From the IMG/VR virus record IMGVR_UViG_3300042544_000915, positions 1 to 34,878 of that record: a stretch of 34,878 nucleotides of DNA; one strand, given 5' to 3'. How positions within the stretch are numbered: position 1 is the first letter of the stretch; each line of letters opens with the position of its first letter. Shown here piece by piece: positions 1-34,878 of the stretch. Source of the DNA: a virus. The translations under genes and the position numbers were made by a program. Below the pieces are notes generated by a model. That model saw nothing but the letters and a program-made list of their open reading frames with translations. It was not told where the DNA came from and did not search any database.

Positions 1-324
1 TAATAAATCAGATGACAAAAACGAAAACCAAATGTTATAAATCGGCACTCCGCTTTGTGTTCCATTAGTCACAATGTTTGTCGTTACATCTGCAACAATA
101 ACCGCGCTGCCACCGTTAGGAATCTTATACATTGTCACGCTACTTATTACCTCACTTGATACTATTTGCGTTTGAAAAGCCACATCGCCAACCTCATAAA
201 TAGGTAAGCAAAAGTCTTTTTGAATCCCACACTCTGTATCAGTTACATACTCGGGTATTCCTAAGTCATTTGCCAAGTTGTAAAAGGTTACAAAACTATT
301 TGGTATATTTAATATCGCTGCCAT
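1..324 (-). CDS. Putative tail-tip protein, 5' part only (same gene as 34001-34873)
   Basis: This is the first 108 codons of the gene given complete at 34001-34873, cut by the window edge because the genome is circular or redundant. Its ATG (324-322) overlaps the TAA of the upstream tail gene as TAATG, which suggests coupled translation. Compared with the other copy, four of the five base differences are silent and one changes Asp to Glu (base 193). It should be counted once, not as a second gene. Confidence 0.85.
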   Translation of the reverse strand, partial: MAAILNIPNSFVTFYNLANDLGIPEYVTDTECGIQKDFCLPIYEVGDVAFQTQIVSSEVISSVTMYKIPNGGSAVIVADVTTNIVTNGTQSGVPIYNIWFSFLSSDLL

Positions 325-329
325 TATCT
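1..329. repeat. Terminal direct repeat, left copy
   Basis: Bases 1-329 match bases 34550-34878 without gaps. I count five substitutions, at 127, 136, 151, 193 and 202. The repeat lies inside one minus-strand gene, with the start codon at 324-322 here and 34873-34871 in the other copy. Its presence at both ends means the sequence closes on itself. Inexact identity suggests two strain variants in the source population, or an assembly of mixed reads, rather than an exact k-mer overlap. Confidence 0.95.
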
Positions 330-2558
330 TCTAATTAAAAGTTTAAATTCTGCTAATCCCTCGTTCGGATCGTGATTGATTTCAACAATGTTACCTATGT
401 AGTAAGTGTCTGAGCATCTAAAACGAATTGCACCATAAGGATTTACTTTAACATCTTCAAAATCTGCCATCGAAAATGGTGCGGTAAAGGTTACGTATTC
501 AGTCTTCCAAATTGGTGTGATGTAATAGTCATTGTCGAAGTTGCTCACATCGATAGTTTCCTTTTCAGATAATGTGCTGCCCTCAATCGGACAGTAATAA
601 AGCATTTGACCTTGCGCAATGTAGTTACCAGTGCCGCTTGTGAATATAAAGTTTTCATTAGCAACAGTTGGTTGTGCTGCGGCAATAGATTTAAACCAAC
701 GCATCAATGAACGCGCAGGAGTTAACGCATAATTCATTCGTGTGTTAGGTGAATAAACGTTATCAGGGTTAGCATCGATGCCTCTGTAAGCATATAAGTT
801 GCCCTCAATAACATTAGCGTTAACAATAAACAAGTCATCATCATAACGCCAATCACTTGTGCCCGTTCTTGCTTGGTTTTTTCTGCGTGTTACCTCAATC
901 GTATATCCTGCACTTATGATATCAGCCATTAGGTCTAACTCAGTTGGGTTTGAGTCTATGTTTCTGCGATATTGTCGCTCGGTATTCATCTCATCAAGCC
1001 CGTTAAACTCTTCGGCCTCCCATTTGTTATAGCCAACCATTATCGTTCCGTAAATCAAATCTTTTGCGGTTGTGAATATAGCTTTGTCAACTAACCCGAC
1101 ATCGACAACTATTGTTGACTTATAAAAGTGCTCAATACGTGCAATCTTTAATTCGGTTTCGTTGTTGTCAAACCCCCAACCGATGTTAAATATTTTGCGA
1201 CATTGCTCAAATAAATACTCGTATGATACAAATAATTTTGGAACACTCGGTTCGGTTACTTGGCGAATAAATGAACCCTTAGTTATTTGATAAAAATCTA
1301 AACATTGATTTAATTCCTCTTCCATAACTACCGATGGGCAATCATCATCCATGTATGCAGTTGGTAAAAACTTTAACAACTCGGGCAAATAAACTGATGT
1401 GGCAACTGTTGCAGGGCAAGCACTATTGGCTTCCATATTGTAGTAATTGGTCGAACCACCATCGTAAACAATATCAATAAATGTTGTATCTGTTCCGCTT
1501 GCACTTGACTTAAATATATTTACGTGCCAATAGTAATGAATAAAACTATTGTTTTGAGGTTGGTTTGGCAATCCGCTAAATGTTTCATCAAAAGAAATAG
1601 TAGTTGTTAGTCCGTTGCTTAATGCAACAGTTGTTCCTATCACAACAGTTCCTAAATCTACAAAGTCATCATTTGTAATTGGGTTTATACGTGCAGACCT
1701 AAGTGTTATCGTTACATTACCGTTGTAATTAGGTGTAAGTTCAAAATCTCCTTTACATCTCCATTCAACATTTAATTGATTTACACAATTTGTATTGCCT
1801 GGTTCATATAAATATAAAAATTGATAATAACTGTCAAAATCATCAACTCCATCAGGTAGAGGAAAACTAATATTGTCTAATCCAGAGTTTTTAGCAACAA
1901 CATTTGGGTTAAAATTATTTACATTCCAAGCAGGAGAACCGCTTACATCATTGCCCATTTCTGCTATTGGCGTGTTTGGTAAATAAATAGGAATATCATA
2001 AAACCTATTTCCAGTTAAACCGCTTAAATCAGTTATTGTTGTGTTCCAACCTCCACCGCCTTCGTGGTTAGCTTTATTCTGCAAAAATATATCTTGCCCC
2101 TCAATGTTTAATACCCTCAACAATGGTGGTGTTATTGCTTGCCCATCAAAGTTAGTTGTTGCTTCAATGTCCACATCTTGACCCATTCTACTCATAAACA
2201 CATCGGTGCACTTTGATGCGGTTACGCTAATTTTAATAAAGCAATAATCCGAACATTGCCTTTCAAATGTATTGAAGTCAAATGCACCAATAAAGTAGTT
2301 TGTATAGCCATCGCCCTCGGCACATTCGTAATCGATTTGCACTTGGTATTGACCATTGGCGCCATTGGTTTGATATTCTGTGTATAACAAACCGTAAGCT
2401 TCACCAACCCATTCAAATGAATCAGTTGATATGTTTATATTGATGCCATGATGCACAATGTTACGCGTTAAGTTGCCACCAATACCATTCCAACCAACTG
2501 GCGATTCAACAACGGTTGAAACACTTGAACTGTCTATTAATGTGAACTTCCAATTCAT
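324..2558 (-). CDS. Putative tail-tip/hub structural protein (744 aa)
   Basis: The gene directly follows the tape measure gene and overlaps it as ATGA, the usual place for distal-tail or hub proteins that build the baseplate of long-tailed phages. The first 400 residues are rich in Asn, Thr, Gly and aromatic residues, as in beta-rich adhesin-like virion proteins. From about residue 420 the sequence becomes more charged (region with SFIRQVTEPSVPKLFVSYEYL), possibly a separate domain. There is no signal peptide or membrane segment. Paired cysteines are scattered through the N-terminal half. Its TAA overlaps the next start as TAATG. The tail role rests on position and composition; the exact part is not identified. 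Confidence 0.7.
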   Translation of the reverse strand: MNWKFTLIDSSSVSTVVESPVGWNGIGGNLTRNIVHHGININISTDSFEWVGEAYGLLYTEYQTNGANGQYQVQIDYECAEGDGYTNYFIGAFDFNTFERQCSDYCFIKISVTASKCTDVFMSRMGQDVDIEATTNFDGQAITPPLLRVLNIEGQDIFLQNKANHEGGGGWNTTITDLSGLTGNRFYDIPIYLPNTPIAEMGNDVSGSPAWNVNNFNPNVVAKNSGLDNISFPLPDGVDDFDSYYQFLYLYEPGNTNCVNQLNVEWRCKGDFELTPNYNGNVTITLRSARINPITNDDFVDLGTVVIGTTVALSNGLTTTISFDETFSGLPNQPQNNSFIHYYWHVNIFKSSASGTDTTFIDIVYDGGSTNYYNMEANSACPATVATSVYLPELLKFLPTAYMDDDCPSVVMEEELNQCLDFYQITKGSFIRQVTEPSVPKLFVSYEYLFEQCRKIFNIGWGFDNNETELKIARIEHFYKSTIVVDVGLVDKAIFTTAKDLIYGTIMVGYNKWEAEEFNGLDEMNTERQYRRNIDSNPTELDLMADIISAGYTIEVTRRKNQARTGTSDWRYDDDLFIVNANVIEGNLYAYRGIDANPDNVYSPNTRMNYALTPARSLMRWFKSIAAAQPTVANENFIFTSGTGNYIAQGQMLYYCPIEGSTLSEKETIDVSNFDNDYYITPIWKTEYVTFTAPFSMADFEDVKVNPYGAIRFRCSDTYYIGNIVEINHDPNEGLAEFKLLIRR

Positions 2559-4849
2559 GCTTTGTATCTCATTTTTTTGTTTCTAAATTCAACGCGGCTA
2601 TTTTCTTTGAGCAAAAAAGTTGTTAATCCTTGCTCATCAATATTGACATTAAGATTCGATTTGTGCTTTGCCATAATCCGGTCTAACTTATCGTAGTTAA
2701 TTCCATCACTACTTGCACTCTGTTTGGTTTGAAATTGTGCCGCAAGGTCGAATGTTCCGTTAGCTAATGCAGTTAAGATATTGTTTGCGAATGTTGGCTC
2801 AACCTCACCGCTATTAAGCACCTTTAACGAGGGCAAATAGTCGGAGGTTGATTGTCTATTGATTACGTATTCGCCTCGCTCAGCCTCAATCAATGTGCCT
2901 CCACTTGAATGCAGTTGACCGCCTACCATACCGCCATCGGCAAACTTTGGCGGTTGAGCGTTTTGAATGATTGCCACTTGTGCGCTTGTTGCTATGGCCG
3001 CGGCTGCTAATGATGCTATGGTTGCAGGATTCAATGGCCCGCCTGGAACTGTTGCAAGTATGTTACCTATTGCTAAAGCTCCATTGATTATTGCTTGCAT
3101 TGTTGCCGCTTGTTTTTGTCCCTCCCACGCGCGTGTTTTAATTTCGGCTTCTTGTTGTGCGTATCTTTCCTCAATTTGTAAGCGTTGTGCATCTGTTAGA
3201 TTCTTATTTGCCAACTCGGCATCTTTACGCATGCTAAGTGTTTCTAATATTGATGCGGTTTCAGCATCTCTATTTTGTTGGTTAATTGTGAATATTGTGT
3301 CGGAAAGAGTTTGTGCTGAGGAAATCGCTAATTCAGTGTATGCCTTAATAGCTTCTTCTCTTCTTTGTTTATTTTTTCTTTCTTGCTCTTCTAAAAAAGC
3401 ATCTTCAGCATCAAAATATCTTTGCCACCAATCTAAACTAACATCCATTTTTAACTCATTGGCTTCATTAAATGCTTCTATGTCTGATTCTGTGCGCTTA
3501 TTAAATGACTCTTCGTAAGCACGTTGTTGTTCATCTAATAACTGTTGATTTAATATTTTTTCATTTATAGTTAAGTTTTCATCAATCTGTATTTGTGCTT
3601 TTCTTAAACGTGTAATTTCTTTATAGTAATTCATTTTAGCAGATACATCATTTGTATCACGAATCAATAATTCGTTGTTGGCTATCTCATCACGTATCTG
3701 TCTAAGTTGTTCTTGTAATAATTCGTTGTTAGCATTCTTTTTATTTTGTACTAACTTTTCTTGATGAACTTTTGCTTTTTCTACTTCTTGCTTTGCAAAC
3801 TTATCTCTAATTTTTTGTTCGTTAAAAAGAAATAACTCATTCTCAACTTCAATAGCTTTATGATATGCGGTTTGTGACAATTCACCATTTCTAAATTTCT
3901 TAATTAATTCATTTATCTCAGTGTCATGCGCTTGCTTATTCATTAACAACTCTTTGTCTAAGCCATCTTTAAGCATTTGTAATCTTTTATCTCGAGCTTT
4001 TAAATATGCTTCTGCATCTCCAGATAAAGCCCTATCCATATTTTTAGCACTTTCACTCGTATCATCCATTGTGCTAACTAAATATACCAATCCTGCAATT
4101 AAAACGCTTATGCCAGCAGTTGCCATTGCCATTGATGCTGAAATAGTCACACCTAAAATACGACTACTAACCGCAGCCGCCTTTTGCGCCCCATCCAACA
4201 CCATTGTTCTCAATGCGCCCTCAGTTGTGGCTATGTTCGCTAACTCTTGAACACCTTGCAACAATGCCATCGCGCCTTGGGCTTGCGCTAATGTTTTAGT
4301 TAACTTCTCATTCTCACTTCCAAACAATGCCGCAGCACCCGCAGCAACCGAAGCCGCTGCCGCTATTCCTCTAAATGCAGTCACAACCGCATCTATTCGC
4401 TTTGTGTCGCTTGCTAATGCCTTAACCTTATCGTTGACATCGCCAATCGTATCAGTTAACTCTGCGGCGCGTTTTGTGGCTTCTCTTAATTCCTTTTCGC
4501 CTAATGAGCCACTACTAATCTGGGCCTTTAACTCTTTCAACTCTTGCTTCATTGACTTGAAGCCACCACCCGCTTGCTTGGTTTCTTTTGTAACCTCAGC
4601 CAAATGGTCAGCAAATCCCTCCATAACTCCCGCTTGAATCTCAGCCATAAGCCCATCTACTTCGTTGGACAATTTGCCCATTTCAGTTGTGGATTTATTT
4701 AAGTTTTGAATGAATTCCTTTTGCTCATTGTTTACTTGCGCAAACGCGGCCGCATCATCTTTGCTTATCTTACCAAGTAATTCTAATTGCTTAATAGCAG
4801 GCTCAAGTCCTGATGTGTCTGCAACGAATTTAATTATTACATTTTCCAA
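2555..4849 (-). CDS. Tail tape measure protein (764 aa)
   Basis: The tape measure sets tail length and lines the tail tube. It has the expected build: charged coiled-coil stretches (about residues 30-150 and 290-530), Ala/Gly-rich hydrophobic segments near 155-180, 235-258 and 605-645, and a polar C-terminus. At about 1.5 A per residue, 764 residues predict a tail near 115 nm. The chosen start is TTG at 4849-4847: the frame has a TAA nine bases earlier and no ATG until about codon 57, and the N-terminus (VIIKFVADTSGLEPAIKQL) is the usual opening of this family. It lies just after the tail-chaperone frameshift ORF, the conserved order in siphoviruses. Confidence 0.9.
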   Translation of the reverse strand: MENVIIKFVADTSGLEPAIKQLELLGKISKDDAAAFAQVNNEQKEFIQNLNKSTTEMGKLSNEVDGLMAEIQAGVMEGFADHLAEVTKETKQAGGGFKSMKQELKELKAQISSGSLGEKELREATKRAAELTDTIGDVNDKVKALASDTKRIDAVVTAFRGIAAAASVAAGAAALFGSENEKLTKTLAQAQGAMALLQGVQELANIATTEGALRTMVLDGAQKAAAVSSRILGVTISASMAMATAGISVLIAGLVYLVSTMDDTSESAKNMDRALSGDAEAYLKARDKRLQMLKDGLDKELLMNKQAHDTEINELIKKFRNGELSQTAYHKAIEVENELFLFNEQKIRDKFAKQEVEKAKVHQEKLVQNKKNANNELLQEQLRQIRDEIANNELLIRDTNDVSAKMNYYKEITRLRKAQIQIDENLTINEKILNQQLLDEQQRAYEESFNKRTESDIEAFNEANELKMDVSLDWWQRYFDAEDAFLEEQERKNKQRREEAIKAYTELAISSAQTLSDTIFTINQQNRDAETASILETLSMRKDAELANKNLTDAQRLQIEERYAQQEAEIKTRAWEGQKQAATMQAIINGALAIGNILATVPGGPLNPATIASLAAAAIATSAQVAIIQNAQPPKFADGGMVGGQLHSSGGTLIEAERGEYVINRQSTSDYLPSLKVLNSGEVEPTFANNILTALANGTFDLAAQFQTKQSASSDGINYDKLDRIMAKHKSNLNVNIDEQGLTTFLLKENSRVEFRNKKMRYKA

Positions 4850-4855
4850 CTGCCA

Positions 4856-5131
4856 TTACTTTTTAGGCGTTTTTGGTTGTGGCTTCTTGGCCTCATTGGC
4901 AAAGAAAAAGAAATCCCACAAATTTAGTAAATTAATTTGATAATTCGCGGGTAAATATTTTAATACGGTAATCTTTAATCTTTCTCGGCTTGCAATTCCA
5001 TCCCTAATATCTGTAACGAAACTATATCCCGTTGAATCTGCTCGACTTTTTCCACTATCGCCAAATACGTCAGGGAAGTGTCGCCTGACTTCGCTAAAAA
5101 CGGAATTAATTTCTTTATTGGCATTGACAAA
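4856..5131 (-). CDS. Tail assembly chaperone C-terminal extension made by -1 frameshift (gpGT-like)
   Basis: In the -1 frame relative to the gene at 4975-5565, an uninterrupted reading frame runs from the T9 tract (plus-strand A9 at 5129-5137) to a TAA at 4858-4856. It fills the gap before the tape measure gene. A slip on T_TTT_TTT (5137-5131) joins 145 upstream residues to 91 new ones, giving about 236 aa. The extension looks like real protein (RRHFPDVFGDSG; GIASRERLKITVLKYLP), ending in a Lys/Pro tail. It has no sensible start codon of its own. This matches the lambda G/GT design, where the long form binds the tape measure. A hairpin (GTCAGG/CCTGAC) lies further downstream. Transcriptional slippage on T9 is an alternative mechanism. 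Confidence 0.75.
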   Translation of the reverse strand, partial: FVNANKEINSVFSEVRRHFPDVFGDSGKSRADSTGYSFVTDIRDGIASRERLKITVLKYLPANYQINLLNLWDFFFFANEAKKPQPKTPKK

Positions 5132-5565
5132 AAAAAACTATCGCCCGCATTCTCTTTCCAATTCTTAATCTTTTTTTCGTTGGCCTTAAAGTCATAACGT
5201 GTCAATGGCTCACTTTTATCCACAAATGCAACCGAAGCAACCTTGTAAATAATATCCTTGCTTATAATGAAGTTACAACGTTCCTCGAATCGCATTTGCA
5301 GTTTAATTATTTCGTTGAGGTTGATTTTCTTTGGATCACTTAACAACTTGCTCATAGCTGCGTTGTAATTCTTAATGTAATCGTTTGTGACTCCATTCTG
5401 CATTTCTTGGTAAAATGTCAACGCTTCTAAGCCACGCTCATAAGGTAAGTTGTTCTTATCGACAAACTCAAAGTAGTCAACGCCTCCACACTTGAACGCG
5501 AATTCAAGCGGAAATTCAGATTTATAAGTTGGTGGCGAGTTCTTGAATAGGTTTCGGAAGTTCAT
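4975..5565 (-). CDS. Tail assembly chaperone, short form (gpG-like, 196 aa)
   Basis: This charged, soluble protein is encoded directly before the tape measure gene, where siphoviruses keep the tail assembly chaperone that coats the tape measure during tail building. I recognise no sequence motif; the call rests on position, size and the overlapping -1 frame ORF. Codons 143-146 form AGT TTT TTT TTG, a textbook slippery run. The start at 5565 lies inside the end of the preceding 66-aa gene (44-base overlap). The short form ends MELQAEKD. Confidence 0.75.
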   Translation of the reverse strand: MNFRNLFKNSPPTYKSEFPLEFAFKCGGVDYFEFVDKNNLPYERGLEALTFYQEMQNGVTNDYIKNYNAAMSKLLSDPKKINLNEIIKLQMRFEERCNFIISKDIIYKVASVAFVDKSEPLTRYDFKANEKKIKNWKENAGDSFFLSMPIKKLIPFLAKSGDTSLTYLAIVEKVEQIQRDIVSLQILGMELQAEKD

Positions 5566-5722
5566 TGTTGTGTGTGTATTGTTTAGTTCTTAGATTAATT
5601 ATTACTTTATTGTCTGTTTTATTGTAGGTGCGCTTCTTTGCGCTGCCTCCACACCCGCACGTTTGACCAGTGTAAGTGTAGCCTAAACTTAAAAGAAACT
5701 TATGTGCATCTTCAATCTCCAT
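5522..5722 (-). CDS. Small Cys-containing protein of unknown function (66 aa)
   Basis: A short gene overlaps its neighbours at both ends: its ATG lies 11 bases inside the upstream gene and its end runs 44 bases into the tail chaperone gene. The sequence contains TGQTCGCGGSAKKRTY, a CxC-glycine cluster that could bind metal, followed by a basic stretch. I do not recognise the family. The tight overlaps and its place among tail genes favour a real gene, perhaps a small assembly factor. Confidence 0.6.
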   Translation of the reverse strand: MEIEDAHKFLLSLGYTYTGQTCGCGGSAKKRTYNKTDNKVIINLRTKQYTHNNELPKPIQELATNL

Positions 5723-6002
5723 GATAATACATTTTAGATGTTAACGCGTTAAGGCCACAAAGAATCAACAAGTAAGGTAACAAGTGTAAGTCGGTTACAA
5801 AATATAACCAACCTATCAAACCCCACACCGATGCCATACAAGGCGGACAATCAAACAATGGTTTGCTCCAATAGTCGCCAACATAATGTCGGATATAGTT
5901 TGCTGCTTGCTCGAATAACATACCCTCACGCGTTAGGCAATGAACACCTAAACAACATAGGCTATTCAGGACAAGGACAAGGGATAATGGCAATAGTATC
6001 AT
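5712..6002 (-). CDS. Small membrane protein with DCPPCMASVWG motif (96 aa)
   Basis: Two hydrophobic segments (about residues 1-22 and 50-85) flank a cytoplasmic or periplasmic loop with the motif FDCPPCMASVWG. Similar CPPC-type small membrane proteins occur in Bacteroidota phages and prophages, but I know no assigned function. The start overlaps the end of the upstream 119-aa gene by 41 bases and the end overlaps the 66-aa gene, so it belongs to the late operon. A role in envelope interaction or virion release is a guess. Confidence 0.65.
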   Translation of the reverse strand: MILLPLSLVLVLNSLCCLGVHCLTREGMLFEQAANYIRHYVGDYWSKPLFDCPPCMASVWGLIGWLYFVTDLHLLPYLLILCGLNALTSKMYYHGD

Positions 6003-6321
6003 CTTCAGTTATGTTTATGAAGTTAAGTGTAATAGATGAATAAACTGTCCCACAAATGTCAAAATTTGTGACATCGCAGCCGCTAAGAATCTCAACCTTT
6101 ACGATGCCAGTGCCGATGTTCCAGAATCCGTTATTGTTCATCTCAATTACTGCATCGTATAGGCCGCTTGTTACATCTTTTTTTAGCACCCATCCATTTG
6201 AATAGGTAAACTTAATTACGTAATCAGTATCGTTTGTGAATGTGGGTGAACTGAATTCTAATGACTCAGCGCATCCGCTAATGTCTTGGGTGTAGCTTGT
6301 TAGGCAGTTAAGTATGCTCAT
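5962..6321 (-). CDS. Hypothetical late protein, beta-rich (119 aa)
   Basis: The composition is rich in Thr, Asn, Ile and aromatics with several Cys (SCAESL-like spacing, IPCPCPE C-terminus), typical of small beta-sandwich virion proteins. No motif is recognised. It is encoded three bases after the methyltransferase gene and overlaps the next membrane-protein gene. Its place between the terminase block and the tail genes suggests a minor virion or head-tail role, without proof. Confidence 0.6.
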   Translation of the reverse strand: MSILNCLTSYTQDISGCAESLEFSSPTFTNDTDYVIKFTYSNGWVLKKDVTSGLYDAVIEMNNNGFWNIGTGIVKVEILSGCDVTNFDICGTVYSSITLNFINITEDDTIAIIPCPCPE

Positions 6322-6324
6322 GTT

Positions 6325-6858
6325 TTATTTTTTTATTCCGTAAAAATACAAATCTTGTGGGAAGTCTATACGTGTTTTAAATTTATAATTCGAAAATATC
6401 GCATCGCAATCCAACACGCTTCTAATATCGGCCTCACTTAAGTTGCGATAGTAGTCGTTAGTAAACGGTGAATCTTTTGGCGATGTGCGCTTTGTTCCAT
6501 GCTCTGGTCTTCCTGGCGCGGCACAACTAAATAAAAACAAACCGCCATCTTTTAATAAGTTATTGATTACATTCTTTAACGTTTGTTGCCAATACTCATC
6601 ATGCTCAAAGCATTCTGTTGAAATAACAACATCGTAATCGTTATCGATGTCTGTCCTATGCAAGTGCCCTTTAATTACAAGGTCAACATTTGGGCCATGT
6701 CCGATATCGATGCCAGTGTAGTTGCATTGCTCAAATAAGTAACGATTGTTGCCATTAATGTCAAGTGAGCCTATGTCTAACACGTTTGTGCCGACAAAGA
6801 ATTCATCGTGCGCGTATTTTACAAGCTCGCACCATTCTCTTTGTTCTCTGTGTGCCAT
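6325..6858 (-). CDS. Class I SAM-dependent methyltransferase (177 aa)
   Basis: The fold signature is clear: motif I VLDIGSLDINGNNR (about residues 26-39), an acidic residue ending strand 2 (GIDIG, D51), and the motif ECFEH (82-86) of the Methyltransf_11-like group, followed by a Gly-rich strand (DGGLFLFSCA). Such enzymes methylate small molecules, sugars or lipids rather than DNA. It starts in the stop of the GT2-type glycosyltransferase gene, so the two probably act on the same glycan or virion modification. The substrate cannot be read from the sequence. Confidence 0.85.
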   Translation of the reverse strand: MAHREQREWCELVKYAHDEFFVGTNVLDIGSLDINGNNRYLFEQCNYTGIDIGHGPNVDLVIKGHLHRTDIDNDYDVVISTECFEHDEYWQQTLKNVINNLLKDGGLFLFSCAAPGRPEHGTKRTSPKDSPFTNDYYRNLSEADIRSVLDCDAIFSNYKFKTRIDFPQDLYFYGIKK

Positions 6859-7466
6859 TACTTTTTATATTTAGTTAAGAAAGTTTGATTATCGTTATGC
6901 TGAATCATTCCAAATTCGGGCAGTTGTGAAGTGGTGCTAATCTCGGATTGAATCGATAATCCATGCAACTCGTAAGGCGTTGAATTTTGTGCCAACCAAT
7001 CATCGCCATTTGCAATCAATAAGTCTTCGGGTATCGGTGTGTACTTTGATTTATGCATCAACATCATACACCCCCAACCGTATGGGCGTGTCTTCATTGA
7101 TTTCAAATGTATGTTAGCATCTTTCTTTAGTTGGTAGTTTTCAAAGGCCATACCGATAATGCCAACGTGTTGCAAACTGTCATCGAATATCGATAAGAAT
7201 GCAGGATTAAAGTTAATGTCATCGTTGCATATTAAGATGTTGTCATGCTTAGCACGCTCAACTCCGTAATTCCACGCGGGGTTTACGTAAATGTTTTCAG
7301 CCATTAAGTGTATGTCATACTTAGCGTTAAGCGGCAACGGTCTATATTCAGTTGTATCGTTGTCAATTATGATTACCTCGCCAACGGATTCGCATGTGCA
7401 TAGGTCTTCAACAAGCTTGATGATGCGTGGACTTCTCCACATAGTTGGAATAATTACGCTAAACAT
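6858..7466 (-). CDS. Family 2-like glycosyltransferase (202 aa)
   Basis: The N-terminus FSVIIPTMWRSPRI is the usual GT-A start, followed by VIIIDNDTTEYRP and an acidic NDD motif (residues 81-83, in ILICNDDINF) where a DxD-type metal/nucleotide-sugar site belongs. At 202 residues it is a minimal catalytic domain with no membrane anchor. It is encoded between the large terminase and a methyltransferase and overlaps the terminase end by eight bases. It probably transfers a sugar to a virion protein or alters a host surface glycan. Confidence 0.8.
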   Translation of the reverse strand: MFSVIIPTMWRSPRIIKLVEDLCTCESVGEVIIIDNDTTEYRPLPLNAKYDIHLMAENIYVNPAWNYGVERAKHDNILICNDDINFNPAFLSIFDDSLQHVGIIGMAFENYQLKKDANIHLKSMKTRPYGWGCMMLMHKSKYTPIPEDLLIANGDDWLAQNSTPYELHGLSIQSEISTTSQLPEFGMIQHNDNQTFLTKYKK

Positions 7467-8769
7467 TTGACAAATATATAAAATTTTTTAGATAAGTGTT
7501 ACATGCATATCGAAAAGTGTCTAATGCATCGGCTTGTTGTGTCGGATCGTTTCGGTCAGTTTTTTTTATTGTCCCATCGGGCAACACCGCAACGTTTTCT
7601 AAATCGAATTGCAAGCCCTTAGTAAACTGCGGGTCAAGTTCTACATTGCCACGCGCAAGAAGTGAGTTGACAAGCATTCGGTTGTCTTCTAACGATGGGT
7701 TAACGCTTGGCACCAACATTTGATTGTTGGATAGGTTAAACTTCTGCCGAATCACAACATAATAGTTGAGGTTATCCTGCACCAATGCACTCGATGACTT
7801 GCCTGAAGCATCTCCAGTTACTTGGTAAAGTGCATTGCCATACTTGCTTTTAATCACATCGCATAGTTGATAGATGTCGCTATTGGCTAACTTAATCGTT
7901 TCTTTAACTCTTATAGTTGATGGCGGCATAACTTGAAGCACCGAGCAACATATTGGATTGCGGTTAAAGTCAAACGAAAGTATTATTGGCAGTTGTTTGT
8001 TTAACTCAACGGGCTTTAAGTGTTTAGTCGAATCGTAAGCATAGGCCCAACGGTTGCCATCCATGTCAAAGTTAGTCCAATCGCCGCCAATAAACTGCCT
8101 CTTATAACGCTCATCCATACGTGACCACACCTTGCGTTGCTCCTCCGTTACGAAAGCATTGTCATCCGGTAAGGCTAACTGATAGTAAAACTCTGGGCCT
8201 AATTCGCCTTTAAGATATGGAATGTGTATTTCATCCTTAATCCACGTTTGCGTTGGGTTAAATGTTGCAAGTATCAATGGGGTTGGCATCTTATCAATGT
8301 ACCAACTACCAACGCGTGAGCTTCCTATATTCCAAAGTTTCTTACTCAGTTCCTCAATTTGCTCAAAGTATATTCCGTTTGTTTCGAGTCCTAAAAACGC
8401 GTTAAGTTCGGGGTCATGGCTTATGTTCTCAGCCATAAAGAATATCTTTGATTTTGTTTTGGTATTCTCTAAGAAGTAGTTTGACTTATCGCGTGACCAC
8501 CTAAAGTGTGGTGAGCCATCGATAATTTTTTCAAAGGTGGGTATGATTGTCTTAACTAACTTCGGAAAGTCAGAACGGATAACATGCCACTTACTATTTG
8601 GGTACATTGAAGCCAAACGCAAACAGATCGTGGCGCAGATGAAAGACTTGCCACCACGAATTGCGCCGCCGTAAAGTAGATTGCGCTTCTCAGTCGCGCC
8701 TTGAGCAGCCGCCATTGCTTGTATGTAAAAGTCATACTGCTTTGGGTTGGCTTGTAAATCAACGTTCAT
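7459..8769 (-). CDS. terL: Terminase large subunit (436 aa)
   Basis: This is the DNA-packaging motor: ATPase plus endonuclease that cuts concatemers and drives DNA into the prohead through the portal. Walker A is GGAIRGGKS (residues 34-42), with the Walker B-like region GIYFEQIEE near 130-138. The C-terminal RNase H-like nuclease has ILSFDFNRNP and TGDASGKS for metal binding, and DALDTFRY near the end. The length is normal. It follows the small subunit by one overlapping base, in the standard pair order. Confidence 0.95.
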   Translation of the reverse strand: MNVDLQANPKQYDFYIQAMAAAQGATEKRNLLYGGAIRGGKSFICATICLRLASMYPNSKWHVIRSDFPKLVKTIIPTFEKIIDGSPHFRWSRDKSNYFLENTKTKSKIFFMAENISHDPELNAFLGLETNGIYFEQIEELSKKLWNIGSSRVGSWYIDKMPTPLILATFNPTQTWIKDEIHIPYLKGELGPEFYYQLALPDDNAFVTEEQRKVWSRMDERYKRQFIGGDWTNFDMDGNRWAYAYDSTKHLKPVELNKQLPIILSFDFNRNPICCSVLQVMPPSTIRVKETIKLANSDIYQLCDVIKSKYGNALYQVTGDASGKSSSALVQDNLNYYVVIRQKFNLSNNQMLVPSVNPSLEDNRMLVNSLLARGNVELDPQFTKGLQFDLENVAVLPDGTIKKTDRNDPTQQADALDTFRYACNTYLKNFIYLSNV

Positions 8770-9125
8770 TAAATTTCAATCTTAGTGCCATCAGGCATCG
8801 TGACAGTTGATGGTGGTCGCGTGTCGGTGATGGTCGTTTCGGTTTTAGTTATTTGCTCCTCTATTCCGTTATTCAATGTGTCAATCGCCTTAGCATTGCC
8901 CATCTTTGCGTTGTTAAATAAACTATCTACATACTCTTCCAAGTTGTTGGCACCAGTTAGTTTTTCAATAATCTTTTGAGTTAGTAACCTTTCGGCACGC
9001 TTAACCTCCCAACCTTTGCTTTTGTTTTCAGGCGGTGGTTGATTGTCTTTGCTAAACTTAACACCCTCATCGCCTTTAAACAGTTTTTGAGGTCGTTTTT
9101 TGGTCGTTTTGTCATCGGCTTTCAT
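8769..9125 (-). CDS. terS: Putative terminase small subunit (118 aa)
   Basis: A small, highly charged protein encoded directly before the large terminase, the normal place of the DNA-recognition subunit. The N-terminus is basic and Pro-rich (KFSKDNQPPPENKSKGW), like the N-termini of several Bacteroidota small terminases. A helical middle (about 40-95) could form the oligomer core, and the C-terminus is Thr-rich. I see no definite helix-turn-helix, so the call depends on position. A promoter-like sequence lies so close to its ATG that the mRNA may be nearly leaderless. Confidence 0.7.
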   Translation of the reverse strand: MKADDKTTKKRPQKLFKGDEGVKFSKDNQPPPENKSKGWEVKRAERLLTQKIIEKLTGANNLEEYVDSLFNNAKMGNAKAIDTLNNGIEEQITKTETTITDTRPPSTVTMPDGTKIEI

Positions 9126-9129
9126 AGCA

Positions 9130-9159
9130 CAAAGATAAGAATTATTTTAATATGCTCAA
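9130..9159 (-). promoter_or_regulatory. Bacteroidota-type promoter for the terminase/late genes
   Basis: On the minus strand a TTG (9159-9157) is followed after 19 bases by TATCTTTG (9137-9130), matching TAnnTTTG. The -7 element ends only five bases before the ATG of the small terminase, so transcription would start at or next to the initiation codon. It lies in the 3' end of the upstream nuclease gene. Confidence 0.55.
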
Positions 9160-9672
9160 TAAATCCGTTTGCAACTGCTCAAACGATGTAGCCACAATGT
9201 AACAACCTCCATCGGATTCAACTGCTGCCTTTCGTTTAAGTTGTGCTTCGCTGATTCGATCTGTTAATGACTTCACTTCTATCGCAAACATTCGGCCTTT
9301 CAATATACATTGTATATCCTCCATACCTTTGTTAAGACCTGCAATGTAACCGATGCCTTTTCGATATCGGCCCTCACTACTTATGCGCCTTGCACTATTG
9401 CAACTGTGTACTGCCTTTAAATAAGCAATGATTAGGTCAGTAAACTTATTAGTATTGAAAGCATCTTTGGTTTCTTTTGGTTGGATAACATTGTTTACTG
9501 GCAAGTCTAAATGGTTTGTCGTAAGCTCCGCTTTGCGCTTCTTAACGATTTTCTTTTTTGTAAGGTTAAATCGTTCAATCGGTAATGTGTTCCAAAACGC
9601 TTGGGCCATGTTTGACCGTTTGTATTGATTGTGGTAAAATAGTTCGAATTCGGGGATTGTGTAGATTGTCAT
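9142..9672 (-). CDS. VRR-NUC domain nuclease (176 aa)
   Basis: The C-terminal half has the signature of the PD-(D/E)XK VRR-NUC family: GMEDI (D119), then FAIEVKSL (E132, K134) and EAQ (Q144), with GGCYIV following. These are the metal and catalytic residues. Phage members process branched DNA or repair intermediates. The N-terminal 75 residues are Lys-rich and specific to this protein, possibly for DNA binding. It is the last gene of the replication region, just before the terminase genes, which fits a role in resolving branched DNA before packaging. Confidence 0.8.
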   Translation of the reverse strand: MTIYTIPEFELFYHNQYKRSNMAQAFWNTLPIERFNLTKKKIVKKRKAELTTNHLDLPVNNVIQPKETKDAFNTNKFTDLIIAYLKAVHSCNSARRISSEGRYRKGIGYIAGLNKGMEDIQCILKGRMFAIEVKSLTDRISEAQLKRKAAVESDGGCYIVATSFEQLQTDLLSILK

Positions 9673-9911
9673 TTTATTACTATTACTGATTTATTACTGA
9701 TTTATTACTAAAAAATTACCAAGCGTATGCCTTGCTATCACTACTCTATATTATTATTATTATTATAAAGTAATAGAGTAATAAAGAAAACGCTAAAAAG
9801 TCTGACGATTCTATTTTGAGCATAAATCTTATGAGGTTTTTCATTATTACTAAATTTAATTACTTTGTTGATTGTCAGCATATTAATAAGTAATTAGTAA
9901 TTTTAGTAATA
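9673..9911. other. AT-rich, repeat-rich intergenic region, candidate replication origin
   Basis: This 239-base gap contains almost only A and T in places. It has two tandem copies of an 11-bp unit (actgatttatt, 9685-9706), further ttattact copies, a run of tta triplets, a hairpin with arms actctat (9743-9749) and atagagt (9773-9779), and an inverted repeat with 11-bp arms (9878-9888 and 9910-9920). No convincing gene is present. Tandem AT repeats next to helicase and nuclease genes are typical of origins, but no initiator site is identifiable. Confidence 0.4.
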
Positions 9912-9920
9912 TTAATATGC
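9878..9920. repeat. Perfect 11-bp inverted repeat at the end of the helicase gene
   Basis: Arms gcatattaata (9878-9888) and tattaatatgc (9910-9920) flank a 21-base spacer. The right arm contains the stop codon of the helicase gene (9914-9912). There is no following U-run on the minus strand, so it is not a classical terminator; it may be an mRNA 3' end structure or an origin element. Confidence 0.5.
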
Positions 9921-11507
9921 AAACCTTGGCATCGCTTCATTAGGGTCATCAACTGAATCATTTTGTTTATTAACTACTTTATTTTTAATATGATAAGGAT
10001 TTTTAAATAAAAAAGGAAGTCCAGTTTTGCTGCTCTGTGGATAATTTTGATTTGGGAATCCTTTATACTTTTTGTTTTTTAAAATTACCACTTTCATTTC
10101 ATCCTTTATAACTTTTCTAATATAGCAAGCATCAAATTTATGATTTAATGAAAACCATTGCATTTTAACATCTTTAGCAGTTGCCTCAATAAATTCAATT
10201 CCATCATTATTCATAAAGAAATCATCTAAATTCATTTCGATTTCTTTTCTCAATGTTGATTTACTTTCCTCCATAACAACTTGCAATGATTCGGTTAAGA
10301 TTTCATCCTTTGTAAATACCATTCGTGATTTGCTAAAATCTATTGCAGGAAGTTGTATAAGATATTTTAAAAACTTTGGTATCTCATTAAACAAATCGGT
10401 TTCGATGTTAGTGTTTTTTGCGCCTTTGATAAGTTTAATTTTTCGCACCCAAAATCGAATCTCCTCCTCATCTATTTTCATAAAATCACTTTCTTTGTTG
10501 GTGCAAAAAATAACCTTACCAAAAAAAGGTACTGAATAATGGCTAACAAACTTTTGCGAAACAGACATTGTTTTGGCGGTTGCTATTGATTTTAACTTTT
10601 CAATTGCGTGTTGTTTATCGATGGTCGTTTCATCAATCATAATGATGTTTTTAGTCGCGTACGCATCATTAAAGTTACTTGTAAGGTCACTTGGATTAAT
10701 TAAGGTAGTGTTTTCTCCAAACAACATTTGAATCCAATTTAAGAAAGTTGTTTTACCCGTTTCTCGTTCCGTTGAAACAAGTGCTAATACTGGCAATATT
10801 TGGCGCGGATTTTCGTAAAGGATTTTCATGTAGTTTAGGCCGAGCTGCCATTGGTCACCAAATATGTGATTAATCAATCCCAAGGTAACAGGTATATCAT
10901 TTGTGTTGACCTCATCAATAACGAATTTATGCGAAAACTTTGCGTAAAGGTTATAACAGTTGTTAAGCACTGGAGTATATTCGACATTGTCGGGATAGAT
11001 AGTGAAGTCATCAAACTTGTAAATCATTCCGAGTAATTGTTTGCCATGGTCTTGCTTTATTTCATCTTTTTTCCAAGGTTTAAGAAGTGTGTTTTCAGAT
11101 TTGTATCTGTCTTTTTTGGCTATAACTTTAAAGTAATCAGTTCCAACACGAATATAAGGTATATCTGATTTCATTATTTCAAAATTAACATAAGACATTG
11201 CAGCAAATGAATCGCCTTGGAATTTAACCGCGGCTAAAACCATAAATTTAGAAACTTTGGCGCCAACACCAAGTCGGTAACTATTTTTTTTCATTACATC
11301 AATAGTGTTTAACTTATTGAGAATAAAAGTAGGTTTGTTAAGTTCCTGCGGATCTAAACTATCGGGATTAAGTAGGCATACTTCCGTTTCAGATTTTACG
11401 TTGCATTGTTTGATGCCCTCGAAAATTGAAATAAATGAACCATAGAAGTTAAAATAATCCACCGCGTTAAGTAGCGGGTTTGATTCAGGTTTTTTAAATT
11501 TGTCCAT
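9912..11507 (-). CDS. SF3-like replicative helicase (phage primase-helicase C-terminal type, 531 aa)
   Basis: An ATP-dependent helicase that probably unwinds the origin and fork. Walker A is STERETGKTTF (about residues 245-255), Walker B IIMIDE (288-293), followed by a conserved Asn/Lys region (VIFCTNKESDF), as in DUF5906/D5-like phage helicases. The first 240 residues lack a primase motif, and the primase is encoded separately at 11834-12715. I use the ATG at 11507 rather than the TTG two codons earlier. The start overlaps the preceding 61-aa gene, and the pair follows leader RNA B. Confidence 0.8.
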   Translation of the reverse strand: MDKFKKPESNPLLNAVDYFNFYGSFISIFEGIKQCNVKSETEVCLLNPDSLDPQELNKPTFILNKLNTIDVMKKNSYRLGVGAKVSKFMVLAAVKFQGDSFAAMSYVNFEIMKSDIPYIRVGTDYFKVIAKKDRYKSENTLLKPWKKDEIKQDHGKQLLGMIYKFDDFTIYPDNVEYTPVLNNCYNLYAKFSHKFVIDEVNTNDIPVTLGLINHIFGDQWQLGLNYMKILYENPRQILPVLALVSTERETGKTTFLNWIQMLFGENTTLINPSDLTSNFNDAYATKNIIMIDETTIDKQHAIEKLKSIATAKTMSVSQKFVSHYSVPFFGKVIFCTNKESDFMKIDEEEIRFWVRKIKLIKGAKNTNIETDLFNEIPKFLKYLIQLPAIDFSKSRMVFTKDEILTESLQVVMEESKSTLRKEIEMNLDDFFMNNDGIEFIEATAKDVKMQWFSLNHKFDACYIRKVIKDEMKVVILKNKKYKGFPNQNYPQSSKTGLPFLFKNPYHIKNKVVNKQNDSVDDPNEAMPRFAY

Positions 11508-11679
11508 TGTCAATTTGTTTTATCATTTCTTCTGCAAACATAATAGCTTCAAAACATATACTTCCAATATGATGTTTATCAATATAACCAGAACTTTGTT
11601 TACTTTTTGCAATTAAACTTTGCATTGCTATTACTGCAATGTACTCTAATCTTTCTTGTTTTGTTTTTTGGTTTTTCAT
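11494..11679 (-). CDS. Small helical protein behind leader B (61 aa)
   Basis: A short Lys/Gln-rich, probably all-helical protein with no recognised motif. Its ATG lies 12 bases beyond the U-run of the terminator in leader B, and its 3' end overlaps the helicase gene by 14 bases, so any control by the leader acts on both. It may be a helicase accessory factor, but only context supports this. Confidence 0.65.
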   Translation of the reverse strand: MKNQKTKQERLEYIAVIAMQSLIAKSKQSSGYIDKHHIGSICFEAIMFAEEMIKQIDNGQI

Positions 11680-11691
11680 AATTTTAAAAAT

Positions 11692-11810
11692 AAAAAAGTC
11701 CTAATAGTTAAGTTTGCTTACGAAGCAAGTAAGGGATTCACTCCTTACACTTAACTATTAGGACTCCTAATGTTTTAATGTGAATCTATGTTACTTCGGT
11801 TCGTGACTCC
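11692..11810 (-). ncRNA. Leader RNA B: pseudoknot-terminator attenuator before the helicase operon
   Basis: The predicted transcript of about 118 nt begins near 11810. A 16-bp perfect stem (11765-11750 with 11712-11697) is followed by six U (11697-11692), a strong intrinsic terminator. Inside this stem sit two hairpins: GTAAGG/CCTTAC (11748-11743 with 11734-11729), whose loop shows GTGAATC (11741-11735), and TTGCTT/AAGCAA (11728-11723 with 11719-11714). The loop is complementary to GATTCAC nearer the 5' end (11786-11780). The same plan occurs in leaders A and C. The downstream ATG follows the U-run by 12 bases. Confidence 0.75.
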
Positions 11811-11816
11811 GATGTT

Positions 11817-11849
11817 GCAAATGTACTTTATAATTATCTATTTTGCAAA
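11817..11849 (-). promoter_or_regulatory. Promoter of leader B
   Basis: TTTG (11849-11846), a 20-base spacer and TACATTTGC (11825-11817) on the minus strand fit the Bacteroidota housekeeping consensus exactly. It overlaps the last codons of the primase gene, so the helicase unit has its own promoter. Confidence 0.7.
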
Positions 11850-12715
11850 TAAGTAGGAAAATTTAAACCCTTATCCACCATTTGTTTTGCGGTAGCTTTG
11901 TAAACACTTGGCTTTTTTGATAGGTAACTTTGCGAATCAATTAAGTTATTGATAAGTGAAATGGCATCATTATAATCAATATAATTTGCGCCAACAAACC
12001 CTCCGAGCAAATAACTGGTAGCTCTTAAAATAATATGCCCAGTATCGGTTATGGTATTAATTCGCTTTGCAATAATCTTTTCAATAACCGAAGTTTTATC
12101 ATCAACAATATACTGTTTTACTGCGGGTCTAACAATTTCAATATGTTTTGTTGACCACGTTTGCGCATCGTTTCTGTGTAGAATGTCGGCATCGTAACTG
12201 ATAAACATCGGTAGTATGCAGTTCTTTGGCGCGGTGTCAAATCCATTGTAGCAGTTAAGGTGTCGCTCAATTCCTGCATAGTATTGTTTAAATTCATCTA
12301 CCGAAATGCAAATCGGAATCTTAACTAAAGCCCTAACACCATGCCTCGAAGCCGATAGCCACGCGGTTATGATGTATTTATATTCGTTAAATAAATATTC
12401 TTTAAATTCAACTGCCACATCACTTGCTAAATGGTCAAAATCCAAAACAAGTAAGCCAGTCCAATGTTGAATGTTGGAATATTTACGCGGCCCGTTAACA
12501 TACACACATGGAGTGAATGAGTATAATTTTGACTTCAATGCTTGCTTTTTGGCCATGTCTTTATTTTCTTCTGCAATCCTTATCTCCTCAAATACATTGC
12601 GGATATCTTTTTTAGGTGTTCTAATCGCGTTAATTAGATATTCAAGCGTAACACTACCTAATGGAGTGCTACGTTTGATGTCGGCTTCGTAATAATTAAA
12701 TGTTATTGGTTGCAT
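11834..12715 (-). CDS. BT4734/VirE-N-like primase (293 aa)
   Basis: The sequence has the features of the VirE N-terminal/BT4734-like domain, an archaeo-eukaryotic primase fold common in Bacteroidota mobile elements: GLLVLDFDHL with the metal-binding DFD (92-94) and LSASRHGVRALVKIP with the catalytic SRHG (about 123-126). It would make primers for replication. In many relatives this domain is fused to a helicase; here the helicase is the next gene but one. The N-terminus overlaps the nuclease gene by 13 bases. The last 70 residues are helical. Confidence 0.8.
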   Translation of the reverse strand: MQPITFNYYEADIKRSTPLGSVTLEYLINAIRTPKKDIRNVFEEIRIAEENKDMAKKQALKSKLYSFTPCVYVNGPRKYSNIQHWTGLLVLDFDHLASDVAVEFKEYLFNEYKYIITAWLSASRHGVRALVKIPICISVDEFKQYYAGIERHLNCYNGFDTAPKNCILPMFISYDADILHRNDAQTWSTKHIEIVRPAVKQYIVDDKTSVIEKIIAKRINTITDTGHIILRATSYLLGGFVGANYIDYNDAISLINNLIDSQSYLSKKPSVYKATAKQMVDKGLNFPTYLQNR

Positions 12716-13260
12716 AGTTTATCCATCATAAACTCATAATTGGCTATGTGAACATTTGTGTAATCTTTACCGTTTGGATGTATCTTATGCTCAAATACTG
12801 GTTTATTGTTAATACTAAACTGATAGCCTAATGGTTTCTTTCGCACTTCACCAATGTTGAACACACCAAGAAAACCGTTAAAAGAATGGTGATCATGTAG
12901 CTCCTCATGTCTATCGATGTGCAATTCTACTCCATCAATAATTGTTGATTGCTCATTTAAAATAAAATAGCTATAAGATAAAGGTGGGCAAATTAAAACA
13001 ATAGCTTTAACAAATTCGCCTGGTTTATATTCCCATTCTGCGGTTGTGTATCTTTCGGCTTGTTTAATGTACTTGCCTATTTCCTCGCCTCTTTTTTTGT
13101 CGGGTATTTTACATTCAATTGCAAAGTGATATTTGCCATCAATAGTTAAAAGCAAATCAATTCTGTTTTTTTTACACTTGCTTACTACTTCTCTTTGAAC
13201 TTCAAAATACTTTTTAAATTTTAATTCAAGTTTGTTTACAAATTCTTTTTCTGTTTTCAT
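12703..13260 (-). CDS. PD-(D/E)XK nuclease-like protein (185 aa)
   Basis: The motif RIDLLLTIDGKYHFAIECKIP carries the D (35), E (49) and K (51) of a PD-(D/E)XK core, with Q67 (IKQAERY) after it, as in many phage endonucleases. The C-terminal 100 residues are specific and have no recognised motif. It sits between the 49-aa gene (one base apart) and the primase gene. It may process recombination intermediates; whether it is specific for ends or branches cannot be said. Confidence 0.7.
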   Translation of the reverse strand: MKTEKEFVNKLELKFKKYFEVQREVVSKCKKNRIDLLLTIDGKYHFAIECKIPDKKRGEEIGKYIKQAERYTTAEWEYKPGEFVKAIVLICPPLSYSYFILNEQSTIIDGVELHIDRHEELHDHHSFNGFLGVFNIGEVRKKPLGYQFSINNKPVFEHKIHPNGKDYTNVHIANYEFMMDKLCNQ

Positions 13261-13261
13261 G

Positions 13262-13411
13262 TTATTTTTTTTTAGGGTTTAGTTTATTGTACTCGATTTG
13301 ATTGTAATTAAAGCCATCCACTACCATTGCTTTTTGGATAGCGTGATAAATTGTTTCGGCCCATGTTGGAAGGATTTTCCCGCTTGGGGATTTTACTAAA
13401 AATATTTTCAT
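13262..13411 (-). CDS. Small protein behind leader A (49 aa)
   Basis: An ATG at 13411-13409 opens a 49-codon frame starting MKIFLVKSPSGKILPTWAE and ending in three Lys; its TAA is one base before the next ATG. The start lies 13 bases after the U-run of leader A, the same spacing as for the genes behind leaders B and C, and the spacing to the nuclease gene is that of an operon. No family is recognised. Confidence 0.6.
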   Translation of the reverse strand: MKIFLVKSPSGKILPTWAETIYHAIQKAMVVDGFNYNQIEYNKLNPKKK

Positions 13412-13424
13412 ACTTATAAGAATT

Positions 13425-13516
13425 AAAAAAGCCCGCTAAACTTTGCATAGGATTCCACTTCTATACTCGGTTAAACGGGCCAATACTGTTATGTTTCTAT
13501 AATGTGGAATCGAAAC
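13425..13516 (-). ncRNA. Leader RNA A: pseudoknot-terminator attenuator before the nuclease/primase operon
   Basis: The predicted transcript starts near 13516. GATTCCAC (13511-13504) near its 5' end is complementary over eight bases to GTGGAATC (13458-13451), which lies in the loop of a hairpin GTATAG/CTATGC (13466-13461 with 13450-13445, one G-U). This hairpin is enclosed by GCCCGTTTAAC/GTTTAGCGGGC (13480-13470 with 13441-13431, one mismatch and one wobble), followed by six U (13430-13425). So a terminator carries a loop that the 5' end can bind. The next ATG is 13 bases on. Confidence 0.75.
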
Positions 13517-13522
13517 AACAAT

Positions 13523-13555
13523 GCAAACTTAATGAATCTTACCCAAAGTCGCAAG
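13523..13555 (-). promoter_or_regulatory. Promoter of leader A
   Basis: CTTG (13555-13552), 20 bases, then TAAGTTTGC (13531-13523) on the minus strand match the Bacteroidota promoter form. The -7 element includes the stop codon of the upstream exonuclease gene. Confidence 0.6.
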
Positions 13556-14152
13556 CATTTTTTTATCGTATTCCTCCAACCATTCGCGACATTGAATGAC
13601 GCGCTGAATAATTAATTGCTCAATAGTAACATCGCGCTGCACCTGATAGGCTACCCATCTTTCGTTATCAGGCAAGTCATCATAAACAACCTCGCCATCA
13701 TAGTTCGCCTCCTCTGGTGTATTCATTAGGCCATGAAAAACTATAAATGTTGGTCGCTCATAAAGTGCCATGTAACCTCTTCCTTGCCATTCGTAGTCGC
13801 TATTTATTCCCTCAATAGCTTGTTGCTGCAATGTTTTGCGTGACCATGCTGCCTTAACATCGACTATTAAGTGATTCGTGATAACATCGCACGTTCCAAC
13901 CATCCATTCGTTGTGAACAGTTACTTCATTCTTTTCGGCCATCCCAAGTCCGATTTGCTCGGCCATAAAATCAATCAGGTCAATTTCAACTAAGTTACCT
14001 TTCATAATGTACTTTGAATGTATCTGCTCTCGGTCATTGGCATACCACTCCATTAAGAATGTTTTGCAGGTTGCTGACAATTCGCCTTTAGTTTTTGCGT
14101 TGCTCATAATCTTACCGATTTGAGAGCAATGTATTCTGAATATCTTATCCAT
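13529..14152 (-). CDS. YqaJ/lambda-exonuclease-type recombination nuclease (207 aa)
   Basis: A PD-(D/E)XK exonuclease of the YqaJ/RedAlpha kind that would resect double-stranded ends for single-strand annealing. Visible are GTCDVI (D89), IVDVKAAW (D98, K100) and YEWQGRGYMALY (Q123), the core motifs in the right order and spacing. The length matches the family. It overlaps the 155-aa gene by eight bases and follows an SSB-like gene, forming a recombination/replication cluster. No RecT-like annealing protein is evident unless the 155-aa product takes that role. Confidence 0.82.
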   Translation of the reverse strand: MDKIFRIHCSQIGKIMSNAKTKGELSATCKTFLMEWYANDREQIHSKYIMKGNLVEIDLIDFMAEQIGLGMAEKNEVTVHNEWMVGTCDVITNHLIVDVKAAWSRKTLQQQAIEGINSDYEWQGRGYMALYERPTFIVFHGLMNTPEEANYDGEVVYDDLPDNERWVAYQVQRDVTIEQLIIQRVIQCREWLEEYDKKMLATLGKIH

Positions 14153-14612
14153 TGGTCAATTGAGCCTCCACCTCGTTAGTAACATTATATTTTTTCTTTA
14201 TTGCTTCAATCGTAACCGATCCTGCTGCAATAGCCGCTTTGGCTTTTTCGATTGCTTCACCGCTTAATGTCGGTTTAGTAACTGGCTTGGTCGATACCCT
14301 AACCGCATCGTGCATTTCACCGAATGCTTTAACTTTTTCGGTTGTAAGCACTATTTGTTTGTTTGCCCAATCCTCGATAAATGGGCTACCTAATAGCTTC
14401 GATATGCGCTTTAAGTTGGTAGCATTAGCCACCATCGGTTTGCATTCAGCAAAATGCACTATGCAGCATTCGGATTCGCCACCTTTACCATCGTGTACTT
14501 TTTCCTTGTCAACTTTGGTTATTGTAACTGTCTTATCGGCATCGGTTAAATCCCACCCACCGATATAATTTGGGTTGCGTAATTTTTTGAAATGTGTTTT
14601 TTGTGTGTTCAT
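14145..14612 (-). CDS. Conserved phage protein of the recombination region (155 aa)
   Basis: The N-terminal 105 residues (HFKKLRNPNYIGGWDL; VHFAECKPMVANATN; GSPFIEDWANKQIVL) resemble a family often found beside phage recombinases and predicted to be beta-rich, perhaps an OB-like fold. The last 40 residues are helical (AIEKAKAAIAAGSVTIEAI). It lies between the DUF3127-like gene and the exonuclease gene, so a role in single-strand binding or annealing is likely but not shown. Confidence 0.65.
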   Translation of the reverse strand: MNTQKTHFKKLRNPNYIGGWDLTDADKTVTITKVDKEKVHDGKGGESECCIVHFAECKPMVANATNLKRISKLLGSPFIEDWANKQIVLTTEKVKAFGEMHDAVRVSTKPVTKPTLSGEAIEKAKAAIAAGSVTIEAIKKKYNVTNEVEAQLTNG

Positions 14613-14631
14613 TGTTAGTTATGTATTAGGG

Positions 14632-14973
14632 TTAAAATAAATCATCGTTTGAAATTGGCTTTGCATAACTTGCTTGTGGGTCTTCGGTTTGCGTAAACGG
14701 ATTCGCATCCACTTTCCAGCACACTATTGTATTAAATACCTTAACCTCACCTTGTGGGCTTGTCCATTCACGACCTCTGATGTTAATGTGCGCTTCAATG
14801 TCTTGCCCAACTGAAAGCGAATCTGCAAGTGCGCAGGCTTTTTGTTGCAATTCGATTGATACTATTTGCGGATACTGGTCTGCGGTTGTGAGTATTATTT
14901 CTCTCTTTGAGAATTTACCATCACTTACTGTTTGCGTTGCGCCTATGCGCTTGATTGTTCCTTTGATTGTCAT
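14632..14973 (-). CDS. DUF3127-like OB-fold single-strand DNA-binding protein (113 aa)
   Basis: The sequence follows the DUF3127 pattern: GTIKRIGATQTVSDGKFSKR, IVSIELQQKACALAD, IEAHINIRGREWTSPQGE, then a Trp in the last strand (VCWKVDANPF). The family is mainly from Bacteroidota and predicted to be OB-fold ssDNA-binding. The acidic tail ending SNDDLF is like the C-terminal tip of SSB that recruits partner enzymes. It probably coats single strands during replication and recombination with the neighbouring nuclease genes. Confidence 0.8.
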   Translation of the reverse strand: MTIKGTIKRIGATQTVSDGKFSKREIILTTADQYPQIVSIELQQKACALADSLSVGQDIEAHINIRGREWTSPQGEVKVFNTIVCWKVDANPFTQTEDPQASYAKPISNDDLF

Positions 14974-14986
14974 TTTGTTTATTGTA

Positions 14987-15307
14987 TTAATTATGATTAC
15001 TATTATTGTGAATTGTGTCTACTTTTGGAACGTGCAAGAATTGTGACAACACTATTGAGAGAAAAGCATTGTTAGGGATGAAGTTTTGACCGCTTAAATC
15101 CATTTCATTAAATCCTGCCGAAATCATAGCATCGCATTTCTTTAGTATGTCTGCTGCATCTTTTTGCTCAAATGATGCTGCTATTGCGCCATCAAACCAA
15201 AAGTAAAATGTTTCTGAATCGCTTTCGTGTTCAATTCTTTGTTTTTGCTCATCGTTGATCCAAGTTGTAACTGTGGTAATTTGTTTTTTAATGTGAATTG
15301 ATTTCAT
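14987..15307 (-). CDS. Hypothetical early protein (106 aa)
   Basis: No family is recognised. The sequence is acidic and mixed, with a possible strand-helix pattern in the middle (FYFWFDGAIAASFEQKDAADILKKC), and ends in Asn/His repeats. It is read just upstream of the SSB-like gene with a 13-base gap and an A/T-rich start region, so it belongs to the early unit. Confidence 0.6.
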   Translation of the reverse strand: MKSIHIKKQITTVTTWINDEQKQRIEHESDSETFYFWFDGAIAASFEQKDAADILKKCDAMISAGFNEMDLSGQNFIPNNAFLSIVLSQFLHVPKVDTIHNNSNHN

Positions 15308-15337
15308 TGTTAGTTTGTTTTTATTGGGTTTGTAATT

Positions 15338-15354
15338 GGGGGTGTTTAGCCCCC
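15338..15354. terminator. G/C hairpin between early genes
   Basis: Five G (15338-15342) and five C (15350-15354) form a short hairpin with a seven-base loop in the gap between two minus-strand genes. A T-rich run follows only on the plus strand, so it is weak as a terminator for the leftward genes; it may instead stabilise or pause the transcript. Confidence 0.35.
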
Positions 15355-15368
15355 TTTGATTTGTTTAT

Positions 15369-15617
15369 TTAAATAGTGCCAGTTATTGCAATCGCATTTT
15401 GATAATTATAATGTGAATGTGTTTTAGTTCCAGTTTTAAAAAATGAAAACATTTTATCATAAAAAGTTATAACACCACATTTATCCCAACATCTTAATGC
15501 TCTTACGGTAAATTTATTGTGTTCAACATTACATACAATACCAGTTTCAATCATTCCGTTTTCTTCAAAAGTTACTGTTTGATTAATTTCTACGTTTTCA
15601 AATTTTCTTGCTTTCAT
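15369..15617 (-). CDS. Hypothetical early protein (82 aa)
   Basis: A small, probably all-beta protein (EINQTVTFEENGMIETGIVCNVEHN) with no recognised family, resembling small phage proteins with an SH3-like barrel only in general character. It has its own promoter-like sequence upstream and a G/C hairpin downstream, so it may be transcribed separately. Confidence 0.6.
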   Translation of the reverse strand: MKARKFENVEINQTVTFEENGMIETGIVCNVEHNKFTVRALRCWDKCGVITFYDKMFSFFKTGTKTHSHYNYQNAIAITGTI

Positions 15618-15657
15618 TTTGTTAGTTTTTAAAATTAGTAATTGTTATTTGTTGGGA

Positions 15658-15687
15658 CAAATGTAGAGTTAAATTCATTACCTCAAA
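15658..15687 (-). promoter_or_regulatory. Probable promoter of the 82-aa early gene
   Basis: TTTG (15687-15684), an 18-base spacer and TACATTTG (15665-15658) on the minus strand resemble the Bacteroidota consensus; the spacer is slightly short. The predicted untranslated leader is about 40 bases. Confidence 0.45.
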
Positions 15688-15713
15688 ATAATATTTTCAA
15701 CTAAAATGTTAAT

Positions 15714-15962
15714 TTATGTTAAATATGCTTTAAGAAAATCATAAATCATAAAATGTTGTGGCTTCCAACGGTCAACTTTACCATTCATTAACCGAGCAAT
15801 ACCTGGCCGAGTGTATCCAAATTGTTTAGCGGCTTCGGTAATAGGATTGCATTTCGCGGGTCTTGATCCATTGTGTTCAACAAGTGCTAACATCTGTTTG
15901 TATTCTTGTTTAAGTTGAGTGTTGCTTGGTTTAATTCGTGGTTGTTCTGCGGTTATATTCAT
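15714..15962 (-). CDS. Possible helix-turn-helix protein (82 aa)
   Basis: The C-terminal half (ITEAAKQFGYTRPGIARLMNGKVDRW) reads like a helix-turn-helix with a short wing, followed by an aromatic helix. Such a protein could regulate early phage genes. It is one base from the DNA methyltransferase gene upstream. The N-terminus is polar and flexible. The DNA-binding assignment is from pattern only. Confidence 0.55.
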   Translation of the reverse strand: MNITAEQPRIKPSNTQLKQEYKQMLALVEHNGSRPAKCNPITEAAKQFGYTRPGIARLMNGKVDRWKPQHFMIYDFLKAYLT

Positions 15963-15963
15963 G

Positions 15964-16983
15964 TTAAAATAGTGTTGTTTGTGATTGAATTAATTGAATT
16001 CTTTTGTTTGACATTTCTACATATTTATTATTAATATCATATCCTATAAAATTTCTATTTTCTTTGGCGCTCATTGCACATTCAGTTCCACTTCCTGCAA
16101 ATGGAATAAATACAAGGTCATTTGGTCGGCTACAAGTTAAAATTAAAGCCCTTGTAAGCGTTTCAGGTTTGCAGGTGTCGTGGTCATATTTACTTGTAAT
16201 GTGGCCTTGTTGTGAAAATTCTAAAACTTCCTCATACTTATTTGGATTGTAAAAAAATCTGCGTAGGTCTTCATAATCCTTGCGTAGGTCTTCATAATCC
16301 TTGCGTAGGTCTTCATAATCCTTGCGTAGGTCTTCATAATCCTTGCGTAGGTATTCATAATTAAACAACTCTTGCAATTTTACATACCAATCTTTTGTCG
16401 GTAAAGCCCATTGGCTTGTTCTTGCAAACCAATGCGAAGCCATTTTGCTTTTTGTTGCTTCATTTATTTTAGCACAATTAAAACCTGCTTTTTCCATTTC
16501 TCCTATCATATAAGAAATAATTGGCTCCATTATTTCAGTATGTTTTACTCCTATTTGATATGAATAATTTAACTCCGCTAAATCCATTCCATCACTTTCG
16601 TTTGAATACATCAGCAACCTTTCGTTATGTGTATTAAAAGTTCTTGCTAAATTAGGGCTATAATATTGGTATTGTATGCTATCCTTTTTTCTCCATACTA
16701 AAGAATTTTCTAAGTTAAAATACTTGTCAAGTATTATTTGACTGTATGCAATCTTTTTTGAGTTTCCCCACCAAAACAAAGTTCCATTATCAGCAAGTAA
16801 CCGTTTGCACTCAATAGCCCATTTTTCAACATCAATAAGGTAATCATTAAACGATTTCCAAACAAAATCAAACTCGCCTTTTACCTCAAAATATGGAGGG
16901 TCTGCAATAATTAACTGCACTGATTTATCAGCAAGTTTATTATTTATCCAGTCATCGTGATATATCTTATTCAATTCCATCAT
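15964..16983 (-). CDS. Orphan DNA adenine/N4-cytosine methyltransferase, beta class (339 aa)
   Basis: Motif IV DPPY (residues 28-31) precedes motif I FAGSGT (295-300), the order of the beta class, which methylates the amino group of adenine or cytosine using SAM. The middle (about 95-245) should hold target recognition. Residues 212-241 are a perfect heptad-like repeat (RKDYEDL, about four copies), encoded by 21-bp DNA repeats, probably a coiled coil. No restriction nuclease gene is adjacent, so it probably protects phage DNA from host restriction. The start is MM; its first codons overlap the preceding gene by four bases. Confidence 0.88.
   Translation of the reverse strand: MMELNKIYHDDWINNKLADKSVQLIIADPPYFEVKGEFDFVWKSFNDYLIDVEKWAIECKRLLADNGTLFWWGNSKKIAYSQIILDKYFNLENSLVWRKKDSIQYQYYSPNLARTFNTHNERLLMYSNESDGMDLAELNYSYQIGVKHTEIMEPIISYMIGEMEKAGFNCAKINEATKSKMASHWFARTSQWALPTKDWYVKLQELFNYEYLRKDYEDLRKDYEDLRKDYEDLRKDYEDLRRFFYNPNKYEEVLEFSQQGHITSKYDHDTCKPETLTRALILTCSRPNDLVFIPFAGSGTECAMSAKENRNFIGYDINNKYVEMSNKRIQLIQSQTTLF
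16261..16365. repeat. 21-bp tandem repeat inside the DNA methyltransferase gene
   Basis: Four identical 21-bp units start at 16261, 16282, 16303 and 16324 (each beginning gcgtaggtcttcataat), with a fifth that diverges after about 17 bases. The unit is seven codons, so gain or loss of copies keeps the frame and changes only the length of the coiled-coil segment. Base-perfect identity implies recent expansion. Confidence 0.9.
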
Positions 16984-17345
16984 ACTTCTGACATTATTAA
17001 TAACTGATTTGTATTCGTTTTTTTAGCTTTTCTCATAGCCATATAAATGTTGTTAGCTATTCGTTGTTTGAAATCAATTGCAGCCTCAACAGTTGCAAAG
17101 TCTTCGCTCCAGTCTTCTGCTAACTTGCTTTTGTTTTTTAATCGTTCTACTATGCCCGAAATTATACTGGTGATTTCGTGTACTTTGATGCCAAAGACCA
17201 TAGCACATTCAACCGATGTAAGACCACTATTGTATTTTAGCCAAATATCCCAATGTTGTTGCGTTATCGTTGCAGGTTTGGGGATGTGAATGTAACTATC
17301 ACAAATGGCCCTGCCTAATTTGCGTTTAGTTTTAATCTTTTGCAT
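16980..17345 (-). CDS. Hypothetical early protein (121 aa)
   Basis: A basic N-terminus (QKIKTKRKLGRA) is followed by helical sequence with a possible helix-turn-helix (GLTSVECAMVFGIKVHEITSII). It may be a small regulator or DNA-binding protein. It is translated just before the methyltransferase (four-base overlap), and its start overlaps the 53-aa gene by 14 bases. No family is recognised. Confidence 0.6.
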   Translation of the reverse strand: MQKIKTKRKLGRAICDSYIHIPKPATITQQHWDIWLKYNSGLTSVECAMVFGIKVHEITSIISGIVERLKNKSKLAEDWSEDFATVEAAIDFKQRIANNIYMAMRKAKKTNTNQLLIMSEV

Positions 17346-17493
17346 TGCGTATGTTATATTGCATTAACACTAATGCTGAATGTATGGCTTCAGCATTGCC
17401 ACCTTTGTACGTAAGTTTCGCGCCTCCTTTAGGAATGTAGGCATCGGGGTTGCTTCGGTAACCGAAGAGTAAGCGTTGGATAAGTTGTTTCAT
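17332..17493 (-). CDS. Small basic protein (53 aa)
   Basis: An ATG at 17493-17491 opens a 53-codon frame starting MKQLIQRLLFGYRSNP and containing IPKGGAKLTYKGG, with a plausible basic helix and a Gly-rich turn. It fills an otherwise empty gap, has an A-rich start region, and its TAA lies in the first codons of the next gene. The family is unknown. Confidence 0.6.
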   Translation of the reverse strand: MKQLIQRLLFGYRSNPDAYIPKGGAKLTYKGGNAEAIHSALVLMQYNIRNAKD

Positions 17494-17497
17494 GTTG

Positions 17498-18121
17498 TTA
17501 GTTGTTTAAGATTATTTTGTTTTGTTTTTTAACTTCTGATTCTGACATTAATATTATTGTCATTATTTCGCAACAGATAATTGCAATTTGTTCATTTGAA
17601 ATACAAGTTTTTTTTAATTGTTTTGACAGTCTTATTAAATTAGCAACAGTTGATTTGTACTTTAAATAAGTTTGTTTTGATAAGCAATAATTATTTAATT
17701 CGTAAACAACAGAATTTACAATATTTGTAAACCTTGCTTCTTGATTATTAATAATAAACTCCAAACACTCTTCAAAAGTATAAGTACAAAATATTCCAAG
17801 TTTTTTGTTTACAGTAAAATAAATATTGTTTATTCTACTTTTTTTAGGGTTATAACCTCCAGCAACAATTTTGGGCAAATGTGGAATTATAATTTTTTCC
17901 AAAATATGTTTTGATTCTATATTGCTTAAATAAGTTGTATCCCTTTTTATCATTTCTGTTTGAATACAACTTCTCAAATATTCAGCACAAAAAACAAGTC
18001 TTAATTCATAGATACTTGTAGGCAATGCAATGTCAAAAAATCTTTTTTTGCAAATCTCACTTGTTATTCCAAATGAATGATTGCAATGGCAATCTCCACA
18101 ATATTTAATTTCGTAACTCAT
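17498..18121 (-). CDS. Hypothetical Cys-rich early protein (207 aa)
   Basis: A YCGDCHC motif at residues 7-13 suggests a metal site at the N-terminus; the rest is helical, Ile/Lys/Asn-rich, with many AT-rich codons. The coding sequence is visibly richer in A and T than its neighbours, which may reflect recent acquisition. It overlaps the previous gene at the start by one base. No family or function is recognised. Confidence 0.55.
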   Translation of the reverse strand: MSYEIKYCGDCHCNHSFGITSEICKKRFFDIALPTSIYELRLVFCAEYLRSCIQTEMIKRDTTYLSNIESKHILEKIIIPHLPKIVAGGYNPKKSRINNIYFTVNKKLGIFCTYTFEECLEFIINNQEARFTNIVNSVVYELNNYCLSKQTYLKYKSTVANLIRLSKQLKKTCISNEQIAIICCEIMTIILMSESEVKKQNKIILNN

Positions 18122-18357
18122 TATGCAAGTGAATCAAATTTTTTACTTTCAATTTCTCTAATTTGTTCCTTTGCATTGTTGCTTTCAATAGCATTTATAA
18201 CAACTGCCCTTTTTAATTCATAGTTTAAAAGGTTGTTACATTGTGCTACAAGTTTAGCTTGTGCAGATGCAGTTGAAGCATCAATTTCGCCTTTGTCTAA
18301 TTTCTCCATTTGGATGCAAAGATGTGCGAATAGTGACTTTGTGTTTACTGGTACCAT
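18121..18357 (-). CDS. Hypothetical first leftward early protein (78 aa)
   Basis: The first gene of the leftward unit, about 40 bases from its promoter. The product is a helical, acidic protein (EKLDKGEIDASTASAQAKLVAQ) with no family found. I take the ATG at 18357 rather than the TTG two codons earlier. As the most promoter-proximal early gene it may act on the host, but nothing in the sequence shows how. Confidence 0.6.
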   Translation of the reverse strand: MVPVNTKSLFAHLCIQMEKLDKGEIDASTASAQAKLVAQCNNLLNYELKRAVVINAIESNNAKEQIREIESKKFDSLA

Positions 18358-18395
18358 GTTCAATTTGTTTTTAGTTAGTATTAATTATTTAGACC

Positions 18396-18428
18396 GCAAA
18401 CCTACTAATAATATTTTTAAAAATAAAA
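18396..18428 (-). promoter_or_regulatory. Leftward early promoter
   Basis: TAGGTTTGC (18404-18396) on the minus strand fits TAnnTTTG; about 20 bases upstream lies only a T-rich -33 region (18428-18425) without a clear TTG. It faces the leftward early genes and is back to back with the rightward promoter. Confidence 0.5.
18413..18424. promoter_or_regulatory. 12-bp perfect palindrome between divergent promoters
   Basis: The palindrome atttttaaaaat lies in the spacer of the leftward promoter and just upstream of the rightward -33 element. This is a natural place for an operator that would control both directions, though AT-rich palindromes are common by chance. Confidence 0.35.
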
Positions 18429-18460
18429 TTGTTTGCTAATTATTTTTATTTTATATTTGC
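18429..18460 (+). promoter_or_regulatory. Rightward promoter
   Basis: TTG (18429-18431), a 20-base spacer and TATATTTGC (18452-18460) match the Bacteroidota consensus well. The predicted start is about 15 bases before the first rightward ATG at 18482. Confidence 0.65.
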
Positions 18461-18481
18461 CAAAATTTAAAAACTAACATT

Positions 18482-18649
18482 ATGGAAACAACATTAACAT
18501 TACATTGGGATTACGAAAATGATGACCGCGAAAACGGAATAAGAGGCGGTTGGGTATTAACTGACATTACTAATGGTAACACACCAGTACACTTAAGCCC
18601 GAAATTAGAACAATTATTAAACGAAGAATTAGATCCCGAAAACTTTTAA
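18482..18649 (+). CDS. Small acidic protein, first rightward gene (55 aa)
   Basis: The first gene after the rightward promoter. The product is acidic (WDYENDDRENGIRGGW; NEELDPENF at the end), with no recognised family. The start is an ATG in an A-rich context and the stop is three bases before the next gene. Small acidic first-operon proteins of phages often inhibit host enzymes or mimic DNA, but this is only an analogy. Confidence 0.65.
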   Translation: METTLTLHWDYENDDRENGIRGGWVLTDITNGNTPVHLSPKLEQLLNEELDPENF

Positions 18650-18652
18650 ACT

Positions 18653-18844
18653 ATGAAAACAAAAGCATCTTTAATCTTATGGGCAGTATCAGCCCTATTT
18701 ATGTCCTTTTGGGCAATCAAATTCGCAATGACTGGAGTATTCTTTGGTAATTCCGAAATGCTAACCTTTACGCTATCCTTTTGCGCCTCATTAACAAGTG
18801 CTGTATGTGGTGCAGGTTTTATGCAACAATGGTTAAAAAAATGA
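18653..18844 (+). CDS. Two-TM membrane protein (63 aa)
   Basis: Two hydrophobic segments (about residues 5-27 and 36-58) separated by a short polar turn (GNSEM), with Lys at both ends. This would suit a small inner-membrane protein of the holin or superinfection-exclusion kind. Its stop overlaps the next start as ATGA. No family is recognised. Confidence 0.65.
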   Translation: MKTKASLILWAVSALFMSFWAIKFAMTGVFFGNSEMLTFTLSFCASLTSAVCGAGFMQQWLKK

Positions 18845-19257
18845 AACTGTTTTACAAACCTACCAAGTTAACCTGCGAATTTATTGTGCCAGACATCGAC
18901 AAGTCCGAAGGAGTGCAAAAGGTCATAGGCTTCAGCAGAGGTTGGCATCACTGGAATAGCATACGTTTAGGCATCCGCAAAGAGGAAAACTATTGCGTTT
19001 TGTATTTTTATGCGTACATTAAAGGGCAAAGAATCATTCAACGTTTAGGCAGATACCAAATCGGTGAGCTTGTGAAGTGCGCTTTAAGTTGGGGTTATTA
19101 CATTGAATGCAAAGCTAACGATGGCTATGCTTTTAGAGTTGCTCCGAAGTGTTCTTTTCCGATTGGTTACCAACTTTATTCCTATGCCGAGAAAGATGGT
19201 GTGGAGGGTGTTGAAGTGCCGATTGAGATACAGATAAATAATTTGAAAATAAAATAA
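18841..19257 (+). CDS. Hypothetical protein (138 aa)
   Basis: A soluble, mixed alpha/beta protein beginning MKLFYKPTKLTCEF, with many aromatic and basic residues (GWHHWNSIRLGIRK). The start at 18841 overlaps the upstream stop as ATGA; a longer reading from 18781 would run over the membrane-protein gene and is not needed. No family is found. It lies in the same rightward operon as the lysis genes. Confidence 0.6.
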   Translation: MKLFYKPTKLTCEFIVPDIDKSEGVQKVIGFSRGWHHWNSIRLGIRKEENYCVLYFYAYIKGQRIIQRLGRYQIGELVKCALSWGYYIECKANDGYAFRVAPKCSFPIGYQLYSYAEKDGVEGVEVPIEIQINNLKIK

Positions 19258-19258
19258 G

Positions 19259-19450
19259 ATGCCCACAAAACAAATAAGCGCAGTTGACTGGTTGGCAAAC
19301 GAAATAGAAATTAATGAAAAGTTGCTAAAGTTAGCCAAAGAAATTGAAAAGCAAAACATTATCAATAGCTACCACGTTGGCTATTCAAGGGCTATAATGC
19401 CGAAACAGTACAATGCGCAGGAGTATTATGAACAAAACTTTAATAAATAG
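19259..19450 (+). CDS. Small helical protein (63 aa)
   Basis: An amphipathic, charged protein (ANEIEINEKLLKLAKEIEKQ) likely to form a helix or coiled coil, ending in a Tyr/Asn-rich tail. The ATG follows the stop of the upstream gene by one base. It is probably translated with the operon. The role is unknown. Confidence 0.55.
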   Translation: MPTKQISAVDWLANEIEINEKLLKLAKEIEKQNIINSYHVGYSRAIMPKQYNAQEYYEQNFNK

Positions 19451-19508
19451 TTGTGCGTGTTATGGCTCGAATGACATACACGAATGCTATTGTAATAAAC
19501 AAAACAAT

Positions 19509-19931
19509 ATGAAACCAAAAGATGAAACCAAGCCCTTTGAGTCGCGCCTGATCGAGGACTTGCATCCAACACTTGCAAACGCTTACAAGAAAGCAGAGGC
19601 GCAGTTTAACGCTATACACAATGATGTTCACGTTATTATTGTATGCACTTATAGAAACAATGCAATGCAGGAGGCTTATTATCGTAAAAGACCGAAAGTA
19701 ACTAATGCCAGATCAGGGCAATCAGCGCATAATTACTACCCATCAAGGGCTTTCGATATTGCCTTTGTTAAAGTTGGCAAACGTGAACTTGACTACTCCG
19801 CAAAACATTTTAAAGAGTTTTGGGAGTTGCTTCAATCAGTAAGTAATAAGTTGACTTGGGGTGGTAACTTTAAGAACTTTTCTGATATGCCGCACTACGA
19901 ATTATCTAACTGGAAAATGACAATCGTATGA
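19509..19931 (+). CDS. M15-type peptidoglycan endopeptidase, endolysin candidate (140 aa)
   Basis: The Zn-peptidase M15 (L-alanyl-D-glutamate/D-Ala-D-Ala type) signature is clear: SGQSAHNYYPSRAFDIAF supplies H74 and D83 and MPHYEL supplies H129. The enzyme would cut peptide cross-links of peptidoglycan to release virions. The whole domain fits after the ATG at 19509, whose context (acaatatgaaacc) is shared with the spanin-like gene. A longer frame opens at 19413 but adds only a Cys-rich stretch overlapping the upstream gene. There is no signal peptide, so it would need the holin. It is part of the rightward operon with holin- and spanin-like genes. Confidence 0.85.
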   Translation: MKPKDETKPFESRLIEDLHPTLANAYKKAEAQFNAIHNDVHVIIVCTYRNNAMQEAYYRKRPKVTNARSGQSAHNYYPSRAFDIAFVKVGKRELDYSAKHFKEFWELLQSVSNKLTWGGNFKNFSDMPHYELSNWKMTIV

Positions 19932-20113
19932 CACGCAACACACGCTACACTAATGGCAAGGAGGTTATCACTTTCAGCAAAATAGATTTCATTGTCATCG
20001 GAGGTCGCAAGATTGACCACGTTTATTTTCGCAGGAAAGATAAAAATGATTTGATAATGCCTTTGGTCGAATGGAATTTAAAAGGTAAATTTGAATGGGA
20101 AATAATTAATTGA
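19928..20113 (+). CDS. Hypothetical protein (61 aa)
   Basis: A small basic protein (MTRNTRYTNGKEVITF; DHVYFRRKDKND), beta-rich in appearance, whose start overlaps the endopeptidase stop as ATGA. No family is found. Translation coupling to the lysis gene is the main support. Confidence 0.6.
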   Translation: MTRNTRYTNGKEVITFSKIDFIVIGGRKIDHVYFRRKDKNDLIMPLVEWNLKGKFEWEIIN

Positions 20114-20117
20114 TATA

Positions 20118-20324
20118 ATGAAAGAAGAATTAAAATCGAATTATTGTTATAGATTTAAAATAACCAGTAAGCAAAACGATTCTACTTTAGGAACTGGATT
20201 TTTTACAGTTAGCAAAAAGATGACAAAAGAAGAACAAATTATTTTTTTACATCAATACAATAATGGTCGTTACTTGGATAAAGAATCATTTATAACTATT
20301 GACATTGTTGAAGCTAACGAATAA
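20118..20324 (+). CDS. Hypothetical protein (68 aa)
   Basis: A small soluble protein (KSNYCYRFKITSKQ; FFTVSKKMTKEEQIIFLHQYNNG), probably alpha/beta, of unknown family. It begins four bases after the preceding stop. It lies directly upstream of a duplicated start region and an inserted-looking segment. Confidence 0.55.
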   Translation: MKEELKSNYCYRFKITSKQNDSTLGTGFFTVSKKMTKEEQIIFLHQYNNGRYLDKESFITIDIVEANE

Positions 20325-20331
20325 ATAAAAC

Positions 20332-20353
20332 AAACTATGAATCTAAAACAGAA
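20332..20353. repeat. 22-bp direct repeat, copy 1
   Basis: This 22-base stretch around an ATG (aaactatgaatct...) is identical to 20654-20675, where it forms the start of the holin-like gene. The 322-base offset brackets a segment with inverted repeats near its ends. Confidence 0.85.
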
Positions 20354-20366
20354 AGCCCGCAATTGA
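20337..20366 (+). pseudogene. Truncated duplicate of the holin gene start
   Basis: Ten codons read MNLKQKARN and stop, starting exactly like the 84-aa holin-like protein (MNLKQKYRS). It appears to be left over from a duplication that inserted 20354-20653. Its TGA overlaps the TTG start of the following 78-aa frame, so it may now serve as a translated leader. Confidence 0.55.
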
Positions 20367-20599
20367 ATATAGGTGCTGTTACCTGCCGTTATTTTATTTA
20401 CGTTTATTACCAAGTTGGGAATATTGGTAGTAGAGATGTAAAAACTATTGATGAACAACCTAAAGATGGATTTGAAACTGAACACGAAGCTGAACAACAC
20501 TTAATAAAATTAATATTGGCTAAGAAAGGGTATCATTTTGATAGAGATTGGTATAAGTTCACAATATTGAAAACTTGGAATAGTCTGTCTGCTGTATAA
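20363..20599 (+). CDS. Hypothetical protein inside an inverted-repeat-flanked segment (78 aa)
   Basis: The frame begins at TTG 20363, overlapping the stop of a ten-codon ORF (TTGA), and has no internal ATG near the front. The product looks real: a beta hairpin-like start (YFIYVYYQVGNIGS) and a helix (HEAEQHLIKLILAKKGYHFD). It lies within an inverted repeat (20378-20392 with 20596-20610) and 22-bp direct repeats. It may be an inserted gene cassette. Function unknown. Confidence 0.5.
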   Translation: MNIGAVTCRYFIYVYYQVGNIGSRDVKTIDEQPKDGFETEHEAEQHLIKLILAKKGYHFDRDWYKFTILKTWNSLSAV

Positions 20600-20610
20600 T
20601 GGCAGGTAAC
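20378..20610. mobile_element. Possible miniature inserted element with terminal inverted repeats
   Basis: gttacctgccgttat (20378-20392) and ataatggcaggtaac (20596-20610) are inverted with 14 of 15 bases matching, bounding 233 bp that is almost entirely one small ORF. Direct 22-bp repeats lie outside. No transposase is present, so it could be a MITE-like passenger or merely a strong mRNA stem; I cannot tell which. Confidence 0.4.
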
Positions 20611-20653
20611 TAACATATATACGCTACTAATATCGCATATCCAACAACATCAA

Positions 20654-20675
20654 AAACTATGAATCTAAAACAGAA
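20654..20675. repeat. 22-bp direct repeat, copy 2
   Basis: This copy holds the start codon and first codons of the holin-like gene and matches 20332-20353 exactly. It is probably the original copy because the reading frame continues. Confidence 0.85.
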
Positions 20676-20913
20676 GTACAGAAGCCCAGACAACAAGCAA
20701 CTGAAAAAGATTGCAGATTACTTAATCTACGTTCTATTGCCTTTCATTCAAACATCGTTAGCACTTGCAGAAACGCAAGGTTTAATCAGTTTACGACAAG
20801 CGTTTTGGGGTGGTTTGGCTGCAACATTCTTGCTGATTAATACTAAATTTTTAACTAAATTCACAACCGAAACACCTACAAGAACTGCGGTTATTGATGG
20901 GGATGGGTGCTAA
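20659..20913 (+). CDS. Holin-like two-TM membrane protein (84 aa)
   Basis: A basic N-terminus (KQKYRSPDNKQLKK) is followed by two hydrophobic segments (about residues 19-41 and 48-68) and a short polar tail, the size and layout of a class II holin. It lies after the endopeptidase and just before the spanin-like gene, which supports a lysis role. Two other small membrane proteins of the genome are also holin candidates, so this is probable, not certain. Confidence 0.65.
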   Translation: MNLKQKYRSPDNKQLKKIADYLIYVLLPFIQTSLALAETQGLISLRQAFWGGLAATFLLINTKFLTKFTTETPTRTAVIDGDGC

Positions 20914-20923
20914 AATAAACAAT

Positions 20924-21490
20924 ATGAAACCACAACACCAACTTATTACATTCGCAGCCCTATGCCTATTATTAATTATCGGCTTAAACCATTGCGCCAA
21001 AGACAAACCGAAACAGATTCCATTTGACTACAAAGCAGAAGCGGAACTGATTAAAAAACAATTCGGCATCGAGCAGGCAATTTTACTGAATCAGTTGGAA
21101 TCAGTTAACCGAAGACTGCAAACTGCTAACAACGCAAAAGATTCGATTAGACAACGTGAAATATCTTTAACCAACACTAATATAGCTTTGCTTAAGAAGT
21201 TGCGTAATACGCTACCAAAAGAGTGTGATACTGTCTTTGTGCTATGCGATGAGATAATCAATGTTAAGGATAGTAGCTATGCTGCCTTATTTACTGCATT
21301 TCAATTATGTGCTGATGGAAGTAGCATTAAGGATTCTTTAATAGTTGCTTACAAAGCGGAGAATGTAACCGATAGCACTCTGTTAGTGATAAGTAAACAA
21401 GAAACAAAGAAACAACGCAAAGGTAAAATAGCTGCGTGGTGTGTTGGTGGTGCTATGTTTTTAGTTTGGCTTGTTGTTGGATTGAAATAA
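20924..21490 (+). CDS. Putative unimolecular spanin-like lysis protein (188 aa)
   Basis: The N-terminus has a hydrophobic signal-like segment (ITFAALCLLLIIGL) ending in a Cys (LNHC, residue 25 or so), the middle is a long charged coiled coil (about 40-150), and the C-terminus is a transmembrane segment (CVGGAMFLVWLVVGL). A lipidated N-terminus plus a C-terminal inner-membrane anchor is the layout of u-spanins that fuse inner and outer membranes in lysis. The lipobox is poor (N-H before Cys), so an Rz-like protein with two TM segments is the alternative. The ATG at 20924 shares the endopeptidase start context; a longer start at 20894 is possible. Confidence 0.6.
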   Translation: MKPQHQLITFAALCLLLIIGLNHCAKDKPKQIPFDYKAEAELIKKQFGIEQAILLNQLESVNRRLQTANNAKDSIRQREISLTNTNIALLKKLRNTLPKECDTVFVLCDEIINVKDSSYAALFTAFQLCADGSSIKDSLIVAYKAENVTDSTLLVISKQETKKQRKGKIAAWCVGGAMFLVWLVVGLK

Positions 21491-21504
21491 ATTAGTATAT
21501 TTGC
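21474..21504 (+). promoter_or_regulatory. Promoter of leader C
   Basis: TTG (21474-21476), a 19-base spacer and TATATTTGC (21496-21504) match the Bacteroidota form. It lies across the end of the spanin-like gene, giving the last rightward gene its own promoter. Confidence 0.65.
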
Positions 21505-21510
21505 CACGTT

Positions 21511-21588
21511 GTGTAGGAGCAACGAAACGAAATTATAACAAAAGCCTTGACTTTAGCGACCTCCTACTCGCTATCGTTAAGGTTTTTT
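21511..21588 (+). ncRNA. Leader RNA C: pseudoknot-terminator attenuator before the last rightward gene
   Basis: GTAGGAG (21513-21519) near the predicted 5' end is complementary to CTCCTAC (21561-21567), the loop of hairpin AGCGA/TCGCT (21555-21559 with 21568-21572). Below it CCTTGAC pairs with GTTAAGG (21545-21551 with 21576-21582, one G-U), followed directly by six T (21583-21588). The plan equals leaders A and B, but the loop and its partner have a different sequence. The ATG at 21601 follows the U-run by 12 bases. Confidence 0.75.
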
Positions 21589-21600
21589 AATTTAAAAGAA

Positions 21601-21954
21601 ATGGAAAAAATAATTTATTCAGAAAATGGTGGATTAGGTATTATTTTAGACAGCAACGAAAACGAAAATGATTTTATTGATACAACAAAATCATTTATTA
21701 TAAATAATCAAACAATGATGCCTAATGATAAGACTACCTTGTTTGGAATGTATGATGCTCCTGCAATTTATGTGGGTGCTTTAAAAGAGGGCAATAATAA
21801 TTGTATGGTATTTTGTTTAGGTTCAAATGATGATTTATTTGAATCTAAAACTTATTACAGTTGTTTTTATTGGATTAATGAAAGGCGAATAGCTAATAAA
21901 TATAAAGAGGGAACTGTAAGAGATTTTATATTTGTTAATGGTGTTTGGAAGTAA
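21601..21954 (+). CDS. Hypothetical protein controlled by leader C (117 aa)
   Basis: An acidic, soluble protein (MEKIIYSENGGLGIILDSNENENDF) with aromatic-rich strands near the C-terminus (FYWINERR). A frame opens upstream at 21547, inside the terminator hairpin, so the ATG at 21601 is the sensible start. AT-rich codons differ slightly from the lysis genes before it. It is the only rightward gene with an attenuator-like leader, so its expression may be tied to the replication genes behind leaders A and B. Function unknown. Confidence 0.65.
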   Translation: MEKIIYSENGGLGIILDSNENENDFIDTTKSFIINNQTMMPNDKTTLFGMYDAPAIYVGALKEGNNNCMVFCLGSNDDLFESKTYYSCFYWINERRIANKYKEGTVRDFIFVNGVWK

Positions 21955-21964
21955 TAATTTTTAC

Positions 21965-21973
21965 TATCTTTGC
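21965..21973 (+). promoter_or_regulatory. Promoter-like -7 element in the convergent gap
   Basis: TATCTTTGC fits TAnnTTTG; a TTTG lies 17 bases upstream, shorter than ideal. If active it would make an RNA of about 55-65 nt ending at the hairpin 22003-22032 with no coding frame. The wording around it (ttgcc.cgtt) resembles the leader C promoter. Confidence 0.35.
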
Positions 21974-22002
21974 CTCGTTCAATGTTAGTTAAGTTATTAG
22001 GT

Positions 22003-22037
22003 CAAAGCCCTTGCAGAAATGTGAGGGCTTTGTTATT
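22003..22037. terminator. Terminator between convergent operons
   Basis: A perfect nine-base stem caaagccct/agggctttg (22003-22011 with 22024-22032) with a 12-base loop is followed on the plus strand by a T-rich stretch. It lies between the ends of the rightward and leftward units, so it likely stops transcription from both sides. Confidence 0.7.
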
Positions 22038-22209
22038 TATCATCAATAATTCCAAGCATAACTAACAACGCAATTACACCCATTTTAAACGATGTTGCTA
22101 CATAATTTATTTGCTGCCTATACTGATATAGCATAAGCAATATAAAGGCTATCACAATGGCTGCAATTGTTATTAATGGAGGTATATTAGCAGCCTCTTC
22201 ATTAGTCAT
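22033..22209 (-). CDS. Small membrane protein (58 aa)
   Basis: An ATG at 22209-22207 opens 58 codons with a strongly hydrophobic first segment (about residues 11-29) and a second one (about 43-54), separated by a basic QYRQQ stretch. It overlaps the end of the upstream 69-aa gene by eight bases and is the last leftward gene. A holin- or antiholin-like role beside another small membrane protein is plausible. Confidence 0.6.
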   Translation of the reverse strand: MTNEEAANIPPLITIAAIVIAFILLMLYQYRQQINYVATSFKMGVIALLVMLGIIDDK

Positions 22210-22411
22210 TCTTGTTTTTCTTGGCTACTCTGTACGATGCCCACATTGATACACACAATGCACCTAACTTGGCAAAGTCATAAATCGTGTCATAGATGCC
22301 GACTAAATTCATATTGACAAACAAGTCTGATGTCCACACTCCTGCTTGAATTATTACCGATGTAATGATAACTAATATGCTATTGTCGGGGTGGTGGGAA
22401 TGATGTATCAT
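22202..22411 (-). CDS. Small membrane protein, holin candidate (69 aa)
   Basis: Two hydrophobic segments (about residues 11-27 and 47-61) with a His-rich N-terminus and a Lys-rich C-terminus (RVAKKNKND), typical of short phage holins at the end of late operons. The start overlaps the preceding stop as ATGA. Since the rightward operon also encodes a two-TM candidate, the assignment is shared. Confidence 0.55.
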   Translation of the reverse strand: MIHHSHHPDNSILVIITSVIIQAGVWTSDLFVNMNLVGIYDTIYDFAKLGALCVSMWASYRVAKKNKND

Positions 22412-22650
22412 AAAATAATTTCTTTAGGAGTATAAGGTATCAAAGGTAAATCTTTTACCCACATAAATTCTGGTGTTATTGTTTGTTCAATTTCTTCAAC
22501 TGATATTATCCAATTATTGTCAATATCTTGGATAGGATTGTAATAGGATTTTGGTGCATATAATTGACCCACTAATTCATTTTTTTGAGTTTCTGTTAAA
22601 AGACCCACATAAAGTAGTTTTTCTTCTTCTGTTAGTTGTGTTAGTTTCAT
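22408..22650 (-). CDS. Hypothetical late protein (80 aa)
   Basis: A small acidic, soluble protein with a helical start (LTEEEKLLYVGLLTETQKNEL) and a Trp/Pro-containing C-terminal half. Short proteins of this type occur after fibre genes in Bacteroidota phages, without a known role. The gap to the fibre-like gene upstream is two bases. No motif is recognised. Confidence 0.55.
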   Translation of the reverse strand: MKLTQLTEEEKLLYVGLLTETQKNELVGQLYAPKSYYNPIQDIDNNWIISVEEIEQTITPEFMWVKDLPLIPYTPKEIIL

Positions 22651-22652
22651 AC

Positions 22653-23429
22653 TTATACGTATCTTGAAAGTGAAGTTTGAAATGCTTGAATTAATGTGTA
22701 CAATGTTGATGCTTCACCACTTGATAAACCACTACCAATTGATGCCAGTGCTAATTGCCTCTGCGAAAAACTATCAATAGTTCCATTATTATTTCTTGCG
22801 CCTAAAACCAAACCAGTTGTAGGTCTTGAAATTGACACTACTGCTGATGTTGCGCTACTTGCTCCATTCTTATAAGTAGTCAACAATGTAGATGATGTTC
22901 TTGATATAGTAAACCAACCTCGTGAATCAGCATTTGCGACAGTTGCAAATGTCAAATTATTAACTATTCCTCTATAATTTCCTGCAGTTCTTGAATCTAA
23001 TTGAAATGCAGCACCAGTACTACCACAACCAATATCAGCCCCAACATTTGTATTATTTTCCAAATAAACACTTAAATGTGTGTCATTTAACGATAGTGTT
23101 GTGCTTGGGATAATGCCAGTTGTTGCATATCCGTTAAATGCTGGCAATGCTCCATTTGCATTGTGTGTCCAACCTCCGAGAAATGACAATGGAAAAGTTA
23201 AGGTGTTAATGAAATTATAAGAATGTTTAGTATTTGTCCCTCCAACAAACGGATATAACGCATTGAATTTAGTTGTCAAACTATTCGCAATTAAACCTGC
23301 CTCAAATGTATTTAAAGCATTTAAAATAGTTGTGCTTGTTTCTCCAGTCGCTGCTATCCACGCAGTAGTTAAAGGTAGATAGCCTTGTTTCTTACCCATT
23401 ATAGGTGTTATGAATGATGGAAGTCCCAT
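22653..23429 (-). CDS. Putative receptor-binding or fibre-associated protein (258 aa)
   Basis: Downstream of a tail-fibre gene, with a Thr/Ser/Asn/Gly-rich sequence throughout and regular strand-like repeats (HLSVYLENNTNVGADIG; GLVLGARNNNG), it looks like a concanavalin-type beta sandwich. Such domains bind glycans on host cells. I choose the ATG at 23429, which overlaps the upstream TAA as TAATG, not the TTG eight codons earlier. The domain name is inferred from pattern only. Confidence 0.6.
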   Translation of the reverse strand: MGLPSFITPIMGKKQGYLPLTTAWIAATGETSTTILNALNTFEAGLIANSLTTKFNALYPFVGGTNTKHSYNFINTLTFPLSFLGGWTHNANGALPAFNGYATTGIIPSTTLSLNDTHLSVYLENNTNVGADIGCGSTGAAFQLDSRTAGNYRGIVNNLTFATVANADSRGWFTISRTSSTLLTTYKNGASSATSAVVSISRPTTGLVLGARNNNGTIDSFSQRQLALASIGSGLSSGEASTLYTLIQAFQTSLSRYV

Positions 23430-24835
23430 TATGCTACACCCACGCACCTCCACTTGCTTGTTACACTATTCCAAATAAATGCTACATCTAACCTTGCAGT
23501 CGTAACCGTTGTTGTAGGTAATGCAATAGTTGAAGCTTCAAAACTTGCACCCCAAGTTATTGCCCTTGCTGCAGTTCCCGTAATCGCAATCCACAATGTT
23601 TGCCCATCTGTTGGTGTGCCACTTAAATTAGTTGTAAAAGATGTTATGTCAACTGTTTGTGCAGTTAATGAATAAAAGTCAACATTGTCTGTGTTAATTG
23701 TTGGTGTTGCCGAACTTGTTGTTGTGCCAGTTCTTGCAGTTATGCGCTTGTTTGTAAGTGTGTTTGTATCAGTTGTGCCTACAACTTGACTACCTACACC
23801 ACTTAAATAACCTAATTCCGTTGGTGTTGCTCCATTTATATTTTGAGCAGTTGTAATGTTTCCATTGGCACGATTAATAGCTATTGGGCTATCTATATAA
23901 GCTCCTGCATCATTATATCTTCTTAATTGAAAATCACCCCCACTATTTGCCCCACTTTCTATGCCATCAACACGTAATGCCCATCGTTGAACATCATCAG
24001 TGCGAAAGGAAAGAATCCTACTTACTCCATTGTCTGCATCTATCTTCACACGTGTGGTAGACGCACCGCCATCAATGTGCAACTTTTCAGCACCTGCGGG
24101 TGTACCTATACCAATTGTATCAGCAGTTAATGAATGAATTCCTAAATCTACATCGGCAGTTGCACCAGTATAAGGAACACCAATATCCTCCAACATTGCA
24201 AAGGTTTGTGGGCTTGATAGTTTGTCTGGTAGTTGTGCAATATAAGCAGTAGTAACCAACGATGCATCAATGTTTACTGTTGCACCGCCAGTTGTTAGGT
24301 CTATTGTGCCATTATTTAAGGCTGATACACTTCCAGCACCATTATCTGATTTCAATTTATTAGTAGTTGTAAATCCTACATCTGTTACTTGTTGGAGGTC
24401 GGGTGTGCCACTAACTACTATGGGTGTAAATACATCAGTTGTTATATCATATGTTCCTTGCTCACCAGTTGTAATGTCTGTGCCTATTGAATATAAATTT
24501 ATATTGCTTTCGGCAATAACCAACAATGTTATAGTTGATCCTACCGCATCATTTATTCTGTAAAACTTTCCACCTACCGCTAAATTTGCAGTTAAGTCAC
24601 TAATTAAATCAGCTCTTGAAATCTCCTCATCGTAATAGCTTGAAAACATTTCATTGTTTGCATCCGTTGACACGTAGCCATTTGCTTGACTTGCATCCGA
24701 TAATATATTTGGACTGCTATCAAGTAAATTTACAAACCTATCTTGCGCATTTTGCCCCGTTATAAAGTTTATTAAATTGTTATAGATATTACTTACAATA
24801 TCTGTGAGCATGTTTGCCCTATTCTTTTGTGCCAT
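23429..24835 (-). CDS. Tail fibre/appendage protein (468 aa)
   Basis: The first 100 residues are helical, likely a virion anchor. Then come low-complexity Thr/Asp/Asn repeats of fibre type, the motif INGATPTELGYLSGV seen in many phage fibres, and a C-terminal beta domain (TLTNKRITARTG to the final WRCVGVA) also seen on phage appendages. It should trimerise and help adsorb to the host. It is followed by a receptor-binding-like gene with coupled translation. Confidence 0.75.
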   Translation of the reverse strand: MAQKNRANMLTDIVSNIYNNLINFITGQNAQDRFVNLLDSSPNILSDASQANGYVSTDANNEMFSSYYDEEISRADLISDLTANLAVGGKFYRINDAVGSTITLLVIAESNINLYSIGTDITTGEQGTYDITTDVFTPIVVSGTPDLQQVTDVGFTTTNKLKSDNGAGSVSALNNGTIDLTTGGATVNIDASLVTTAYIAQLPDKLSSPQTFAMLEDIGVPYTGATADVDLGIHSLTADTIGIGTPAGAEKLHIDGGASTTRVKIDADNGVSRILSFRTDDVQRWALRVDGIESGANSGGDFQLRRYNDAGAYIDSPIAINRANGNITTAQNINGATPTELGYLSGVGSQVVGTTDTNTLTNKRITARTGTTTSSATPTINTDNVDFYSLTAQTVDITSFTTNLSGTPTDGQTLWIAITGTAARAITWGASFEASTIALPTTTVTTARLDVAFIWNSVTSKWRCVGVA

Positions 24836-24837
24836 TA

Positions 24838-25431
24838 TTAAGGTATATCAAATGATTCATCAAAACTATTGTCAAAACTTGCACCATACACCACTGATGG
24901 AGCGCAAACAAATACACCATCTGGAATGCTATACTCCAATGGCATCTTATCGTGTATCCACTTGTAATTTAATACAAAGTTTACCTCATCCTTTAATGAA
25001 TTTGTAACGGGATTACTTGCTATTAATGTGCCTGGTCTTTGTGATATTCTCATCAATGTTTCCGAGCAAAATGCTAAGTAAAAATTGCGGCTTCCCGTAA
25101 TCGAATTATAATGCGGTAAGTTAGAAACGTAATCGGGGTCTTTATAATTTACTTCAAAATTATAGGCAATCAATGTTTCATCACTCCAACCAAAGCCACG
25201 CCCAACGATAGGACTTCCACCGTTATACTCGCCATGTGTTTGTGGCAATACGATAATCATTCCCGCAGTGATGCCCGTTTGCCAAATCAAACTCGATTCG
25301 GGGTCAGTCATTAACTGTTGGTAAAATGTTTTGTGTATCAATGCCACCGAACGAACGCGTGCAAGCTCAATCCCACATCCACAAGCGTTGTGACTTTCAA
25401 TAGTATTACAATTTGATGGATAGAATGCCAT
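24838..25431 (-). CDS. Tail tube-like paralogue with C-terminal extension (197 aa)
   Basis: Clearly homologous to the 180-aa product upstream: MAFYPSNC versus MAYYPSGC at the start, ACGCGIELARVRS versus TCGTCGVELSRVRG, HYNSITGSRNF versus HYNSVKGSRNF. It differs by a C-terminal tail (GASFDNSFDESFDIP). It may be a minor tube subunit, tail terminator or capping protein. It is separated from the first copy by a strong hairpin, so it is probably made in smaller amount. Confidence 0.7.
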   Translation of the reverse strand: MAFYPSNCNTIESHNACGCGIELARVRSVALIHKTFYQQLMTDPESSLIWQTGITAGMIIVLPQTHGEYNGGSPIVGRGFGWSDETLIAYNFEVNYKDPDYVSNLPHYNSITGSRNFYLAFCSETLMRISQRPGTLIASNPVTNSLKDEVNFVLNYKWIHDKMPLEYSIPDGVFVCAPSVVYGASFDNSFDESFDIP

Positions 25432-25448
25432 TATTTTAAAGTATTAAA

Positions 25449-25476
25449 GGCGGCCACCTTACGGGGTGTTACCGCC
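25449..25476 (-). terminator. Hairpin between the two tail tube-like genes
   Basis: On the minus strand GGCGG (25476-25472) pairs with CCGCC (25453-25449), enclosing CACC/GGTG. Only a short T stretch follows, so it probably acts as a partial terminator or RNA-stabilising element that raises expression of the upstream gene relative to the downstream ones. Confidence 0.55.
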
Positions 25477-25481
25477 AATGA

Positions 25482-26024
25482 TTAAACTACGTAACAAGTA
25501 AACAAGTTATTTGGAATAGCTGACTCTTCAGGGAAGTTGTCAGAGGTCCACTTAACTTCTACATCCCAAGTGCGCTCAACTTTTAAGTCGTTTGCGATTG
25601 GATTCTTTGGTACGATTGTGCAAGGCTCATCACTGATGGCAAGCACTGTTTCACTTCTAAATGCTACGTGGAAATTACGTGAGCCTTTAACGCTATTGTA
25701 ATGGTTTCTATTGCCTACATAGTTAGGGTCTTTAAACGACAATAAGAAAGTGTAAGAATTTAAACTCTCCTCTGTATCGCCATAACCTTGGCCCATGTTA
25801 GGTGTTCCACCATCAAATTCGCCTTGGGTTTCAGGATAAACAATGATTGCGCCTGATGCTATGCCCGCATTCCACAACGCTTCATCTTCGAAGTCAGTAG
25901 ATAATGTTGGGTAATAGCTTTTATTTATAAATGCAGTTCCTCTTACGCGCGATAACTCAACGCCACAAGTTCCACAAGTGTGGGCGGTAATGTTTTCATC
26001 ACAACCCGATGGATAATATGCCAT
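25482..26024 (-). CDS. Putative major tail tube protein (180 aa)
   Basis: It follows connector and tail-completion genes, has a size suited to a tail tube subunit, and ends before a hairpin, as expected of an abundant structural protein. The N-terminus has CGTCG (residues 17-21), shared with its paralogue and suited to metal or disulfide bonding. The rest is beta-rich. Without a direct motif, the tube role is from position and the presence of a paralogue. Confidence 0.68.
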   Translation of the reverse strand: MAYYPSGCDENITAHTCGTCGVELSRVRGTAFINKSYYPTLSTDFEDEALWNAGIASGAIIVYPETQGEFDGGTPNMGQGYGDTEESLNSYTFLLSFKDPNYVGNRNHYNSVKGSRNFHVAFRSETVLAISDEPCTIVPKNPIANDLKVERTWDVEVKWTSDNFPEESAIPNNLFTCYVV

Positions 26025-26036
26025 GATTATTTGTTT

Positions 26037-26588
26037 TTAGCATTCGCAAATGACTGTGCAGCCTCTGCGATATGTTTGTTTGATTTCGTATCGAACTGCT
26101 AACAGTCCATGGTTTAGACCGACTCTCACATCGGGTATTGAACATTCCTCGCGAAACACTAAAGTTGAATTCATTTCGGTTTCCGTTAACTCGAATGTGC
26201 AATCAAATACATTAATGCTCTCACACACTAATTTACTTAACACACTTGGAATAGCCGAAACAAATATATCCTTAATTGTTTGCGATGTTAATGTTTTATT
26301 TGCATAGATAACAAGCGTAACGGGTGTTGTTTCCTCCACCTTATCCATCTTATCACCAAAATTGTTTTCAATTACTGTTAAACGTGATGATTCCGAACGA
26401 TGATACCAACTGATTGCGTATTGATCCTGCAATAAACAGTTAGTTACTTCGCCATTAATGTTAATGCCAGGATAACGCTTCTCGCCATCGTAGTAAAACT
26501 CAGCAAGCCCAAACGCCTTGTTAGGTGTTAATGGTAACGCTGCGATAATAGCGTTGTCAATTTCGGTTATTACTTGCTTAAGATTCAT
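26037..26588 (-). CDS. Putative tail completion/terminator protein (183 aa)
   Basis: Position (between a gp10-like gene and the tail tube gene) and size fit the tail terminator or completion proteins of siphoviruses. The sequence is mixed alpha/beta with a helix at the start (LKQVITEIDNAIIAAL) and a Cys-containing end (GCTVICEC). Its start overlaps the upstream gene as ATGA. No motif is diagnostic. Confidence 0.6.
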   Translation of the reverse strand: MNLKQVITEIDNAIIAALPLTPNKAFGLAEFYYDGEKRYPGININGEVTNCLLQDQYAISWYHRSESSRLTVIENNFGDKMDKVEETTPVTLVIYANKTLTSQTIKDIFVSAIPSVLSKLVCESINVFDCTFELTETEMNSTLVFREECSIPDVRVGLNHGLLAVRYEIKQTYRRGCTVICEC

Positions 26589-27025
26589 TTGTTCATTATT
26601 AATAAAGCGGTTTCTTGCGCAACGATTTGAGTCATTTCAAGCTCACGTTCGGTTAACTGCCAAATGTCGCCATACTTCTCAGTTAAGTGACCGATTATCT
26701 CCTCGTTTGCGGGCGATGTGTTGCCTATTGTGTAACCTTTCTCTGTGGCTTTTAATGTATAGCCGTTTTCAAGTTGGCGCGTTAACGATATGATTACTTT
26801 AGTGCTTGTTCCTCTATTCTCACGCTCTCGAATCTTTAAATAACTATTGCTATAAGTTCCGATTGCACCACCGCTTGAATTCTTTCCCTCTACGTGTATT
26901 CTATAACGCAATTCAGGCTCTATTGCAACTGCCGCAGCCCTTGAAACCGTTTCGGGATTTCCAAGTTCGCGAAACTTTGCAAGTATATTGCCAATCACAA
27001 ATGGTATGTTAGAGGTTATATCCAT
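26585..27025 (-). CDS. HK97 gp10-like/virion morphogenesis protein (146 aa)
   Basis: The pattern of an N-terminal helix, a basic core (YLKIRERENRG) and the strand motif SLTRQLENGYTLKATEKGYTIGNTSP resembles the gp10/virion morphogenesis group that acts at the head-tail joint. It overlaps both neighbours by one to four bases, as these assembly genes often do. Confidence is moderate since the sequence match is by memory of the pattern. Confidence 0.65.
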   Translation of the reverse strand: MDITSNIPFVIGNILAKFRELGNPETVSRAAAVAIEPELRYRIHVEGKNSSGGAIGTYSNSYLKIRERENRGTSTKVIISLTRQLENGYTLKATEKGYTIGNTSPANEEIIGHLTEKYGDIWQLTERELEMTQIVAQETALLIMNK

Positions 27026-28047
27026 TAAGGTAGCTGAGTAAACACTTGTACTTGACTATTGCACTCTAAACATGCATCACATTCTAATTTAATGCCGCCT
27101 AATGCGTTCTTAATTGCCTCCTCATAACGTGTGGTGTAAAGTGCTAACAACTCGTTTGCCTCCTCACGTTTTACCGTTGTGTAGAAGTTTGTGCGCTCAG
27201 AGTATAAACGCTCAGTCATAAACTCGATGCCTAATGCATACCAATACGCCTCAGCAAACAGCATTCTATTTGAGCACACCGCAGAATCGTAACTGCATCC
27301 AAGCGTTAATAGTACTTGTAATGAATCAGCGATAGTGTTGTATGTTAGTGTTCCGTTTGCGCTTGTATTTGATGACACAAAGCCATTGATTTGGCCACAT
27401 GTTCCGCAGTCATAATATGCGCTAAAGCAACTGGCAAAAAACGTATCTGAATCGGTAGTTGAATAAGTAACACCGTTAATGTTTGTGTCTAAAAAACCGA
27501 TGGCTAAAATAGCGCAATCGAATTGTTTTAATATAGAGAATTCATTCCAACCATTAGCCATATTTGCTACGGTTAAGGTCTTAGTGAATAGTACTTCCTT
27601 AGATAAATAATTAAAAAATTTTACATCAATTGTCGTTGCAGTTGTGGTGCTTGACTTGTAAAATCTTATTTTGTCAACCGTTGTTGTTTGCAATGGGCTA
27701 ATCTTCCAATTGTCAACAAGTGTGTAAGCCGAATTTATAACGATGCCCTTAAACAAATTATTACTTGTTGTCGGTAACTCATCATCGCCAAACACATCGA
27801 CTGTTCTGCGCACTCTTTTGATATCGTAACGCGTTGACATGTACGATATAATTTGATTCTTCATTCGCGCCTCAGCACGTTCATTGATAGCATTCCATAC
27901 GCCAATATAGTTTTGTTGCTCACTATTGGCTACTTGCTCAAATGATTTTAATGAAATGCCGGGCAGGCTGTTTAAAGAATAAACAGCCTGCGGCACCTCT
28001 GTAATTGAGCAACCGTTAAGTTTTACGATTCCGTCAAAACAACTCAT
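27025..28047 (-). CDS. Putative head-tail connector/neck protein, Cys-rich (340 aa)
   Basis: Directly after the major capsid gene, where connector genes lie. It contains notable Cys pairs (YYDCGTCGQ in the middle; LECDACLEC near the C-terminus), a helical start and end, and a beta-rich centre. The final helix (ERTNFYTTVKREEANELLALYTTRYEEAIKN) fits a connector-like helical bundle. The beta-rich centre could be an inserted surface domain. No family is confirmed. Confidence 0.55.
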   Translation of the reverse strand: MSCFDGIVKLNGCSITEVPQAVYSLNSLPGISLKSFEQVANSEQQNYIGVWNAINERAEARMKNQIISYMSTRYDIKRVRRTVDVFGDDELPTTSNNLFKGIVINSAYTLVDNWKISPLQTTTVDKIRFYKSSTTTATTIDVKFFNYLSKEVLFTKTLTVANMANGWNEFSILKQFDCAILAIGFLDTNINGVTYSTTDSDTFFASCFSAYYDCGTCGQINGFVSSNTSANGTLTYNTIADSLQVLLTLGCSYDSAVCSNRMLFAEAYWYALGIEFMTERLYSERTNFYTTVKREEANELLALYTTRYEEAIKNALGGIKLECDACLECNSQVQVFTQLP

Positions 28048-28050
28048 TTA

Positions 28051-29163
28051 TTAAGAGTTAGTTGCGGTGTAACGTAAACTTCCATTGTTGCCAGTTAATC
28101 TGTCAGATGCTAAGTAAGCATCACTTGGCACTTGCCATAATGCAAATCTCTTAGACATAATCAAAGAATATCCTGCTCCAAGCGTTGCAGATTCGTAACC
28201 AACTGTGGTTTCAGTAGGGCAGTCAATCTCTCTTAATTGAAAATCGATGTTTAACATACCTAAAGTTCCCTCGCTTCCTGGCATTTCAAATGGCATTGCC
28301 ATGTTCCAGAATGTAGATAAACCAAGTTGTTGAGCTCTGAATCCTTTGTATCTGTCTAATTCAACGATTCCAAAAGTTCCAGGCATCAATACTGCAAATT
28401 GATTTGATCCCCAAGATGTACCTGAATAGATATCGTGGTAGTAATCAATGTTACCCGCAGCGGCCGCGTTGTTTAACGTAGCGTATTGAGTCATTGCAGG
28501 GTTTAAAGATTGAACGTAAGCAGAATCAACTAAACCACTACCAACAACGATTGGTCTACCTTGACCCTCATTGCTTCTGTAATCAGTTAATACTTTTGTC
28601 CAACCCTCAGAGAAGTTGTTTACAGTAGAGTCATCATTGAAGTTAACGGTAACCGCAGTGTTTGCGCCCGTAACGACATTTGTACCCCATGTTACTTGAC
28701 CTAACAATGTTTGGTCAATCTTACCAACGAAACCATTCATAGCAGCCATTAGACCAGCTAAGTGCTCTTGCATAAATGGAGTTGGTGCACCACCGATTGA
28801 CACAGTTGCAGAAGCCTCATCGCAGTAACGTGCTATTGTTGCTTGGTCAAAGTGTAATCCGAATTTTACGATTGAAGTTGTATCAATAGTAATTTCATCA
28901 TACGCTTGTACTAAGTCAATATCACAGTTGTCAGCAGTTGACATTTGTGCTGGTGTTGTACGTTGGTAGTATTTCAATCTTAAATCTTTAATGTGGCCCG
29001 CAGTGTTTGCAAGTTGTAAAGAGTCAGCGATTGGTGTCGCGTTTGCGCCTTTCTCTAAGGCGGCGCGTAAAAATCCCGTAGGAGTAATCTTATGTTCTGG
29101 TGCGTTTTGTCCAATTATGAATTTCATATGTTGGAGCATCGCGGGGCAATAACCTAATGCCAT
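28051..29163 (-). CDS. Major capsid protein (370 aa)
   Basis: It follows the scaffold gene and precedes connectors, with a length and composition typical of HK97-fold capsid proteins: an N-terminal arm (MLQHMKFIIGQNAPEHKI), a Gly/Ala-rich body and a C-terminal domain containing FQLREIDCPTETTVGYE and YSLIMSKRFALWQVP. No protease gene is seen, in line with a separate scaffold. Position is the strongest evidence. Confidence 0.8.
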   Translation of the reverse strand: MALGYCPAMLQHMKFIIGQNAPEHKITPTGFLRAALEKGANATPIADSLQLANTAGHIKDLRLKYYQRTTPAQMSTADNCDIDLVQAYDEITIDTTSIVKFGLHFDQATIARYCDEASATVSIGGAPTPFMQEHLAGLMAAMNGFVGKIDQTLLGQVTWGTNVVTGANTAVTVNFNDDSTVNNFSEGWTKVLTDYRSNEGQGRPIVVGSGLVDSAYVQSLNPAMTQYATLNNAAAAGNIDYYHDIYSGTSWGSNQFAVLMPGTFGIVELDRYKGFRAQQLGLSTFWNMAMPFEMPGSEGTLGMLNIDFQLREIDCPTETTVGYESATLGAGYSLIMSKRFALWQVPSDAYLASDRLTGNNGSLRYTATNS

Positions 29164-29176
29164 GATATTTTAGTGT

Positions 29177-30055
29177 TTATTTCTGCCCGAAACCTTGCAA
29201 TGCGATGTCTAAGTCGCTTAAAGCGTTGGCTGCCGCGGCAGATGGTTTAGATGAGCTTTGTGGGCTCTGTGTCGACTTTGGTGGCATACCGCCTCCATTG
29301 TCAGATACTTTCAAAAACTTGTTGTCGGCCAAAGCCATATCTGTGAGAGTGTCAAGGTCGAGTTCCTTTCCGTTGTCAAAGATAAGCATTTTATCATCAT
29401 CTTTTGCAACTAATTTTAACTTACCATCAATTTTTTTTATTGCAGCACTTTTTTCAGCAAGTTTTTTATTCAAAAACTCACGCGCAATCTTACTTTCCAC
29501 ATCCAAACCAAACTGACCTGGCAACTTTTTAGATGATATGATGCGATTAATTTCCATTTCTGTAAACTCGCCATCATACTTAGCAACAATCGCATCAATA
29601 GCACTTTGTTTTTCGAATGCGGCATCGGTTGCAGCCTTGGAAAGTTGTGCACTTAGTTCGTTAATCTTACGTTCAAGTTCTGCCTTATCGCCTTTGCCAT
29701 CGATTTGCTTTGATTTTAATTCAGCAATCTTCTTAATTGCAACCTCAACTTTATTATAGGTGTTAGGGTCATCGGTAATTAGTTTGATTGTGTCATCATC
29801 TGCGCCATTATCTTTTAACCATGTTGAAACTTTATTGTTAAACGGATCTAATGCCTCGGCTTTAAAATGTTTCTTAATGTCGATGTTATTTTTAGCCTCA
29901 TTTGCACTCATAAGAGTAGTCAATGATTGGTCCACCTCATCAGGTATCTCGGCAACCAGTTCTTTGATGCCTATAAGTTGTCTATATGTTTCAGAGTTAA
30001 GGTCAAAACCCGCTTTGGTAAGTAATTTTTTAATTGTATCAGCTAATATTGCCAT
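29177..30055 (-). CDS. Capsid scaffold protein (292 aa)
   Basis: Encoded just before the capsid gene, highly charged and Lys/Asp/Glu-rich, with a long coiled-coil stretch (about residues 100-155) and a Ser/Pro/Gln-rich linker near the end (PPKSTQSPQSSSKPS) before a short C-terminal helix (SDLDIALQGFG) that could bind the capsid protein. This is the expected build of a scaffold. Absence of a protease motif implies intact release. Confidence 0.75.
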   Translation of the reverse strand: MAILADTIKKLLTKAGFDLNSETYRQLIGIKELVAEIPDEVDQSLTTLMSANEAKNNIDIKKHFKAEALDPFNNKVSTWLKDNGADDDTIKLITDDPNTYNKVEVAIKKIAELKSKQIDGKGDKAELERKINELSAQLSKAATDAAFEKQSAIDAIVAKYDGEFTEMEINRIISSKKLPGQFGLDVESKIAREFLNKKLAEKSAAIKKIDGKLKLVAKDDDKMLIFDNGKELDLDTLTDMALADNKFLKVSDNGGGMPPKSTQSPQSSSKPSAAAANALSDLDIALQGFGQK

Positions 30056-30078
30056 TGTTTTTGTGTTTTAAATTATAA

Positions 30079-30135
30079 TTAACGTGCACCGCCACATCCT
30101 TTGCAGCCGCCTTTGGGTTTAGTTTGCTTTGCCAT
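30079..30135 (-). CDS. 18-aa Cys-rich peptide
   Basis: The peptide MAKQTKPKGGCKGCGGAR starts in TAATG with the stop of the upstream gene and ends 24 bases before the scaffold gene. Short KGGCKGCGG peptides, which could bind metal, occur in this position in related phages as I recall. Being so short it might only be a coupling device, but the overlapping start and filled gap support translation. Confidence 0.45.
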   Translation of the reverse strand: MAKQTKPKGGCKGCGGAR

Positions 30136-30479
30136 TATTTCTTTGGTTTAGTTGTTTCGTTTTTAGCCTCTAACATCTCCATTAACTTAGCATTTTGCGC
30201 AATAAGCATCTCCATGATGTTTGTGTTTGCTGCATTCGGTTGCCCTTTGCGTGTTGGTGGGTAAAGAATAGCGTGTGCTTCTGCAACACCTAACTCTGCA
30301 GCTTGCTCGGTTGTCAATTCAACTTCCTCAACTTTGTACTTCTCGCGCTTTTCATTGCTTAGTGAACGCTTATAAGTTTCATGAAATTGTTTGTTTGTGC
30401 GGTTAAGAGGGAAGTAATTAACTTCGTTTCGCACGTTTGTAATCTTTAATAGTTTAAATAGTGTCGGATTTGTTTCCAT
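30135..30479 (-). CDS. Hypothetical structural-region protein (114 aa)
   Basis: A charged protein with a basic N-terminal half (FPLNRTNKQFHETYKRS) and a C-terminal coiled-coil heptad stretch (IMEMLIAQNAKLMEMLEAK). It may be a scaffold accessory or head assembly factor. A promoter-like sequence immediately upstream makes it the first gene of the capsid subunit. No family is recognised. Confidence 0.6.
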   Translation of the reverse strand: METNPTLFKLLKITNVRNEVNYFPLNRTNKQFHETYKRSLSNEKREKYKVEEVELTTEQAAELGVAEAHAILYPPTRKGQPNAANTNIMEMLIAQNAKLMEMLEAKNETTKPKK

Positions 30480-30496
30480 TTTATTATTGGGTTTAA

Positions 30497-31414
30497 TTAT
30501 TTATTTGCAAATGTAGCAATTATATTCTTAGGTACAAGCGATGCGGGTATCGGATATGCTTGGTGCCCGCAGTTGTAACCGCCTCGATAAGTTTGGAAGT
30601 TACTTGGGTTAGTATCCTCAATCATTCCCTCAGGTAAGCCAGTGCGGTCATATATTTGTCCTTTCATTTCTTTAAATTCTGCAAAGTTGCCTTTGATAAT
30701 CTTTGGCAGTTCGCTTCTGTGATAGTATTGCTTTTGAGTCAATGCCTTACAAAACGTTCGTGTTGTCTTTATATTACTACCGACATATCGAAACCAATCC
30801 CAACCCAAATCCGCGCTAATAGCTTGGTTAACGGTGGCGTTGTATTGATTAATCGAATCAGTTGCAATCAGTTTTGTATACTTAACCAACGCGCCATCAA
30901 TCGTTGGTGTGCCATTGATGTAGTTGTTTAGTTCCTTAGATAGCTTAGAGTAACTTCCACCGGTAGTCACATAGGTGTTAATCATTTCTCTTACCGGTGT
31001 GATAAGGTTTTGATTTAATCCCGATTCAGTTAACCCCTCCAACGTAACCGATATTGATTGTTGCCTAATTGCCTCAACTACTTTTGGCGGTTTGAATTTC
31101 TTTTCAAGTGCTTTGTAATAAGAAAAGTTAAGCGCGTTTACCTTATCGTAAAGTTTTGCAAATTTCGTTACACTTTCGCCATAATCAGAGTCATCTAAAA
31201 TGATTGTTTCCAAATCACTCTTAAGACTGGATAATAGTTTGATATTCTTAACTGAGTTTGTTATTGTATCGCCTTGAACACCTAACTCGCGTTGAAATTG
31301 TAACAGCCTCCGATAGATTTGCTCTTGAATTTTTGGCATTGCCTCATTCCAAGTAATCAAACCATTGTCAATGGCGTTTAATGTTGCTTGTATTTCTTTA
31401 TTCGCTTGCGCCAT
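30497..31414 (-). CDS. MuF-like minor head protein (305 aa)
   Basis: After the portal gene and overlapping its end by 17 bases, the classic place of the Mu gpF-like head morphogenesis protein. The C-terminal part has the family pattern: DWFRYVGSNIKTTRTFCKAL, then a distal YNCGHQAYPIPA motif with Cys and His that may bind metal. The N-terminal 130 residues are helical. It probably sits in the capsid at the portal and may be injected with the DNA. Confidence 0.8.
   Translation of the reverse strand: MAQANKEIQATLNAIDNGLITWNEAMPKIQEQIYRRLLQFQRELGVQGDTITNSVKNIKLLSSLKSDLETIILDDSDYGESVTKFAKLYDKVNALNFSYYKALEKKFKPPKVVEAIRQQSISVTLEGLTESGLNQNLITPVREMINTYVTTGGSYSKLSKELNNYINGTPTIDGALVKYTKLIATDSINQYNATVNQAISADLGWDWFRYVGSNIKTTRTFCKALTQKQYYHRSELPKIIKGNFAEFKEMKGQIYDRTGLPEGMIEDTNPSNFQTYRGGYNCGHQAYPIPASLVPKNIIATFANK
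30507..30537 (-). promoter_or_regulatory. Probable promoter of the scaffold/capsid genes
   Basis: TTG (30537-30535), 19 bases, then TACATTTGC (30515-30507) on the minus strand match the Bacteroidota consensus. It lies in the last codons of the MuF-like gene and would give extra transcripts for the abundant scaffold and capsid proteins. Confidence 0.6.
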
Positions 31415-33134
31415 TATCTACAATAGTAGCACCAAATATCTGATTAAACAATATGTCTTTAGTGTTTATTTCTTTCAACTTCTCAACTGCAAATCCATTC
31501 AATACCGCTTGTTGCCTTGACTTATCTAAGCGGTTAAATTCAGGATTTTCAGCGTATGCACGTTGAACAAAGTCTTGAATGTATGTGCTTATAACCGCAT
31601 CGGTTTTAGATAGCATCTTATTGCTAACCAACAACGCTTTCTCCTCTTGCGTTTTACCACTCGCAGGGTCAAGGTTAAATGCATCGCGTAACATATCTTG
31701 CATTGCAATGTCGTTAGGGAAACGCTTAACGATATATTCCAACTCTTGCGCACTTAACACCGCATCGTTTAAACCGCTATCCTTAGCCGCTTTAATCTCT
31801 TCAAGTATTAGTTGACTGCCTAAGATATCAAACTGATTTGGCACAACGCAAACGGGCACCATTGATTTAATGGTTGCCACATCGTATATCTCTTTATATC
31901 TCCACATCGCACATAACTCAGCAATGTTAGTCATTATAGTTCCTAAGTCAACTGCAACACCATAAAATGTGTTGTTAGTTTCATCTCTATCGTATGCCTT
32001 TGCAACACCACTTTGAGCCGCGGGTTGTGCCTCTAAAAACTGCATATTGATGGCAGCTAACGAACGATAACGCATTTCATTTATGCGTTTATCCTGCAAC
32101 TCTGCAATCTCGGTTTGTTTTTGTATGTAGCCCATCGGTGGAGTCGGTGCAGGCACTTCTCCCATCGTTGTTTTAGCAGGCCTTACACGTATAGTTTCGT
32201 AGGGCGATGTCGGAATCTGCCCATCTTTACACTTGCTATTAGTACATGGCACACGCTCTTGCTCTTTGGTAAAGGTAAATCCTTGACCGTTGCATGACTT
32301 ACATTGCTCATCTTGATAAATCCAAACCGTTGAATGTATGTGCTGCGTTATCTCGGCGCGTAAATCACTAAACTCAACCGTTGCCACGTTAAGCCATGGT
32401 AACATTGCTTTTAATCTGCTTTGATATTCGCGGCCCAACTCCTCTTCCTCTTCTACAACACCACCAATTGTAAAGCCAGGGAATACACCTAAGCCATGGA
32501 ATGTTTCCTCAACTAAATCAAAACCGTTGCCTTTCTTTTTCTTGCGCCACTTAGACCAACTAATTTTATCAATCGAATAATATACATTGCCATTGTCATC
32601 ATCCTTGTAAACGATTGAATTGCCCTCGTAATGATAAACAATGCTACTTGAATTGATTACATAAGGTTTAGGCTTTTTATATTCAGTTGGCTCAGCTTGT
32701 TCAGCCCACACAATAATAACACCGTTAGCATCAATTGTATATTGTTTTAACCCAACTTGAAAGGCCCAATTCATTAACGACTTGGAAGCGGTAAAGTTTT
32801 TTGTGAGGTATGTTTTTAAGTCCTCATCTTTAGCTATTCTTGGATATTGCGTATCGGGAAACTTTAAAAAGAATCCATCCGCACGTTGTATTTTATTAAG
32901 TGCATTTAAAACGCGATCGTAAACTTCGCTAAACACCGCCTCATAAGTTTTCTTACGATATTCCTTTACGATTATGTGCTCGTTAGGTCTTACCTCATCG
33001 ATTAATTTACGTGGATATTCTCCATCGGAATAGTATTGAAAGTTAACATATTCCTCATCTTCTATGTGTGGATTACGTGCGACATCGGCAACGATATCAG
33101 CATCAATAATAATGTATTTGTTTTCGGTTTCCAT
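31398..33134 (-). CDS. Portal protein with zinc-finger-like insertion (578 aa)
   Basis: The portal forms the dodecameric ring for DNA entry and tail joining. Size, neighbours (MuF-like protein after it) and a central helical wing (about 340-420, QKQTEIAELQDKRINEMRYRSLAAINMQF) support it. Residues 278-303 hold a DnaJ-type pattern CKSCNGQG then CTNSKCKDG (C278, C281, C297, C302), a possible zinc site not found in most portals. The TerL and MuF partners are encoded elsewhere in the same transcript direction. Confidence 0.8.
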   Translation of the reverse strand: METENKYIIIDADIVADVARNPHIEDEEYVNFQYYSDGEYPRKLIDEVRPNEHIIVKEYRKKTYEAVFSEVYDRVLNALNKIQRADGFFLKFPDTQYPRIAKDEDLKTYLTKNFTASKSLMNWAFQVGLKQYTIDANGVIIVWAEQAEPTEYKKPKPYVINSSSIVYHYEGNSIVYKDDDNGNVYYSIDKISWSKWRKKKKGNGFDLVEETFHGLGVFPGFTIGGVVEEEEELGREYQSRLKAMLPWLNVATVEFSDLRAEITQHIHSTVWIYQDEQCKSCNGQGFTFTKEQERVPCTNSKCKDGQIPTSPYETIRVRPAKTTMGEVPAPTPPMGYIQKQTEIAELQDKRINEMRYRSLAAINMQFLEAQPAAQSGVAKAYDRDETNNTFYGVAVDLGTIMTNIAELCAMWRYKEIYDVATIKSMVPVCVVPNQFDILGSQLILEEIKAAKDSGLNDAVLSAQELEYIVKRFPNDIAMQDMLRDAFNLDPASGKTQEEKALLVSNKMLSKTDAVISTYIQDFVQRAYAENPEFNRLDKSRQQAVLNGFAVEKLKEINTKDILFNQIFGATIVDNGASE

Positions 33135-34004
33135 TTAGTAAGTATGGCGTTCTGGAGCCCATCTTCTTTTAGGCTGTTGTAAAAATTTATATCGCATATT
33201 CATTCTTAATGCATGAATTTGCACAAGGTTGTTATATATTGTTAATTGCACTTCACTTATTCTGTTACCTCCAATAGATACACCACAATAGTCATCTGTT
33301 AAGTCCTTTAAACGCATTGTTTTAGTTGAATCCATTGGCCAAAAAGTAGGGTGATACATTTCTTCATGGCAGTCAACACCTAACTGGCACATTGCAATCC
33401 ATAACGGTAACTCATCGGGTATGCATCCTGCAAACTCAATGTTCTTTACACGTATGTTTTCAAAGTTTTCTACCCACTTTGCAAACAATGGATGGCCTTT
33501 TTTCCACCATATAAACTCGGAATGCACATTCCAAATCTTTTCGGTTGTGAATCCGAACGCTTCTTTTACTTCTAATAAGTTGGCCCATTGCTTTGAATCG
33601 GCAGTAATCTCATCACTATCATAGTTAGTAAATCCACTATTCTTAATAGCGAAATCAATTCCTTTTAGTGATTCGATTACTTCGTTTATTTTGTGGTTGT
33701 TAATCATTATCACATCGGCATCAATAAACAACGTATAGTCATAAGGTGTTAACTCATCCATGTGCGCCTTTGCTTTTATGTAACACGTTTCATTGTCCTT
33801 TAACGTGTAGCAATGTGGTGGGATTTCTTTTATCTCGGTAAACAATGCTTTGTAGTCTTCATCTAAACGCGTGATAGTATCGGCTTGCGTTACTAATGTT
33901 ATAGGTAAGTCACAACCGTTTGCACGCAATGACATTGCAAGGTTTGCAGCCATGCATCCATAGTTTTTATGGCCGATTCCGATTAAGAGTATTCCAGTTG
34001 TCAT
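33135..34004 (-). CDS. GT8-like glycosyltransferase (289 aa)
   Basis: A GT-A fold pattern of the family 8 type: N-terminal GILLIGIGHKNYGCMAANLAMSL, acceptor region, and DAD (residues 95-97 in YTLFIDADVIMIN) for metal and nucleotide-sugar binding; ENRIS-like later motifs and an aromatic-rich acceptor half. It starts in the stop of the tail-tip gene and ends one base before the portal gene. Its place inside the structural genes suggests glycosylation of a virion protein. Confidence 0.78.
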   Translation of the reverse strand: MTTGILLIGIGHKNYGCMAANLAMSLRANGCDLPITLVTQADTITRLDEDYKALFTEIKEIPPHCYTLKDNETCYIKAKAHMDELTPYDYTLFIDADVIMINNHKINEVIESLKGIDFAIKNSGFTNYDSDEITADSKQWANLLEVKEAFGFTTEKIWNVHSEFIWWKKGHPLFAKWVENFENIRVKNIEFAGCIPDELPLWIAMCQLGVDCHEEMYHPTFWPMDSTKTMRLKDLTDDYCGVSIGGNRISEVQLTIYNNLVQIHALRMNMRYKFLQQPKRRWAPERHTY

Positions 34005-34873
34005 TCGCAGTTAGAGTTAAAGTTGTTAAATGGCGTTTCAAAGATAGTAAAATCTGAGCTCCAAATGTTTACGTTCTGCATTATTTCGGGATAATTATTG
34101 TTATACTCATCCTCAAATCGTGCTTGTATTTGAGTTGTAAAGTTTTCTGGTGTGAAGTAAATGCCATCATGATTCAATGCAATTACTAAGTTTTGATGCA
34201 CTTCCTCGGGCACCTCATCGACATAACCTTTATAACGCTTTGCCAATCGGGCTGACAATAGTTGTCGGCTTCCATCGGGGCGAACGTAAACAGTTTTGTC
34301 GCTGCTAATGTTTGGCTCTTTAAAGTATAATGGTAAACGGATAAAATTATAAGTTAATGATATAAATGGAAACGTGCCAAACGCTCTGTAAACAAATCCA
34401 AATGCGTTAGATGTGTTTATGTATGCAAGTTTAGTGGTTAAGCATTTATCATTAACCTTTTTAAAGCATTGGTTGGATATAAAAAAACTTGGCTCAGCAA
34501 CACCACACGCAAACGCTAACTGAAAACAATCGCCATCATAAATGTTATCTAATAAATCAGATGACAAAAACGAAAACCAAATGTTATAAATCGGCACTCC
34601 GCTTTGTGTTCCATTAGTCACAATGTTTGTCGTTACATCTGCAACAATAACCGCGCTGCCACCGTTAGGAATCTTGTACATTGTAACGCTACTTATTACT
34701 TCACTTGATACTATTTGCGTTTGAAAAGCCACATCGCCAACATCATAAATCGGTAAGCAAAAGTCTTTTTGAATCCCACACTCTGTATCAGTTACATACT
34801 CGGGTATTCCTAAGTCATTTGCCAAGTTGTAAAAGGTTACAAAACTATTTGGTATATTTAATATCGCTGCCAT
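34001..34873 (-). CDS. Putative tail-tip structural protein (290 aa)
   Basis: Complete copy of the gene whose start is also at 324. It follows the 744-aa tail protein with a coupled start and is beta-rich, with several Cys (DTECGIQKDFC; DGDCFQLAFACG; NQCFKKVNDKC) suited to a compact virion protein. The C-terminal 80 residues (PDGSRQLLSARLAKRY; PEEVHQNLVIALNHDG) are more helical. It ends overlapping the glycosyltransferase gene. It could be a distal tail or appendage-attachment protein; the family is unknown. Confidence 0.6.
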   Translation of the reverse strand: MAAILNIPNSFVTFYNLANDLGIPEYVTDTECGIQKDFCLPIYDVGDVAFQTQIVSSEVISSVTMYKIPNGGSAVIVADVTTNIVTNGTQSGVPIYNIWFSFLSSDLLDNIYDGDCFQLAFACGVAEPSFFISNQCFKKVNDKCLTTKLAYINTSNAFGFVYRAFGTFPFISLTYNFIRLPLYFKEPNISSDKTVYVRPDGSRQLLSARLAKRYKGYVDEVPEEVHQNLVIALNHDGIYFTPENFTTQIQARFEDEYNNNYPEIMQNVNIWSSDFTIFETPFNNFNSNCE

Positions 34874-34878
34874 TATCT
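34550..34878. repeat. Terminal direct repeat, right copy
   Basis: This is the right-hand copy of the 329-bp terminal repeat and starts with the same taataaatcag as base 1. Removing one copy leaves about 34,549 bp of unique sequence. It carries the upstream end of the gene at 34001-34873. Confidence 0.95.

Follow-up and report, generated by a model that had tools for sequence, protein, structure and literature searches.

Leader RNAs of Bacteroidota viruses in which a 5′ segment pairs with the terminator loop: the letters change while the shape persists

At the lambda pR′ promoter, with its 6S leader and Q gate, and at HK022 put, a factor or an RNA makes the polymerase resist the leader terminator; to our knowledge, neither the Q gate nor put involves kissing between a 5′ hairpin and the terminator loop. 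In P4 CI-type termination immunity a processed leader RNA acts in trans on the same leader, and in the C4 RNA of P1 and P7 part of the leader is complementary to the region where the next ORF starts. C4 antisense RNA constitutes the Rfam family RF01695 (PMC2864571). According to the portion of PMC8383071 that deals with them, the rep attenuators of the plasmids pT181 and pIP501 combine mutually exclusive conformations with a countertranscript. The same portion describes a pseudoknot in the leader of the IncIα replication initiator repZ, a switch at the level of translation that Inc antisense RNA counteracts, and mentions no intrinsic terminator for repZ (PMC8383071). In the fluoride riboswitch (crcB), as outlined in PMC11077080, fluoride is sensed via the aptamer, pseudoknot and terminator overlap in sequence, and the pseudoknot just ahead of the intrinsic terminator affects its read-through.

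The DNA analysed here is the viral record IMGVR_UViG_3300042544_000915 (34,878 nucleotides; this whole stretch is referred to as the window), which contains three leader sites, A, B and C, within positions 11,692-21,588. As the first-pass annotation had described, the three sites repeat one plan: behind a TAnnTTTG box come a 5′ segment and an intrinsic terminator, the inner loop of which is complementary to this segment; then follow a T-run and an ATG, which lies 13 nt (A) or 12 nt (B and C) behind the end of the T-run. Seven window sites were obtained by a scan for promoter box and terminator, and only A, B and C among them combined a stem score of more than 20 with an ATG no further than 60 nt away. 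The folding z-scores were -3.3 (A), -6.7 (B) and -4.7 (C). These leaders share with the pT181 and pIP501 attenuators a terminator in a replication-gene leader and RNA structure as the (here proposed) control point, and with repZ and crcB a pseudoknot, which lies in a replication-initiator leader in repZ and just ahead of an intrinsic terminator in crcB. The features are collected in Table 1.

Table 1. Features of leaders A, B and C and the genes behind them (positions in the window)
Feature	Position	Strand	Sequence or partner	Basis
A, promoter -7 box	13531-13524	-	TAAGTTTG	sequence, promoter/terminator scan
A, 5′ hairpin P1	13492..13517	-	TGTTTC[GATTCCACATTATA]GAAACA	folding, orthologue alignment
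A, kissing segment in P1 loop	13511-13504	-	GATTCCAC, complement of GTGGAATC	
A, terminator hairpin, whole	13430..13481	-		folding, alignment helices 2-4
A, outer terminator stem P2	13481-13470/13441-13430	-		
A, inner hairpin P3	13466-13461/13450-13445	-		
A, apical kissing segment	13458-13451	-	GTGGAATC	
A, T-run of intrinsic terminator	13425..13430	-		sequence
A, 49-aa ORF immediately behind leader	13260..13411	-		
A, PD-(D/E)XK-like nuclease, after 49-aa ORF	12703-13260	-		
A, BT4734-like_N/VirE-N primase-like protein, after nuclease in operon	11834-12715	-		
B, promoter -7 box	11825-11818	-	TACATTTG	sequence, promoter/terminator scan
B, 5′ hairpin P0	11796..11812	-	TCGG[AGTCACGAA]CCGA	alignment
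B, pairing segment	11786-11780	-	GATTCAC; partner GTGAATC 11741-11735	
B, terminator: outer stem P2, P3, P4	11697..11765	-	P3 loop AGTGAATC, P4 loop TTCGTAA	folding, alignment
B, T-run	11692..11697	-		sequence
B, 61-aa ORF behind leader	11494..11679	-		
B, DUF5906 primase/helicase-like protein, after 61-aa ORF	9912-11513	-		
C, promoter -7 box	21496-21503	+	TATATTTG	sequence, promoter/terminator scan
C, 5′ hairpin P1	21507..21524	+	CGTTG[TGTAGGAG]CAACG	folding
C, kissing segment in P1 loop	21513-21519	+	GTAGGAG, complement of CTCCTAC	
C, terminator, whole	21541..21586	+		sequence, folding
C, outer terminator stem	21541-21551/21576-21586	+		
C, inner hairpin, kissing segment	21561-21567 (segment)	+	AGCGA[CCTCCTAC]TCGCT, segment CTCCTAC	
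C, T-run	21583..21588	+		sequence
C, 117-aa ORF behind leader, without family match	21601..21954	+		

A single loop pairing is by itself only moderately unlikely. When the loop was shuffled, p came to about 0.005 at site A, for which L001, a stretch of the window, was scored; site C reached 0.035 and site B 0.06. At site B a competing 8-nt match slightly outscores GATTCAC/GTGAATC (17.5 versus 17). The proof of pairing comes from comparison, namely from compensatory changes in the orthologues of A and of B. Since the covariance-model tool used takes no pseudoknots, the structures were supported by alignments and scripted scans. Among 13 distinct orthologues of the A type, standard pairs were found in 402 of 403 pair cells, and two-sided changes occurred in 15 of the 31 pairs overall and in four of the eight kissing pairs; sliding the partners by 1-3 columns left 27-49% paired. 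P1 (helix 1) was paired in 100% of the cells, with a two-sided change in one of its six pairs. A point against is that the 'further pair types' measure of the alignment lay below that of 499 out of 500 shuffles. The main pair of the B-type leaders was an exact complement in 10/10 sequences, each in its own register, over seven bases in nine sequences and six in L029. The main segment reads GATTCAC in five of them, GATTGA(C) in four and CTCTAAC in L238; the cell counts of the B-type alignment are shifted by one base for L238, and its main pair was therefore counted anew in the proper register. The covariation proposed in the first reading was supported for A and B. Leader C scarcely varies among eight orthologues, and its support therefore consists of the architecture and of a GTAGGAG leader in L238, the stems of which are unlike those of site C. 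At the level of sequence, these data establish the RNA structure, that it is conserved and that it lies between promoter box and gene.

The pseudoknot had been annotated as a simple H-type with a plain 5′ strand. Pairing with the terminator loop was retained, but for A and C the H-type was replaced after folding and alignment: in the resulting models a 5′ hairpin presents the 5′ segment as its loop, and the contact is a loop-loop kissing interaction. Site B probably has two contacts, since beside the main pair the P0 loop ACGAA (11804-11800) probably kisses TTCGT (11724-11720). This second contact together with P0 was paired in 50/50 cells, with one compensatory change, in L238.

By pattern, and with no gene requirement, 33 A-type leaders were gathered. 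The search left 45 rows that failed the filter; the listed failures include eight distinct sequences in which the loop pair comes with TTTA or TTCG as promoter box and two cut short by the end of the locus; the others look like chance. In all 33 leaders the first ATG was located 10-20 nt past the start of the T-run, and in 32 of them it opened an ORF of at least 38 aa. Such a gene start, like the recurrence of replication genes described below, is left unexplained if the fold is a stability element, that is, if the kissing contact closes off the 5′ end and the terminator the 3′ end of a decay-resistant leader or 5′ UTR whose termination is unregulated. Pairing is all that the loops need for this purpose, and the 5′ hairpin begins at a median of 6 nt past the promoter box (46 rows, within the limit set by the scan), near the likely start; on balance we regard this explanation as rather improbable.

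A search for homologues in which loop and 5′ segment covary had been set beforehand as the test of the idea; they were found, and the idea survived. What they represent, however, is not the one repeated family first annotated but a common architecture that accommodates many unrelated loop pairs, about 20 distinct ones overall. In one collection of 48 rows, 22 distinct pairs were counted while the plan was kept; among these, L080 with GATTTAA looks spurious and Riemerella phage RAP44 represents another type. These two were left out of the distance and energy measures. The remaining 46 rows had a median contact energy of -11.4 kcal/mol; promoter and gene distances in the 46-48-row sets are limited by the bounds of the scan itself. 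No sound 5′ hairpin was present in J (L019) and P12002L.

A strict scan demanding promoter and ORF gave five matches in 14 named phages, none in five dinucleotide shuffles and none in the reversed sequence. RAP44, one of the five, is of the other type, and the 5′ hairpin of P12002L overlaps the promoter box; therefore only the Flavobacterium phages 11b and FCL-2 and the Croceibacter phage P2559S count as full, which makes three of 20 named phages scanned with the complete architecture. The strict rule was fixed when these three were already known, because it replaced an earlier loose hairpin scan that had shown them along with many chance rows. With the rule fixed and settings slightly looser than the strict ones, none of six further named phages had the architecture. 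Under similarly loosened settings, relatives identified by VirE-N yielded 32 matches, which comprise 23 distinct sequences with 12 distinct pairs, in 705 kb (the loci overlap contigs used before) and none in one shuffle, and four Bacteroidota host chromosomes yielded none in 720 kb. One shuffle at looser settings gave none in the three phage sets tried, and two further genomes (67 kb) contained no strict match. No such leader was found in phi18:1, phi17:1, FPSV-S1 and lotta8-1, named relatives via the VirE-N protein; FPSV-S1 has one promoter-terminator-ATG leader without the pair. A replication-initiator match was present in 117 of 296 Bacteroidota genomes, and among 30 loci near such matches one (L312) showed a kissing-like pair, by the looser scan only.

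The nuclease/primase and helicase genes named in the first reading do follow leaders A and B, which head primase and helicase operons, but the immediate neighbours are the 49-aa and 61-aa ORFs. The replication initiator is the first gene after the leader in FCL-2, P12002L and L128 and the second in P2559S, where the depositors' start of the first gene falls within the leader and a later ATG was adopted here. Replication genes lie downstream in several unrelated phages, often as the first or second gene. The link is not universal, because the same C leader precedes either the 117-aa gene or, in four other phages and as read by eye, a gene with a Dcm-type methylase-like start. With regard to ribosome-mediated attenuation, which would involve a conserved ORF for a leader peptide, the J-type leader, likewise read by eye, has a 25-codon ORF in L007 and a shorter one in L099.

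Do the leaders act on another transcript? The Riemerella phages RAP44, CRP6 and CRP34 carry a 5′ segment that duplicates roughly the first 12 nt of the ORF behind it, and the three elements covary. These leaders resemble C4, likewise a phage leader RNA with internal complementarity. An 11-nt copy was seen solely in RAP44 among 34 leader/gene combinations (types other than B), the other 33 reaching at most 7 nt, and a trans-acting phage sRNA of the C4 or P4-immunity kind appears unlikely. Complementarity of a leader to the start region extended to 8 nt in L046 and L299 (raw length). A candidate trans target of leader B, GATTCACT at 18135, 14 nt before ORF 17498-18121, is unchanged in L197 though the leader there has GATTGAC. 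A countertranscript attenuator as in pT181 and pIP501, in which an antisense RNA displaces the contact, would suit the controlled gene, a replication initiator in those plasmids too, and an antisense -7-like box is located inside leader B (window 11709, +). In 21 leaders of types other than B, RAP44 included, antisense -7 boxes occurred in two, compared with 2.29 expected by shuffling; moreover, the stem and the contact could, on paper, coexist here, and we consider this mechanism very improbable. Trans target and antisense control were both checked, and neither was supported.

Rfam gave no match at the gathering threshold in the window, 13 loci and four named-phage stretches (RF01695, fluoride, preQ1, ZTP and SAM-II included), which agrees with the initial view that no known family fits and sets the leaders apart from C4 and the fluoride riboswitch. 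Low-threshold matches were weak, fell to families other than C4 and were judged to be chance. Pseudoknot plus terminator is a common riboswitch layout; with this result, and with no ligand core conserved across types, a metabolite riboswitch is hardly to be expected. By title and the start of the abstract, no open-access paper describing this architecture was found.

A short promoter-proximal leader with a terminator ahead of replication operons might also be a loading site for an antitermination factor of phage or host: from a constitutive promoter the polymerase would stop early, and a factor on the kissing fold would free it. The constitutive promoter, short terminated leader and gated operon of lambda pR′/Q and HK022 put are comparable, and the internal loop AGTA/GAA common to 11b, P2559S and L128, which we take to be a loop E, could be a protein site. 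A, B and C share no conserved sequence core, and we know of no common factor gene; a loading site seems about as improbable as the stability element.

Because the loops vary freely while pairing persists, a structural role in cis is favoured over a fixed target or ligand. With a promoter box, a hairpin plus T-run and a nearby ORF start, the leaders would belong to the general kind of intrinsic-terminator attenuator leaders, and a cis-acting transcription attenuator with the kissing contact as its control point is the likeliest explanation, to which we give about even odds. Host RNA polymerase would start at the TAnnTTTG box, presumed to be a promoter, and the transcript would begin at or a few nucleotides from P1. 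About 60 nt past the start of P1 the inner terminator hairpin would be complete and its loop would kiss the P1 loop; in B, J and some others it would pair with a bare 5′ segment instead. The contact could form ~20 nt (38 in B) before the terminator stem is fully transcribed and would set the split between a short leader RNA of ~75-120 nt and read-through to the downstream genes, often replication genes. Kissing and terminator stem are not mutually exclusive on paper, because they use different bases; the proposed effect on termination is deduced from geometry and folding order. With a slight preference, we suggest that kissing hinders closure of the stem base beside the T-run and favours read-through, whereas failure or displacement of the contact would lead to termination. 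A working promoter and terminator, the effect of the contact on read-through, its sign and the controlling input are predictions from sequence. More tentatively, the leaders may be a shape-defined phage RNA switch in which the nascent 5′-terminal hairpin holds the apical terminator loop, and in which read-through into the replication module depends on folding order and tether length and not on ligands or antisense RNAs; loop pairs swappable per phage might then provide several independent gates per genome.

In some Bacteroidota viruses, as their aligned leaders indicate, the letters of the pair formed by 5′ segment and terminator tip change while the shape persists. Sequence-based or nested-pair models miss this architecture for that reason. 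If confirmed, Bacteroidota phages would share an RNA gate ahead of their DNA replication genes, with a 5′ hairpin kissing the terminator loop as its RNA architecture, and short templates with compensatory mutants, such as those of P2559S or 11b, would make it possible to test the timing of replication genes in these phages.

The leader sites A, B and C described in the first-pass annotation were all present on direct reading of the window, an IMG/VR virus record of 34,878 bases. Scanning for a promoter box with a terminator returned seven sites, of which only these three combined a stem score above 20 with an ATG within 60 nt; the window's remaining intergenic promoter boxes, such as the two listed below, show no such leader. 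The window's boxes are of the Bacteroidota type. On folding, each leader formed a 5′ hairpin and a terminator containing an inner hairpin. In A and C the 5′ segment sits in a hairpin loop (TGTTTC[...]GAAACA and CGTTG[...]CAACG, respectively), and these contacts are therefore loop–loop (kissing) contacts; in B the GATTCAC segment lies downstream of a separate 5′ hairpin. Of the H-type pseudoknot originally proposed, the pairing with the terminator loop thus stands, and the plain 5′ strand does not hold for A and C.

Coordinates of leaders and other features in the window and in other sequences
Feature	Location	Strand	Remark
Leader A	13425-13516	-	
Leader B	11692-11810	-	
Leader C	21511-21588	+	
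Leader C, stretch compared	21496-21601		methylase-like-gene versions in L065, L070, L079, L080
Intergenic promoter box	18452	+	
Intergenic promoter box	15665	-	
Possible small RNA	21965-22040	+	promoter box TATCTTTG, then terminator-like hairpin AAAGCCCT..AGGGCTTT; no nearby ORF or kissing pair
Methyltransferase-like protein (identity by eye)	15964-16983	-	tandem DLRKDYE repeat near middle
J-type leaders	L007:5718, L010:1964, L019:8376, L099:8585		11-12 base pairing, no sound 5′ hairpin
P2559S gene 1, annotated start	33955		inside leader

Left-arm genes are transcribed leftward, and among their products are exonuclease-like, PD-(D/E)XK-like nuclease, BT4734-like_N (VirE-N) and DUF5906 primase/helicase-like proteins. 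The VirE-N protein matched 23 phage records, the majority from Cellulophaga and Flavobacterium phages at approximately 40–41% identity, and three with only 22–25%.

Related loci were collected via the helicase (48) and the 117-aa protein (4). Alignment of 13 distinct A sequences showed standard pairs in 402 of 403 cells and two-sided changes in 15 of 31 pairs; within the kissing helix, four of eight pairs changed on both sides with zero violations. The A-type loop pair occurred as GATTCCAC/GTGGAATC, GGTTCGAC/GTCGAACC and GGTCTCAC/GTGAGACC. Slid-register controls were 27–49% paired. Of 500 shuffles of the 3′ letters, a control that does not preserve the relatedness of the sequences, none matched the percentage paired and 3 matched the count of two-sided pairs; the count of further pair types was matched in 499. 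In a positional comparison of 10 B sequences, 66 of 70 cells of the main contact were paired, compared with 15–30 in slid controls. All four misses came from one locus, L238, which is one base out of register and exact in its own (CTCTAAC/GTTAGAG), so that all 10 sequences have a perfectly complementary main pair, which occurs in three versions. A second contact of B, in which the loop of the 5′ hairpin (ACGAA) meets the second terminator loop (TTCGT), was paired in 50 of 50 cells (slid controls 9–29), with a single compensatory change (ACCAA/TTGGT in L238). The eight orthologues of C were near-identical and added little covariation. Homologues in which loop and 5′ segment covary, keeping the pairing while letters change, were thus found for A and B as predicted. 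That drifting loops stay paired argues for the pairing itself as the function.

A pattern search of IMG/VR for A-type leaders, which set no gene requirement, gave 83 stretches; together with the loci collected above and after filtering, 33 distinct leaders were obtained. In all of them the first ATG lies 10–20 nt past the start of the T-run, in 32 it opens an ORF no shorter than 38 aa, and several different small proteins follow. In relatives, different loop pairs occupy equivalent positions, as in two related leaders (GGTCAGAGC/GCTCTGACC versus GTCGAAGC/GCTTCGAC), or loops swapped compared with A (GTGGAATC/GATTCCAC). A strict scan of the collected loci yielded 48 rows; among these were 22 distinct pairs, of which about 20 are sound. 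VirE-N relatives gave 32 matches in 705 kb (23 distinct sequences, 12 distinct pairs; none in a single shuffle). In J-type L007, a short ORF (MKIFKNPII...) extends into the terminator; it is truncated in L099.

Applied to 14 named phages of Bacteroidota, the strict scan returned five matches, with none in five dinucleotide shuffles or in reversed sequence; its rule was fixed after a looser scan had revealed three of the five in full. Flavobacterium phages 11b and FCL-2 and Croceibacter phage P2559S show the full plan. Polaribacter phage P12002L has the pairing, with a detected 5′ hairpin that overlaps the promoter box, and the Riemerella phage RAP44 match is another leader type. No match came from six further named phages scanned once the rule had been set, so that 3 of 20 carry the full architecture; four Bacteroidota chromosomes (720 kb) gave no match. 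An AGTA/GAA internal loop between outer and inner stem, resembling the loop E/sarcin–ricin motif, is common to 11b, P2559S and contig L128. In a Bacteroidota genome (L312, contig G327:C87), a leader that is a possible prophage member pairs TGTGCAGA with TCTGCACG, with one G-U, before a 163-aa ORF adjoining a replication-initiator match.

Among 34 leader/gene combinations of types other than B, a leader copy of the next gene's start region extending over 11 nt was found only in RAP44; the other 33 reached at most 7 nt. The Riemerella phages RAP44, CRP6 and CRP34 carry, in the 5′ segment of the transcript, a copy of approximately the first 12 nt of the ORF that follows; segment and ORF start are both matched by a complementary terminator loop, and all three elements covary between phages. 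The next gene is annotated as antirepressor in CRP6 and as KilAC domain in CRP34. By sequence, these Riemerella leaders look like C4-type antisense control, a class apart from the kissing leaders. The sole possible trans target of B does not track the B allele, and antisense promoter boxes occur in 2 of 21 leaders (2.29 expected), i.e. at chance level. Consistent with the earlier statement that no described family fits, Rfam gave zero matches at the gathering threshold. Among the open-access papers listed, judged on titles and the opening of abstracts, none described the architecture.

From its position and spacing, the leader would most likely be an attenuator. Over 46 rows, the 5′ hairpin as detected begins, at the median, 6 nt downstream of the promoter box and the stem ends 8–25 nt upstream of the ATG (both scan-limited), and the median contact energy is −11.4 kcal/mol. 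In A, the kissing contact could form before the terminator stem is complete, since the second loop is finished about 20 nt ahead of the last stem base. The contact may either block or help stem closure; we lean towards the inference that kissing favours read-through, because the 17-pair terminator stem of B would hardly need help closing.

In the window, leaders A and B are followed by nuclease/primase and helicase operons, respectively. Phage replication initiator families are matched by gene 1 in FCL-2, P12002L and L128 and by gene 2 in P2559S, whose gene 1 we take to start at a later ATG than annotated; 11b gene 2 weakly matches a primosomal family (E 0.0014), and the FCL-2 and P2559S operons include Holliday junction resolvases. 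Four phages, including the window, have leader C before the 117-aa gene; in four others it precedes a methylase-like gene. Type J is found before two unrelated genes. Because C and J stand before differing genes, the leader is a promoter–terminator module that travels, with promoter–leader cassettes exchanging genes.

Follow-up and report, generated by a model that had tools for sequence, protein, structure and literature searches.

What does the RNA leader in front of a solitary phage gene do, and is that gene what the leader senses? The sequence analysed here (the window) is the whole 34,878-nucleotide IMG/VR virus record IMGVR_UViG_3300042544_000915, in which a 117-aa gene follows a leader, leader C, placed at 21474-21601 (+) in a first-pass annotation and described there as a counterpart of two other leaders, A and B. 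That annotation also proposed that the gene may hold the clue to what is sensed by the leaders. The proteins of the window include endolysin, portal, large terminase, primase, SSB and RecE-like genes, with no integrase among those scanned, and no cultured relative was matched in INPHARED by DNA, by portal or by the 117-aa protein. The ends of the window (1-300 and 34550-34849) form a 300-bp direct repeat of 98% identity, representing either a terminal repeat or an assembly overlap.

Leader C and its two counterparts in the window

Leader C (Table 1) opens with a promoter element of the Bacteroidetes type. Because the G of the Bacteroidetes -7 element is placed at position -5 (PMC6847099), the predicted RNA start is 21508, which is the first base of the 5' hairpin. 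A spacer separates the 5' hairpin from a second, intrinsic-terminator-like hairpin, whose loop (CTCCTAC) is by direct reading the exact complement of GTAGGAG in the 5' loop. The leader folds with an RNAfold z of -5.45, and 0 of 200 shuffles were as good. Leader C has each of the features by which a kissing-loop terminator is defined here: a promoter, a 5' segment of at least 7 nt complementary to the loop of a U-tract hairpin, and a gene directly behind.

An unbiased scan of the window for a hairpin with a U-run and an apical loop matching an upstream segment returned exactly three matches, leaders C, B and A, bearing out the shared architecture described in the first-pass annotation. When k≥7 and a promoter were both required, three matches were found in the real window compared to two summed over 40 shuffled windows. 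The kissing pairs, all read directly, are GATTCAC/GTGAATC in A and GATTCCAC/GTGGAATC in B; GTAGGAG/CTCCTAC in C differs from both, as had been stated, and the placement of the 117-aa gene after the lysis genes, on the strand opposite to A and B, was likewise correct. Leader A precedes a 61-aa gene and a DUF5906 primase, and leader B a 49-aa gene, a nuclease and a BT4734-like_N primase. The 16-mer of the leader C 5' hairpin recurs identically in the distant leaders L328, L376 and L377. Because L328, which carries three different leaders, has C's own 5' hairpin (GTTGTGTAGGAGCAAC) before a primase gene, A, B and C are, judged from their sequences, one exchangeable family.

Identity with a known RNA family was rejected, as Rfam gave nothing credible: the whole window had 0 matches in Rfam 15 at the gathering threshold, and permissive E-values returned only sub-threshold chance matches.

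Table 1. Positions of the leaders, their parts and the neighbouring genes in the window.
Feature	Position	Strand	Remarks
Leader C, whole	21496-21600	+	Terminator hairpin ends 12 nt 5' of ATG 21601
Leader C -7 element TATATTTG, Bacteroidetes TAnnTTTG type	21496..21503	+	Consensus and spacing from PMC6847099
Leader C 5' hairpin GTTG-TGTAGGAG-CAAC	21508..21523	+	Loop GTTG[T GTAGGAG]CAAC; from sequence reading, fold and relatives
Leader C kissing segment GTAGGAG	21513-21519	+	Within the 5' hairpin loop
Leader C intrinsic-terminator-like hairpin	21540..21588	+	Loop CTCCTAC 21561-21567; U-run 21583-21588 (six T)
117-aa cargo gene	21601..21954	+	Slot downstream of the lysis genes, occupied by at least nine gene types
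Cassette (leader and gene), missing from empty-site relatives	21511..21960	+	About 451 bp; promoter-leader-gene
Duplicated 19-bp -7/start promoter element flanking the cassette	21492-21510 and 21961-21979	+	From empty-site comparison
Second -7 element copy with strong hairpin (22003-22032), without a gene behind	21965..22032	+	Constant in occupied and empty C sites
Leader B: -7 TAAGTTTG, 5' hairpin GTTTC[GATTCCAC..]GAAAC, terminator hairpin loop GTGGAATC	13424..13531	-	
49-aa gene directly behind leader B	13262..13411	-	
Leader A: -7 TACATTTG, GATTCAC segment, terminator hairpin loop GTGAATC	11691..11825	-	
61-aa gene directly behind leader A	11494..11679	-	

The leader C cassette and its exchangeable genes

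All three leaders recur among 33 related records, which were found by portal similarity and read piecewise. The 117-aa gene is absent in 29 of these 33 records, some of which are fragments, and at least eight other gene types stand behind leader C in relatives. The genes found in this position comprise C5 methyltransferases, an N6/N4 methyltransferase, Mom (E = 3e-40), an ATPase-GNAT protein, methylase-like proteins and several unknowns, the 117-aa gene among them. In L157, leader C precedes a gene for an ABC/AAA-like ATPase with a fused GNAT domain, which may be another modification or anti-defence gene. Distant relatives of the 117-aa protein were found in L005 (44-48%) and L402 (33%), and no such leader was found in the operons of either, showing that leader and gene are separable. 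Occurrence of the gene in relatives lacking the leader is the very observation that the first-pass annotation had named as evidence against its proposal, and the 117-aa gene is one cargo among many, not what the leaders sense. Its product had no match of note in Pfam, PHROG, PADLOC or PDB (DUF6943 only at E = 0.13), and its AlphaFold model was unusable (pLDDT 55). Judged only by its position and the company it keeps, it probably serves in anti-restriction or host takeover. An N6/N4 DNA methyltransferase encoded at 15964-16983 of the window, with four 21-bp tandem copies inside its frame (16227-16352), is a second modification gene, outside the C slot.

Relatives with an empty site match the window up to 21510 and again from 21961 onwards, the two matching parts overlapping by 19 bp, and 15 distinct empty sites lack leader and gene together. 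Because homology breaks at these two positions and the 19-bp element is duplicated there, the cassette of about 451 bp appears to have been inserted or exchanged through promoter homology. Phage morons are accessory genes with their own promoter inserted in a collinear genome, and the phage Mu mom gene is tightly regulated, by Dam methylation and Com. The leader C cassette likewise pairs an accessory gene with its own promoter, is present or absent in otherwise collinear relatives, and carries Mom and methyltransferases as cargo; Mu mom differs in being controlled by Dam methylation and Com, without a kissing terminator. Type III toxin-antitoxin loci were also considered, but leader C contains no tandem RNA repeats, and its cargo consists of methyltransferases, Mom and unknowns, with no ToxN-like toxin.

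Downstream of the cassette, the second -7 element and its strong hairpin are either a small RNA gene or a lysis-transcript terminator. No kissing partner was found for this unit, and its pairing with leader C was no better than shuffled (41/200).

Conservation of the pairing and the wider family

Pattern scans of IMG/VR yielded 58 loci for leader B and 23 for leader C; since parts of both hairpins were prescribed in these patterns, allele frequencies derived from them are lower bounds on diversity. Counting the window copy, 55 B loci have the complementary loop, two are cut by a contig end before the loop and two are chance matches, and the complementary loop is retained at every C locus. Across 25 distinct leader B sequences, the 30 pairs are 98.5% paired and 14 of them are changed on both sides, while the kissing helix is 100% paired with four of its eight pairs changed on both sides. 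Overall, 139 cells of the structure, including the kissing helix, are changed on both sides, where cells count sequences and not events; like all the evidence here, they derive from sequence data, mostly of metagenomic contigs, including some near-duplicates. The covariation score was 0.47 compared to at most 0.083 in slid versions, and no shuffle reached it. At leader A, one kissing pair is flipped from C-G to G-C between two alleles (GATTCAC/GTGAATC and GATTGAC/GTCAATC) in an RNA that is otherwise 97% identical.

For leader C, four pairs of the terminator stem are changed on both sides among 23 relatives, and the seven pairs of the kissing helix are invariant in the same 23 distinct relatives. 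A scan anchored on the upstream promoter recovered GTAGGAG in 18 of 18 C leaders, and a scan leaving two loop positions free found no other C allele with a kissing loop; because of these two results, the constancy of the C loop is more than an artefact of the query. An apparent second C-loop allele (GTTGTGTCGGAGCAAC in L364) was rejected as a chance match inside coding sequence. As its kissing pairs are invariant, support for pairing in C is inherited from its relatives. The earlier statement that the pairing is kept rather than the base sequence thus holds across A, B and distant relatives, where compensatory changes are seen, and does not follow from C itself. In addition, a minus-strand match in L219 (offset 4781) is a decayed leader C in which the 5' kissing loop is deleted and the terminator kept; no start codon was seen close behind it and no gene was found there.

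The kissing-terminator architecture was traced to well over a hundred IMG/VR loci, with 184 loci giving 69 distinct leaders compared to two after shuffling. A promoter-anchored scan returned many unrelated phages. Of the 71 distinct regions downstream, 12 contained a kissing terminator; shuffles averaged 1.8 (maximum 6), and controls with 5' segments swapped between loci also averaged 1.8 (maximum 5). Alleles include CGTGAGA/TCTCACG, CGTAGGA/TCCTACG, GCGTGGAAA/TTTCCACGC, CTTCTCAC/GTGAGAAG, ACCCGCCAA/TTGGCGGGT, CTCTCAC/GTGAGAG, CTACCAC/GTGGTAG and GGTCTGAA/TTCAGACC, and the purine-rich strand lies in either loop, depending on the leader. Two near-identical leaders, L326 (CTCTCAC/GTGAGAG) and L327 (CTACCAC/GTGGTAG), are set apart essentially by their kissing pairs.

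Most often the leaders stand before a replication operon, typically with a small ORF first and then a replication initiator-like protein, nuclease or primase/helicase; these names were read from the sequence or, for the window, taken from Pfam/PHROG. Of the 50 loci that have the BT4734-like primase and sufficient sequence ahead of its operon, 49 carry a leader there (45 and 4 from two scans); the remaining locus looks chimeric, its upstream sequence being unrelated. Bacterial genomes yielded no BT4734-like primase relative, and leader B occurred in them only in one phage-like contig (L336) from a Bacteroidetes MAG, the leader being absent at the remaining 11 pattern matches. The leader C model gave one weak match there (L403), without the kissing pair.

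Several further arrangements were noted. Leaders at L222:4540-4690 and L257:4436-4590 stand before an HNH-like gene, and their 5'-loop sequence (AATCCTACA or AAGCTAC) has a third copy immediately ahead of the ATG, which has changed together with the other copies; the leader also seems to be crossed by an open frame. On the minus strands of L179 and L233, kissing-terminator leaders with larger 5' loops (GTAGCAG, GCACTAC) lie before or near genes that look ParB-like by eye. In L361 (338-500), a complementary pair (AGGGTTGGC/GCCAACCCT), flagged on both strands, lies upstream of a further leader in the same phage.

Proposed control of transcription read-through and competing explanations

Leader C is probably a transcription attenuator of a kissing-loop terminator family that is mobile together with its gene and in which the kissing pair sets read-through. 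RNA polymerase would start at the TAnnTTTG promoter and at once make the 5' hairpin and then the terminator hairpin, and the complementary loops of the two could join in a compact kissing pseudoknot. By default, transcription would end at 21588 and release an RNA of about 82 nt, and the gene behind would be reached only by read-through, at a level set by the kissing pair. Leader and gene travel as a promoter-to-gene cassette, in a slot carrying mostly DNA-modification (anti-restriction) genes, and the same device is found before the replication operons of many other Bacteroidota-type phages, with the pairing sequence swapped between near-identical phages. In nascent B and C RNA, before the 3' arm of the terminator is made, the predicted best fold pairs the 5' segment with the future loop; the kissing pair may thus already exist when the terminator closes, and could slow or direct that closure. 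Unlike in classic attenuators, no clear antiterminator was seen in leaders B and C; in leader A, an ATTAGGA copy could pair with the terminator arm.

No published description of such leaders was found in a literature search whose coverage lay largely outside subscription journals, and the kissing-loop terminator leaders look like an undescribed family of RNA brakes. In plan, leader C resembles three known systems and is counted as a variant of RNA attenuation. In phage P4, the replication genes are controlled by premature termination through pairing of the CI RNA, which is related to the P1 c4 antisense RNA, with seqA and seqC (PMC4825925). As is proposed here, premature termination ahead of phage replication genes is governed by pairing between RNA segments in the operon's leader, with a small RNA coming from the leader itself (PMC4825925). 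The P4 RNA, however, is processed and internal, with complements on both sides, whereas here the partner is the intrinsic terminator's own loop, the 5' hairpin begins at the RNA start, and the device also occurs in accessory-gene cassettes. Replication-operon context and complementarity would suit a trans-acting RNA of the P4/P1 C4 immunity type; Rfam showed no match to a described C4 RNA family in the whole window. The pT181 attenuators, in which kissing contact promotes the terminator, share a 5' sensing hairpin, loop-loop kissing, an intrinsic terminator before a replication gene and specificity residing in the loops (PMC4878617), but they use a countertranscript and an antiterminator. No antiterminator is evident in leaders B and C, and no countertranscript promoter of the TANNTTTGC type (TAnnTTTGC) was found on the minus strand between 21426 and 22400. 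IncI-type plasmids (IncI/IncK/IncB, with RNAI and a rep pseudoknot) also combine kissing loops with a pseudoknot in a replication-gene leader, and small changes in their RNA loops create compatibility groups of near-identical replicons (PMC10724649). These plasmids differ in acting on translation through an RNA from the opposite strand, whereas in the present leaders one of the two loops belongs to a transcription terminator.

Should the attenuator reading hold, a protein-independent RNA switch, absent from RNA libraries, would be common to uncultivated Bacteroidota phages, heading their replication operons and sitting in gene-swapping cassettes. Such a switch would allow self-recognition through RNA among phages to be tested readily, and would offer natural orthogonal kissing attenuators for Bacteroidota synthetic biology, and a handle on how phages restrain imported DNA-modification genes.

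The exchange of alleles at leader B bears on whether the pairing acts solely within one molecule. In pairwise comparisons of B loci, the terminator hairpin is 67-75% identical while the flanks are 87-100% identical; for L130, for example, identity is 89% upstream, 95% in the promoter, 67% in the hairpin, 100% after the hairpin and 87% in the gene. L126 and L129 carry exactly the window's B allele with unrelated upstream sequence (40%). Among three B alleles of close relatives, self-pairing is predicted at -10.3 to -12.6 kcal/mol and cross-pairing at -1.0 to -5.7 kcal/mol, and the frequencies of the B alleles are 24:17:13:1. As recognition in trans would yield discrete, mutually non-pairing and balanced alleles, as in plasmid incompatibility groups, this swapping suggests such recognition. 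It could also be neutral recombination under a structure-only constraint, and the fixed loop of C by itself does not fit diversifying selection. A pair that acts only in cis, simply stabilising the terminator or the RNA 5' end, so that any complementary loops suffice and allele differences reflect neutral drift or recombination, is a serious contender, although we would not bet on it. It accommodates the retention of pairing under sequence change at leader B, the co-transcriptional intermediate of B and C that already favours pairing within the same molecule, and the fixed C loop, which requires no trans partner. It accounts less well for a peak of divergence inside the leader between conserved flanks, for a few balanced alleles in place of continuous drift, and for a small loop vocabulary that is reused across unrelated phages (for example, GGTCTCAC and GGTTCGAC).

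Under the attenuator reading, leader RNA from another genome copy could bind the 5' loop first, so that read-through would change with genome dose, in the same allele only. That leader RNAs from other genome copies also read the pairing in trans, for dose sensing or self-recognition and much as P4 CI RNA or plasmid copy-control RNAs do, is put forward tentatively, as the likeliest reason for the swapping. It is rather unlikely that the kissing pair goes further and serves as an RNA barcode, by which the terminated RNA would recognise same-allele leaders only, for dose feedback or superinfection exclusion between otherwise near-identical phages, and which would also be a portable brake on horizontally exchanged anti-restriction genes.

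A promoter followed by a terminator would yield a discrete RNA of about 82 nt, and the unit at 21965-22032 is a similar promoter and hairpin without a gene; both would suit a functional sRNA acting on host or phage targets, with the gene behind co-transcribed at a low level. We consider this improbable, as leader C comes and goes with its gene at the 15 empty sites, the sole leader seen without a gene (L219) has lost its kissing loop, and the B loops vary, unlike an sRNA seed for a conserved target. The first-pass annotation had further proposed that GTAGGAG/CTCCTAC hides or imitates a Shine-Dalgarno contact, and the loop CTCCT does resemble the anti-Shine-Dalgarno core, the window's C loop reading ACCTCCT. 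The flanking ACC is not conserved among relatives, however, other alleles (GTGAGACC, GTGGAATC, GTCGAACC, GTGAATC and TTGGCGG) have no such resemblance, and Bacteroidetes mRNAs naturally lack Shine-Dalgarno sequences (PMC6847099), which leaves this proposal very little room. Sensing or binding of the leaders by the 117-aa protein, favoured by adjacency and nothing more, is the least credible reading and already largely refuted, as no such leader was found in the operons of the protein's distant relatives and the gene is missing from most compared relatives, where unrelated genes replace it behind an unchanged leader.
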